From the NCBI GenBank assembly GCA_037892935.1, contig JAYXKI010000019.1:124001-188000 (forward strand): a stretch of 64,000 nt of DNA. The letters are read 5' to 3'. Every line of letters begins with the position of its first letter. Positions within the stretch are counted from its first letter, which is position 1. Source of the stretch: Phlebopus portentosus. Its lineage: Eukaryota > Basidiomycota > Agaricomycetes > Boletales > Boletinellaceae. Under the pieces are notes generated by a model. It was not told where the DNA came from. It did not search any database and saw nothing but the letters and a program-made list of their open reading frames with translations. Position numbers and translations under genes: made by a program. This document shows, piece by piece, positions 1-64,000 of this stretch.

Positions 1-24
1 TGCTACTATTAGTTTTCGTTGCAG

Positions 25-3000
25 TTATTCGCGCCGAAGGCTTACACTGGCAATCCTCTTTGCATAGTAAAGTCCCAGATCCTTATGCAGAAGGTAAGCT
101 GGGCAATGTCGAGAGAAGGACGCGGACGATCAAGAAAAGCCTATCTCCTGTATGGGATGAATCCTTCTTATTGTGGGTATTCAAAGCGAACTCCAGACCA
201 TATGTACTAAGGAGATATGCAGTTCTTCCTCGGATACTTTTTCCACCTTGACGATCCAGGTCAAGCACAGATCTGACTGGTCTAGAGATCCCTGCATTGG
301 TCATGTCGAGATCAAGCTCATCGATCTTCTCGCAAAATGTACCCTGGGGCTAGGACATGGTACTGTTCCGCCAACAAATACAATATATATATGCCTATCT
401 TCTTACCGGACCACTTTCCTAGCTACTCTTTACCTTTCATCGAGCGAGAATGGAGCAGTAGTGTCGACAGGGAGAATTATATTACACCTTGACGTCGTCG
501 ATGAGATGATGGGTGTCGATATCAGCCTTGCGATGGCCTGGGAGGACATTCGTCACGGTAAAATTATGCGCTACGCTGGAGCTTCCGATGTCACACAATC
601 GATTGGGGGTAATAAGGGGGACCTATACCAAGCCCTCGCGGCACTGATAGGAAAACTCGACGCCTTTCGACAAGCCATGGATATATTGTCTGAGGTGAGT
701 GCTCGTGATAGATTAGACATCTTTATTTCTGACACTGCCAAGATCCATCCATTGCTTACTGTAGCATGGCGGCTAGTTTCGGGGTTATGCTCAGTGCGTC
801 CTCTATTGCAATATTGATGAAGGGTATTGAAACAGGGCTATTAGGCGTTCCAGAAAGTGTGCGAGACAGACCGGAGGATCGCTGATCTTGTCCGCAAGAT
901 GGATGACGCTTTTGCCTTCGTCCACGATGTTCAGGCGCTCCCACATAAGGCAGTCAGTCTTCAACAGACCATCACCGGGCTCCTTAAACAAACTATTGAA
1001 TGCTGTCTCTTCGTGTCTGGATACGCAAAGCGAAGCTTCTTCGGTGCGTGTTCCTGCTCAAACATTCATTCATTTTCTGAAATGTTTTGGCCAGGAAGGA
1101 TGCTTGATATCAGTAGTAACGAGAAGATCGACGAGTTTGAACGTTCCTTGGCAGACCTCAAGCAGCATATTGAGTCTGGAGTGATCCTGCAGACCGCCGT
1201 CGTTTCTATGAGGATACCGGGAACGATCAAAGACCTTGGTCTGTCTTGTTTTCTGGTTTAGTTCACGATGCTGGCTCTCACACGCTTACCAGAACTGCGT
1301 CAGCGACTCAATCCGAGTCTTTCGGATGGGTTCAGTCGACCCACTTGCCTTCCCGACACTCGCACTGAAATAAGGAGGAGGATACTGGAGTGGGCGTTTG
1401 CGGACTCCGGGCAGAACATCTTTTGGCTGCACGGTGTTGCCGGCTCCGGCAAGAGCACCATTAGTACGACAATCGCGCAGGAACTCCGAGACATGTCGCG
1501 ACTCGGAGCTTTTCTGTTCTTTGAGCGGGGAAAAAGCGAGCCGTCGTCGGTCATTCGAACAATTGCCTACAAGCTCGCACTCTTCGATTCGTCTATCGGA
1601 GAGCGCATTCTGGAAAACGTCAACAAAGACAAAGATATTTTCTCGGCGCTTTCGGAGGACCAGTTTACGAAGCTACTATTACGGCCGCTCAGCGAAATGT
1701 CGACGGAGGGGCCGATATTTATCGTACTTGACGCGCTAGATGAATGTGGAATAACTGAAAGCCGTCTCATGCTGATGCAGCTCTTCCGCAACGGCTTCTC
1801 GAGACTGCCCAAAAATTTCCGTTTCCTCATAACGAGTCGTCGCGAGGCAGACATTGATAGGATCCTTTCTTCGCAACCAGAGAGCATGGTAGCAAAGGAG
1901 CTGGATTATACGTCGTCGACTCCTATCTCCGGATTGAGATGCAGACTCACGTCAGGGAGCAGGTCGATATTCCGGAAGATTGGCCATGGGACGAGAACAC
2001 TATGCAGCTTGGAAAGGCCGCGGGAGGGCTTTTCATCTGGGCTTCCACGACTGTAAAGATGGTCAGAAACAGCGACGGCCCCTTCTACCACCTCGATTGC
2101 CTGGTATCGGACTCGAAGTCAGTCTCTGGCTTTGGCCTGGACGAGTTATATGGGACTGTGCTCTGTGATTCAGGAATTCTATGGGAGGGTGAACGATCGA
2201 GAGAGCGGTTCAGGAAGGTGCTGGCGTTACTTCTGTTGAGCAAGGTGCCTATCTCAAACGGAATGATAGACGGCCTTCTCGGTTTTCGACCACACGAAAG
2301 TTGTATTCTCATTTCGTCGAAACTTCAGAGTCTGGTTTCATACACGATCGAAGGACCCGTCAGCCTGTTCCACGCATCGTTTTTTTCAGACTATCTCACA
2401 TAGTCCAAACACCCAAGCGAACCATGATTCATTGATGTCCTTGATGCAAAACAACTCATTGTTGAGCGGTGCTTTTGCATAATGGAGAACGCGTTACATT
2501 TGAACATGTGCAATCTCGAGACGTCGTTCGCCCGCAACGACGATGTTCCTCGCATTGTGGAGCACGTTAAAGAGTGCATTCCATCGCATCTGGAATATGC
2601 ATGCATCCATTGGGCTCAGCATCTCTGCGAAGTACCTTATTCTCCCAAGCTGCTCAACAAAGTGTCGGACTTTGCCTATAAACGTTTCTTGTTTTGGTTC
2701 GAGGTGTTGAGTTTAATCAAATGTTCGGTCGTGTTGCGAGCCATGCTCTTCTCCAAGTCGCCATGTGGATCGAGGTATGAATCTGTCACTGACGTTTTCT
2801 GCACTCTGGTTTAACTGCTGTACAGTCCACCGAAACCGACGTCGTGTCATTCCTACAGGATGCCAATGAAGTTGCAACGATGTTTGCTATGCCGGTTATG
2901 GAGAGCACCCCACACATGTACGTGACGATGATTCCGTTTTCGAAGGATGAGTCCATGGTGTCAGCTCATTACTCGACGCAGATGTCGTCTGTTCCATCAC

Positions 3001-4897
3001 CGTCTCACCGGATGGAAGGCTCATCGCTTCTGCTTCTTGGGATCACACCATTAAGGTTTGGGACTTTCACAGTGGAGAAGAAATTATAACTTTAGCGGAT
3101 AACTCGCGAAGTGTTAGCTTCTTTCCAGATGGAAGACGTCTTGCATCAGTTTCGCGGGATGGAACTTTGAGGATTTGGGATGTGCAGACCGGTGAAGTGA
3201 TTCTGGGCACTCTTCAAGTACAAGGTTACATATTGTCGGTAGCCATATCACCTGATGGAACGAGGGTTGCTTCGGGACACTGGGACGGAGAGATTGTACT
3301 TTGGGACATGTCGGGCGGGACGAAGTTGTCACGATTTGACGCCGCGCCTTGTCTATTGCCTTTTCTCCTGACGGCTCGCTCCTTGCCTCTGGATCGTCGA
3401 ACGGTTCGCCAAGAATCTGGGAAATCGACAGCGGGGAGGCGGCCTTCAGAATCCATGCTTGTACCAACGGGTGTCACTTGGTTTCATTTACACCGGACTG
3501 CAAGTATATTGTGTCCTCCTGCGAGAAACGGATACATGAAGTGGAAAGCGGGAGCGTTGCGTTCGTTTTCGATAAATTCAGAGCATCTTCGTGTTTATCT
3601 TGCGGCACACGCGCCGTCGTCGATTGCAGGGTCGGCAATGGTTTTTCGGTCTTGGATTTGACTAATGGAAAGGTAGTTTCTGGTCCTTTCGAGGGTCACA
3701 CGGATGATGTCTGGTCTGTCGCCATTACGCCTGATGGACGACATATCATCTCCGGTTCCTTTGACGGAACCGTCAGAATCTGGGACGCCGCTGCCGCGAA
3801 CAACGAGTCGAAGACGTTTGTGGGGTCTTGAAGATATCCGTGATATCAGGATCTCTGACGATGGAAGTCTCGTTGCATCTGCTTCTCAGCTTCTGGCTCA
3901 ATCAGCGTCTGGGATGTTGCGATCGGTCAACTGGCTTTCAGCCCCGTAAAAGAACCTCGCTCGATTTGCTGCGTAGCTATATCGCCAGACAACGCTATGA
4001 TTGCATCCGGGGATAAAGATGGAGCACTCGATGTATGGGAAATGGAGACGGGTCAACTCATCGTCGGTCCGCTCGACGTATTTACGGACGAAGCCGCCTC
4101 GTTCGACGTATTTACTAACGAAGTCACCTCGCTCGAATTCTCTTCCGATAGAAGCCGCCATTGCATCGGGTTCTAGAAATGGCAACATTACAGTCTGGAA
4201 CACTACAACCTGGGAGGTCATATCCGAACTTTCAACCGAGCACACGGATCGTGTCGACACCATCCGCTTTTCACCTGATAGCACCCAAATCGCCTTTGAG
4301 TCATCGCTTGACAGAGATACCGTCGTCGTTAGTATACTGGACGTGGAAGAAGGCCATCTCGTTGCCGGCCCTTTTAAACTACCTGGCGCTGCGAGTTCAC
4401 TCGTGTTCACTTTAGATGGACTGTACCGTGTCGCGGCCGGGAACAAATATGACAGCTATATATCGGTCCGAAAATTGTTGGATGCGGACGGCGCACATTC
4501 GACATGCGACCCGCTCGTACTCCGTTGCTCTGAGGGAATTAGAAGCGGCCGCTCGCTTGCCTCCTCTCGTAACGGCTCGCGAATCATTTCATGCCTTGGC
4601 GTAGATACAGTTAGAGTGCGGGATGTGTCGGACCTTCTTTCCAAGCGTTGCAAAGACGGCGCGAATTCCCTTTCAGACCGGACATTGGATGGCGGGTGGA
4701 TAGTGGCTCAAAACGATAACGAAGAACGGGATCTGCTTATGTGGGTTCCCCATGTCTTTCGACGGACACTCTGCCAACCCAGAAATACGGCCGATCTTAA
4801 CTGCAATTTTTTCACCAAGCTTGACTTCCTTGGCGCAGCTCTTGGGGACCGGTGGTCGGAGTGCTTCGTGCCGTCGCCCCGAGGAGCTCTGGCATGA
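25..4897 (+). pseudogene. C2-NACHT-WD40 NLR-type gene, copy A (decayed; 5' end outside window)
   Basis: This is a fungal NLR-like STAND protein gene, the kind linked to allorecognition or immunity. An intron ends at base 24 and the first visible exon (25-174) encodes a C2-like segment with DPYAEG and SPVWDESF. An intron follows at about 175-220. The NACHT part has Walker A GVAGSGKST (1433-1459) and Walker B IVLDALDECG (about 1720-1750). WD40 blades begin near 2970 and run to 4897, with repeated GHxDxVWSVAxxPDGR and VRIWD signatures. It is broken. Compared with the paralogue at 49387-54352 it lacks one base near 840, so the CETDRR region changes frame. It also lacks about 22 bases near 1912, shifting frame between NACHT and the following helical region. 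Further frame changes occur in the WD40 part (about 3340, 3830). Some apparent breaks could be introns, but the indels against the paralogue make a pseudogene likely. The true start lies upstream of the window. Confidence 0.8.
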
Positions 4898-5674
4898 AGT
4901 CTAGCATTATTGCCTTCCTGCATCTCATACCTTCACACCCTTGCCAATCAATATGAATGTATGCAAGTTAACAAATGTAAACTACTACGGGTGTGTGCAA
5001 ATAAACGAACTGTGGTTTGGTTCCTCACCTTCAACAAACACTGGCAATATTACCACTTCAGATATTCGACAGAAACTGCCAAGTCTAGCGTGACTTATCA
5101 GCCGGTACTAAGGGAGAATGACATCAATCGTTCATAATGTTATTCGATTTCATGGCAAACTTTGCAGAGATCATAGTATCCACTAGCTGCGGTAAACAAA
5201 TCGCATATTCGATACAACATAAACTCCTCCCCAAGTCATCAGAAGGCTAACACTGACTTGGGAATTCTACGCCGCTGTGCGTACGCTCCGAGCGTACGCC
5301 TCCTAACTGGTCGGTTTCACTTCTATTTCAAGTCCACAGATATATATGGCGGCCATCCAGTGATAGCATGGGAGTATGCCCTCTCTAGAAGGCAGAGAAT
5401 GCTGACTCTGAAAAGCCTTAGAACGGTGATAGCGTTACCTTTGTCGAGCGTGAGGCGGTGCTACATCCCGGCAGATATGACGGGCAGGTAGCTAGATGTT
5501 ACATGAATGCAGATTTATCTGTTGTCAGCTCTGCATGCTTCCGTCGAGTAAGGGATACCAGAAAGCTACTATCATCAACTTTGAACGTCGGCCAGAACCA
5601 GACTTGATGCGCCAAGTCTCCTCATCTTCATGTATATCTGTCAACCACGCCCAAATCAGATCCCAAACCTTTTC
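4898..5674. other. Intergenic, no supported gene
   Basis: Only short, unconvincing reading frames occur here. No conserved motif, RNA gene or repeat was recognised. Confidence 0.5.
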
Positions 5675-5920
5675 TCAAGTACTCCGCAATCACTCAGCAA
5701 AGAACAATTTCGGCTTCTCATACGCGTTCCCCAGTCCTTCCTTCGTCACAATAAATACATTCTGAGTCTTATAATCACTCCCTCGCATAGCTTGATCGAT
5801 CTTCTCATCACTTTTCTCGTCAACAAGAATGGACCATTATGTTACGCCGGGAGTTTTGAGAATGTCTACGGGGACAGAGATACCGTAGTCCTGTAGAAGG
5901 CGCTCATCTCGAAAACGTCG
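5675..5920 (-). pseudogene. Coding remnant of unknown gene
   Basis: Read on the minus strand, this stretch gives a protein-like frame containing LQDYGISVPVDILKTPGV, then an in-frame TAA (5837-5839). After the stop it continues as WSILVDEKSDEKIDQAM and FIVTKEGLGNAYEKP and ends at a TGA at 5690-5692. The composition and phrase structure look like a real protein rather than a chance frame. The internal stop and the lack of recognisable flanking exons suggest a decayed gene fragment. An unrecognised intron over the stop is possible. No function is assigned. Confidence 0.35.
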
Positions 5921-6027
5921 TCGTGCTACCTACGTGCATATTGTCATAGGTGAGAAGAGGAAGAGTGAGAGATATGTTGTCGTAAGGCTTATGCTCTGAT
6001 TGGCCCATCCTCGCTTTACCGTGATGT

Positions 6028-6537
6028 TCAACCCGAACTCAGACGTGTTCTGCAACATTCCCTCTCGGCCACTACAAAATCCTGCCAAACCAGTCCCCTA
6101 ACTCCGGCAAATACGAGCCAATGACGAGCCGAACTACTTAATCGACATTCATCTGCGACCAGTCGGGTAGCGACATCATCAAACTTGTGAGCTGTTTTTA
6201 CATATGACCAGCACGAATTTGCATCTTCTTCAAGGGACACATCCCACTGCAGTAACCTACCGTTGGGCAGACTCGACGTCACAAAGAATAGGTGATGGTG
6301 ACGCGAAGAGATGAGTATCTCGGACAACGATGTTCTCCCCGTACCCGTGGATTCGCTGATGACTCGGAGACGGGAGTATACGAGCGGAGCAAGAGCGCAA
6401 CCGAGCGAAATGACCTGTTGTCGACTATCGAGAGATGAGTTCCTGTAAGGATGAAGAGAGGGGGACTTACCACGTTGACCCTCCTGCCAGAAAATGATAC
6501 ACAGAAGACAAAAGTATAGATGGTCTGTTCTTAGTAA
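6028..6537 (-). pseudogene. Possible truncated coding remnant abutting the MITE
   Basis: An open minus-strand frame runs from the MITE edge to 6028 and includes RLLQWDVSLEEDA. In another minus-strand frame, about 6365-6475 encodes SIVDNRSFRSVALLLRSY, closely resembling STVDNRTFARSDALLRRS from 13785-13875. The shared segment suggests the remains of a dispersed gene or repeat family. The family is not recognised. The reading frame to which the segment belongs is unclear, and the MITE insertion at 6538 may have removed its 5' part. Confidence 0.3.
6365..6475 (-). repeat. Dispersed segment shared with 13785-13875
   Basis: The minus-strand reading (SIVDNRSFRSVALLLRSY) and the nucleotide order (segments matching gagcgaa-tg-cctgttgtc) resemble the segment at 13785-13875. 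Similarity is partial with several substitutions, so this is an old duplication. The origin is unknown. Confidence 0.45.
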
Positions 6538-6897
6538 CACAGGGGGCAGAACCTTATTTTATAGCCTCAGAAATTTGATCCAGAATAGGAATGTAGAATA
6601 AAATCTTTTGAAACCTATTTTTAATCATAAAGAATTCCCGACGGATCCGCCTTTCTGGTTCTGTGTGACAAAAATCAAAGAAGTTGTGAGTGACAATACA
6701 TATGAAAAAGGCAGTAAAAACTTATAATTCTTGATGCTTAAAATACAGGAATTAGAAAATGATCTTTTGAATCCTATTTTCGCATTTCAAATATTTCTAA
6801 TTCTTTATGATTAAAAATGGGTTTCAAAAGATTTTATTCTATATTCCTATTCTGGATCAAATTTCTGAGGCTATAAAATAAGGTTCTGCCCCCTGTG
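6538..6897. mobile_element. 360-bp MITE with ~100-bp terminal inverted repeats, TAA target duplication
   Basis: Bases 6538 to about 6637 are the reverse complement of about 6799-6897 with only a few mismatches. The ends read CACAGGGGGCAGAACC. The centre (about 6640-6798) encodes nothing. The element is flanked by TAA on the left (6535-6537). On the right the TAA is interrupted by the adjacent Tc1-like element: TA at 6898-6899, with the rest of the ancestral site reading TA-AGTGAC at 11352 onwards. A three-base TAA duplication is the habit of the PIF/Harbinger superfamily, so this is probably a non-autonomous Harbinger-type MITE. No transposase for it is visible in the window. Confidence 0.85.
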
Positions 6898-6899
6898 TA

Positions 6900-6930
6900 A
6901 GGTAGGGAAAGTATAAACTCGACTAGCTGT
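6900..6930 (+). repeat. Left terminal inverted repeat of Tc1-like element
   Basis: These 31 bases match the reverse complement of 11321-11351 exactly. The preceding TA (6898-6899) is one copy of the target-site duplication. Confidence 0.93.
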
Positions 6931-7069
6931 CACATGTGACTGATGACCCTGATGGTCCCTGAGCTAACCTAATTAGGAAGGACCCTAGTGGCAAAAATCT
7001 CGGTGAGAGGTGCGGGTGAGAGGTGCTTTTTTGCTTTAGGTGGTACATGTATATAAACTATATAACATA

Positions 7070-10000
7070 TCAAATTCCATAAGCCATCAGATCATTCAAT
7101 ATACTTTGTGGAATAATTCTATGCCCATGGTATCTCTTATTTGCCCACTGTGCTTGTGAACCAGACAATCCTTTCTGGTAACAATTCATAAATCGTGCCG
7201 ATCGATCTGCAAACCTATTTTGATCACTTAAGTAATATGCTCAGATATGTTAAGAAAAGACACTTGCCTTCGAAAACATTCCAGGGAAATGGAATCAAGA
7301 CAGATTTTGATATTTTGTTGCATCTGTTGTTCATTATGAGGATGAATCATCATTCGGTAATGATATTTGGCCATTCCCCAGCACTGTTCAATGAAATTTA
7401 ATTCACAATGAAATTTGGGATAAAAAATAGCCTTGTGACCACGTGACTCTATGAGCTCTTCAAGAGATGACTTTTGATTCCGAAAATCTGGCTGGTTAAA
7501 AAGAATTCAGCGGCAGCAGCAGTGGGCAGAAAGACTTGTATCTTGACATTTAAAGCCTTTGCACTCTGCAGAAAGGTGTTTTGCCATTATACCACGTTCT
7601 TCCAGAATTTGAGCCATTCCTTTGAATTGATTTGGATGGGAAGGATGATTGGTGGGAAAGTAGAGAGGCTGAGGTGATCCATTAGGAAGAACTCCAGGCC
7701 GCATACCCGGTGCTGGAGGAGCCTTTTTGTTCTTCCATGGGCCTGGGTTTTTAGGCATGTGACGTGCAGAGAGAGCATCTATTGCCCTTTTTGAATGGAT
7801 AGTTGCATTGTCAAAGGCAAAGAGTGCTGTGCAGCTCGGAAAACGGTCTTCAAAAATATCAACTGCATTTCGAACTTGCTTTTCAATGTCTTCATGTCCA
7901 AAGTACCCCTCTCTGTTTTTTCCAGCTTTGAAAAACACTCGGGCCTCACGAGAACTGAAAATAAATTGAGTAATAATTTTCGTGAGAATGAACTGTACAC
8001 ATACCCATCAGCGGACCTCAACCAGCCAGCTTCTGGTGTACAGAAGTCAGAAACCATGATTGATGTGCCTTCTCCTTTGAGCCGCGGTTTTGGTAGGTCA
8101 CTACTATGCACCCATTTTGTTTTTCTCTGATCATTTGCATAGAATGTTGATTCATCATGAGTGACGAGAACAACTTGAGAATGTGTCATAGTTGCATTTG
8201 AGTTGGCTCCGTCAAGATGCATGTCCTTCTCATACTCCGCCCACAGTGGCAGAAACTGCTCCTGTCTGTATTTGACCACGTCTTCTCTTTCATGTCCATC
8301 AATATACATTCCTGATGGGGTTCTCCCATAACGGTACCCCATGCAATTCAGCCATTTCCGTGCAGTCTGAAGGGTGATGGGCTTCTTTCGGTTCAAGCGG
8401 GTCATTACTTCTGGTAAGTTGAGATAGTCGAGCACGTCCTGGGCACTTAAGAATTCCTTCCCAAGGCTTTGCAAGTGAGCCTGTATCTCACCACGAAAAT
8501 CTTCATCTGCAATAATTGGTGTCTTCCAGGTTCCGTAGAGATTTACTGGAAGGTATGTATGGTCCTCAAGGTGACGTCGTGACCACATCCGTACAAGTCG
8601 TGCCAAATAGTCCCCACGTCCTGCTATCACACTTGCCGCCACTATGGAGGCCTCTACCCAGCCAAGATCCTTGTCCTCCACATACAGCCGTAAAAAAGCA
8701 AGCATGCAGGTTATCCGAGTCCGAAAAAAGAGATCAATTGTTTTGGACCTTGAAATGCAATCCAGCCGCCAGATTGCCTCTCCAAGTTCCAGGTCATCTT
8801 TTGCAGGAGGGCGGAATCTCATATCAACATCACCGGTACTACCTGGATCAATGAATGGTAGTGGCAAGTTCAGTGCCCTTTCAGGGTATACAGCGGGCTC
8901 CAGTGTAATGGCAGAATGTGAGCCACCAGGAAATGAGAGACGTGGTGGAGGGATGTCGGATGGGATCTGGTTCCAAAAAGTACGTGTTTCATTTGTTTGT
9001 TGGGCACTGACGCCTCCAGACAATGAGGTGCATGCTTCTCCTATTCCACTCCTCATCTGTTGAGATCCAAAATCAGGTCCTCCATGCCTACATTCTCCAA
9101 TGACATCCACCGATGCCTCATTCTGCCAGGTACCGGTCACAGCATCATCATCGACAATGACATCCTTAAGCATGTCCATATCAAGTGCGACGTCGAATGC
9201 ATGCATACCCGTGGACGAAGACTGATCAAATATGATGTTCTCCGCAATTCCATGACGGTCGTCCTTCTCGCTGGTGGCACCGGTGAGTACGCGCGTACCC
9301 GTGGACGAAGACTGATCGAACATGATGTTCTCCGCAATTCCATGACAGTCGTCCTTCTCGCTGGCCTGGGCATGGAGTGTACGCGTAACCGTGGACGAAG
9401 ATTGATCGAACATGATGTTCTCCGCAATTCCATGACGGTCGTCCTTCTCGCTGACGGCACCGGTGAGTACGCGCGTACCCGTGGACGAAGACTGATCGAA
9501 CATGATGTTCTCCGCAATTCCATGACAGTCGTCCTTCTCGCTGGCCCGGGCATGGAGTGTACGCGTAACCGTGGACGAAGATTGATCGAACATGATGTTC
9601 TCCGCAATTCCATGACAGTCGTCCTTCTCGCTGGCGGCACCGGTGAGTACGCGCGTACCCGTGGACGAAGACTGATCGAACATGATGTTCTCCGCAATTC
9701 CATAACAGTCGTCCTTCTCGCTGGTGGCACCGGTGAGTACGCGCGTACCCGTGGACGAAGATTGATCGAACATGATGTTCTCCGCAATTCCATGACAGTC
9801 GTCCTTCTCGCTGGCCCGGGCATGGAGTGTACGCGTAACCGTGGACGACGTCTGATCAAACGTGATGTTCTCCGCAATTCCATGACCATCAGTCTCCAGT
9901 GTCTCTCCCTGTCGAACTCCAGATGCGGCACCATGGATAACAACTTCCTCGAGCATGTCCATATCAAGTGCGACATCGAATGCACACGCACTCGCAGATG

Positions 10001-10934
10001 ACGTCTGGCCCACTATGATGTTCTTTGCAAGTGCGTGGCTCTCGCAAGCAACCAACTTATCTGGAGCAGAAACAACTCCTTCATCACCATCAGCAGTGCT
10101 GGCAACGCGAGCGGGCACAGTGGAAGCCTGAAGTGACTTTTCGAGGTTAGCAATAGCATTGCTGCGGGGAAGCAATGCCACTTGAATGTGCTCTGGAACC
10201 AGAACACCTTGTTGAATTAGGTGGAAGGCATGAATCTGAGCACGCAGGGCAGCAACTTGCTCTTCCGTGAAGCCAACAGGTGAGGGAGGTGATTGCTCAG
10301 TGGTGCGTGCTGCATTTGTCGAGCTGTTTTGTTCATGCTTAACTTGTCTGACTTCTTCTGGCTCCGAATCACTGTCTACAAGATTGATCACTTCGACTTC
10401 CTTGGATCCACTGTTGTGGGTCTCAGAATTCGAGTCTGCAATGAAGAAAAAAAGTTGTTGCGCACTATTTTGGAGCCTGCTTAAAAAACTGCCGTATGTC
10501 TGGAATTCCTTCATTGCGCAACTTGGTTGTCTCTTTGGTGACCTTGGCCCTATGAAAACGCTGGGTACGTGGTGCTTGCTTTGAGGGAATGGTACTGTAT
10601 TTAACAGGTCTAGGACGAGCTTTCAACCGTGCAAGCCAGTCCTTCAGGCCATTCTGAAGTCTTTCAAAGAGGTCTCCTGCCTGCGAGGTAAACTCTTCAT
10701 TCTCCAAATCTCTATCATTGTCACTATCTGTCATTGTAGCAGATGCAATTGAAACTTCATCTGAGCTGCGAGTTTCAAAATCTGCTTCACTGTTCTCATC
10801 CGAGACAGCAATGAGCATAAGTGCCTGATCATATGTCAGAAAATTTTTATACTAATTCATGATGCCCTCACAGTCTCTCTGCTCTTCTTAAGATTGTCTG
10901 TTCTTGCTTTATCCTTCTTTGAACGGCGGCCCAT
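7070..10934 (-). pseudogene. Tc1/mariner-like DDE transposase, five exons, one in-frame nonsense codon
   Basis: The reconstructed exons are 10934-10872, 10824-10466, 10410-8005, 7954-7268 and 7214-7070 (introns 47, 55, 50 and 53 bp). They sum to 3,660 bases, exactly 1,220 codons. The protein starts MGRRSKKDKART and has an acidic, repeat-rich N-terminal half and a C-terminal DDE domain. Its motifs are THDESTFYAND (near 8145), FAFDNATIHS (near 7810), HCELNFIEQCWG (about 7375-7405) and KRYHGHR near the end. The last intron has a GC donor (gcaagt at 7267). An in-frame TGA at 7509-7507 lies between the second Asp and the catalytic Glu, so it removes the Glu. It follows CGC and fits a CGA-to-TGA change at a CpG. 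The 10465 donor/10411 acceptor junction is chosen because it keeps frame and size; it is the least certain. Host role: none, mobile-element enzyme. Confidence 0.85.
9211..9900 (-). repeat. In-frame 90-bp tandem minisatellite (about 8 units) inside the transposase gene
   Basis: The phrase ttctccgcaattcca recurs at exact 90-base steps from about 9237 to 9867. Each unit encodes 30 residues, of the form HGIAENIMFDQSSST followed by a variable half. Two unit types alternate (TGTRVLTGA versus TVTRTLHAR), so the higher-order period is about 180 bp. Flanking copies of AFDVALDMDMLEEV near 9160-9200 and 9940-9990 suggest the array grew inside a larger duplication. Confidence 0.93.
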
Positions 10935-11320
10935 AGTGTTGTTATGATGGAAGACTGGAGGTACTGGCTAGTTATGCGGCTTAGTCACACAGATCTTCCT
11001 TCTATAAATGTATAATTATATAATAATATATATGACATAAGATTGTCTTGGCTGTGGCAAAAATGTTCGGTCAAAAATTCAAAACTTCACCAAACCCATT
11101 TAAAAATGCATTCTAAGCTGTTTTGTGAAAAAACATTTTTGTCCAAAATAAGATGGCCCAGGCTTAATATTTTGAGAATTTTAAAACATACAAATGTTGG
11201 CAATTACATCCTGGAGACATCTATGCAAACCAAATGTGAGTCTGTGTGACTTGGGAGTCAGAATAATGGGATTGTTGTTGCTTGCCAGATGAGGAAGGTC
11301 AGGGTCGCGCGACGCGCGTC

Positions 11321-11351
11321 ACAGCTAGTCGAGTTTATACTTTCCCTACCT
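11321..11351 (-). repeat. Right terminal inverted repeat of Tc1-like element
   Basis: This is the reverse complement of 6900-6930 with no mismatch. It is followed by TA (11352-11353), the second copy of the target duplication. Confidence 0.93.
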
Positions 11352-11472
11352 TAAGTGACTCTAAGTGTGGCTCTGTAACGCGATCATGTGACGTGTGACG
11401 TGAGATTGGCATTGTTCGTTCCACAACACGACCGCTCTATCATCAGCCACAACCACCACCTCGACGGTCAGC

Positions 11473-13429
11473 ATGGTGGATCTCAAAATCTGGTGCCTCC
11501 TTATCGACCACGAGAAAAAGGCTGCCTTTGGAGATGTCTTTTCCGTCATCGTCGGCCCTGACGCATGCATTGAAGACTTGAAAAAGAAAGTCAAGGAAGA
11601 GCAACCAGACGTCCTCGGGAACGTCGCTCCTAGAGTGCTCACTGTGTGGAGATGCACGGACTCCGAAATCGATTTTGTCGACGTAGACCCCGACAACTTT
11701 AATGACCGACTAAGCGAGGTCTTCTCCCGCGACAAGGAGAAAGTCAAGAAGCTCATGCCGATGCAGAAGGTGGAACCATGCAAAGACGAGATAATATTTA
11801 TCAAGGTTCCCGGTCCTTCAGAGCTTCCCGCGATAAAGCGTAAGCCCGGTGCAGTCATATTCTCGACTGCTCTCTGATGTGATCATAGGTCGCAATGTGA
11901 CCCTTTCAACGTTCAGGGAGGCAATGTCTGTTGACAATTTCGATGGCATTTTGAAGGCGCACCAACGGCTCTTTACGGGAAGATTGGATGATCGATATGG
12001 GCATCCTGTTGCTCTCTTTCATCAGGAATTGGCCTTGCTACAGCAGCAACTCCAAACGCTTGATGCGCAAGTCAAGACCGGTCAAGACTGGTCAAACCCG
12101 GAACGCCCAGAAGAACCTAAAGAATTTAATGATGACCTGCTTCGGACCGCCATACAGTATTTCGGCGCGTCTTGTGACTGCTACGAATCGGAAATTCAAC
12201 GATGGTTTCAGATAAGAGAGTTTTTCGAATGGATTTTCGGGGAGAAAATAGAGGAGCAAAAGCGCAGCAGCGAATCCAAGCGTGGGAGCAAGGGTAAAGG
12301 CTCAAACGGCGTTAATGTCACGGCTGTCTGGGGAAACCATGTGGTTTTGGAGATTAAGAATGCAACAGGATTGGCTGGCGACGCGAGCTTGCAGGCCGCG
12401 GTCTGGTATGCAAAGCACTGCATCACTTCGAAGGAGGTCCATAATATTATTTCCTCTCGTTTCTCAAATGCTGATACGGAATTTGGATAGGGAAAGTTCG
12501 AGCACAGCAAGTTGCCCGTTATTCTTATCGGCGTCATGGGAAACGTGCTCGAGATTTCCATAGCGGTATTCTTGGAGGAAGTCATTGTGGACAAAATCCT
12601 TCATTTCGAGGTGCTCAATGGCCACAATCAGGATGAGACGGTCGTCAAGCTGGCCCTGATTGCCTCAGCACTGAAGACTTGCGCTGGCAAGCTTCAGCGT
12701 GAATACGCTAATCTCGAGCGGACATCCGAGCGAGCTGAGGAAGAGACTTGGCATCTGCCTTGCCCCTCGGCGAGTCCTCGTTCTCCAAATTCATTGGTTT
12801 CAGCAGTGAAATTCAAGGCGAAGCTGAGTCGAAGCAATGAGGAACTCATCAAACTCAAGGGGGAGAACGCAGAAATGCGATCGCTCTTCCTTGCCACGTA
12901 CTGCAAACAAGAAGTCATAGTCAAATTTGCAATGACCTACAACGAGTCCGCACACTCTGCACTAGCAGATCAGAACCTTGCACCGAAGCTGCACCTCTGC
13001 GAACAAGTGATCGGTGGACTGAAAATGGTTGTCATGGATCGCGTGCACGGGAAGCGGATGTGTGACGAGCGCAAGAACAGTCTTCCGCGCAAAGTCTTCG
13101 ACGATCTTGAGAAGGCTTTGACAATCATCCATGATAAAGACGTTGTGTTTGGTGATCTCCGTGACACAAACGTAATGATCACGAAGAGCGATGTCGAGGT
13201 GGAGGTGGAGGCGAAGCTCATCGACTTCGACTGGGCCGATAAACACGGGAAGGGGAGGTATCCGGCTCTGATCAACACCGATCTTAGCAAGGAGGAGTTG
13301 TCCCCCCACGTTGGTCCGTGTGAGTTCATGTATAAGGAGCACGATAAGTATGCACTCTCGAAGCTGATTTCGAAGTATTGCGACGAGACTACGTATATTA
13401 GTACCAAGTGCGAAGAGCTGGAGCGGTGA
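11473..13429 (+). CDS. Crinkler (CRN)-type protein with nuclease-like and kinase-like regions
   Basis: Exons are 11473-11839, 11889-12436 and 12491-13429 (introns 49 and 54 bp, the second with a weak GTCCAT donor). They give 1,854 bases, 617 residues, with no stop in frame. The N-terminus (MVDLKIWCLLI, residues 1 to about 110) has the ubiquitin-like CRN header pattern, without a secretion signal. The middle has VVLEIKNATGLAGDASLQA (about residues 280-300), resembling the E-x-K core of a PD-(D/E)xK fold. The C-terminal part is kinase-like: VIVKFAM (lysine), VVFGDLRDTNVM (catalytic loop) and LIDFDWAD in place of DFG. This REase-plus-kinase order is known from fungal CRN proteins. The function may be a nucleus-acting effector or an inter-element/inter-hypha weapon; that part is inference. 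The start is the first ATG after a CA-rich leader, 119 bases from the transposon end. Confidence 0.82.
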
Positions 13430-14291
13430 ATATTGAAGTGGATTTACATCCAAATGCATAAGTAATGGCGGGAAGTAGCTATAATTTGATACGGAGGATT
13501 GTTGGTGAATCGGAGCTGTAGTGACGGAGGCGCTGAATGTAGTGGATTAGAGTATAACTACCTGCAATGAAAAGTTTATTCCAAAATTCATTGTTGTGTC
13601 TAGCTTCTGCTTCTCTTGATGAGTATATTCGGTGTGTTCGTGCGTGCAGTTATGAAGGGACGGAAGAATTCCACTATATGATGTGCCTTGCACAGTGATT
13701 GCGCAGGAGAAGCTGATGAACAATGTCTTGGTAATTGCAGAGAAATGACACAATCCATATAGAAAGTTAGAAACAGTATGTATACTACCGTTGACGAACG
13801 ACGCAAGAGTGCATCTGAGCGAGCGAATGTCCTGTTATCCACTGTAGAATAATGAGCTCTGTGCAACGAGGGAGACTCGGAGCTACCGAAGGACTGTAAC
13901 GGTGGGGATCGGCAATGCCTATGATTTTCGTCTGCGTGAGATTTGCGTCGGAGATCGAAAGTTTTCTCAATATAGTAGGTCGCTTAGAAATGTTGTATAA
14001 TACTTCACTCTCGACCACAATGTGCTATGGACTGCCTCCACAACACAAATCTATGCTTGTTTTTATAGCATTTCAGACTATATGAAGACTCTCTTGAAAT
14101 AATATGAAAAAATAACTCTTGTGTACTCAAAACGGAGTGCATATAATGCACTTCGTGTCCGACCGTCTTGTCTAGCTCAGTGCTGCGCAAGTCAAATGTC
14201 TATGAACGTCGCTCTGTAAGCTGCAAATGTCATTAAGATTCTACAGATCTCGACCACATTCAGATTATCAAAAAGGAATCGTCTCTCTATT
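13430..14291. other. Non-coding stretch with one dispersed repeat
   Basis: No intact gene was found. Bases 13785-13875 hold the minus-strand segment related to 6365-6475 (STVDNRTFARSDALLRRS). The rest is AT-rich and probably the 3' flank of the interrupted gene whose stop codon is at 14292. Confidence 0.5.
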
Positions 14292-14518
14292 CTACTGGGG
14301 CAGAGGCCGTCTTGATGTGACAATGGAACGGTAGTGCTCGGGAATCGAATCGACCGTGCACAAGTTCTTCCGTACGAGGGCGCACAGGGCCGCGACGATT
14401 TTGTCGTCCTTTTTCTTGATGGTTGATACTGCAGGTAAGCTCGTGTCCATTTTTCGAAGCTTCTTAAGCTGATCGGTCAATTGTTTGACGTTCAATTCCA
14501 CCAGCTCCGTCGGAACGT

Positions 14519-16237
14519 TGTAGACTATCAGACTCTCCTAGACAGGGACAAAGGCGGCGGCGGCGGCGGCGTTCGACCACAGGGAGGCGATGTCAAAGGT
14601 GTCGAGAGGAAAAAGGGGAGGTCCTACCAGATCTACAGACTACCTACAGGCTTTCAGAAGCGACACTCAGCTCAGATGTACAAGGATCTGGCCGTGAGGG
14701 CAGATCCGCCGCGCCTTCGAATAACTCGCCGCGGCGATCCGGGCCTCGGCGACTGTATAGGGATCGCCGAGTCCGACTGAACCGGCGAAGGGGTCGCAGC
14801 GGCGGAGTGGGTGCGGGGCCGGCGGAGGTTCGCACCAGTGCAATTCCGCCTGGTAGTCGGGGAGATGACGTCGGAACGACACAGAGAGGGTGCGGGAGAG
14901 AGAGAGTCGACACCACTTAAAAGGGGAGTAGTGTCGGCGGTGGAACGACGCGGAGGCGGCGGAGGCGGCGAGAAGTGGGAGACTGGACTCAGTCGAAAAG
15001 GGGCGCCGGCGCCGACGGAAAGGGTGAGCACAAGAAGAGTGACAGCTGCGTCGAGGCGTCGACGAAGTATAACAGATGCCTAGAAGAGTGACGGCTGCGT
15101 CGAGGCGTTGAGGAAGAATCACAAATGTTCAGGGGCCGAGCGGCGGCGGAGGCTAGAGAGAGAGAGACGGCGATGCAGATATGAGTGGGACGTCCCCGGA
15201 GCGATTACTAGACGAGTGACAGCTGCGCAGAGGGGAGACGACCAGGGCGGCGAATGAGCTCGGCGGCTTCTATCCTGTGAGATCCGGGGCCACGCCGTCA
15301 GGACGGGATCGGCGAGGGCACGTGACCGGGAGTTCGCCCGATCCGGCTGTCTGATTCTTTTGTATATACTGGTTTCTTGGAGGAGGCTTCTTTACTTGTG
15401 GTTGGTCTCTGGTAGCTGCGTTCTAGAGTGTATATCTGCTGTTTTTTAGGATAGATACATGCTCTCTATATATACTATGAGTCCTTGATAAGAAATATCA
15501 CTTAAAGCGGCGGGCGGCGAGGCGTGACAGGCGCGCCGCGACGGCGGGGGCCGCCGCCGAGATGCGCCGCCAAGCCACCAAGACCTAGGGGCGCCCCAAT
15601 CGGAACGGCGGAGTGCTGGTACGTCGTGTCGAATGTCGGGGCCGTTCGGATCGGTCAGGGCGCGCTCTATATAGATCTGAAACGCCAAGGGGTCGAATAA
15701 AACTAAAAAGGGGAATATACGGACGGCCGCCGGGTGCGCTACTGCGCTCGGCGTACAATGTGGGATGGTAAGAATATGAAACAATCAACGAAATGGACCT
15801 GAGATTGGCTATCGTTCACCCAGCTGGCGCGGCGGCGGGCATACACCTCCGCGATGGCGCGATATACATCCGCCGCAGCGTATCCGGCCGCCGTGCGAGC
15901 ACTTCCGAAGCCCGGAGTCACCGGATTCGGCGGAACCGTTCTTGAGAGAGGCTGGAGAAGGGGAACTAGGATTTGGTCGAAGGGAGGACAAGGTGATCAT
16001 AAGATAGGAGTGGAGGCGTCGCCGCCGGTTCGTATGGTCGGCGGCGGCGGCGGCGTGGATGCTGTTCCTAGGCCGCCGAAGGTCCGGCGGCCGCTGAGCA
16101 GGCTGTATTATGGGTAACGGCGGCGAAGGCTGGTTTGCTGACAATAGTACGCGGGGTGTCCTGGGTATGGCATAGGGGAGTACCGCCCTTACAGGCCTGT
16201 GCCGCTGGACCGGTACAGGTTAGTGCGGCGCACTACA
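14519..16237 (-). repeat. 3' LTR of the Gypsy element
   Basis: It is 1,719 bp, TG...CA ended, and has the same length as the other LTR. It contains a CGG run near 14549 and a 49-bp tandem duplication (15033-15081 and 15082-15130, shared GTGAC-GCTGCGTCGAGGCGT core). It also contains TATATA-type motifs near 15360 and 15470 that could form a promoter for minus-strand transcription; that last point is inference. Confidence 0.93.
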
Positions 16238-16246
16238 TCTCCTTCT
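16238..16246 (-). other. Polypurine tract
   Basis: On the element's sense strand the nine bases AGAAGGAGA directly precede the 3' LTR. This is the expected place and composition for the plus-strand primer of reverse transcription. Confidence 0.7.
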
Positions 16247-16362
16247 GACGAAGTAAAAAAATGATTAAAAAAAAATGCTGGGTAGTGTAGGGGAGGTATT
16301 TAGGCGAAGTTGAGCGGGGGTTGTGATGTAACTGGGTGGTATGTCTGTGACTTGCTCCTGGA

Positions 16363-17952
16363 TTAGTCTTCGGTTGTGAGATCGATCATCGGCGGATCGT
16401 GGATTGGTGCGGCGGTGTGCGGTGGAGGGTTGGCTCTGTCCGCCGCATCTTGTTGAGGTACGTTGTTGAGGTATGGGTGATGTTCAATGGATTCCCGAAG
16501 CTCGGCGAGGTGCTCTTCGATGTCCTGGGCGGCTGCGATTGCTGAGAGCGAATACTGTTGTGCTTGGAGTATAATGGCGATGACGTTGGCGGCGCAGTCG
16601 CGTATATCATCGTCGCCGCGCTCGTCGAAGAGGCGTAAGACTTGGATTATGGCATTGTGGGATAGGTCTGAGGCGGCGTCGGAGTAAATGACGGCGTTTT
16701 CGAGTGCAATAGGCCCTTCTCTGAGGATGGCGAGGGGGGCATTGGGTAGTACGCCATCGCCGATAGGCGTGCCGAGAAGTATGGGGATCGTAGTGAGGGC
16801 GCCGCCGATGCGGAGCGTTTCTCGGATGCGGCAAACGAGTGTCGCTTTGTTGGCAGGCGTCAGATGGTGTCTGGCGAAGAGTTCGGGGATGATCTGAAGC
16901 ATCGCGGGGACGTGTCTGGCGGGGAACGGCATCGCCGCAGGAAACGCGTCGGCGAGGAGGTCGCAAAATGATCCCCAGTTTCCTCCGGAGAGGCGTGGGT
17001 CTTGACAGAGGAGTTGCTGGGCGTCCGGCGAGGCCCAAATGTACAGCAGGAAGATTAGAGTCGCCGTGTCGGGGCAGGGGTGATGAAAACTGCGAAGGGC
17101 GGCGATGAGAATATTTGGTAGAGCGGTGTAATCAGGGTGCCATGGGTAGAGGAGCATGGGGTGCCCGGGAAGTGTGATTAATTGGGCGAAGTTGAAATCT
17201 AAAAGGTGTTGGGCATGGCGGGGGAAGTGGACTGGGTGCGGGACTTGGAGTAGTGGTGTCGCCGGTGCGAATGGGAACGCTTCGGCGAGGCTGGGAACCA
17301 GCTGGGGCATGTTGTAAGGAGCGCCGATGGTATTCGTAATCTGTAGGGTAGATGTTTTGGGGGCGGTGAGTAGTTCGCCGACCGCTTTATATATTTTCGG
17401 CGAGTGTTTTCCGGGTTGGCCGGAGGGTATGACGGCTTTTGGCGAGGTGAAGTTGCCAGTATTATAGTGTAGAGGCCAATATAGGCGAAAGCCGAAGTAG
17501 TGTTCTAATGGAAGGGGGCCTAGGCGAAGGTGTTTCGTGTAGGCGGATCGTCGGCGGGACGAGTAAGTGGGATGGGAGGCTAGCGGCGAGGCTGGTTCGC
17601 CGGTAGTTCGGGTATGGTGGCCTGTAGCGGCGTGGGGCGAAGCGAACTTCGAATGGGAGGGGGCCTGGGCGAAGGAGTTTCGTACAGGCCGGTCGTCGGC
17701 GGGACGAGTGAGTGGGATGGGAGGCTCGCGGCGAGGCTGGTTCGCCGGTAGTTCGGGTATGGTGGCCTGTAGCGGCGTGGGGCGAAGCGATCTTCGAATA
17801 GAAGGGGGCCTGGGCGAAGGAATTTCGTATAGGCGGGTCGTCGGCGGGACGGGCTTCGATTTAGAAGGGAGTTCGGAAGTAAAGTTTAAATGGTTAATCA
17901 TGGAGGGTGTCGTCATATCATGATCTTGATCTGGTACCAGATATGGATACAA
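16363..17952 (-). CDS. Extra sense ORF of the Gypsy element, unknown function (529 aa)
   Basis: It lies downstream of pol and before the 3' LTR, in the place an env-like or accessory ORF would occupy. The first 150 residues are Pro/Arg/Ser-rich and low in complexity. From about residue 150 the sequence is hydrophobic-helical (LLDFNFAQLITLPGHP, PDTATLIFLLYIWASP) and looks like a folded all-helical domain. It ends MIDLTTED, which resembles a SUMO-interaction style hydrophobic-acidic tail. I see no signal peptide or clear membrane anchor, so an envelope role is not supported. The start is the first ATG of the frame; an upstream exon cannot be excluded. The 5' end is built partly from a 146-bp DNA repeat read in different frames. 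Confidence 0.55.
   Translation of the reverse strand: MYPYLVPDQDHDMTTPSMINHLNFTSELPSKSKPVPPTTRLYEIPSPRPPSIRRSLRPTPLQATIPELPANQPRREPPIPLTRPADDRPVRNSFAQAPSHSKFASPHAATGHHTRTTGEPASPLASHPTYSSRRRSAYTKHLRLGPLPLEHYFGFRLYWPLHYNTGNFTSPKAVIPSGQPGKHSPKIYKAVGELLTAPKTSTLQITNTIGAPYNMPQLVPSLAEAFPFAPATPLLQVPHPVHFPRHAQHLLDFNFAQLITLPGHPMLLYPWHPDYTALPNILIAALRSFHHPCPDTATLIFLLYIWASPDAQQLLCQDPRLSGGNWGSFCDLLADAFPAAMPFPARHVPAMLQIIPELFARHHLTPANKATLVCRIRETLRIGGALTTIPILLGTPIGDGVLPNAPLAILREGPIALENAVIYSDAASDLSHNAIIQVLRLFDERGDDDIRDCAANVIAIILQAQQYSLSAIAAAQDIEEHLAELRESIEHHPYLNNVPQQDAADRANPPPHTAAPIHDPPMIDLTTED
17508..17862. repeat. ~146-bp tandem direct repeat (about 2.4 copies)
   Basis: The phrase cgtcggcgggacgag or its close variant recurs near 17548, 17694 and 17840, with the intervening gctggttcgccggtagttcgg also repeated. 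A period of about 146 is not a multiple of three, so successive copies encode different peptides in the sense ORF, yet no stop arises. Confidence 0.85.
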
Positions 17953-18450
17953 TGGCCTTGTAGTCAGGGGTAGTGGTACATCGGAAATACAATTCGGCGG
18001 GATTTTGGCGGTCCGGGAACCAGTCGGGGACGCCAGGTAGTTAACTAGGGCGGTGTAGGTCGTAGCATATAGGTTGAGGATTTGTTAATGGGTGTAGGTA
18101 CGGCTAGGGTAGGGTGTGCGGCGATATTTGATGATCGGCGGGGGGGATCGGCGTAGAATGTTGTATCGGCCGGCTTGGCAGGGGTCTGGAAGGTTGGGGC
18201 TGTGTTGTGGCGGGGTTCGGCGGATTGTTCCGGCGAGTTTTGGAGGGGGGAGAGTCGCCGAGGGGTTTGTGGAATTTGAGTGGAGATTGCGGCGGAGCAG
18301 TGGGGAGGATTTGGTAATTGATTGGTAAAAAGGGGGCGGGGAGGTCGCGTGTATGGAGGGCTGAAATCGGAGTTTGAATTGGGTGCGGCGAGGATATAGA
18401 CGACGGGGACTCGTGTCTGAGTTCCCCGTTTCTCTTTTTCTCTTTCCACC
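17953..18450. promoter_or_regulatory. Divergent spacer between the sense accessory ORF and the antisense gene
   Basis: About 500 bases separate the start of the minus-strand ORF (17952) from the plus-strand start (18451), which point away from each other. A shared internal promoter is inferred from this arrangement only. No clear TATA box was found. Pyrimidine-rich ctctttttctctttcc directly precedes the ATG at 18451, as is common at fungal start regions. Confidence 0.35.
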
Positions 18451-20117
18451 ATGGCGCCGACGATTCTCAGCGTCAGCAGCAGCAGCGGCAGCGACAGCGA
18501 CAGCAGCAGCAACAACAGCAGGGAGGGGTCGGAGGCTCCCTCCGACCAGATGGAGGTGGACGCCGGGGCGGCGACGGGGGCTCCTGCCGCGGGCGGGATG
18601 TCGCGGGCCCCCAGCGGGCAAGAGGTCCCGCCGGAGTCGCAGGGGGAGACGGAGGAGGAGGGTGGGGAGGGGGGGGGGGGGGGGGAGGGGGGGGAGAACT
18701 GGACGCGGCCGTGTGGGCGGCCATTACGGCGGTGAGGGGGTGGATCGAGCGGGCCCGAAACGATGAGGGGCCCGCTGCCGATGAGCTCGATGGGCTCTTG
18801 GTAAATTTGCGTTCCCTTGATAATAACCGTGTGAGCTGACGATCTGGTTTACTTTTTCAGAAGGGGCTTGGGGAGCGCTTCCCCACGCTATCCGACGATG
18901 CGAGGGCTGAAAAGCCCGAATATTATTGCGCGGGGAGGTGGTTGGTGAACCGGGCGACGGTGGTGCGGATGGCCGCCGGGGAGGCTAAGGACGCCGCCGA
19001 GGCGTTGGACAAGGCCGCCCAGTCGGAGGTGAATCGCCTCCGACGCGTCGCGGAGAGGCTGGCCGAGCGCCGGGAGGAGGAGGCTCGTGAGGAGGCGAAG
19101 CGGAGCGCGGCGAAGGTGGCCGAGGAGGCGAAAGCCTCTTTCCTCAAGACGCTTGCCACCCTGCGAGTTGGGGGCCCGGAGGTCGTCGAGGCCTTCTGTA
19201 GGTCCTCAGGGCGCGATGAGGCGGGGAACCTGGTAAGTCGTTGTCTTGAATCTTGTTTTTTACTGTCTCTGATAATATCTTCTTAGGTCGCGGCGCCTAA
19301 AACGAGCACCAAAGCGAAGGTGCAGGCGCGTCCCGCGGCCAGGCCGGCGACGGGAAAGACGATTACTCTTCCTGGGTCGTCGATCCCTGGTCTTGAGGTG
19401 GCGGGTTCGTCCAGCGAGACGCTCAAGGGGGAGAGTGGTCGAGTGACGCGAGGGGGACGCTCGGGGACGGTCACGGGAAAGACCATTACTCTTGAGGTTG
19501 AGTCTGATGAGGGGTCAACGCGAGCGAAAAGGTCGAGTGGAAAGGAGGTATATGTCGATGTGTGTTTTATGTCCTGGATCTTATTCTTCACTGACATGTT
19601 TCGTTTCTAGGTGCCTCCCCTTCCGAAGCGCGTACGTGAGCCGGTGGTCGAGCCGCCGGCGAAACGAGCAAGAGCGCCGGGAGCGGCGGCCTCGGGTGGG
19701 GGCAGGGCGAAAGAGGAGGCGACAGGAAGACGGGACGGGGCGGTGAGTGCTGTCTTGAATTTTGTTCGTGACACTCTCTGACTATAATATTCAGAGGGAG
19801 GAGGGGGTTGGGAGTTCGAGAGGGTCGGGCGGCTCCCCAGGGGTCAGAGCCGCCGCCTCCTCGAGTTCGTGTCGCCGGGGTGCGAGCGGTGCATCGGGCG
19901 TGGGGAGGTGTGCACGAGGCGCCCGCCGGCGCTCCTGTGCCAGGCGTGCCGGGTATCGCACCACCGGTGCGATATCTTGGAGTCGGACGTGACCTTCCTG
20001 GCGCAGCAGGAGGTCCTCGCTCTCCGCCGGCAGCTGGAGGGGATGGAGTCGACGTTGGCGGGAGAGAGTGCGGGTGGGGGGGTGGAGGAAAAGGCCCAGG
20101 GTGAACGCCGTGGATAG
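18451..20117 (+). CDS. Antisense spliced gene inside the retrotransposon; C-terminal Zn2Cys6-type cysteine pattern
   Basis: Exons are 18451-18800, 18861-19232, 19287-19547, 19611-19742 and 19797-20117 (introns 60, 54, 63 and 54 bp). All junctions after exon 1 are in phase 0. Exon 1 has one frame break: a run of about 17 G (18669-18685) must be one longer, or two shorter, for the frame to pass into ELDAAVWAAITAVRGWIER; then the product is 478 residues. The parts are an acidic Ser/Glu-rich start (MAPTILSVSSSSGSDS), a charged coiled coil (AERLAERREEEAREEAKR), a basic linker with PPLPKRVREP, and near the end C-x2-C-x6-C-x8-C-x2-C-x6-C (CERCIGRGEVC to RVSHHRC). This spacing fits fungal binuclear zinc clusters, which are normally N-terminal. 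It is transcribed against gag-pol and converges on the pol 3' end. The role could be DNA or nucleic-acid binding; this is inference. Confidence 0.68.
18669..18685 (+). repeat. Poly-G tract in exon 1 of the antisense gene
   Basis: A run of about 17 G, followed after one A by eight more G, sits exactly where the open frame changes. It could be a real slippage site, an assembly length error or an inactivating change in this copy. Confidence 0.85.
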
Positions 20118-20554
20118 GCGGCGAGCCAAACGACGCAAACGGCGTCGGCTCGCGGTCTTCGGCGACCATGAAGCGCCCTTGGGCCGAAAAAATATTAAAA
20201 AAATAGGAAAAATATAAAAGTACAAAAATATTGTATTTTTCTTTTTCTTGTGTACTATAGTGGCTTGTAATAACAAGCCGAATGTTTTTCTTGTGAGGAT
20301 GGTTCTTTGTGAGATCAGGGAATGTAAGATTGAGATGGGCTGGAGTGAAATAGGGAGGATAGGCGCCCTAAAAATAGCGCCGGGGCCGAAAGAATGACTT
20401 GAGTAAGGTGAAAATGTGGGAGGGGGTGACTCGGCGTCTCGCCGCAGTCGTTTGGGTGATGATTGGAGAGAGTGAAGATAGCGGCGGGTCCGAATAGGTG
20501 ACTTAGGGAATGTGTATATAAGGGAGAGGGTGATTATGAGGCTTCGGCGGATCT
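20118..20554. terminator. AT-rich convergent 3' region shared by antisense gene and pol
   Basis: The plus-strand antisense gene ends at 20117 and the minus-strand pol ends at 20555, so both transcripts run into this spacer. An AT-rich island (about 20185-20245, with several aaaaata/tattttt blocks) stands out from the GC-rich element and may serve as a two-way polyadenylation region. No coding was seen. Confidence 0.4.
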
Positions 20555-23500
20555 TCATAAGTTGGATTCGGCGTCTAGGTCATCCGCCGCGGTCTCTTGT
20601 GCTAGGTTGTCGAGTTCCGGCGTGGATTTCTGAGTGAGGTCTTCGACTGAGTCGATGATTCGAGTGCGTGCGTGGTAGGGGATAACTCTGAATGCTGCGT
20701 AACGAAGTGCTGAAATGGCGCCGTTTGCTTCGGCGAGAACGTAGGATCCTCCTTTGGTTCGCCGCACGACAATCATGGGCCCTAGGTACTTCGGCTTTGT
20801 CTTCCTGTTCAGCTCGTTTTCGATCTGGGAGTTCCGGACCAGCACAAGTGAGCCGGGGGCGAAATTGTAATCTTTAATTGTTGCGGCGTGGGTTTTCTCG
20901 AAGTCCTGTATGGATTTGAAACGCCCCTGGATGACGGATTCCTTGACTCGTTGGAGGTCCTCGGGACGTTTCTGGAGTGCCCTTGCTCTCGCCGCGATGA
21001 GTTGTGCGTCGGACATCTTGGAGGTGACCGCCGGCGAGATGTACGTCTGTTCGGCGAGGTCGAAGGGGAGTACTGGTTCGACGCCGTGGGCCATAAAGTA
21101 TGGGCTATAGCCTGTGCGGCGTTGAATCGTGATTCGTTCGGCCCAAATGGCGTGGTATATGTGCTGGGACCACTTGTCTGGGCTTGAGTCGGCGAGCTTC
21201 ATTAGGGTTTCTCTAAGGTCCCGGTGTCGCCGCTCAATGATTCCGTTGGCTCTTGAGTTGTACGGCGAGATTCGAATGTGCTGGACATTGTATTTGGCGA
21301 GAAGGCGGGGTAGGTCCTTGGAGAATGAGGCGCCGTTGTCGGTTACGATCTCCTCGACTCGTCCCCATCTTGACAAGATATCTTCAAAAACGAAGCGTGC
21401 TATCGAGGCGGCGTTATCTTTGCGCAGCGTTCGGAATTCGGGGTATCCGGTGAGGGAGTCTCGGGCCTGAACGATATACTTGAATCCGCCGGAGGGCGGC
21501 ATTAACATGACGTCTATATGCACCCTGGAGAATAGCGGCGCGGGCGTCGGGCTTTGCGGCGTGGTATATATTTTCGTAAACTGCCTCGTTTGGCATTGGT
21601 GGCAGGTTCTGATATACCATTTGATGTCCTGATGCATTCCTGGCCACCAGAATCGGTCTTGAATCGTTGTTCTGACAGAGAAGAAGCCTTTGTGGCCGAG
21701 TTCGTCGTGGGCAGTTCTGATAATGGAAATTCGGCGTTCCGGCGGAATAACGAGTGCGGCGTGACCTTTGTCGTTCTTTCTGTAGAGTTCGCCGTGCTGT
21801 AGGAAGAAACGAGTGGCTCGGCGTACGAACTGTTTGAATTGGGCGTCTGAAAAATCGGCGGGGCGGGATGGGGCGGCGAGAAATTTCTTGATACAATCGA
21901 GGTCTTTGAATCCTTTTTGTGAGGCTTTGTGATCGGGGAGTTGTACGGGTTCGCTGTTTGGGGTATAGGCCGTGTCGGAAAGGTCTTGGTTTAGGAAGGA
22001 GTATTGATGGTCGATCCATTCTTCGAAGCCTTCGTCTCGCGGCGGATCGGTTTGTGCGGCGCCGCGGCGTGATAGGCCGTCTGGGCCGAGGTGTTTGGGC
22101 GCCGGCGTATGAATGATCGTGAAATTGAAAAGTAAGATGCCGGCGATCCATCTATTGATAGTGGCGTTGGGTTGGAGGTCTGGGTTGTTAATCATGCCTT
22201 TAATATAGCTGGCGTCGACTTCGACGAAAAAGTGATCGATGCCGACGAGGTATATGCGCGCCTCATATAGAGCTCTGAAGAGGCCGAAGAGTTCTAGCTT
22301 CGCCTGGGAGTAGTTTCGTTCTCTGTTGTTCCAAGTTCCGGACATGAAACGGGATGGGACCCTTTCGCCGTTTTCGCCGAGCTGTAACAAGATGGCGCCG
22401 TAGCCATGAACGGAGGAGTCTACACAGAAATGAACAGGTTGTCCTGACTCGTAGTCAATAGAACGAATGGCGCCGGAGGATGCTACGGCGTGTTTTAGTA
22501 GATCCATAGATCGGCGGGCGTCTTCGTCGAATAGGAAGGGCTGGTCTTTGCAGAGTAGTTTGTTGAGACCGGCGGATAGTCTGGCGTAGTTCTTCACGAA
22601 GTGTCTAAGGACGCCGGCCGTACCTAAGAATGCCCGAACATCGTGGACATCCCGCGGCGGAGGCCAATCCATTATCGCCTTGACCCTGGATGCGTCTGGG
22701 ACTCGGCCGGCGTAATTACAGGTGTGTCCTACAATGACTGCTTCTGGTGCGGCGATGATGAGTTTCTTACCCGAGACAGTGGCGCCGACTACTTTGAGGC
22801 GTTGGAGGACGCGGTTGACGTCGTTGAGATGTTCCCAGATGAAGCGGCGGATGTTCGGGTTCCCCGGAATGGTTTCGTAGTTTCCGGCGGCGAGCTCGTA
22901 TCGGGATTTAGGCCCTTTTACAGGAATATTGTCGATGTATGGGATACAGACGTGGGGTATTTCATCTTTGAGTACGAAGGTGACGTCGGCGTGCATAATT
23001 TGTTGCGAGTTGGTGTATCCCATAGGAATCGACGTGAGGCGAAACGCGCCGAGAGGTGTTTGGAATGTTGTGAGGTCGCGGGATCGTACGTCGAGCTTTC
23101 TCTGGTCGAAGGCGACGAATAGATCGAGTGTGGTGTAGCAGGCATGGCCGCCGAAGGTCTCGGCGATGTGTTCTGTGGGGTAAGGGACGGAGGGGTCGCG
23201 TATGGAGACTTTGTTGAGTGGCTGGAGGTCGTGTACAAGTCGAAGGGATTTTCCATCCTTTTTAACGACGCAGAACCATCGGGAGCGGTAAGAGGAATTG
23301 GACGGCTCGTAGACGCCGGAGTTAATTTTGTCTTTGATTATGCGAACTACTTCGTTGAAGATCCCCGGCGGAATAGGGATGTTTTTCATTACCCACGGCG
23401 TATGGTCGACAGTAGGAATTAGAACCGGCGCGAAGTATTGATAGTCGAGGGAGCCCTTTTCTGTTTCGTCCCAAGCTAGGCCGTCTTCATGTTGTAGAAG

Positions 23501-24040
23501 GGTCCAGTAGGCGAGATTCTTTTCTTCCTCACTGAGGAAGCCTGTTGGGTCGATGTCTAGGACGTCGAAGCGTTCTTGTGTAAAGCGGCGTCCTGGAATG
23601 AACTCCGGCGGATCGATCGGGAGCTTCGGTAGGTCTGTGAGCGGCTGCGGGTGTGATTTGCGTATGATGCGGTAGTCCTCTGGAAGGGTCGCCGATATAG
23701 GTTTGGTTCGTTGGGCGACCTTTTTGTACTTGTAGGCGTGCCCGGCCGGTTGAGCGGCCGTGGTATTAAGAGTGCTGTTGGAGCGGGGTATTCTGTTGCG
23801 TACGGGGAGTGATTCATCGTCGAAAATAGAGTTAATGAAGAAGGCTGGATGTTTTTGGGCTTTGTTCTGGGCTGTGAAACCCTTTTCGGCGGATCGATCA
23901 GAAAAAGAGGTGGAGATATCTATGGTGCGGGGATTGAAGGCGATAGTTACAGTCGCCGGGCCGTGATGGAGCACATATGCGTCGGGTATGGTTGGGGGTA
24001 TACGCCGCATATGTTCCGGCGGACGCCGCTGGGACGTCAT
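20555..24040 (-). CDS. pol: Gypsy pol: reverse transcriptase, RNase H, integrase (1,161 aa)
   Basis: The order is typical of Ty3/Gypsy. Reverse transcriptase occupies about residues 220-420, with TTLDLFVAFDQ and VVKKDGKSLRLVHDLQPLN. RNase H occupies about 540-660, with FCVDSSVHGYGAIL. Integrase occupies about 760-960: zinc-binding HDELGH and CHQC, core HIDVM, VTDNG and GIIERRHRD. The reverse transcriptase catalytic box reads YIDN (residues 368-371, bases 22939-22928) where the family has Y/F-x-D-D. The second Asp is therefore Asn (AAT instead of GAT/GAC), which would be expected to weaken or abolish polymerisation. The reading frame is otherwise full length. The ATG at 24040 overlaps the gag-pro stop as ATGA. 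Confidence 0.93.
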   Translation of the reverse strand: MTSQRRPPEHMRRIPPTIPDAYVLHHGPATVTIAFNPRTIDISTSFSDRSAEKGFTAQNKAQKHPAFFINSIFDDESLPVRNRIPRSNSTLNTTAAQPAGHAYKYKKVAQRTKPISATLPEDYRIIRKSHPQPLTDLPKLPIDPPEFIPGRRFTQERFDVLDIDPTGFLSEEEKNLAYWTLLQHEDGLAWDETEKGSLDYQYFAPVLIPTVDHTPWVMKNIPIPPGIFNEVVRIIKDKINSGVYEPSNSSYRSRWFCVVKKDGKSLRLVHDLQPLNKVSIRDPSVPYPTEHIAETFGGHACYTTLDLFVAFDQRKLDVRSRDLTTFQTPLGAFRLTSIPMGYTNSQQIMHADVTFVLKDEIPHVCIPYIDNIPVKGPKSRYELAAGNYETIPGNPNIRRFIWEHLNDVNRVLQRLKVVGATVSGKKLIIAAPEAVIVGHTCNYAGRVPDASRVKAIMDWPPPRDVHDVRAFLGTAGVLRHFVKNYARLSAGLNKLLCKDQPFLFDEDARRSMDLLKHAVASSGAIRSIDYESGQPVHFCVDSSVHGYGAILLQLGENGERVPSRFMSGTWNNRERNYSQAKLELFGLFRALYEARIYLVGIDHFFVEVDASYIKGMINNPDLQPNATINRWIAGILLFNFTIIHTPAPKHLGPDGLSRRGAAQTDPPRDEGFEEWIDHQYSFLNQDLSDTAYTPNSEPVQLPDHKASQKGFKDLDCIKKFLAAPSRPADFSDAQFKQFVRRATRFFLQHGELYRKNDKGHAALVIPPERRISIIRTAHDELGHKGFFSVRTTIQDRFWWPGMHQDIKWYIRTCHQCQTRQFTKIYTTPQSPTPAPLFSRVHIDVMLMPPSGGFKYIVQARDSLTGYPEFRTLRKDNAASIARFVFEDILSRWGRVEEIVTDNGASFSKDLPRLLAKYNVQHIRISPYNSRANGIIERRHRDLRETLMKLADSSPDKWSQHIYHAIWAERITIQRRTGYSPYFMAHGVEPVLPFDLAEQTYISPAVTSKMSDAQLIAARARALQKRPEDLQRVKESVIQGRFKSIQDFEKTHAATIKDYNFAPGSLVLVRNSQIENELNRKTKPKYLGPMIVVRRTKGGSYVLAEANGAISALRYAAFRVIPYHARTRIIDSVEDLTQKSTPELDNLAQETAADDLDAESNL

Positions 24041-27000
24041 TGTCTAGGGGGGCGCTGTTTTTCTGTCCCGGCGCCGCGCTGAATCGTCGGGATCGACATG
24101 GTTTCGTTCGTATCGGGATGAGTAAGGTATAGCGTCTGTTCGCCGTCGGCCTCGTCTATGACCTGCGCCCTAGTGTGTACGAAAAACGGCCGGCCTAATA
24201 GTAACTGAAAGGGGGCCTTTTCGACGACCTGGACTTGGACAACAATAGAGAAGGCGCCTATGGTGAGTCTGACGCGAGGGATGAGTCCCGCCGAGCGTGA
24301 GGTTTGTCTGTCGGCGGTTTCTACTGTGATTGCTTGGCTCATTATCGTCGGGGAGCCGAGGTCCTTCCATACCTCTTTTGGCACGGCGATAAATGTCGAC
24401 CCCGAGTCGAGCAAAGCTTTTACTTCGAATTTATCATCGAGCCAGACCTCGATTTCGCGGAGGGGAATGTTCGGCGGGGCGACGGAAGGATCTTCGTCGC
24501 CGAAGTTAACCGGCGAGGTGGGCCTCGGGATTGAGGCGTACATTGCCATCTCGTGATCAGGATTTTCCCTAATTAGTTCTCGGCGCCCCGTGACGAATTC
24601 TTTGCACTTCTTTCTGATTTCGGGAGAGGCGGCGAGCAGGCTTCGGATCGGCAGGGTGACTTCCGAGTCCAGAATCTTGTCGAAAACGTTCGATACCGCG
24701 GCGTCATCGTATGCTGGTACGGTGGTTCGGTATTGTGGCTTCGGATCCGCCGCGTCGTCCCTGTGCGGCGCCGAGGGCGTCGGCGGCGGGGCCGGGCGTT
24801 GTCCGGGTGGTTTCCCCTTCTTGCCGTTATCTCCCCATTTCGGGTTGGGGTCTCGAGGCGGCTTTCTGGTGGGGATTTTGATTCCGTCGAAAACTTCTCT
24901 GGGGCCTGGCCGTCTTCCGGCGGCGGCGAAGGCATTCTGCGGTTGTTCGGGGGATTCTTCTTGTTCAAAAAGGAGCGCGACTCCGTCGCAGGCATCGTCG
25001 TCTGGGGGGTCTTCTGGGGTGATAGCCTCGAAGTAGTTCGATTCCTGGATTCGCGGCGGCAGGCCGTTCGGCGGATTTGTATTGTAGGCTAAGGGAGGCG
25101 GTGCCCGGTTGAGGCCCTGGTACATAGATTCCTGTGATGGAGGTTGTGACTGATACATGGATTGTTGAGTCGGCGGTTGTCCCTGATATGTAGGATCCTG
25201 CCTCGGCGGAGCGATCCTTGGCGGCGTGTCGGATACGGGCTGAATGGGGAGCTGGACGCCAACTGGTGCGTAGTTTGGATTCTCTATGAAGAGCTTATTA
25301 ATCCTGTCCAGTACTGACATCCCCGGTTCTCCCTGAGGAAGTCGGCCATTGGAGGGGTACAAGTACCCTTTGGCGTCGGCGAGCATGATTCCCCTCTGGA
25401 TCAGGGAGATCTTGGTGGGACAGTCGCGGGTAGAGTGCGTTACACTGGCGCATACGGCGCATTTTCCGTTAAATCTGGCTTGTCGGGGCTGCGGCGGGGC
25501 TCCTGCGGTTGGCGGCGGAGCGCGGCGGTTTGACTTCTCGGTGGCTTCACGGAGGGCGCGCATTTCCTGGATTAGGAGGGACACCCACGGTTCTTCTTGC
25601 TTGACCTGGGGTTGGTTGATGACTCCGTAGGCCGGAGCACCGGGCTGCGGCGGCGGCGTGTACGTCGTAACTTGTGTATAGGTGGGCATGGCCGCTGTCG
25701 CCGCATACATCAGTGGTTGGTCGGCGGTTGTGAGGCAGCCGCCGGTTAGGATGCGTTCTAGTTCTCTTACAACTGTGTCGATGTCCCAGGGCACGCCGGT
25801 AGGGTGGTCATGCTTGACAAACCGCAAATTAAGATCCAGCTCTCTGTTTAGCGTCGGGTGGAGGCCTTCTCTGAACATACGCTTCTGTTCGAACTCTGAT
25901 AGCATGCCGGCGTCGATAAGATACGAGGAGACGGTGATAAAGTTCCTATGGTATTCGCCGAGGGCGGCGGTGTTCAGCATAATTTGGTTGCGGCTTATGT
26001 TAATAAGGTTGTGGAGGTCGCCGAGTGTGTACTGGGTCGTAGCGTTTGGGTAGTACTGTAGGATAGCGTCTTTGAATGCCATAAAGTCGTTTCCTCTCGT
26101 TTCGGGCCTTTTGCACCATAGCTGATCGTCTTTAGCGTCGGCGTAGCATCTTGCCCAAGCGATCATTTGTGCATCTGTTAGGCCGGCGCTTCGTCCAAAT
26201 AGCCGGACTCTGTTAAAGAAGATGGGGATTTCCGCGGGGTCGCCGGAGGCGTTGAACTTCGGCGCGCGGCGGTCTCCCGGGTAGGGCATTGTAGTTCCCG
26301 GCACTGGTGGGTTGGGACCACTTAATGGATGGGTATCTGGGTCACTGAGGTCTGGGAGAGGGGGAAAGGCGCCCGCGGGGGTTGGTGCTGGTGCGGCATA
26401 GGCTGGTGCGGCGGGGGACGGCTGTTGGGGGGGCGGCGGGGTCGATCCTGAGGCTGCGGGGGGCGCGGCGGGAATGCCGGTATGGGTGCTGGTCATTGTT
26501 GGTATCGAGGCCGTCTTAGGAGGTGTACTGGGGGTGGGTGGTTGGGTGTTGTCAATTGGGGGGAGCCGCGGCCTCTGAGCTGGTGTCGGCGGCGTAAGAG
26601 GGGGGGGTGGGGAGAGCCTCGCCGATCGCTCTTCTTCGACGGGGGATAGTGGAGAGTCGGGGGTGATTGCGTGGCCGTGTACGAGGGAGTCGGGGACGTA
26701 AAGGTCGTCGTCCTCCTGTTCTTCTGCGGCAGAGTATAACTGTAGGCCGGTGCGGCGGTGGAGATCTGGGGGGTTGTCTATGTCGGAGAAGAGGTCGGTT
26801 TCGATGGGGCCGGTGGCTGGAGGTTCCTGGAGGGATATTGACAGGTCCTCGATGCCGCCGGGGACACGAACGTGAGTACTGGGGCGAATTTCGGATTCGC
26901 GGAGGTCTTTAGGAACGTGGATGAAACGAGGGGGAATTATAGGCGATATAGGGTGTGCGGCGGCGGTGCTTGCGCTTTCGCCAGGCGGTGGGTTGCGTGT

Positions 27001-27357
27001 AAAAGGAGTGATAGATGCTCTTCTGGGACGCCGGGTGGGTGGGTCGTCTGCGGCGATGGAGGCGCGTCGACGGTTCGGCGCGGACGGAGATCTGGGTGCG
27101 GTGGGACGGGGTTCTTCTGTTCGGCCTCTTGTAAAGAGTGTGGAATAATGGTATGGTTGGCCGGCGGTTGTGGCTGAGGCTGTTTGACTGTTTTCCGCCC
27201 TTCTTTGCAGCCTTAGTGAGTATCGCGTGCCCTTGGAAGGGCCTGAGATCGGTTGGAACGACACCTTTTTACCTCCCTCGCGGTGGGCTCCAAAATGTAG
27301 ACTATCAGACTCTCCTAGACAGGGACAAAGGCGGCGGCGGCGGCGGCGTTCGACCAC
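24037..27357 (-). CDS. gag: Gypsy gag-protease polyprotein (1,106 aa)
   Basis: The N-terminal third is Pro/Ser-rich and disordered. The capsid-like region follows PGDRRAPKFNASGDPAEI (about residue 355). The nucleocapsid has a CCHC knuckle CAVCASVTHSTRDC (about residue 635). An aspartic protease with ALLDSGSTFIAVP lies near 24390-24415. The frame is open from an ATG at 27357, which lies inside the 5' LTR, and it reads without a stop through the primer-binding site. The true start may be there, since transcription starts in the LTR, or at a later Met (MTSTHTG, about residue 290). The stop TGA (24039-24037) overlaps the pol ATG by four bases, favouring stop-and-restart over a classic -1 frameshift signal; that mechanism is inferred. 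Confidence 0.9.
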   Translation of the reverse strand: MVERRRRRRLCPCLGESDSLHFGAHREGGKKVSFQPISGPSKGTRYSLRLQRRAENSQTASATTAGQPYHYSTLFTRGRTEEPRPTAPRSPSAPNRRRASIAADDPPTRRPRRASITPFTRNPPPGESASTAAAHPISPIIPPRFIHVPKDLRESEIRPSTHVRVPGGIEDLSISLQEPPATGPIETDLFSDIDNPPDLHRRTGLQLYSAAEEQEDDDLYVPDSLVHGHAITPDSPLSPVEEERSARLSPPPPLTPPTPAQRPRLPPIDNTQPPTPSTPPKTASIPTMTSTHTGIPAAPPAASGSTPPPPQQPSPAAPAYAAPAPTPAGAFPPLPDLSDPDTHPLSGPNPPVPGTTMPYPGDRRAPKFNASGDPAEIPIFFNRVRLFGRSAGLTDAQMIAWARCYADAKDDQLWCKRPETRGNDFMAFKDAILQYYPNATTQYTLGDLHNLINISRNQIMLNTAALGEYHRNFITVSSYLIDAGMLSEFEQKRMFREGLHPTLNRELDLNLRFVKHDHPTGVPWDIDTVVRELERILTGGCLTTADQPLMYAATAAMPTYTQVTTYTPPPQPGAPAYGVINQPQVKQEEPWVSLLIQEMRALREATEKSNRRAPPPTAGAPPQPRQARFNGKCAVCASVTHSTRDCPTKISLIQRGIMLADAKGYLYPSNGRLPQGEPGMSVLDRINKLFIENPNYAPVGVQLPIQPVSDTPPRIAPPRQDPTYQGQPPTQQSMYQSQPPSQESMYQGLNRAPPPLAYNTNPPNGLPPRIQESNYFEAITPEDPPDDDACDGVALLFEQEESPEQPQNAFAAAGRRPGPREVFDGIKIPTRKPPRDPNPKWGDNGKKGKPPGQRPAPPPTPSAPHRDDAADPKPQYRTTVPAYDDAAVSNVFDKILDSEVTLPIRSLLAASPEIRKKCKEFVTGRRELIRENPDHEMAMYASIPRPTSPVNFGDEDPSVAPPNIPLREIEVWLDDKFEVKALLDSGSTFIAVPKEVWKDLGSPTIMSQAITVETADRQTSRSAGLIPRVRLTIGAFSIVVQVQVVEKAPFQLLLGRPFFVHTRAQVIDEADGEQTLYLTHPDTNETMSIPTIQRGAGTEKQRPPRQ
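27275..27292 (-). other. Candidate primer-binding site
   Basis: Three bases inside the 5' LTR edge the element sense strand reads TGGAGCCCACCGCGAGGG. It begins TGG, as expected for pairing to a tRNA 3' CCA. I could not match it with confidence to a particular tRNA, so the primer is unassigned. Confidence 0.55.
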
Positions 27358-29014
27358 AGGGAGGCGATGTCAAAGGTGTCGAGAGGAAAAAGGGGAGGTC
27401 CTACCAGATCTACAGACTACCTACAGGCTTTCAGAAGCGACACTCAGCTCAGATGTACAAGGATCTGGCCGTTAGGGCAGATCCGCCGCGCCTTCGAATA
27501 ACTCGCCGCGGCGATCCGGGCCTCGGCGACTGTATAGGGATCGCCGAGTCCGACTGAACCGGCGAAGGGGTCGCAGCGGCGGAGTGGGTGCGGGGCCGGC
27601 GGAGGTTCGCACCAGTGCAATTCCGCCTGGTAGTCGGGGAGATGACGTCGGAACGACACAGAGAGGGTGCGGGAGAGAGAGAGTCGACACCACTTAAAAG
27701 GGGAGTAGTGTCGGCGGTGGAACGACGCGGAGGCGGCGGAGGCGGCGAGAAGTGGGAGACTGGACTCAGTCGAAAAGGGGCGCCGGCGCCGACGGAAAGG
27801 GTGAGCACAAGAAGAGTGACAGCTGCGTCGAGGCGTCGACGAAGTATAACAGATGCCTAGAAGAGTGACGGCTGCGTCGAGGCGTTGAGGAAGAATCACA
27901 AATGTTCAGGGGCCGAGCGGCGGCGGAGGCTAGAGAGAGAGAGACGGCGATGCAGATATGAGTGGGACGTCCCCGGAGCGATTACTAGACGAGTGACAGC
28001 TGCGCAGAGGGGAGACGACCAGGGCGGCGAATGAGCTCGGCGGCTTCTATCCTGTGAGATCCGGGGCCACGCCGTCAGGACGGGATCGGCGAGGGCACGT
28101 GACCGGGAGTTCGCCCGATCCGGCTGTCTGATTCTTTTGTATATACTGGTTTCTTGGAGGAGGCTTCTTTACTTGTGGTTGGTCTCTGGTAGCTGCGTTC
28201 TAGAGTGTATATCTGCTGTTTTTTAGGATAGATACATGCTCTCTATATATACTATGAGTCCTTGATAAGAAATATCACTTAAAGCGGCGGGCGGCGAGGC
28301 GTGACAGGCGCGCCGCGACGGCGGGGGCCGCCGCCGAGATGCGCCGCCAAGCCACCAAGACCTAGGGGCGCCCCAATCGGAACGGCGGAGTGCTGGTACG
28401 TCGTGTCGAATGTCGGGGCCGTTCGGATCGGTCAGGGCGCGCTCTATATAGATCTGAAACGCCAAGGGGTCGAATAAAACTAAAAAGGGGAATATACGGA
28501 CGGCCGCCGGGCGCGCTACCACGCTCGGCGTACAATGTGGGATGGTAAGAATATGAAACAATCAACGAAATGGACCTGAGATTGGCTATCGTTCACCCAG
28601 CCGGCGCGGCGGCGGGCATACACCTCCGCGATGGCGCGATATACATCCGCCGCAGCGTATCCGGCCGCCGTGCGAGCACTTCCGAAGCCCGGAGTCACCG
28701 GATTCGGCGGAACCGTTCTTGAGAGAGGCTGGAGAAGGGGAACTAGGATTTGGTCGAAGGGAGGACAAGGTGATCATAAGATAGGAGTGGAGGCGTCGCC
28801 GCCGGTTCGTATGGTCGGCGGCGGCGGCGGCGTGGATGCTGTTCCTAGGCCGCCGAAGGTCCGGCGGCCGCTAAGCAGGCTGTATTATGGGTAACGGCGG
28901 CGAAGGCTGGTTTGCTGACAATAGTACGCGGGGTGTCCTGGGTATGGCATAGGGGAGTACCGCCCTTACAGGCCTGTGCCGCTGGACCGGTACAGGTTAG
29001 TGCGGCGCACTACA
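27296..29014 (-). repeat. 5' LTR of the Gypsy element
   Basis: It is 1,719 bp and collinear with the 3' LTR at a constant offset of 12,777 bases, with six differences seen. It contains the start of the gag reading frame and the same 49-bp tandem duplication (27810-27858 and 27859-27907). Confidence 0.93.
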
Positions 29015-32000
29015 ACGTATACAAGCGGCAGGCCTGCAAGCCGCCGCTCCTCCTCGTCTCTCTTCTCGTCCCTTTCGGTATCTTTCCGGATTCGTTTCTC
29101 TGCTCTCTCATCCCTCTCTTCCTCGATCTCACGGGTACGCTTCTTTTCAAGTCCCAAGCGCTCGATTCGACGTGCTTCCCCCCTCACAAACATCTCATGC
29201 TCAGGTCCGGTGAGCATCGAATCTCTGAAATTTTCCGTTCCGTTTCTTTTGAATCTAAACAATGAATTGAAAAGTCGAAGGGATCCTGTGGGATTTCTTT
29301 GCTGGAATACCCGAAGGGACCCGAGGGCCCCTTCATTCACGTCATTCGTGGCTGGCATCCATGCCAGCTCGCGCTCTTCCTCCATGAGTGCCGCAATTAC
29401 TCCATCCTCATTGAACTCCGCGCTAAACCGTTCCCAGGTATCTAGAGCCCCTGAGAGGAATGCTTTAAAAGCATCCTCTAAGTGGGGCATGTTCGGCCTG
29501 AGGGAGTGGATAGCGCTGACTGCGTCAGCGCTTTTCCACTCCTTCATGCCTCCCAATGTGGCTTTCTGAGGGTCTGAGTCCGGGGCCAGGATGATATTCG
29601 GATCATTTATGAGCATTCGCAGGTGAGTCTTGAGTCGTTCGTGTAACGTTCCCATTTGCAATGCATTAACCTTTTCTTTCTCCTTCCCTCGTACAGAAGC
29701 GATATAATGAAGCGAAACGGCCTCGCGGTACAACACCAGCACAGCAAGCTCGGTCATCGTCGCCCAGTCATTCAAACCCTTCAATAAATTCTCTTCAAGA
29801 TTGGTCCAGGTACGCTTTTCTTTCAACGCGCGAACTCGGAGCAAAAAATTGATATACATTTGTCGATTCGGAAGAACGTGCACCGCCGCTTCAAGATATG
29901 ACGAATATCGAGTGTTCGACGTGTCCGGGTACGTAAATTCCAGCTTCAATATACAGATCGCGTAGTTTCGAAAGGTATGTTGCTGCCCCTTCTTGTCGTC
30001 TTTATGATTCACATACATTCCCAACAGGATCAAAAACTTCACGGCCCCTCCCTGTGTCGACTCCTTCGCCTGCTTCACTACCATCCTCACAGGCCCATGC
30101 GCAATTGCAAAAGCACCAGATGAGTTCTGTAAGTGATGTTGCTGTTGCGCTTCTCCACGCTGGCTTCCTTCGATTTGGTGGCTTTGTAACATCGCTGCGC
30201 TTGCGGCTGCAGTAGCAGACGCATTAAACGGATCCATGTCTGTCTCGATCTCCTCACCATCGATTTCGTCATCGCATGGACCTAGGGCTTCAAGAACGGC
30301 AGCATTCTCCTTGTTGGGGAGAGAAATCGGTGAGACTCCCAACTCAATCCATTTCGCTCTCATTGCTGAATCACCGCCCTTCACAGCATTTAAATCCTTG
30401 TGCATGCCACATCCAGCCCAGACCCATAGACTCAAGAAACGTCGTTCGGATTCGGACAAATGCTCGATAGCTTCGGGAAAGAGCGATTCGCAAATTTTTG
30501 AGAATAATTCCACCTGGAGGGAAGCCCTCTCCTCATCGCCTAAAGCCTGCCAGGCAGCCTCTCCTCCCATTCGATTGATCAGCTCCGCTTGAGCTTCTCT
30601 GGTCAGTATTTCTTGTTCTTCTTCGGTTTTCGACTGTAAGTACTTCGCCCCAACACCTCGCATCGACAAATCTTGTTTCCATTCGCCGAGCATCCGATGC
30701 TTGGCTTTCTGGTCTTCTGCATGGTCCCCGTGGGTCCCTGTATATTTCATGGCTAAAGTCGGCTCATTGAGCACTGCGCCTGGGGTATTACAGGCTTGTC
30801 CAAGAGGACTCCTGTTGAAGACGTTGATGGCCTCTTGGAGGCCATCAATGAATGTATTTTTTTGAGTTTCTGCTGTGTGATTCCCCAGGTGCTCGACCTT
30901 TACAAACCGAACGTCGTGTTGCATCGATTTTGTGGGCTCTGTATCGAATTCGCTCGACTGCATCGTCTGCGATGCCACATTGATGTTTGTGGCATCAAAA
31001 TTCTCGTGTTTGTTTGTTGTTCCATCACCTCCAGATGTGAAAGCTGCTTTCAAGTGAGTGACAACACCCTCCTGCTTGAAACAGACGCAAACCTCACAGT
31101 CGCATCGTTTCAAATCATAACCCAATTGCATCATCGACATTACTCCAGCCTCCGTGATAATCCTTCCAACAGTTCGTGCAGAGACGACCTTCTTTCTTCT
31201 TTTTCGCCGATCCATCCCAAGAAAACTCGTGATAGTCTGGATGACAGCATCAAGTGCTGCACCAGTCGCTTTGCCTGGACATCCGAGCTGCCTGAGACGC
31301 AAGATGAGAGAACGAGTTGTAGACGTGTAGACACCCTTATCGGTGAGTCGTAGAAACTTCTCTATTCCATTCTTCGTACTCTGGAGGCCCTGTATACGTT
31401 TGCGAGCATACGCAAGTCGTGATCGCCACCTGTGATTCTGCCGTCGACTATCCTCAAGAGACGATTGCAATCGAGCTGCAGTGTCAGACAAGCTCGACAT
31501 TCTCTTTAGCAACATTAAGCAACGGTTATCGGCAGCAATAAAGTTATTCCAATGCTCCATTGCTCGGAAGTGACTGGCGTCGAACATGGACCGATACCAG
31601 TCACAGAGAGCATGAAGACGCGTTTCCTCATACTCCCTGCAGGCGAGTTGCGCTTTCAACTGACTATTCTCTGAATTGAGAAGCTGATTATCGTTCCGCA
31701 GGGCTGATATGGATTTGCGTAACCGGTCGATGGTTTTGCGGCCATTGAAAAAGTCGCTCTGGTACTTCCGAAGTCGATTGTTGCTCCCCTGAAGTCGTTT
31801 TGACATGGCGGTGAGCGTTTTCTTTGATGACAAAAGTTCTTCTTCCAAACCCAATGCTTTCTGCAGAAGCAATTGAATTCAGCAGTCGTTGACCCATGTA
31901 TATTTGGTGGACATTACCTTGGTAAGCTGTTGCTCCTTCACCTTCAATTCTTCTATTGATTTGTTTATACTCCCTGTGTATGTCCGAGTCATGGGATGAC

Positions 32001-32130
32001 TTGTAGAATCTCGCTGCACTCCTTGTGTTCCAAGGCCCCAAGAATTTGTCTTCTCCGCTAGGGGCAAGCGTTCGCGAGCTTTCGACAGACTTATCCTGCT
32101 TGCACGCTTTCCCTTCGATATCCCCACCAT

Positions 32131-32900
32131 CCTAGCGAAGAAAAAATAGGTAAGTGATGCTAATTAGTGAAATTAATACTGCACTGACGCTGGTGAACAG
32201 ACAGCACTTTTTTTTGTCTGTTTGGTACGTTTTTGCGTCCAGACGACTCTTGTTGCGAACGAAGTTCAACATTCGCTTCGATTCATCACGTGATGGTCAA
32301 ATTCCTCTATTTGGAAAGACTTCTGTCTTCTCGCAAATTCCTTCATGGATTTTGAAGATAACATGCCGTAACGGAAACTTCCGTCCGAAACTCCGCCTTC
32401 GATGTCATCACTCAAGTCGTCGTTTGTATGCTTTCCAGGCAACGAAGCCATGAGCTTATCAATCTGTTGAAAATGCTTCATGAACTTGAACTCGCATCGT
32501 TGCTCTTTCAAGGACCGTGATTCCGACCAACATGCGAAAACACGAGGCTCGCGGGGTGTCATCCCCTCATCTGACAGAAATTTGAGGCGGATCTGTTGGC
32601 GCAGACGAGTCGTCGGTGTGCGGATCTTAGCGAATCGACTTTTATCTGTTATTTGGGCGACATCAGATCGTAAGTTGTCTTCGTACACGATCAGAATTAC
32701 TTTGCATCCTCACTTCGCTAATTTGGATTTTTCAGAAACGGAATATTGTCCCGCAGTGAGTCCACGATGGTGGATCAAAGCTTTGCTTCATGACTTTTCG
32801 CAAACATAGCTTTGCAAACATGCATTCTACAGAGTCTGTACCATATAATATGATGTTACTGTGCAAGTGCTCGCTTGCTTACTTTCTCTCAGTTTTCAGC
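32131..32900. other. Intergenic between interrupted gene and 32901 gene
   Basis: This is the promoter side of the minus-strand interrupted gene. A 140-residue minus-strand open frame (32266-32688, with RLRQQIRLKFLSDEGMTPREP) is present but has no recognised motif and no clear start context. It might be an upstream exon or chance. A tacttttttttgtct pyrimidine block lies near 32208. Confidence 0.35.
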
Positions 32901-33914
32901 ATGTCTCTCAATGACGAAAACAAGAATGGCTCGAGCGCAAGAGGACTCCGTAGAGCAACAAACACTGTATATCGTCGTGGGGGGAGACCTTCGATGCCAC
33001 GAGGTAGAGTCCAAGGTGATATGAGGACGAACGTTGTAGATAACAACGGAACTGGTACTAGCTCGCCTCGAGAGCGGTCTCCGGTTAGCCATACTCGCCC
33101 GGACAACACACATGAAGAAAGCGATAGAGATCATCGAGACTCGCACCGAGAACATGCTCGTGCACCGAGTCCTGTCAAATCAAAGCCCAACACGCGGCCG
33201 CTCTCGCCCAGTCCGCTTCGCGACGGAAGTACAGTACCTTCAAAAGCAGCCGAAAGGCAGTCTGAGCGTCGACAGCCATCTCCAGGCCGTTTTGTAGAGA
33301 GTCCGGTCGGCTCGCCACGCAAGGCCAGCATACCTGCGCTAGATGACGGAGCAGATCGAGGTTCAGGCCACAAGTTTCCTCATCTGCCGGGCCCCGCTGT
33401 GCCCTTGGAGACGAGCCTGGACTCGCACCCGTCTGTGTCGAGTCCTCTTCGAAAAGAGACTCCGACTTCTTTAATTACGGGGAAGCCTTTTCCCGCAGAC
33501 GCTGCGGATAGGTCACACCAGCAGGATCTGCAAAATGCGGGACGGAAGAAAACTAGGTCGGTGCAAAGTGCCCCTCCGCCTCTTCCCGGAAGACATAAGC
33601 CAGCACCACCACCGGCTCCGGTATCCACACCAAAACGTCCTACATCTGTGCCTCGAGGAACGCCGAGATTCACAGAGGACTTTGATCATGAATGCAAGGA
33701 CTTCATGAGCTCAAATGTGCCTGCGAGTGCATCGGGAGCGGAGAAGAAGGAGAAACATTCAATCTGGGGAAGAATTGGGTTTCGTAATGCGACAGATGAG
33801 GAAACCCGACGTCAGGATAGAATGGAACCACACAGATCAGGAATAAGCAAGTATTTCGAAACCAGGAGACCTAAGGATAGATACGAGACCCTCCTTGGTT
33901 CTTCTGACATTTAG
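32901..33914 (+). CDS. Disordered Pro/Ser/Arg-rich protein, unknown function (337 aa)
   Basis: The reading frame is uninterrupted from MSLNDENKNG to ETLLGSSDI. It is rich in Ser-Pro, Arg and Gly, with PPPLPGRHKPAPPPAPV (about residues 240-260) looking like an SH3- or profilin-type proline ligand. A short possibly folded C-terminus follows (EKHSIWGRIGFRNATDEE). The frame is also open upstream to 32790, but the Met at 32901 is preferred: the preceding residues are hydrophobic and the DNA is pyrimidine-rich with a tttcag just before the ATG. That pattern would also fit an acceptor, so an earlier exon is possible. There is no recognised family. Confidence 0.55.
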   Translation: MSLNDENKNGSSARGLRRATNTVYRRGGRPSMPRGRVQGDMRTNVVDNNGTGTSSPRERSPVSHTRPDNTHEESDRDHRDSHREHARAPSPVKSKPNTRPLSPSPLRDGSTVPSKAAERQSERRQPSPGRFVESPVGSPRKASIPALDDGADRGSGHKFPHLPGPAVPLETSLDSHPSVSSPLRKETPTSLITGKPFPADAADRSHQQDLQNAGRKKTRSVQSAPPPLPGRHKPAPPPAPVSTPKRPTSVPRGTPRFTEDFDHECKDFMSSNVPASASGAEKKEKHSIWGRIGFRNATDEETRRQDRMEPHRSGISKYFETRRPKDRYETLLGSSDI

Positions 33915-35364
33915 TGCATTTTGTTTTCGGGCTCGATATAATTATGGCAACAAATGTGTTGTATAGAAGAGGATATCGCTATTATTGTGAACAATGCGGA
34001 AGATTGCGTTTCATAACATGTTATCTGTTCCTGCAAGTCATGTCTACAAAGCTACATCGACCGACTGATAAGTTATCCTTTCTAATATCCAAGTGCACTA
34101 GTACTATCCCAATAGAGGAAGACGACAAAAGCGTACTCTTCAGAATTGTTGTGTGCCTTATTACACGAAGTCGAAGATGGTGTAATGGCTTACATTGTCA
34201 CTTCTCAAATATGGAAATGAACTTTGCATAAATCAGCCTCAAGATCCCAGATGAGATTCACCAGCTGCGAGGGTCCTGATAACAAAGGTCGGGATCCAGC
34301 GTTCGAGGCACCAATGAACTGCATTGACTGACTTGTTTGCTCTGCTTCTTCAATTTGACCCAGAGAAGCGGTTGTCATTATCGGAAGTGTTCAAGTATTC
34401 CTGGATTGCAATGTACCACGGATGAACCAAGGGTCTTGTGCTGATCGGTGAGAAAGGTTGAAGTAGAGGTACAAGAGGCTGCAGTCCGAGAAGATATATG
34501 TGCCAGTACGCATGTGAGTTTCGTGCTTGATGCATGGCACCTTGCAGCCGCATTCATAAGAACAACGGAAATGCGGAAACACAAATGATCTGACTCCGCT
34601 TGCTTTTCTTTAGTTATTTATTATTTTGAGCAGGAGGAATTGTAGATTATGCATTAGTTGCTTGATATTCATCTGTAACATGGACTTCAGTTCCAATTTC
34701 AGTGTGACAATTCCAGATAGATATGTTCACTAGTAAGTCACATCTTTCCAATTGACTCCAAGGATCTCAAGTAGGACGTATTTTCAGAAGTCTAGAGCCT
34801 CACTGATATCGACAATGTTGAGCGCGTTATGATTTGGACTGCCACTGTTTCCTTTTCTGTCCCCTTTATATCCTGCCTACCGCTCGTTGTAACACCTCAG
34901 TCTTCTACCTCTATCCATATACCGAGGTGAGGCGTCATTCCTTTCAGTACACGCACTGTTTTATTCCTATATTCATTCGTAGCATGCTCCCTTCCGAAAA
35001 CAGCATATGAGTGTACAGATACATCTCTTTTGTAAGTAAATGCAAGTCCATGCAATGGAGGATTGGCTAGTCGTCTTTGAACTTCCTACGATGTGTTTTC
35101 CACTGGACTTTCGTGCATTGAATGTGCGAGTGCTACCATCACCTGGGTGGGTTGAGATGATAAGAAAGAATGTAACAAAGAGGTGGAGGCAACCTTGTGG
35201 AGGAAGAAGTAGGACCTTGAAAGACGTACATTAATGCCCTATTAGTCAAGGATGAACCTCCTCAATGATTTATGACGTGCGCCTTGAAGCACGGTCAAAC
35301 TAGATGTAACGAGAGTCGAATGGAAGCTGAATGCAATCACCTAGTCGGCATCAGAGTCCAGAGA
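33915..35364. other. Intergenic, no supported gene
   Basis: This is 1.45 kb of AT-rich sequence. The few open frames (for example 33914-34231 and minus 34350-34584) have no motif or coding texture. No repeat or RNA gene was seen. Confidence 0.5.
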
Positions 35365-35706
35365 CTATCCCGCGGGCGCAGAAAAATCCGGAGCAACATG
35401 GGGTTCTGGCTCAGCTGAGCGAACATTGGCTTCCTGTTCCGCGCTAGGATCGTCTGGTAGATGAACTGGACCAACGGAGGATTCTTTACGGCTTGAGCAG
35501 CAACTCTGCGGGCAGCAAACGCAGGAAGAGCATGGCCGGATGCATTCTGTGCAAGAATGACCTGCGATAGTACATTTAAGTTATGCAGAGAGGTAAACTT
35601 GCAGGTCAAACACACGGATTGAAGCGATATCATAACAGATCCCGGCAATGACTTCTAAGCATGAAAGCGCGAGCACAGAGCAAACGTCGGCGAGTGGATT
35701 TGACAT
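35365..35706 (-). CDS. Small cysteine-rich protein (95 aa), unknown function
   Basis: Exons are 35706-35616 and 35561-35365 around a 54-bp intron (GTGTGT donor, GCAG acceptor), 288 bases in frame. The product starts MSNPLADVCSVLALSC, a hydrophobic stretch. It then has a dense cysteine cluster (CTECIRPCSSCVCCPQSCC, residues 33-51) and an acidic, Pro-rich tail ending APAG. I do not see a cleavable signal peptide. Clustered cysteines after a hydrophobic N-terminus resemble palmitoylated or membrane-attached small fungal proteins; that is inference. The start lies 255 bases from the divergent FHA gene, so the two may share a promoter. Confidence 0.6.
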
Positions 35707-35961
35707 GGTATTGGTCCAAGCGCCGACGATTCGGATATGGGGAACGGAGCGGCATCATGATGACGGCGGTCAGCCGCGGCGTGGCCAGGCGTGGGCTGAT
35801 GGGACCGAGTCACGTCCAAGCACATTACTAAATCAGGGAATGCAGTCTATTGTTTATGTAAGACGTGATATGCCCAAAATGGAGACCCTCTTGTGGCGGT
35901 CACTCATTCACATCCAAGGTTGCGACTGCGACGACGGCCTTTCATTCCTCTTCCTCCCACC

Positions 35962-38832
35962 ATGTCCATCTCAGATAGGCTGCGCAGGTCATCGTCAATC
36001 GATGAACCCCTTGGCGTATCCAATGTCAATGCTGTCGACAATGGCGACGCTCGCGTCGTAACAGGTGCGGTCGACTCGTTATCGAATAGGGGATCGCCCA
36101 TTTTACTGATACACTTGGTTTGCGTTTGTTATAGGCGTCGCACTCTCCTGCGACGATATGTCGTCTGAAGGGGATATACACAGGGAGTATAAACTGATTC
36201 GTGGGGTGCATCAGGCGGTCGACTTCTTCCGCACCAGCAACGCAAGTAGATCAGGTCGCATATATATCGCCGCGGGCGGCGCAGCGCGTGCGGCGTTCAG
36301 CAGTCCCGTAATGAGTCGAAGACATGCTCGGATAACTTTTGCGGTGGATGGCTCGGTAAGTTCTGCTCATTCTTGCAAGTCCATCCGTTATGCGGTAGGC
36401 TCGTTTTGGTGGCGTTGATCATCGCGTTCTTCTCTCCGATAATCGCTCAAATCACACTCCATTTGTAACACACTCTCGTACATTCACGCTGACATGATAC
36501 TTCTCGACCCTCATAGGTCACCGTTATGGACCTTGGCTCAATGCACGGGACGTATTTGGGAGGAGTTGACTTCGATGGTCTGCTACCAGAAAAGCTGAAA
36601 CCACGTAGGCATTACACCCTGCGTGCAGGTGACACCATCCTTCTTGGCAAACCGGTTAACCGAGACGAGAGGGTACGTCTCGTTTCGTCGTCTTTCTGAA
36701 TAACATTTTGGCTAATATTCGCTTGGTAGGACTGGAAACCTGTTGCTATAAGAGTTACGTTCCTGTACGACACTGGTGCCCGACCTACCACCCCCCCGCC
36801 CAACCGTTATGGATTATTCATCGAGTCCGCTGGCGCATCGGATACGGAAGATGATGCTTACTCCATTTCATCATCGGGCGATGATGAGGACGAGGATGAC
36901 GCCCGGAGCCAAACTAGGACTTCCCCGGCAAACTCGCCAGTAGTTTCTCACGTTCCTCTTCAATTTGACGGAATGATCTCTACTTCTGCGTCGCGCGAGA
37001 GCTTGATTGTAGGCAGCAGGATCGCCGACGATGTCGAGCCTGCTTCAGGTGTGTTCGATTTGAATCGAACATTAACTGCCACGGCTGCCTTGCGCTCTAT
37101 TCTGCCACCAATACCCAGCATCCGGTCTGCTATCCTCCGGTTACCGTCACTCCGTGAGCTCGGCATCTTTAGTAATACGAGCCCGAGCAGCTGCTCAGGT
37201 ACAAGCGAATATAAGGTGGCAGTAGACGAGGATGTCCAGGTGGTTGACGCCGACCGTAGGAATGGTACTGATGAGGCTAATATGCTGGCTCCCACACCGG
37301 TTGGACCTGAGCCCTTGAGTACTTCCCAAGGTTCCCCGGCGATTGCTGAGTCTAGCGCTGAAGAAGATGGAGCTTCTTGTTCCATGTTCCCATGGCAGGA
37401 GCCATCTCATCCACAAAACCAACTCGGACTCGAACTGAGTGAGCTGGACGGCTTTACCACAGAGCTGCATGACGAAGCCAGGAACGAGATTCAGCTTTGC
37501 AATGCTGCGGACAGCTCTAGTAATGTGCTGGCACCGGAAAGTGGTTCTGCGGAGCACAGTGTCAAGGCGAAGGCTGCAGAAGAAGATGACGTTAAGTCAA
37601 TGGACATCTCTCCAACTACTAGCCGTGCCGCAAGTCCTGCCTTCCGTGCGAGTGGCGTGATCGACGGGTTCGGACACGATAACGGACTACAATCAGCCCC
37701 TCAAGGGGAGCAATACTGCCGTTGTCATGAAGGAGAAGATGAAGAATTTCAAGAAGGCGAACAGCAAGATAATGGTGCTTTTCAGCACCACGATTCTCAG
37801 CAAGACGTTGAAGTTCAAGCATCTCCATTACCGTCAATGCCTGTGACACCAGACAACAAACGTTCGATGGACGGCCTTACTACACCCTCTGCCTCAGATG
37901 TTCACTCTGAGCGGAGGCGCGCAAAAATGGCCCGATTGGAGCTTGCGTACGGTCCGATACCGAGTCCTGTGAGCATCGGAAGACGCACAAAACGATCCGG
38001 AGCACGTCTTGGACCTACCCTCATGTCGCCTACACCCAATCCTCCGGGGCCCTTCGGGCGCTCAGGACGTTCACATGTCGATAAGGTATGCATATATACT
38101 AATCGCATTTGCCTACAACTAATTCGGTCTCCTTTAGTACGTTGATGCGAGGCACACGCCGACCGTTGGTGCGCTCCGAGCCAGAGTACGCTCTCTTGAG
38201 ACTCGCATGAAAGAAATTCAGGGGAGTGCTCTCATGGCAGCTTCCATGGCTACTGCTTCTGCTAGTGCTTCTTCCTCCGCGTCTGCTGCGTCGATTGATG
38301 AAGCCAGAAAGGAGATGGAGTCGATGAGAGAGGGTAAGCGCTTTATATCTTTTCGATGGCCCGAATAGCAGCTGATCTTGTTATCGTGTTCCCAGAGATG
38401 CGCCGCTTGTCAGGTCTCATGGAGGCCCTAGTCGCAAGAATGGACGTACGAGAAATTGACCCACATCACACCGAATGTGGCGTTCAAGCAGCTGAGCCAT
38501 CCAGGGAGCCCATTAACGATCGCTCCGAAACTTCTTCACAAATGAGTGGTAAACGAAAACGTACGGATGACCTCTGCACGCTCGGGATGGACGATTTAGA
38601 ATGCATTGGTCTCGCAGAGGGTCTCGACCTGCAATTCCGCCGAGCAGCGGCGAAGGAGGGGATTCGTTCATTCCACGAGACATCATTGAGACCGGATGTG
38701 CGACCCGCAAAGCGTCTGAGGACGGGTTATGATGCAAGGAAGAGCAAGGCAGTGATGACGGTAGCTGCTGCTGCAGGATACACGAGTCTCGGCGCAGCAC
38801 TGACGTGGATTACGCTCGCGTATGTGCTGTGA
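35962..38832 (+). CDS. Tail-anchored FHA-domain protein (822 aa), Far9/SLMAP-like architecture
   Basis: Exons are 35962-36064, 36135-36355, 36517-36672, 36730-38085, 38138-38333 and 38396-38832 (2,469 bases, all phases agree). The FHA domain covers roughly residues 40-165, split by introns. The phosphothreonine-binding signature is GRIYIAAGG, then SPVMSRRHARI, then VMDLGSMHGTYLGG, that is the SRxH and (N/H)GT elements. A long acidic, Ser-rich linker follows. After it come a basic segment (SERRRAKMARLELAYG) and a short coiled coil (VGALRARVRSLETRMKEIQ). The last residues form a hydrophobic helix (VMTVAAAAGYTSLGAALTWI) at the very C-terminus, a tail anchor for the ER or nuclear envelope. FHA plus coiled coil plus tail anchor is the layout of STRIPAK subunits SLMAP/Far9/Far10; membership is inferred, not shown. 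Confidence 0.82.
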
Positions 38833-40074
38833 GCAATCAACGTGCGAGCCGCTTATATTTCCGCCAACATCTTGTCTGTTGCTTTCGCCTTGGATTATTC
38901 TTGAGGAACATACTCGTCGGCGCTCTGAATGTAATTCGTCCATCCCACCTCCTGCTTTCATTCAATTATAAACACATTTCAATTCTCGTTTTTTCCATCT
39001 CGTGCTCATCGTATCGTCCTTGCTATTATCGCTTCGCTGTATATCGCGCTCCGCTGTCTGCTTTGCTCGCGTCACAAAGGCATTACAAGTTCATTCAAAT
39101 TTCTGTCTTCCCTTTTCCTTTCTGCCTTCATTCCCACCTCAAGAAAGAACTCTTTGTTGCGACGCTCTACTCGCACAATACTTTCCGCTTTCACCATGTC
39201 TTACATTACCCCTTACTTTACTCTGTTCCTTCCCTTTCCTTGGACTTGCGTGAATTGAGAGATCGTGTGTACAGTATTAGCAGAGTTTTGTTGATGTCAG
39301 TAGCTTATACGTAGGTGATTTGGTGACTTCTGGGTGTTCGATGTTCGTGAAGTATTGATTTCTTCTTTCTCCGTCATTGTAAATTATATTTAGGGACTGC
39401 TTTTGTGCATATACAGTACATGAGTGTCTGTCGTCAAAATTCGAGCGAATGAAGTGGGAGCACAGTATGAGCTCGGCACATTTGCTGCCGTATTCTGGTT
39501 TGTATCATCGCGTAAGCTTTGGCGATATTTATTACTGATGGATAGCAAGGCGTTCCTTCATAGTGACACGATTTCTGCCTTTAATCCTCGATGCTACATG
39601 ACAAGGCATCTCTGAACCTCGAGCCTGACTAAGGTTTACTCTCTGGTCGTGCTGCGGAATGAGATAGCAGTGAATCAGATCACTTAGATCGGTTCCGACA
39701 ATGCATCTCTTGGCTTCGTATCACACATCCTCACTCCATGCCGTGGAGCAGAAGGATTTTCTTTGCACTTATCTGAGTCAGGATAAATTGATCTGTAACA
39801 TCCGCTAGCCTTACTTATGATTTCTCAATACATTCTTGGTTTTGATGTCTCCTACTCGGTAGTTCTGCAGCTTTGTTCATCTAATCTGTCCTTTTCTATC
39901 TGATAATGAAAATTGGTTTTTTCTGTAACTCGCCCCTTGAAGCAAACTCGGCGGGTTATACGTTATGGCGGGACAGGAGAAAGTATGAATACAAAGTTCA
40001 AAACATTTGTTATATGTACTTCTGAAAAAGGCAGTAATTACAGTCTTTTTCATACTGTAGCAGTAATATTGATT
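38833..40074. other. Intergenic, no supported gene
   Basis: This is pyrimidine-rich 3' flank of the FHA gene followed by AT-rich DNA. Open frames near 39002-39314 are low in complexity and lack motifs. Confidence 0.5.
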
Positions 40075-41520
40075 TACAAATCAATCAGCTACTACGACGA
40101 TAACCGGCTGATTATATCAAACCTGCCAATGCGATACGACTGAGCTTCGGAAGAAGAGCATTGCGATACGCCAGTCGTTCCCGATTTCAAGATTTTAGTA
40201 CAAAGAGAGAGAAAAGCGAGAACGTTGAAGAAAGAGTTCACATGTGTCTTGTAGAGCCTCACTGCTATCAGTTTCTAAGATACATTAGATTGGATATTAT
40301 ATTCCTATCCCAAAGTGTCTTTTATTGCCTGCTTCTGTCAGTGCTGAGATACGATCACATTTGAGTTGTCGAATATCTGTACACTGATTCTATTTGCTGG
40401 ACTAGGTATGTGACTGACAGTGACAATAGATGAGCGGAATGGATATGCAAGAAGGGAGCAACGCGGATCATTTCACTGCGGAGACACAAAACACTTCGAC
40501 CACAGATCACCAAGAGCGGCACCGGTGAAGTCAAGCTTGGTGAAGAACTTGCAATTAAGAACAGCCGTATTTCGGAATTGGCAGAGTGTCGGTCGAAGGT
40601 CACGGGGAATCCATATCGCCAAGTCGCGTCTATCGTGTCCACCCCACCGCCCACTATCCATCCATCATCATCTAATATCTATTTCGAAAGGGAATCAACA
40701 CCGCCGTCGGTGCGATCTCTTGACGACTGGAGAGAACCCGACACATCCCACACCCTGATCAAGTCCTCGCCAAAGCATGAAACTATTCACAAGCCGGAGC
40801 AGGAGCAGGCAAGGCGAGTCCAATCATCCTCACGTCGCTCGGGGCATCGGAGTGGACTCCAGATCAGATGCGCGCCGTTCGCGTCCCATGTCGTAATCAG
40901 TATATCACCGTCATCATCACTTGACATGTCATGCAGACCATCTGAAGTAGACATGAGAGACAGTAATGGCCACCGGACCTCTCATAAGGACCAGCGATGA
41001 CATGGCCCTGCCAGACGATGTCAATTGCGCGATCAGCTGAAAGTTCAGAGACGAGCTCCCAAGTTACCGTATTCCAGATCCTCATGTTGCCATTTACAGA
41101 ACCCGATGCAAGGCAGTTTCCATCGGGAGAGAATTCAAGCGAGGTGACTGCAACCGTAGATACGTCGAGCGGTCCGACTATGAGTTGACCCGTCGCCATT
41201 CCCCATACTCCCAGTGTCCCGTCTTTACTTTCGGATGCAATCATAGTGTTGTATGGCGATACAGCTATGCAGCTGATACACTTAGGCCCTTCTATGGGGC
41301 TGAAAGCCAATTGACCGGTCGCAACATCCCAGACTCTGATTTCGTAAAAAAACGAAACGCGAGTTATCCGAAGAGAAGGCTGTTCAGGTGACAGACTCAG
41401 CGTCGAGGGGTCCTGGTATGACGTTGCCGGCCTGAGCATCCCAAATGATGATTGAATCCCCCGAAGCAGACGCAATTCGACTTGCATTGTCAGAAATCGT
41501 GACATATCTGATATCTAGAG
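40075..41520 (-). pseudogene. Inverted WD40 fragment of the NLR family, copy C
   Basis: On the minus strand this matches the WD40 end and 3' flank of copy B (about 53265-54775), covering SLEFSPDGNCLASGSVNGNM and TVTWELVSELSADRAID. Homology continues past the stop into non-coding flank, including the AACCGGCTATCGTCGTA-type segment. It is therefore a genomic duplication in inverted orientation, not a processed copy. The C2 and NACHT parts are absent, so it begins inside a blade near 41520. Frame breaks occur around 41000 and 40920. It cannot encode a full NLR. Confidence 0.82.
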
Positions 41521-41865
41521 ACCTGATACTAGGGAACTATTGGACTCGCCAATCTTTCCACCGATTCAGTGTCCAAATGCTTAGATGAAATGCAAACGAC
41601 TTTGCTGGATTGTACTTTGTACAGACAACATTGCCTCTTTCTTGAGAAATCCATGCATGCACAGTACCAAAAATGCTTCTTTCGTTTTATGGATTAGTTT
41701 GCTTCGCAGCATGCTTTGCATATAAGGCACGCAAACAAAACATATAAAAGAAAGTAGACATCCAGTATTCAGCTATCTGAAGAATTGGGGCACATTGATT
41801 CGTTCCCTCACGTTCAGAATTGACGCCGGAATCCTCTGGACCTAAAACTCTATCCCTGAATAAGT
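41521..41865. other. Intergenic upstream of coiled-coil gene
   Basis: No gene was found. A tttgcatataaggcacgc segment near 41716 and acatataaaag near 41739 are TATA-like motifs in front of the start at 41866. Confidence 0.4.
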
Positions 41866-42834
41866 ATGGGAAGTAGCAGCAGTCATCGGCGTGGGGATGA
41901 CAAGCAATCCGGGAACCGAAAAGACACGATTTCCGGAACCGATAGGCATGAGAGTGCGAAGGGCAAGGACAAACGGCCTAAACTCGTCAAGCTGCAAGAT
42001 GCAGAAAAACAAATTGATCAGCACACCAAATCAATCCGGAAAGGTCATATAATTCCTCTGATGACGAGAGTCAAAATCTACATCCACCAAGGCGATGCGA
42101 TCAACCAGTTAGGACAAGCACTGCGAGACGTTGCGCGGAAACTGAAGGCTATGAATGATGCTGAAGAACGTGTTCGGGAGATTTTCAAAAAAATCATAGA
42201 TAGAGACAACGCAGAGCAAGACAGACCCCGAGGCCTAAGACTTCCCGAACCAGAGTACGTTCGGGCAGAAAATGTCAGGAAGAATTGTGAAGACGATTTG
42301 AAATCGTCCGTGAATGAACTCTTCGAAATATATAATCAAGCGAAGCACAGCGTCGAAAACGGCATCCGCGCTGAATACAACATCACTGCTACCTCGAAGC
42401 AGAACCAAGAGAACAAGGAATTCGCTGACTTTCTTGGGAACACCACGTTATATGCTGCCAATAACTACAAAAAACTTGAGAATATGGAGAAAGTGCTTGG
42501 TATCGCCAACGAGGCGTCTGGGGCTTTAGATGAATTGATCAATATTTCCGACTGGCCAGCAACTTCCCAACTCATAGCAGATTTCGACAAGCATCAGGCG
42601 ACCTGGAAGAGAACACTCGCAGGCATAAAGGACGGTGTTATCGAGAAAAGTCTGATTGATGAAGCAAAGAAAAATATGGCAGATATTCAGAGCAGAGCTG
42701 AGAAAATGAAGGCTTATGTGAATGAGAAGGAGAACTTGAAGAAGAAGAAGAACGCTGCGGAGAAAAAGTTGGAGACAAAGATGAGAGAAATTCGGAAGCT
42801 CAGCGAGCCGCTCAAGAAAGAAGTAAAGAAGTAA
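41866..42834 (+). CDS. Coiled-coil protein (322 aa), intact member of a local family
   Basis: It is a single uninterrupted exon starting MGSSSSHRRGDDKQ and ending LKKEVKK. After a polar, basic N-terminus (residues 1-45) the rest is predicted helical with heptad-like spacing. The densest part is the C-terminus (ENLKKKKNAAEKKLETKMRE). There is no signal peptide or membrane segment, and the family is not recognised. The leader context (cctgaataagtATGG) and the N-terminal pattern recur in two decayed neighbours at 43722 and 45270, so this is the surviving copy of a tandem family. A structural or scaffold role is the most one can infer. Confidence 0.65.
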   Translation: MGSSSSHRRGDDKQSGNRKDTISGTDRHESAKGKDKRPKLVKLQDAEKQIDQHTKSIRKGHIIPLMTRVKIYIHQGDAINQLGQALRDVARKLKAMNDAEERVREIFKKIIDRDNAEQDRPRGLRLPEPEYVRAENVRKNCEDDLKSSVNELFEIYNQAKHSVENGIRAEYNITATSKQNQENKEFADFLGNTTLYAANNYKKLENMEKVLGIANEASGALDELINISDWPATSQLIADFDKHQATWKRTLAGIKDGVIEKSLIDEAKKNMADIQSRAEKMKAYVNEKENLKKKKNAAEKKLETKMREIRKLSEPLKKEVKK

Positions 42835-43721
42835 AAATCGAGTTGATAGCTTTTGAAGCACAGTATTTGGATAGAAAAAGATTGTTAGATCCTACTACTT
42901 GTAGTAGTATACGTAGTAATAAAGTACGTGCTTACATAATACAATCGCGTTACTTGGGTGGGTGGTGCCACCACCACTGCAGGTGCCGATGTAGAATATC
43001 GAACTTTGCAGCTATGAAACAACATTGCAACCACTCGAATACACTGCTTCAGGATCAGATTGATCCTTACGAATGTACGCGCATGCATAGAGACAGATGA
43101 ACGTATGAGCGAACGAGAAAGAAAAGGAATAATCACATGCTACGTCCTTTTCCTTGTCTTTGCAAAGAGCTCATTCGATTTCTGCGCTTTGGATCCGATA
43201 GTCCGACTGCTGCTGCTGTACACTTGCGACTGGACAGATCATGACGGGAGGTCCTCATTATCATCAAGACAAGCAAACACAGATCTCGGAGTAGCAGCGC
43301 TAGCGCGAGTTTCACCACTATCGGGAATGATACGAAGACTATCCAGAGTGTTGGGTCTAGAGGGAGTCTTCGAATCACTGGCAGATTGAAGGCTGAAACC
43401 GACATTAGTGGAGGGAGGCACCACGCCCGAAGGAAGGGTCATTCGGATAGGCATGGTACGCGCAGCTCAATCAATTCCAGTCTGAGCATCCTCCTCTTCA
43501 GCACCACCTCCTTCAAAGATGTCTCCAACAACGACATCTCTCCGTTTTTAGGTACACCATGCCATAGATGAAAGAGCAAATGACTGTACTCAGCTGCGCA
43601 AATAACATTACATCTGTCGAGTAAAACTCATTCATGCACATCGCAAAGAGAGCGTTGCGGCCGCTCTTCTCGTGGCTGAAAAGAAGATCGAATCTAGTAC
43701 TTCTCCTTACCCTGAATAGCT
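42835..43721. other. Intergenic, no supported gene
   Basis: No protein motif was found. Open frames on both strands near 43060-43455 are mirror shadows of one another and are not convincing. The last 50 bases resemble the leader of the next family member. Confidence 0.45.
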
Positions 43722-44314
43722 ATGACGGGCAGAAGCGGGAGTAATCACTACCATAGGCACCTCAGGCAGCCCGATCACCTCAGAAGCACAGCGCCCCCAA
43801 GCCTACCAGCAGCCTAAACTCGTCAGGGGCAAAAGAACCGAGAGACCAAATCGACAAACGCATCGCGGCACTTCGAAAGGTACATGGACCCTCTGCTCAA
43901 GAAAGCTGTGATCTATGAAAGTGAACTCGCTTTTGTCAGGCAGATAGGCGATTTGTTGAAATATATCGAAGACAGACGGAAGTCGAGGATGCTGCTGGAG
44001 AACGTGTTCAACAGAGGCAGAAAGGGCTTCTAGGCCATCAGATGAAGACTGCAGAGGGGAAAAGAGAAGATAGAAGCAAAACGGAGCAAAAGAATGATCT
44101 GGAGCTCGATCGTCTCAACAAGAAATACGAGTTCGCCTTAGAAATAAGGGAGAATTGCTATGAGCACTCGAAGCATTCTTCGCTCGCCGAAAGTGAGAAG
44201 AATCTTGTAGAAAACATAAATAAAATAGAGTCCGAAGATGATTGGGCACCAGGAACATTATGTTGTCAGATTGAGGTTTTCGAGTCTATCGGAAAACTGA
44301 ATAACGAGAATTAG
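43722..44314 (+). pseudogene. Broken coiled-coil family member 2
   Basis: It begins ATGACGGGCAGAAGCGG like the member at 45270, but the frame meets TAA after about 30 codons. Homologous peptide then continues in other frames (VIYESELAFVRQIGDLL against VIYQNKLAFINRIGELL). A last open piece (44042-44314) encodes RSKTEQKNDLELDRL, matching RSRTGQKSDSDLDRL. Several indels make it non-functional. Confidence 0.7.
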
Positions 44315-45269
44315 GTAGAGCATGAAATGGTTTTAGAAACCAAACAAGGGATGCGCAACGCATGATTCTTGCAGGACCAGGGGCCATTCATCATAAGCAG
44401 ACAAGACCGAGTTGAGAAACGTATCAAGTGGGAGAATTAGAGGGGTCGAGAAGTCAATGCCCAGTATATAGCCCGGTTATGTGATGTCATGTGTACAGCG
44501 ACTCGGAAGAGCGAAATGATGCCTTTGAGCAGTGCACAGTGAAAGTCCTGACTGCCTGGTGTCGATGACATCCATAACTATAAGGTCATGAGATAGAGCA
44601 ACACGGCAGCACAACCATTTCCAAAGAACGTCTGCACCGGAGGTGCCACGGGAACTCTGGGGAACAGCGCGAGAAGTGAATACAGAACTCAAGAACCGTC
44701 CAAGAAACATTGAACAGGTCTATGTAGCATCAGCGCAGGGGTTTTAGGTGCTGATAGACAGACGGATCAAGACGCTCCTGTGGACGTCCGTGTTGGCTCG
44801 GCCGCCATGCCGAGGAGCTGAGATAGGCCGGGGATGAGAGAAAGAAGGAAAATGAAAAGGCTCGGTACCGCTAGAGGTCTTGGAAGAACATTAGTAGTTG
44901 CTGCCATTATATTATAATGACAGTCCGAGTCCGACCATAGATAGGGTGGAGTTTTATCAGGAAATGAAGCGAATGAAGGATCAGCAACATGCCGAGATAT
45001 TGCTAGCGCCGACACGGAGCAACGAGTCATTTCTTTTGTTTACAGGCACATGTACGAGTAGATGAAAGAGCGAACGACCTTGCGGAGACTGCACACTCAC
45101 CAATTTGCGTCGCAAAGTGGCTTGCACACCGGACACACATACTAAACACACATCAGGGAGTAGACACTATTTAGTTGCCAGATTGATATGCTACCGCCCT
45201 TTTCCATCCGAAAAGAAGGCTGAATCTAGGACACTTTTGACTCGAGAACCTCGTCGACCTTGAATAGCT
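44315..45269. other. Spacer within the tandem duplication
   Basis: No gene of its own was found. It holds the downstream part of duplication unit 1 (landmarks near 44615-45020) and the leader of the third family member. Confidence 0.5.
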
Positions 45270-46215
45270 ATGACGGGAAGAAGCGGCATCAGTCACTACT
45301 TTAGGCACCACAGGCAGACCGAACACCCGGGAAGCACGACTTCCAAAACCAACAAGCAGGAAGGCTCGAGCGATAAGGACAGATGGCCGGAACTAGTCAA
45401 GGCGAAGGATGCAAGAGCACAGGTAGACCAACGCATCACTTCACTTTGGAAAGACCACATCGGTCCTCTATACACGAAAGCTGTGATCTACCAGAATAAA
45501 CTCGCTTTTATCAACAGAATAGGCGAGTTGTTGCAAGGTGCATGGAAGGCCGAAGACGCTGCTGAAGAACGCGCCCGACGGACTCGGAGGGAGCTTCACG
45601 AGCCCTGGAAGAAGGCAGCAGAGAGAAGGGGAGAAGACAGAAGTAGGACAGGACAAAAGAGTGATTCAGACCTCGATCGTCTCGAGAGAGATCTCTTATC
45701 TGTGCATGAAATAAGGAAAAAATGCGGTGAATATTCGGTGACATGCTTGAACACGTTCAGGATTGAATGCTGGAGAGCGAAGAACGTTTGCCTCGTCGGA
45801 TTCGAGTCTATACCGAGTCTATAGCCTCGACCACCTCGAGACATGAAGAAGAGAAGAATAATCAGTTCCTTGGTTTCTGTCAGACTGTCGGGGAATGCGT
45901 TATTGAAACAAGGGGCAAGATATCCAAGATACGCTTGGTATTGTCAATAAAGTGCGCACTGCTTGCTACGTGCGACGCGCCAGCGATTCAGACGGTAAAG
46001 AAAGATCTGGAGAGACAGTCTCAGTGGCGATGAAGCCGGGTACGTCGAGAAAAGCGTACTTGAAGAGGTAAAAAAGAAATTGCATGACTTGAGGAGCAGT
46101 GCCGAGAAAATAGAAGCTCAAAGGAAGAAGGAGAAGAAGAGCGACGCAAAGGAGAGGCTGAAAACTGCGATGACAGATATACAGAGGCTTCGCCACCCCA
46201 GTCAAAGGGGATAGA
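45270..46215 (+). pseudogene. Broken coiled-coil family member 3
   Basis: The first 185 codons (MTGRSGISHYFRHHRQ to FESIPSL) are open and parallel the intact member at 41866. Shared features are KLVK/ELVKA, the AQVDQRITSL region and AEERARR. The frame then stops at 45824. Related sequence goes on in other frames as EEKNNQFLGFCQTVGE, KIEAQRKKEKKSDAKE and finally RLRHPSQ, matching ADFLGNTT, KEKKKKNAAEK and the C-terminus of the intact gene. A truncated 184-residue product could still be made. Confidence 0.65.
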
Positions 46216-47545
46216 AGAAGCGGTGAATAGTAGCCAGTACATGAGGAAAAATGTAGGGATCATTGGATGATAGGATCATGACAGCCACTAGTATAAGTAT
46301 TCTCTCGCTCGCCGAAAGTGAGTGGATTCTTGTATGAGGGGAAAAAAAAGAAAGTAAGGAAAGGAAAGAAAAGGAATCGAATCCGAAAACGATTGAGCAT
46401 TAAGTACAAAACAGCCTCGTACATGTCACAGTGGCGCCGGAAATTCAAGCTTGTTTGTTACTGTAAGTGATAAGAAATACACAGACACTGCAGCACAGCC
46501 ATTGCCAAGAGCTTTTCTGCACCATGAGGTGGCACTGCGGACCACGCAAAAAGTAAATTGAGAACTCGAGAACCGCCATTGAACAGGTTTCTATAGCATC
46601 AGAGGATTTTAGGGCGCTGATAGACAGATGGATCAAGATGCTTCCGTCGAGGTCCGTGTTGGCCCGCCGCCATGCCGAGGAGCGGAGATAGGCTGCGCTG
46701 AGAGAACGAAGGAAAATGAAAAGGCTTGGCCGCTAGAGGTCTTGGAATGCCTGGGTCGGACTTTAAGAGGACGTTGGGTCAATGGTATGCAATTTTATCA
46801 GGAAATGAAACAAATGAAGGTGCAATGGTGAGCCGAGATGTTGCTCTGCTCGACACGGAGCAACGAGTTGGTGACGACCCGGTCTCCAGGAACTGGGGCT
46901 TGAGAAACAGGGTCTGAAGGAGATCTGAATCACCGGTATACGAATGATCCCTGTGAGGACAGGCAGAAAAACATGAGTTAAAGAGAGTGAAGTTGAACGG
47001 ACTGGAAGGCTGAGGGACTTCAGAGTGTATAGCCTATACGTCGATAAGAGGGATATAAAGGCGTAGAAGGGACTGTGCAATCCTGTGTAGCTAGCAAGTA
47101 AGCACAGCCACGATGACGGGAGCCAGAGTGATCGGCGGTCAGGTCATCTCGATCAATATAACCATGTAAATGTATGTGTAGCACTCACTCCTTCTTTACT
47201 CCACTACCACCATCATCAAAGCCTGTCTCTCTTATCCAACAGGCTTAGCCGTACTTTGCTGAGACCTAGTGGCGTATTTTGTATATCAAGCAAAAGTAGC
47301 TTTCTCTCAGTAGCAAATCACATCAGCTATGAGTTCTTGGTACGTGCATCAAGTTTCGTCTTAGAGCTGATTCGCTGAATTGCTACGTGAAGGTTCGACT
47401 TGCTTGCATTCACTTTGGTAAGTCTCGGATCGGATGCATGTGGAGCAGTCGTATTCATTCCTAATTTTGTGGACGTAAGATCTTCGCAGCGTTTGTGGGC
47501 GCAATCATCGGCGTGCGCTTCGTAGCGAACCAGATATCTTCCACT
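46216..47545. other. Duplication tail and intergenic DNA
   Basis: Up to about 46880 this is the downstream part of duplication unit 2. From 46880 to 47545 no gene, RNA or repeat was recognised, apart from a tctctcttatccaacaggc pyrimidine block near 47228. Confidence 0.45.
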
Positions 47546-48112
47546 ATGGCTGCGACGAAGGAATCGTACGTTCTTCAGTCTACTCATCCCCTATCTGTCT
47601 CTTTGTCTGATGTGCTTCCGTTCTGTCTTGCACCACCCTCGTCATGATACCACGTATACCTCTCGCATCCTCTTTCCCCCGGTCATCTGTCGTGTGCAAC
47701 GCGCCTGTCTCTGCTTTACCTCCACCTCATGATCTCGGATGAAAGTCTCAAAGACCGAGGACTAATAGTATCCGACAAAGGTGTCTCAGTGCGCACTTCT
47801 TCGCGATACTCGCGCGAAGACTACGTCGACGCAACGCAGCGCGGGTTCATCAAAGCTATGAACGCAGCCAGTTTCAACAAGGCCGGTGCCTCCTCGCCTT
47901 CTTTATCGTCGGATAAAGAGAAGGAGAAGAGAGGGAGCTTGAGCAGGATCGTCCCGCCCTCGCGCTCTCGTGATGCGTCGAGTACGAGTGTGAACACGAT
48001 TGGAGATACCAGTGGGAGCGCGAGCGCAAGTGCAAGTGGGAATGGGAATGGGAATGGGAATGGGGGAAAGAAGAAGAGGCTGGGTCTGTTGAGGAGGGGT
48101 TCGGAGTCATGA
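47546..48112 (+). CDS. Small conserved-looking fungal protein (128 aa)
   Basis: A short exon (47546-47565, MAATKES) is joined to 47746-48112 across a 180-bp intron (gtacgt donor, aaag acceptor), 387 bases in frame. The core SLKDRGLIVSDKGVSV, then RYSREDYVDATQRGFIKAM, has the look of a conserved small family known to me only as uncharacterised. The C-terminal half is Ser/Gly/Asn-rich with a (GN) run and ends KKKRLGLLRRGSES. The exon join is a proposal; the second exon alone opens with a Met at 47729. Function unknown. Confidence 0.5.
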
Positions 48113-49386
48113 ATATTTCGCTGATGGGCACGACTTGACGAGCAGCGCCCTCCATGCCCCTCATCTCTGGTCCCCGACCGGTAAGAACGAGAACGACAAA
48201 GGACCCGTAGTCGACCGATTTCCTCAAGGCAGTGCCTACTCTCTATTTCTACTGATTTCTTTCCCCTGCTTAGCGGACATTCTATTTCATATCTACGCTC
48301 ACGGCATCAGGACCGTGTTGCGCAGTAGTGTATGTATCTTGACCGCACCTCTTACAGTTATCGCCGCCGTTGCGACTTGTTCAAAGCATACTCACTTTTG
48401 GACATTGATGTCTATCTGTCTTTGCGTCTCTCTGTCTCCCATCTTTCCCGTTTTATCGCTCACCTTTATTTTTGTCTTGCCTTTTTCCCTATCGTTTTTT
48501 GATTTGATCCGATCTGACTTGATTTGATTGCGATTGTGACCGGATGTAGCCTATTTCCACGCGTCTTGTCCGTGGTATTTCTACTAGTTAGCTTAAGTTA
48601 TTAAATCCAATGAATCAGAATTGCTTTCGTTTTGTTTTCAATTTTTGTTTCTTTTGCTGGAGGTTTGTTACTGGTGCCGTATCAAATTGATCGTGATCAT
48701 CACAGATGGACGACGTGTAAGCGAGCCGAGCCGTGGGAACGACACAAATAAATCATGACACCAAAAGATAATTTCCTCATTCCTCTAACTCATCCATCCA
48801 TTACTCCCCACTGCTAGCGTCTTTAAAAATATCGGGTTGTGCTTATTCGCATTGACATGATACCTGCCGGAACACCTCTGTACAAAGATGAACCTGAGGT
48901 TTACCAGAGATCACCCATTAGATCTGCCACGCAAACGACTGTGCATCTAGGAATAGACATCAAGACCTATCGTGGCGCAAGGATGGATCGCAATGCGATG
49001 CCGCAAAATTTCCTTTGCCTGCACTATCAGAATCATCTGTACCTTCCGGGTACTAGGAGACGAAACGAGCCCTACTGTGTATCAACCAGTCATTACTTTG
49101 GTAGGTTCCACTGCACATGATCAAGGAGGCGTCTTCGCAATATGTCCGTCACACCGCCGCATGAAGTCACGTCTCAGATCAAAGCATAGTCTTGCTGGGT
49201 ACCAATAACCCGCATTTGCGATCCTTTTGTTCCGGTGAATTAACTAAGAGGACCAGCGCCTATCAAAGTGCGTGGTCACCAGGCCTTTAAGGCATATCTA
49301 CGAATCGCTCCTTGTTTCCTACCTGCGAGGTGAGAAACCTCGTTTGATCGTCTAAACGTGTTGACGCCATTTCACCTCCATTACAG
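48113..49386. other. Intergenic; 3' flank of small gene and 5' region of NLR copy B
   Basis: A T/C-rich stretch (48230-48670) follows the small gene. An intron-like segment (49330-49386, gtgaga...ttacag) precedes the C2 exon of copy B. Any first exon of copy B should lie before 49330, but I cannot identify it. Confidence 0.45.
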
Positions 49387-52300
49387 TTATTCGCGCTGAA
49401 GGCTTGCAGTGGCAGCCCTCTTGGCACAGTAAAGTCCCGGACCCTTACGCAGAGGGCAAGCTCGGAGATGCTACGAGGAGGACGAGGACGATCATGAGAA
49501 ATCCATCCTCCATGTGGGATGAATCCTTCGTCTTGTGGGTATTAGCGATGAGTTCATGGCTATGAGTTCTAATCAGAGTGTACAGTTCTTCCTCGAACAA
49601 TTTTGTCATCTTGGTAATCGAAGTGAAGGATGAATCCGTCCGGTCTAGAGACGTTTCCATTGGTCGTTTCGAAATTCAGCCCGCTGATCTTCTCATGAAA
49701 GTTCCCTGGGCTAGGAGATGGTATTGTTCTACCGGCATATTTTGTATCTGTCTTCTTATAAGACTAATTTCCTAGCTGCACTTTGCCTTTCATCGAGAAA
49801 GAATAGAACAATGATATCTACAAGGAAAATCGTATTACATCTTGACATTGTTGGTGAGATGATGGTGTCGATATTAGCCTCGCGACAGTGCATGAGGACA
49901 TTCGCCGTGGTAAAATTATGCGCTACGGAGGAACCTCCGGCGTGACGCAGTCAATTAATAATCGAGTGTTCCAGTTGTTCGAACAGGGAGATCCCTGCCA
50001 GGCTATTGGAAATTTGTTGGTAAAACTAGACACCTTTCGACAAGTCATGAATGTACTTTCCGAGGTGGGTGCTCGTGGTGAAACAGACATCTCTATATCT
50101 AACATTTCCCAGATTCATCCATTTCATGGAAGCTAGCCTCAGGTTTATACTCAGTGCGTCGTCTTTTTCAATTGAAGAATTTACTGAAAGAAGTGTTCAA
50201 GCTCTTCCAGAACGTGTACGAGACCGACCGGAGACTCGTTGATCTTGTACGCAACATGAATGCCGCTTTTGCCTTCGTCGCCGACGTTCAGGCGCTGCCT
50301 CATAAGTCGGAAAGTACTCACCAAGCCATCGCCGGACTGCTTAAGCAAACTATCGAATGCTGTCTCTTCGTGTCCCGTTACGCAAAGCGCCGCTTCCTGA
50401 GTGAGTGTATCTACTAAAGCACTCAGTAATGCTCTGAATGATTGCTATAGAACGAATGTTTGAAATCACTAGCGGCCAGAAAATCGATGAATTCGAGCAA
50501 GCGTTAGCAAGTTTCAAGCGGCAAGTTGAATCCAGTGTGATTGTACAAGCTGCTGTCGTTTCGATGAGGACACCGCGAGGAATTGACGAACTTTGTTCGT
50601 ATCTTTTCTGATCTTCTTCACGATGCTAGTCTCACGCACTTGCCAATGCTACGCCAGCGACTCAACCCAAGTCCTTCGGACGCTTTCAACCGACCTACTT
50701 GCCTTCCCGAAACTCGAGTGAGATAAGGAGAAAATACTGAGAGTGGGCATTTGCGGACAGTGTGCAGAACATCTTTTGGCTTCATGGGGTTGCCGGCTTC
50801 GGCAAGAGCACGGTTAGCACGACAATCGCGCAGCATTTTCGGGACATGTCGCGACTCAGCACTTTCTGGTTCTTTGAGAGAGAAAAAAGCGAGCCATCGT
50901 CAGTCATCAGGACAATCGCCTATAAGCTGGCACTCTTCGATTCGTCTATCGGAGAAAGCATTCTTGAGGAACTTGACAAGGACAAAGATGTTTTCACATC
51001 CCTCTCAGAGGACCAATTTACGAAGCTGTTATCACGGCCGCTAAGTGGAATATCGACGGAAGGGCCGATAGTTATCGTACTCGATGCGCTAGACGAATGC
51101 GGAACGGCTGAAAGTCGTCCCGCTCTGACGCAGCTTTTCCAGAAGGGATTCTCAAAATTACCCAAGAATTTCCGTTTCTCGTAACGAGTCGCCGGGAGTC
51201 CGGAATCGATATGGTCATTTCTTCACGGCCTGCTGAGAGCACACTAGCCACGGAGTTGGATTATGCATCAGCAGCCAGTTATCGGGACGTTCTTTCCTAT
51301 CTCCGAAATGAGATGCATACTATCGTCAGGGAGCAGGTCGAACCGCCAGAAGATTGGTCATGGACGAGAACATTGCACAGCTTGGACAAGCAGCGGGTGT
51401 GCTATTCATCTGGACTTCTACGGCTGTGAAAACGATTAGAGGTAGTGATAATCCCTTCTACCACCTCAAATGTCTCGTATCGGACTCGAAATCAGTCTCT
51501 GGGTTCGGCCTGGTCAAACTGTACGCGACTGTACTCCTCGGGTCAGGAATTCGGTGGGACAGCGAGGGCGGTTTAGGAGGGTCCTAGGTGTACTGCTCCT
51601 GAGCAAGGTGCAAGTCACAAGTAAGATGATAGATGGCATTTTCGGATTCCGACCATACGAAAGTTGCACTCTCATTTTGTCGAGACTTCAGAGTCTGGGT
51701 TCATATACCAACGAAGGACCGATCAGCCTATTCCATGCGTCGCTTTCAGACTTTCTCACGTCATCCACGCACTATAGCGATCCGTAGGTTCATCGATGCC
51801 GTCGATGCGAACCAGATCATTGTTGATTGGTGCTTTTCTGATGGAGGACATGTTACGTTTCGGTGAGTGCAACCTCGAGACGTCGTCCGGACGCAATCCT
51901 GGTGTTCCGGAGCTTACAGACCGTGTTATGAAGTGCATACCATCACATTTGGAATATGTTTATTGGGCTTGGCACCTCTGCGACGTGCCTTGTTCTTCTG
52001 ACTTACTCGAAAGAGTGTCGGACTTCGCCTCTAAACGACTCTTGTTCTGGTTCGAGGTTCTGAGATTGGTCAAAGTATTCTGTCGTGTTGCGAATCGCTC
52101 TCTTCTCCAAGTCGCTATGTGGATCGGGGTATGAATATGTCAAAGACTTTTGCCGGTTACGTGTCTAACTGCTCCGTAGTTGCTTGGGACCGACATCGTA
52201 TCGTTCCTAGAAGATGCCGGCGACCTTACAACTGTGCCGATCATGGAGAGTACACCGCACGTATGCGTGACGATGATTCCGCTTTCAAAAGACGAGTCGA

Positions 52301-54352
52301 TGGTATCGGCTCATTGCTCGAAACGGATGTCCTCATTAGTCTAGGTGCAACGAATAGACCTCTGAAGCATATGAAGGTGTTGGAAGGGCACGAGGTGGAG
52401 TCCGGTCTGTCGCCGTCTCACCGGATGGAAGGGTCATCGCTTCTGTTGCCGAGGATGCCACCATTAAGGTTTGGCACTTTCACGGTGGAGAAGAAATCAT
52501 GACTTTAGCGGACAACTCGCTCGAAGTTAGCTTCTTTCCAGACGGAAGACGTCTCGCATCGGCTTCGTCGGACGGAGCTTTGAGGATTTGGGATGTTCAG
52601 ACCAGTGAAGTGATCCTGGGCCCTCTTCGGGGACAAGGTGACATATACCCTGTAGCCATTTCATCTGGTGGAACGAGAATTGCTTCCGGACACCTTGATG
52701 GAGCGATCATAGTTTGGGACATGTCAGACGCGATGGAGTTGTCGCGATTTGTCGGACATACAGACCGCGTCTCGTATATTACTTTTCTCCTGACGGCACG
52801 CTCCTTGCCTCTGGTTCAGATGATGGTTCGACAAGAATCTGTGAAATCAACAGCGGAGAGCCGACCTTCAGAACACTTGCTAGTATCAGCTGGTGTAACT
52901 TGGTTTCATTTACACCGGACGGGAAAATATTGTGTCCTCCTGCGAGAATCGGGTCAGAATACATGAAGTGAAAATTGGGAGCATTGTGTTCGTTCTTGAT
53001 GGACCCAATGCACTTTCGTGTTTTCCCTGCAGCACGTGCGCTGTCGTCCATTACAGGTTCTCCTTGGATTTTTCAGTCTTGGACCGGAAAAGTAGGAAGG
53101 TAGTTTCTGGCCCTTTCGAGGGTCACACGAATAGTGTCGATTTTGTCTCCATTGCTCCTGATGGACGGCACGTCATCTCCGGTTCCGAAGACGGAACCGT
53201 CAGAATCTGGGACGCTGCTGCCGCGAACGAGGAGTCAAAGGCATTTGTGGGACATAAAGATATCAGATATGTCACGATTTCTGACGATGCAAGTCGAATT
53301 GCGTCTGCTTCGGGGGATCATTTTGAGATGCTCAGACCGGCGACGTCATATCAGGACCCCTCGATGCTGAGTCTGTCACCTGCATGGCCTTCTCTTCGTG
53401 TCTCGTCTCAGGATTTTACGAAATCAGAGTCTGGGATGTTGCGACCGGTCGATCGGCTTTCAGGCCCACAGAAGGCCCTAGGCGTATCAGCTGCATAGCT
53501 ATATCGCCAGACAAGACTATGATCGCATCCGAAAATAAGGACGGGGTACTCGGAGTACGGGGAATGGCGACGGGTCAACTCATAGTCGGACCGCTCGACG
53601 TATCTACGGTTGCAGTCACTTCGCTTGAATTCTCTCCCGATGGAAACTGCCTTGCATCGGGTTCTGTAAATGGCAACATGAGGATCTGGAATACGGTAAC
53701 TTGGGAGCTCATCCCTGAACTTTCAGCTGATCGCGCGATTGGCATCGTTTCCATCGCCTCTTCACCTGGTTCGTCATGCGTGCGCTGAAAGAATGTCGTT
53801 ATCTGCGACACAGAGCAGGGCCATGTCATCGCTGGTCCTTATGAGAGGTCCGGTGGCCATTTGCTGTCTCTCGTGTTTACTTCAGATGGTCTGCATGACG
53901 TGTCAAGTGATGACGACGATGATATTCTGATTACGACATGGGACGCGAACGGCGCACATCTGATCTGGAGTCCACTCCGATGTCCCGAGCGATGTGAGGG
54001 TGGTTGGACTCGCCTTACCTGCTTCCGTGACGGCTTCAAGTTGCGAATCGTTTCATGCTTTGGCGAGGACATGATTAGGGTGTGGGATGTATCGGGTTCT
54101 CTTCAGTCGTCAAGAGATCGCTCCGACGGCGGTGTTGATTCCCTTTCGGAATGGATATCAGATGATGATGGATGGATAGTGGGCGGTGGACACGATAGAC
54201 GCGACTTAGTGATACGGATTCCCCATGACCTTCGACCGACACTCTGCCAATTCCGAAATACGGCTGTTCTTAATTGCAAGTTTTTCACCAAGCTTGACTT
54301 CACCTGTGCCGCTCTTGGTGATCGGTGGTCGAAGTGTTTTGTGTCTCCGTAG
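49387..54352 (+). pseudogene. C2-NACHT-WD40 NLR-type gene, copy B (decayed)
   Basis: It is collinear with copy A over its full length. The C2-like exon starts at 49387 (DPYAEGKL, PSSMWDESF). Walker A is GVAGFGKST (50787-50813) and Walker B is IVLDALDECG (about 51070-51100). The C-terminal WD40 blades run to a stop at 54350-54352, with SVSFDSDG-like and SGSEDGTVRIWDAAAAN repeats. Breaks seen: a one-base loss near 51178 that creates a stop after KNFRFS; a one-base loss near 51363 (tcatggacg against ccatgggacg in copy A); a frame change near 51580; and frame changes in the WD40 part (about 52960, 53330, 53490). The lesions differ from those in copy A, so the two decayed independently. The 3' half is the source or sister of inverted copy C. 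Confidence 0.82.
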
Positions 54353-54994
54353 TGAAATGATCCGCGTTGCTCCCTTACTGCATATCCATTCCGCTCATCT
54401 CTTGTCACTGTCAGTCACGTAGCTAATCCAGCAAATAGAAGTAGGATAAATTATTCGATAAATCAAATGTGGTCCCTTCACCTCAACACTGACAGGGGCA
54501 GGCAATATTGACAAACTGAGATAGGAATATCCAGTCTTATGTATCAAAAAACCTTTGGGATAGTAGTAGTACATGTACGGCTCTGCAAGGCACATACTTA
54601 TGTGACTCTCTTCAATCTCGTCACACTTCTCTCTTTGTGCTACAACCCTATCTTGAAATCGGGAACGACTGGCGTATCGTAATGCTCGGCTTCTGAAGCT
54701 CAGTCATGTTACACTAAGTACATCCCCTCGTGGCCAGTTTGATATAACGAACCGGCTATCGTCGTATCGACATTTGTAAATACATGTCCTACAAAAGGTC
54801 ATTCCATCCGAATATCAAATTAGAATATTATCATACTTAAACTACCAGAGCGTGGGTAAGAGTTATGCCAAGGCGTATTTGAGCTGCTGCTAATCTGGGC
54901 ACGCCCTGACTGCACGTCGGATCGAACGCTCGGCCAGAACTCTTCCCTCTTCCGATAAAAAGTGAATAAAGTGATATAAAGTCAGACAGAGATG
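54353..54994. other. 3' flank of NLR copy B, shared with copy C
   Basis: No gene was found. Up to about 54775 the sequence matches the inverted fragment at 40075-40445. This shows that the duplicated segment extended at least 420 bases past the coding end. Confidence 0.65.
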
Positions 54995-57170
54995 CTACTG
55001 CACAACACCGTTATGAACGTCAGCCATGAACGTGAACTCCAGCGCATGCCCGCCTTCGTCGTCGATTTCCATTCCTCCCCCGCCGCCGCTTGTGGGCCCT
55101 CGACGATGAGCGCGCCGAGCGGCCTTCCGAGCGCGCTTGGCGTCGCGTTTAAGCGTACGTCGGGAGAGGGGTTGTTTGTTGATAGGCCTGGGGTATTGGA
55201 AGGTGCTTGAGTCTGAGGTTGGGATTGGGAGCGAAGGAGGTGGGTCTGTGAGCGTGTGAGACGTTGGCGCTTTGGCGGGGGTGGGGAGAACGTCGGGTCT
55301 TGCTCTTGGTTCTGTGAATGAGGATATGAGGGCGAAAGTGAGAGGATGGGTGAGTGTTGAGGAGATGCGAGAGTGAGTGGCGAGGGGGAGCGAGAGCGTT
55401 TTCGGGGGATCTTAGGTGCTAGATCGTCTGATTCCATCTCAACTCTAGATAATGCATATTCAATAAAGGAGTTAGTTAGCAATCTTCCTTATTTCAAACA
55501 TATGCAGATCCGAAGGACTGGAACGGAGAGACTGCGAAAGGTAAGGGTGACTTACACTCCATCCTCTCGCTGCGCCTCATCGTCTTGCATCTCATAGTCA
55601 AACGCACCAGCATCCGCCTGGGAGAACAATCCTCCCAAATCAAACGCAGGCGCAAAGTCCTTCACGATCTGCATGTCCCCAACGTCTTCCGCTCCGGGAG
55701 CAATCACCGCTGCTTCTCCCCCTTCGCCCAGTCCATACTTCACAGCAACCCCGCCACTAACGATACTCGGGAGTGAACTCGGATGTACAGCCGGCGGCTC
55801 ACTGAAGAAGGGAATTTTATGTGCGTTCCAGTCGTGTATGACTTGCCGCGCAGAGGCGAGGATATCGGGAGTCCCACCCTTGTGCAACCGCCCGCTGCTC
55901 AATGCGAGCATGGTGAGGAACTCGAGGGATGAGCTGAATGGGGGTAGGTTATAGATCTTTTGCAGGTTGGAGTGAGGCGATTTGGAGAGGATTTGATCGA
56001 CTGGGATGTGAGTATTGTATTAGTTATGTGCGTACAATGATAAGATAAAGGTAGCGAATAGGTGAAATATTGCGAGTGACTCACCGACTGCGATAGGATC
56101 ATTTATGTCCTCCACCTTGAGAACGTTCCTCAGGAGGACATTACTCTCCTTCGCGCCGTCGATATCATCATCATCGAAAATCACACCAGGGCAATCAAGC
56201 ACGCGGATGCCCCTCTCGACCTGAACGGCCTGCATCTCCTTGGTGAAGCCCGCCTCGGCGGAGACGCCGCAGACTTTGGCACGCCGGAGGGAGTTGATGA
56301 GGCTGCTCTTGCCGACATTAGGGTAGCCGACGACGCCGACGGTTATACTGCCGCCTTTGCCTTTGGAATTTGGGAGATGATGCGCTTTGTAGGACTTGAG
56401 TAGGTTGAGAAGTGCTGGAGAGGTACGGGAGTGCAGGTTCGAGCGTTGGGATTGGGTGGAGGATTTGAAGGGGAGGGTGGGTGTTGTGTGGCGGAGGTAG
56501 CGGAGCCAGGCTTCTGCATTGTCTCGTGGTACGAGGTCTGGAAGAAGAGACAAATATAAGTTATTATGTATGAGTTTGCAGGTTTCGCGTTGAAGGATAG
56601 ATATATTACCCACCGATTTTATTTAACACGAAGACAAGTCTCTTCCCTTCGTGCTCCCGTCTCCTCACCTCCTCTTCAACGAGTCTGCTCCTACACCCCT
56701 CCGGGTCACGCGCGTCGAGAACAAGGATGATGATATCGCTCTCTTCAATGACTTTGTGCAGTGTACGGATGTGTTGCCTGCGTAATTGCATTTTGTATTG
56801 ATCTGCATCCGCGGCGGCCGTAGAAGAGGATGGGTCGTTAATGGCAGAAGCATATAGTCGGCTCGCAGCCTCTGATTGTTCTGCGAGCTCTGCGAGAGAG
56901 GAGAGGGTAGGCTCGGACGCCATGGGTGCGTCTGGGTCGAGCCGGACAGGGTGCATTGAGCGCTACACGACGATTAGACGAAAGGGTTGAAAAATATATA
57001 TGAGGAACACACCTGAGCTGCTTTTTGTCGTTCTACATTTTTCTTTGCTTTCAAGTCTGGTAGCTTTGGAACTCCAGGATCTTTCTTGAGTTCTGAGATG
57101 TCTTTGATGACTTGAAATTTTCTTGAGAAAATTTATGGAGACGTACTGGACTTTGTCGGGACGTCTTTCT
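54995..57170 (-). CDS. Nucleolar circularly permuted GTPase, Nug1/GNL3 type
   Basis: It is a ribosome-biogenesis GTPase acting on the pre-60S particle in the nucleolus (family knowledge). The G motifs are permuted as in that family: DARDPEGCR, then NKID (formed across the intron 56538-56613), then GYPNVGKSSLINSLRRAKV (P-loop), then LDCPGVI. Further introns are 56963-57012, 56001-56084 and about 55445-55555. The N-terminal part includes LKKDPGVPKLPDLKAKKN (57020-57110). The basic tail LKRDAKRARKAARRAHRRG and the ending ALEFTFMADV (stop 54995-54997) are typical of the family. They lie in a different frame from the preceding KIPRKRSRSPSP segment, so one more intron (perhaps 104 bp, ending before PINKQPLSRR) is needed. 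The first exon was not resolved; the coordinate 57170 is a minimum. Confidence 0.85.
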
Positions 57171-57537
57171 TTGTATGTTCTAAGAATCCTCTTATGTATC
57201 AGAATAACGGATAATAAAATGAAGAATACGAACTATTTCTTCCCATTTCTTCAAGTGAGCTGAAGTAGGACTTTAAGATTGCAATCGATCGATCAATTTG
57301 AATACTATTAATCGCGAACACGGGAAAATCACGTGCACAAGGCTAAACGTAATCATCTCCTTTTATGGCAAACCAAGGGCTGAATTGCTCCGACTTCTTT
57401 CTTTCTCTGGCGCTAATAATCTTCTGTTCCCTCATGTGCCGTCTTCACTTTCACTTCACGGTAGGTCAGCGAAGAATATATTCTTCTTTTTCACAAAATG
57501 TTAGGTTCTGATTAGTTGGTGTGACGTTAGAATAACG
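57171..57537. other. Divergent spacer of the GTPase and CDCA7-like genes
   Basis: It probably holds the unresolved first exon of the GTPase gene (a minus-strand EHTKKDVPTKS-like piece lies just before 57187) and the promoters of both genes. No other gene was found. Confidence 0.45.
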
Positions 57538-60500
57538 ATGCCGTATTCCGAACTTACGAACTGGGACGGATCACTGGATCGACTCACCGCCGCCCAGACT
57601 ACTGAAATTAATGCTTATATTATACCGCAGCAGGAGATTGACGAGTTCGTCACTGCGGATGACTGCGCGCCGGGAGAACGTGACGATCCAGGCATGGGTG
57701 GGAATGGGAATGAGAATGGGCATGCTACAGCGGAAACGAGTGAAAGCGAGCGAGAGAGTGACTCGGAGGGCGAAAGTGGTGCTCACGGCTGGGATACTCT
57801 TGACCGACACGCAAGAGGGTTGGGAGGCGTAGGCATGGATGCCTCAACCCCAATTCGCGTACACAAGAAGAAAAGAAGGAGATCTGGTGATAGAAACGCA
57901 AAGAAGACACAAGAGGAGGTGTGTGTTGGGTTACACTAATTCTATTCGTCATGTATTGGGCGCGTTTTGAAGACGCGTATTCCCTCTCAATCTTGATGTT
58001 TTTTGTCTCTATTGTGTACACAGACTGACTTGAATTCCGGTTGTGTCGCTTCAGATCGTGATCACGCCGTACAGGGCACCGCGTCCTTTGTCGCCGAGGT
58101 CTAAATCACCGGCTGTGGAGCGGAATGCTGTACGTCCTGCTCGCATTGCTGCACAGCTCGGCTTTTTGTATTAACGAGTGTCATGGATACCTCATCATCT
58201 TCTTAGACCTCATCTTCGCATGGTCAGACCGGATCCTCAAACGAAACTACACAGAAAGTAAGTGCATGTTTTATTATGCGTCCTCATATACACCGGCGCT
58301 GAATGATGCCTTCTTCCAGAATACCCGTCTTAAATCAGGTTCTGTGAAGAGAACATATGCAGGACCAAGGAAGATAAAAGACGCTCCTGAGTCTTCTGGA
58401 CTGACGATATCTGCTTCTGGCATCGCCGGTCCTAGTACCGATTTACATCGTTTCTCAGGGCTCACTCGTTATCTTGAGGATGATGAGGATGCGGCTTCGG
58501 AAGGACGCGACGCCATTGATCTGCTTCGAATGGAGAGAAGTCCTCGCATGCCTTCTCGCAAAGTGACCGCGACACATGGCTCTTCTGTGCGTTCTTCTGG
58601 TACTGTCCGTCTTGTGAATTAATTCGAGAAATTGGTTTCAGAGCTCTCGTTCCGCTGATGAGCCATCTCGGATAAGCAATGCAACATCTCAGCAAAGAAA
58701 ACATGAGGAGTACGCGAAGAACACCTTCTACGCATCCCTCTCGAAGGCCATTAATGGCCAGAGGCGCCAGGCCTTAAATCATGCGACGCTTCTGGGGAAA
58801 AGCAGACCTCAGCTTCCTTCTTCCTCAAGTCCTCATACTCATCGACCAGAGCCTACCGATCAGCGTCGTAGACCTAGAGAACGCGCGCGTCGTAGTTCGT
58901 CCTTTTGTGTGCTCATCCCTCCTTGTACGCTTCCCGTTCCTCGGGGGATGTTCAAGTCTATCGACGAGCATATAGCTAAAGAAGAGAAGGAGGAGAGGAA
59001 GAAGAGAGAAAAGAGGAAACATGTGGAACGGGAACATGAGGGTGAGCGGGACGTAGTAGTGCGCCCGAAGTATGGACCGGCTGTGGTGAGGACCTACGGC
59101 AAGCAAGACAAGTCCAGAGGTCCGCCGAAGCAAAAACAATCTCTGAGAGACGCCATTTATGTTTCGTCTGGTAGCGAAGCTCCGATCGCTGGTCCGTCCA
59201 GACAAGTGGTCAAGTCGAAGAGACATACTTCGAGTTCGACTGGCGAGCTTGCTAAGCAGGTGGAGGCCGAGCACGCCGTGCCAATTCCCGTTGATACGAG
59301 CTCGGAGAATGAGTATTTGCCTCCTAACCATATTTCCCCGCGAAAAGTGTCGCCACGCTCGACAACGTACGCACAAACGAATATATTAGTGAAAAGGCTG
59401 AAGAAGAAAATAGAAGAGATCGTAGTGTCTTCTGATTCCGAATCGGATGTGATACTTATCGAGAACACTCTTGATCCTTCTCTTTCTCCACGCCGTCGTG
59501 CTTCGTCTTCGGTTTCTCTGCAAGCGCCGCCAAGCTCACCACCCGCGCAAAATCGATCAATTGGACGGTGCAGAAGAGAAGCTGATGCTAGACATGCCAT
59601 TGAGCAAGATCCAGAAGAGCTCGGCGAACCTGTGCCGTTGGTGGAAGGAGAGGTGACTCGAACAGATGAAGATCGTGCTTCTAATGTGTCTCGCAAAGAT
59701 TCATCTACTTCGTCTTCGATTACTAGGAAGAAGGACTCCAGGATGGCTGCGAAGGCGACAGCGTCAAGAAAACCTGAGTTGCCTGAAATCGTCGTTAGAC
59801 CCAAAACAGCGACACTACCTGTTCATGATCGCTCAACGCAACCAATGTCACCGACAGTCTGCCTTTCAAGAAGTCCATCCCATGTTACATCGCGCTTCCC
59901 TTCTTCGAGGTCGACGACTCTGGCTGTCGCAGAAGAGGCTCCACTCAGTCAAGCCGTAGACTCTTCTGATGAGAAAAGCAAAGCACGGGCTATCCCGAAG
60001 CGCAAGAGGGAGGTCATCCAGAAGGATGCTACGCAGGAAGGAGGGCATTCCGAAGATCCCGATGAAGGTGGGTTTCTAAGTACGAGTGCAGAAGAAAGCG
60101 AGCACGGGAGCGAGATAGGTAGTGAAAGCAGTTCTAGTGCTGAAGAACTAGACGATGTCTGCCATCGTTGCCGAAACCGAAACGTTTATGCGAAGATGAA
60201 GTGTCGCAAAGTCAAGAAGAACGGAGTGGTCTGCCCGCTGCATTATTGTCATCGCTGCATCATTGTCTTGTAAGTTTCTGGCAAAGACGTTCATGGTCTA
60301 ACAGACGAACAGAACACATACTAATGAAATCCTCGTCCTTAGCTTTCCGAAAATCGAGTTTGATCCCTTTTCGGTTGCGTTTGTGTGCCCGTCGTGCTCA
60401 GGGACGTGCGATTGCATTTCTTGTTGCAAGAAAAGAGGCGATCTTGAACAACATCAGCTGTGCCGAAAGCGGTGGGATGAGCTAGGTGTGACTCTACTCC

Positions 60501-61774
60501 TTTCGCAGCAGGAGACTCGTCGGCGCGAGCGGCAGGCAAAGAAAAGGGCTGCGGGCTCTAACGAGGATAAATCAACGTCCTCAAAAATGATTAAACGGAC
60601 GCATGATCGAGGTGCAGCGAAGGCGAAAGAGAAAAGTGGCGTGGATATTGGTGAGGAGGCGGAGGCCTGGATCAGGAGGCAGAGTGTTGGGAAGCGGAAA
60701 GTGCGTGCGTTCATAGGCGCGTGGCAGGATGCGTGGGGGTCGACACCGTTTTGCGTTCACGAGATGGGTGGTGTTGATTTCGACGCGCACGCGGTAAATG
60801 GGGTGGGAAAGGGGAAAGGGAAGGCTGTCGACCCGGATGCTCGGATGTACGTTGGTGATAGGAATGCGTTGAATCGCCCGTTCGTATGTGCAAACGACGT
60901 TATAGTCTCCGCTCCCGATTATGAGTCTGTTTTCGCACGATCGCCGTCTCCGCCGCCGAAGAAACGACCTGGGCGGCCCAAGAAGCGCAAGCAGGATACG
61001 AACGACGTCATCTACGTTGCGCCTGCTGAAATACCAGACAGAAAGAAGCGGCGCACAACGGATCCAATCACCATTCCCGAGTTTACGATGAATCATTATC
61101 AAGATGCAGCATCGTCGAATGCTACATCTCCCTTCTACCACCCTACACCAGACGACTTTACGCCGTTCCACAGACTTGAGGTGAACAGCCATATGAAGTA
61201 TCCTGGTATTATAAACGACCCTATGCTTGGCGCTGTTAACGGTCCGTACAGCTCTGACGCACTCGGCGTGGATATGTACGCACCAGATTGGGATAGCGAT
61301 GCGACGGCGAAGCCGTTTGCGACCGAGACCTTTAGTGGAACGGATTTCTCGTACCAGGGGATGTATAAGTCGTATGCCGCGGCATTGGGCGGTGTTGAGG
61401 GTGTTGGAGTGGAGCAGTATGATTACGCCGATGCGTTGCGTTTCTCTCCCCCGAAGACGGACAAATCGGATGAACGTGAGGGGGTGGCGGGCTCGGAGCA
61501 GCCTGCTCTCCTGCAGTCACAAGAGGCAGAGAAAGTCCTGGCGCAGCCGATTGATCCAGCTCTTATCGAATCAGAGCACGATCCAAAAGCTCCCAACGAA
61601 ATTCCAGACCTCGACTCAGACCCAACGAGGTTCTTGACTCCGCACGCACGAGCATCATCGACGCTTCTATCGGCGCCGATGATCTATGGTGTTCCCTCGT
61701 CGACCGGTCTATCGTTACATGATCTGCAACGGACTATGCGGGAATCGCTGAGTGCGTTGCGCTTGCTCGCATAG
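57538..61774 (+). CDS. Protein with CDCA7-like 4CXXC_R1 zinc finger and AT-hook (1,277 aa)
   Basis: Exons are 57538-57918, 58055-58129, 58207-58257, 58320-58586, 58642-60269 and 60343-61774, which join in frame (3,834 bases). The fourth intron uses a GTGCGT donor at 58587, because the in-frame alternative at 58614 would leave only 28 bp. The cysteine-rich finger (about residues 765-835) reads CHRCRNRN, then C near MKCRKV, CPLHYCHRC, CPSCSGTCDCISCC. That is the zf-4CXXC_R1 pattern of CDCA7/R1. A KKRPGRPKKRK AT-hook lies near 60955. Long Ser/Glu/Lys-rich disordered stretches surround the domains. A nuclear chromatin role is likely. In other eukaryotes CDCA7 works with the remodeler HELLS in DNA methylation; whether that holds here is inference. 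Confidence 0.8.
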
Positions 61775-62450
61775 TTGACCCGTCTATATTTACTTACTAA
61801 AGTATTTTTCGCATTTTGCATTTTTTTCCCTCTCAAGTGTCGTGAAGATTCCAACATCTACTACTGTTATTGCTGTAAATATTCTCTTTTCTCTACTCTG
61901 TTACTTGATTTCTTGACTTACTTTGACGCTGCTTCTCGATGATCGCTTTGCTTCTAGGTTGCCTTTTTATTTTACGCTATGCTGATCATAAATCCTCTCG
62001 CTGTAAGTTATCTTCCCCAGCTATGCATTATCAACCTGCTTATATCCGTACCTCTAGTCTTTTCTTCTAGTTCGTTCTTGAAACCTACTCGTACTATATA
62101 GTGAAGTCATTCCAATGCTGTATGTCGACCACAATGTTCCAGAATCCAGATGTTTCTATACATTTAACACTCCCTCGTGACATTTCGGTTACTGTAATGA
62201 AACAGGTGGGCAAGTATTTCCTTCGTCTCTCGTGGATTCCCGCCTCTCACCTGAGAAAAAAAAAGATATAATCATAATCAGAAACAATCGGGTGATAAAA
62301 TTCTAATCTATTTCCTCTTCCCATCTGATCTACTTGCCAACTCATGCATAGTATTCTTCGTCGTGCGCCACTTGCCTTCTTCCTTCGCCATCTGTCTACC
62401 TGTATTCATTACTTCTAAGATCTTCGCTTCGTAATAGATATTATGCATCT
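61775..62450. other. Intergenic, convergent 3' flanks
   Basis: T/C-rich sequence between two genes that end toward each other. No gene, RNA or repeat was recognised. Confidence 0.5.
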
Positions 62451-63047
62451 CTATTGTTCGATCCATTTGATAACATTTTCGGTGTCGTTGACTTGCCTCT
62501 TTTTCTCATATTGGGCCCTTTCAAGACTTTCTAATTGTCTAGCCAGTAATTTGGTTGCCTTCCACTTGTATACGTCGCGCTGATTCTTGAATATAGCGCA
62601 CGCGTCGTTCATGAGAGTAAGTACCTTGATCATATCTTTTATCGTTCCCCTTTTCAAGACAGTTTGTGCATTGTCAGAGAACTCTATTGTGGAGTCTTCT
62701 TCCATTCGGTCCGAGAATTTGAGTGAGGGCAGCACCAAAGGCATAATTTTGACTTTGACTAGGTTGTCGTGCTCCTGTTTGACCTTCGTTAGGGCTTTCT
62801 TCCACTCGTCATCTCGTTTCATTTTCTCTTGCTGTGCCTCCTGAAGTTTACAGGTGGCTTCGTCTTCAGGAAGAGCAGTGGCGCCAGATTCTGCCTTTTT
62901 CCCGACCTCCGACTTCGCTCTTCTGATAACTTCCATGTGATCTTGCGCATTGTCTACTCGCTCTTCGGCGCGTTCCACTTCCTCCAAAGCAAGTTGTACC
63001 CCAAATACCAGTCGGTTAACAATACGACTATCCCTGTGGAACTCCAC
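62451..63047 (-). CDS. Coiled-coil protein, about 198 aa, start uncertain
   Basis: The frame is open and highly charged with heptad character (LEEVERAEERVDNAQ, QEAQQEKMKRDDEWKKAL) and ends VNDTENVIKWIEQ. There is no ATG at the 63047 edge (codon GTG), and the frame stays open upstream to about 63140 without a Met. A first exon beginning MASKRTHKKTT at 63139 joined by a short intron is possible. Its helical, Lys/Glu-rich style resembles the 41866 family, but I see no convincing alignment. Function unknown. Confidence 0.45.
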   Translation of the reverse strand: MEFHRDSRIVNRLVFGVQLALEEVERAEERVDNAQDHMEVIRRAKSEVGKKAESGATALPEDEATCKLQEAQQEKMKRDDEWKKALTKVKQEHDNLVKVKIMPLVLPSLKFSDRMEEDSTIEFSDNAQTVLKRGTIKDMIKVLTLMNDACAIFKNQRDVYKWKATKLLARQLESLERAQYEKKRQVNDTENVIKWIEQ

Positions 63048-64000
63048 ATCCTTGTCTTTAAGCCTGCGTGCTGAGACTCCTTTGGTCAGCCTCGATCTTG
63101 ATGCAAGTAGTCTTCTTATGTGTCCGTTTGCTTGCCATGTTTATCGAGACCGGAATATCGGTTCGGGTTTGAAACGCGTTGATGTCGGACCTATCACACT
63201 AGTTAACACCCTGTGCTGTTTATCCGATCCTTCAAGTGCGAGTAGCTTTGCAGGCGCAAACATCGATCTCTCCGAAGTGCGGGTCAATGAAACATGCAAC
63301 AATTGTTCGTGTGACGGTGATATGATATCGGACGAACGAAGAAGATGGGGCTACTAAGATTGCTGGTCAGTTCCGAACAAAGTCATAAAGACATACCAGT
63401 ACTAGTGTCGTATATACAAAGTAAGAAGGAACAAAACAGCCCGCTTCACTATGAGGCAGTCCGTGAAGTTCGAGTCGTTCAAGCCAGGCGACGTTGTTTA
63501 CCTGCGTATGAATAAGCAATCATCGAGGGCCGGTGTCTTCGATCGCAAGCTTGCGAGAATGCTTGATATGACCGCACTGCCCAGTGGACTCATGTTGATA
63601 CAAAATTCAAGGTATGGTAAGCATTTGAGTTCGAAAGGTTACAGAGAGACTTTCTCGGCCGTCCCGATACACCTATAAGTACAGAAAGTCAGAGGTGCAT
63701 TGGTGAGCCGATCTACTTACATCTCATTACGTACTACAGGTAGTCGATAATACACAGTATATGTCTAAGTGTCTATGTGAGAGTCGCTTCATGACGACGG
63801 GAGATATTTAGCTCGTAATTATCTCGTTGAAATCTGCTGAAATGCATGGAAAATGTGGGGGCTTGCAATGGAAACGGAAGTAAAGTTTGCGTATCGAGTT
63901 CTATTAGACGGCTTCTGATTCTCGCAGTGGACCGTCGATCATTGTTGTAATCGTGAGAAACCTTATTCTGACTTCAATTGCCTTGATTGGAACTCTCGAT
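63048..64000. other. End of window, one small open frame
   Basis: A 75-codon plus-strand frame (63451-63678, MRQSVKFESFKPGDVVYLRM...) has mixed, protein-like composition but no recognised motif. It may be an isolated gene or the first exon of one. The rest, including 63680-64000, shows nothing I can support. Confidence 0.3.

Follow-up and report, generated by a model that had tools for sequence, protein, structure and literature searches.

Gypsy retrotransposons of Phlebopus portentosus carry a multi-exon antisense gene with a putative zinc cluster of swapped halves

The Ty3/gypsy retrotransposon at positions 14519–29014, minus strand, of the Phlebopus portentosus DNA analysed here (a 64,000-nucleotide stretch of contig JAYXKI010000019.1, hereafter the window) carries on its opposite, plus strand a five-exon gene that lies between pol and the 3′ LTR and is antisense to gag-pol, which is the position and orientation of the antisense additional open reading frames termed aORF-3R. 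We think it rather probable that this is a genuine coding gene, and that its product is a nuclear coiled-coil protein that binds DNA through a zinc cluster and sets the transcription of the element. The cluster appears to be a Zn2Cys6 cluster whose two halves have changed places. Antisense genes of this kind extend to two further Gypsy families of the genome, such that the arrangement is no one-off. The swapped zinc-cluster product is what appears to be new; antisense accessory genes of LTR elements were already known from plants and, as cited in later work, from the Boty gene brtn.

The element and its antisense gene

The element is bounded by a 3′ LTR of 1719 bp (14519–16237) and a 5′ LTR (27296–29014), both on the minus strand, which differ at 6 of 1719 aligned positions, and the target site duplication ACGT is present on both flanks (14515–14518 on the outer side of the 3′ LTR, and 29015–29018). 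On the same strand, a gag-protease open frame (24037–27369, stop to stop), in which Pfam recognises DUF4100 and an aspartyl protease, is followed by a pol open frame (20555–24043) with reverse transcriptase, RNase H and integrase, and the order of domains is that of Ty3/gypsy elements. The 5′ part of the gag-protease frame overlaps the LTR, and a CCHC-like knuckle can be seen in it by eye. A further open frame of 573 codons, ORF3 (16363–18084, stop to stop), shares the strand of gag-pol, is placed downstream of the antisense gene and ahead of the 3′ LTR, and goes unmentioned in an earlier note on this locus that was made from the sequence alone; its first in-frame ATG, at 17916, faces the antisense ATG head-to-head at a distance of about 530 bp, a Pfam search at E 1 gave no match, and its N/S ratio at shared sites is 0.38–0.88 in eight sets of rows and cut-offs. 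Copies of the element have decayed heavily, mainly by C-to-T change at CpG, and the element is thus probably a methylation target. An LTR scan for CGG pairs counted 121 CGG plus CCG against 99.3 in shuffles, and the best pair spacing reached P 0.007 among 41 tests, which is no convincing enrichment of CGG-type sites.

Exon 1 of the antisense gene (18451–18800) begins with an ATG in the context ccaccATGG, encodes an acidic and serine-rich region, and contains a run of G at about 18660–18692. It is followed by intron 1 (18801–18860; 60 nt, GT…AG, in all 26 full-length copies of the element's gene), exon 2 (18861–19232), which encodes a helical, coiled-coil-like region, intron 2 (19233–19286; 54 nt in 22 of the 26 copies and 55–71 nt in the others), exon 3 (19287–19547), which encodes a linker, intron 3 (19548–19610; 63 nt, 26/26), exon 4 (19611–19742), which encodes a basic linker, and intron 4 (19743–19794; 52 nt, 26/26). 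Exon 5 (19795–20117) ends with TAG and encodes a conserved core, the six-cysteine cluster and a C-terminal helix; this coiled-coil-like helix, with approximate limits 19974–20070, follows the cluster and is a possible dimerisation helix.

A DNA search of the genome (38.4 Mb in 23 contigs) recovered 42 matches, of which 26 are full-length. In every one of these 26, each of the four introns keeps its GT and its AG, in support of the five exons with good splice sites that the earlier note had proposed for the interval between pol and the 3′ LTR; one copy has an A for G at the final exonic base before intron 4. That note had also called for a search of other copies of the element, and a fully open spliced frame of 472–478 amino acids from the ATG is present in six of the 26 (L006, L010, L012, L018, L020 and L024), while a further copy, L025, has an open spliced frame with ATA in place of the ATG. 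Intact copies encode the acidic region, the long helical, coiled-coil-like region and the cysteine cluster that had been described, together with KR-rich stretches in the linker. The claim that the five exons encode a product does not extend to the copy from which it was drawn, as the window copy is among the 20 of 26 copies that are not open under a fixed exon model: its spliced frame is broken twice, once in the G-run of exon 1 and once early in exon 5, and translation from the ATG meets a stop after 94 codons. The length of the exon-1 G-run differs between copies, and because long G-runs are prone to assembly error, some of the frame breaks may be assembly artefacts.

Homologous proteins

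Comparison of the L012 product with 5.8 billion proteins, in which the best approximately 8,000 candidates were scored, gave 22 matches: two from Sanghuangporus sanghuang, one from S. weigelae (P0003), one from S. vaninii (P0004), and 18 ubiquitin-type proteins. We do not regard the latter as relatives, as they cover 7–16% of the query and can be put down to a linker stretch, TGKTITLEVE. One S. sanghuang protein covers 52% of the antisense product at 97% identity, and P0003 (475 amino acids) is 46–48% identical, with 46% identity over 94% in the L012 search. A profile search, likewise with the best approximately 8,000 candidates scored, added S. baumii P0023 (483 amino acids). Homologues in other genomes, sought at the suggestion of the earlier note, are thus found as Sanghuangporus predictions, and relatives beyond that genus were not found within the limited reach of the protein, profile and region searches; a region search in which the C-terminus of P0003 was the query, with 35 candidates, returned a self-match only, and IMG/VR scans with the family B frame described below and with pol gave no relative.

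P0003 aligns with the antisense product from end to end, with no gaps at exon junctions 1–3 and with gaps a few residues away from junction 4, and P0023 is collinear in the same way as far as the point where the cluster begins. Because the splice sites are kept in 26/26 copies and the S. weigelae protein is collinear across the junctions, the proposed splicing pattern is not a product of chance. This element and S. weigelae have 42 of the 83 residues of the exon-5 core in common, and the six cysteines are at identical spacing. The cluster is present in two of the five predicted homologues (P0003 and P0002); the other three, P0001, P0004 and P0023, are predicted with another C-terminus that lacks it, which we attribute to decay or misprediction. 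A genome search with the S. weigelae core gave 33 matches at E up to 10, all 33 of which are open over the core; judged by place and identity these appear to be copies of this element, and no host paralogue of the core was seen among them.

The S. weigelae homologue was modelled twice, with mean pLDDT values of 52.6 and 51.1; the models are usable for helices only, being poor in the cluster. They predict a helix at residues 130–225, with pLDDT above 70 only at about 160–230 and a block maximum of 93, and another at 435–462, with block pLDDT of 81–84 in one model and 67–70 in the other. A PDB search with the whole of P0003 gave a best E of 0.0091 (a LAG1 homologue) and LEU3 at E 4.6, and we accept none of these as a match.

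A zinc cluster with its halves in swapped order

The putative cluster occupies 19881–19970 on the plus strand, with cysteine codons starting at 19881, 19890, 19911, 19938, 19947 and 19968. Zn2Cys6 clusters have the spacing C-x2-C-x6-C-x5-12-C-x2-C-x6-8-C, and the C-x2-C-x6-C-x8-C-x2-C-x6-C found here conforms to it, as do the clusters of families B and C below. The order of the halves is what sets it apart: the first, CERCIGRGEMC, resembles the usual second half of a Zn2Cys6 cluster, and the second, CQACRVSHHRC, resembles the usual first half. In its natural order the intact core scores 13.8 bits against the Pfam Zn_clus profile (PF00172), below the cut-off of 21, and the exon-5 frame of the window scores 11.4 bits (E 0.36), also below it; the best-scoring stretch in the natural order aligns the second half to the start of the profile. 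When the halves are exchanged, the peptide of this element scores 29.8 bits (E 6.6e-7), and that of S. weigelae, which has no Zn_clus match in its natural order, scores 21.0 bits. A GAL4-like order of halves is thus not what is encoded, the cut-off being reached in the swapped order only, and we reject an ordinary Zn2Cys6 cluster on this ground. The description of the product as Zn2Cys6-like holds as regards its six-cysteine, zinc-cluster-type C-terminus, and has to be qualified as regards the order of the halves and the score of the sequence as encoded.

Two other causes of the change in score were considered. Loop length can be set aside, since peptides in natural order with a shortened loop scored 12.4 and 13.0 bits and twice gave no match, and swapped peptides that retain the natural eight-residue loop scored 25.7 and 18.7 bits. 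The second cause is the cysteine spacing, which carries part of the score by itself, because two of 12 shuffles of the swapped peptides with the cysteines held fixed gave Zn_clus scores, of 18.6 and 19.3 bits. The cut-off of 21 was reached by none of the 12, and neither of two shuffles of the natural peptides matched. We reject spacing as the sole cause for the peptide of this element, at 29.8 bits, and not clearly for the others, as the swapped scores of S. weigelae (21.0), family B (14.3) and family C (18.0) are not clear of the shuffle scores. It is the order of the halves, and not the loop, that makes the difference in score, with a small margin over the shuffles for S. weigelae. A PDB search with the swapped peptide of this element found HAP1 at E 0.0012, and PPR1, GAL4, LAC9 and PUT3 at E 0.028–0.55, and the natural peptides matched no Zn2Cys6 protein in the same search (for this element there were two matches to unrelated proteins, with E 0.71 and 1.2, and for S. 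weigelae none). Taken from these comparisons, the cluster is best read as a Zn2Cys6 cluster whose halves have been exchanged.

Related Gypsy families

We refer to the family of the window element as family A. In 28 of its 29 pol matches of at least 2.1 kb (12 of 41 rows were excluded as short or distant), the antisense gene lies downstream of pol and on the opposite strand, in agreement with the earlier proposal that the gene belongs to the Gypsy element. The one match without it is C5:2478896-2481196.

A second family, B, has a pol that is 57.7% identical to that of family A over 497 residues and 43–56% identical in two more pieces, and downstream of it, on the opposite strand, is an open frame of 523 codons with the cluster CDQCQKRGRDC-VGLPQRT-CAPCLKQAKGC. 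A gene model from one copy has two introns, of 52 and 47 nt, and gives a protein of 731 amino acids. Among 40 scored pol copies, taken from 138 candidates, 39 have the six-cysteine frame on the opposite strand, 1223–1312 nt beyond the point where the pol query ends, and the gene is therefore present in most copies of family B as it is of family A; in the remaining copy the pol is split by a nested Gypsy, and the six-cysteine frame lies beyond the insert. The nested element has 459-bp LTRs and, by eye, a chromodomain, and the six-cysteine pattern was not found in it.

A protein search of the genome with the family B cluster gave 96 matches, comprising 67 with at least 70% identity, 25 with 26–36% identity and E up to 1e-3, and a remainder of C3:2959518 (30%) and three weaker matches. 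Sequences were retrieved for fourteen of the 25, and these all belong to a single type, family C; a fifteenth is in locus L065. The family C pol at L065 is 78.9% identical to that of B over 398 residues and 50.5% identical to that of A over 1106, and opposite it is the cluster CERCARAGRVC-EGFPGQA-CDYCRTKARRRC. The best model of this gene, from one copy, has three exons and 600 amino acids, with near-equal alternatives, and the arrangement of a multi-exon antisense gene with a cluster was read at this one locus. Exchange of the halves takes the family B peptide from no Zn_clus match to 14.3 bits and that of family C from 6.8 to 18.0 bits, both below the cut-off of 21; with the natural loop retained, the swapped peptides give no match and 17.3 bits, respectively. 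Outside the cluster, comparison of the A and C products revealed no notable similarity. A single-copy locus, C3:2959485-2960129, shares the swapped cluster of families B and C, scoring 23.5 bits after exchange of the halves, and the 5.5 kb retrieved for it contain no match to pol or gag.

Selection on the cluster region

As copies decay mostly by C-to-T change at CpG, N/S counts were compared with a random placement of mutations of matching type. The family B comparison used 20 of the 67 matches at 70% identity or more, picked across the range, one of 21 having been dropped for length. For non-CpG changes shared by at least two of the 20 copies, the cluster region has 5 N and 11 S, with 10.6 N expected, a ratio of 0.23 with P 0.004, which is a single-test P among the many N/S tests that were run; the ratios in the other two frames are 2.95 and 6.95. 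With CpG changes included, the shared ratio is 0.61 (P 0.025, also a single-test P), and for changes confined to one copy it is 0.89, or 0.53 without CpG, neither being significant. The cluster region is thus under purifying selection in family B, single cysteine changes being present in two of the 20 copies; in family C, five of 14 copies have a cysteine change or a stop within the cluster.

The N/S comparison among copies that the earlier note had recommended is less telling in family A, where the five-exon frame gives ratios of 0.49–0.83 and single-test P values of 0.02–0.27 in twelve sets of rows and cut-offs, a weak test, as compared with 0.05–0.33 for pol at shared sites. The sets include versions that contain L022 and L026, the two copies most distant from the window copy over the whole aligned stretch, and versions that leave them out. 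Constraint on the antisense gene is therefore suggestive in this family. All six cysteines are kept in 26/26 copies, with two silent changes; we note that cysteine retention alone is weak evidence, because cysteine codons offer few CpG replacement targets.

Proposed role and alternatives

We propose that the antisense gene is transcribed against gag-pol and then spliced, its introns being tolerated because the genomic RNA that is reverse-transcribed derives from the other strand. The product would comprise an acidic N-terminal region, a long helix, a basic linker, the swapped Zn2Cys6 cluster and a second, short helix; it would enter the nucleus and dimerise, and the cluster would bind the DNA of the element itself and thereby set its transcription. 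Zinc binding, DNA binding, the target and the direction of the effect are predictions from this anatomy, among which DNA binding seems the likeliest reading of the product, repression being one of two directions that it could take. Acidic regions are commoner in activators, and because of this region and of the CpG-directed decay of the copies we favour a role in activation or anti-silencing, which we consider somewhat more likely than repression.

If the protein were instead a self-limiting repressor, it would lower transcription or transposition such that copies restrain one another. The anatomy would fit any regulator equally well, and loss of a repressor could help a copy, which accords with the 20 of 26 copies that lack a full open frame and with the stronger constraint on pol; however, such a gene would be hard to retain in three divergent families by element-level selection alone, and acidic regions occur more often in activators, and we consider this reading unlikely. 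Somewhat less likely still is an accessory role in replication, where the protein would bind nucleic acid in the course of nuclear import, integration or packaging instead of regulating transcription: the KR-rich stretches of the linker would suit it, and the antisense product of maize Grande is nuclear and has been proposed to act in nuclear transport of the pre-integration complex, according to the available text of PMC7264820, but the cluster resembles sequence-specific DNA-binding domains, and gag seemingly already has a zinc knuckle, as judged by eye.

The remaining alternatives deny the protein a function in the element. A host zinc-cluster gene could have been captured by an ancestor and carried as a passenger, and C3:2959485-2960129 might be its source or a domesticated copy; retention of the gene in 28/29 family A and 39/40 family B pol copies, its presence in a third family and the purifying selection in family B make this improbable. 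More improbable again is that the RNA is what matters, either as double-stranded RNA that feeds silencing or by masking gag-pol RNA, as is discussed for antisense transcripts of other retroelements in the available text of PMC7264820. The heavy CpG decay of a probable methylation target would be in keeping with it, but collinear protein conservation between species, including the six cysteines, and coding-frame constraint in family B call for a protein. GC-rich DNA does yield long chance open frames, as the six-frame list for this stretch illustrates, and yet splice sites kept in 26/26 copies, a protein of another species with matching junctions and the cluster in two more families refute chance frames opposite element DNA, to which we give almost no weight.

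Returning to the regulatory protein that we prefer, the presence of such genes in the same place in distant relatives within the genome suggests that these elements may bring their own regulator. A broader proposal, which we put forward tentatively and hold to be possible rather than probable, is that a lineage of mushroom Ty3/gypsy elements carries an intron-bearing antisense transcription factor built on a swapped zinc cluster, a distinct element-borne DNA-binding family that tracks the DNA of its own element, with single-copy host genes such as C3:2959485-2960129 either derived from this module or its source. Antisense genes of LTR retrotransposons have gone for years without a known function, and a recognisable DNA-binding module makes function testable; with dozens of copies and several families in one genome, it can be asked whether such elements activate, shield or restrain themselves. 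Mushroom hypothetical proteins with similar cysteine clusters appear to exist. Similar genes may hide among ‘hypothetical proteins’, as the swapped order escapes the domain model.

Comparison with known systems

Antisense additional open reading frames (aORF-3R) are described in plant Ty3/gypsy elements, including gene23 of Grande, RIRE2, Retand (TRP28) and PvRetro13, and a DNA-binding role is assumed for the TRP28 product of Retand (PMC7264820, PMC11963269, in the text available from each). The gene described here resembles them in position, orientation, presence in most copies and spread across related families, and in the tandem repeats of the same region. It differs in its product, since TRP28, SMC and few other or no domains, and no zinc cluster, are named in the available text of those two papers, and in its introns, a word absent from both; PMC7264820 does, in the part available, recommend searching for spliced antisense transcripts. 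The closest fungal case is brtn, the antisense gene of Boty-like elements of Botrytis cinerea (Zhao et al. 2011, as cited in PMC7264820, PMC8365987 and PMC4227169), where a fungal LTR element likewise has an additional antisense gene downstream of pol and ahead of the 3′ LTR. Its host is an ascomycete, and the likeness is one of position and orientation as cited. The suggestion that no fungal element of this sort had been described thus has to yield to brtn as regards antisense genes, and stands as regards the product: among the top matches in the open-licence literature (titles and starts of abstracts) we found neither a zinc-cluster antisense gene of a retrotransposon nor a swapped Zn2Cys6 cluster.

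Transposons that encode proteins acting on their own behalf offer a functional analogy. VANDAL elements are plant DNA transposons, unlike the fungal LTR element described here, for which anti-silencing is a proposal. The VANC proteins of Arabidopsis VANDAL elements are sequence-specific DNA-binding anti-silencing proteins, according to the available text of PMC5735166 and PMC10398659, and the likeness would be that of an element-encoded DNA-binding protein acting on its own element, and of function only. Fungal DNA transposons carry TET/JBP genes, which are thought to aid escape from methylation (PMC12730594, in the part available).

As regards the protein itself, the obvious comparison is with the fungal Zn2Cys6 factors of PF00172, such as GAL4, HAP1, PPR1 and PUT3, with which it shares six cysteines in two C-x2-C-x6-C halves, a helix after the cluster and an acidic region; a Pfam search of the antisense product and its homologue gave no other transcription-factor domain. 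It departs from them in that the halves are swapped, the cluster is near the C-terminus, and the gene is carried by a retrotransposon, and the swapped cluster bears on the freedom with which the pseudo-symmetric Zn2Cys6 fold can be rearranged.

An additional open reading frame in the Gypsy element

The frame adjoining the 3′ LTR of the window's Ty3/gypsy element, which we refer to as ORF3 (573 codons, 16363-18084), lies on the minus strand, as does gag-pol, and is arranged head-to-head with the five-exon antisense gene. It has no match in Pfam. The ratio of nonsynonymous to synonymous changes (N/S) at shared sites in ORF3 is 0.38-0.59 in six of the eight sets (P 0.0035-0.03) and 0.82-0.88 in the remaining two. 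The 5′ part of ORF3 includes a 145-nt unit present three times in tandem (17467-17901), the second and third copies being 82% and 61% identical to the first.

LTR repeats and primer binding site

Within the LTR a 46-nt repeat occurs twice (15033-15127; 87% alike), and by eye we note a third similar stretch, GTGACAGCTGCG-like, at about 15207; these stretches are candidates for sites at which a protein encoded by the element would bind. Immediately internal to the 5′ LTR, the minus-strand sequence TTTTGGAGCCCACCGCGAGG (27270-27295) is a possible primer binding site.

Related loci and other elements

The same swapped cluster is encoded at a single-copy locus elsewhere in the genome, L102 (contig C3:2959485-2960129; PCSRCARAGIACAGKEGRACFTCRAHRQGC), which scores 23.5 bits against Zn_clus once its halves are exchanged, and there is no pol or gag match near it within the 5.5 kb fetched. 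L102 is possibly a host gene, a source or a domesticated copy. A weak match to the L102 cluster (30%, E 0.0026) lies outside the window, at C19:108156-108413.

At L063, a locus of family B (a second Gypsy family with a comparable antisense gene), another Gypsy element (2260-8914) with 459-bp LTRs, 98.9% alike, is nested inside pol; by eye it has a chromodomain. In the window, a minus-strand frame of 947 codons (7779-10622) contains tandem repeats of 90-nt period, and its C-terminal part looks by eye like a DDE-type transposase or endonuclease.

The G-run and a ubiquitin-like stretch

The G-run in exon 1 of the antisense gene (18660-18692) varies in length between copies, from 26 to 39 nt over the measured span, and this length often sets the reading frame; the run could be prone to mutation, or the differences could come from faulty assembly. 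In the linker of the product (exon 3, 19287-19547), the stretch TGKTITLEVE is identical to part of ubiquitin, and it drew 18 ubiquitin-type matches in the protein search with the antisense product; its counterpart is TLTGKTITL in S. weigelae, TLTGKAVIL in S. vaninii and LTGKTMGPVE in S. baumii.
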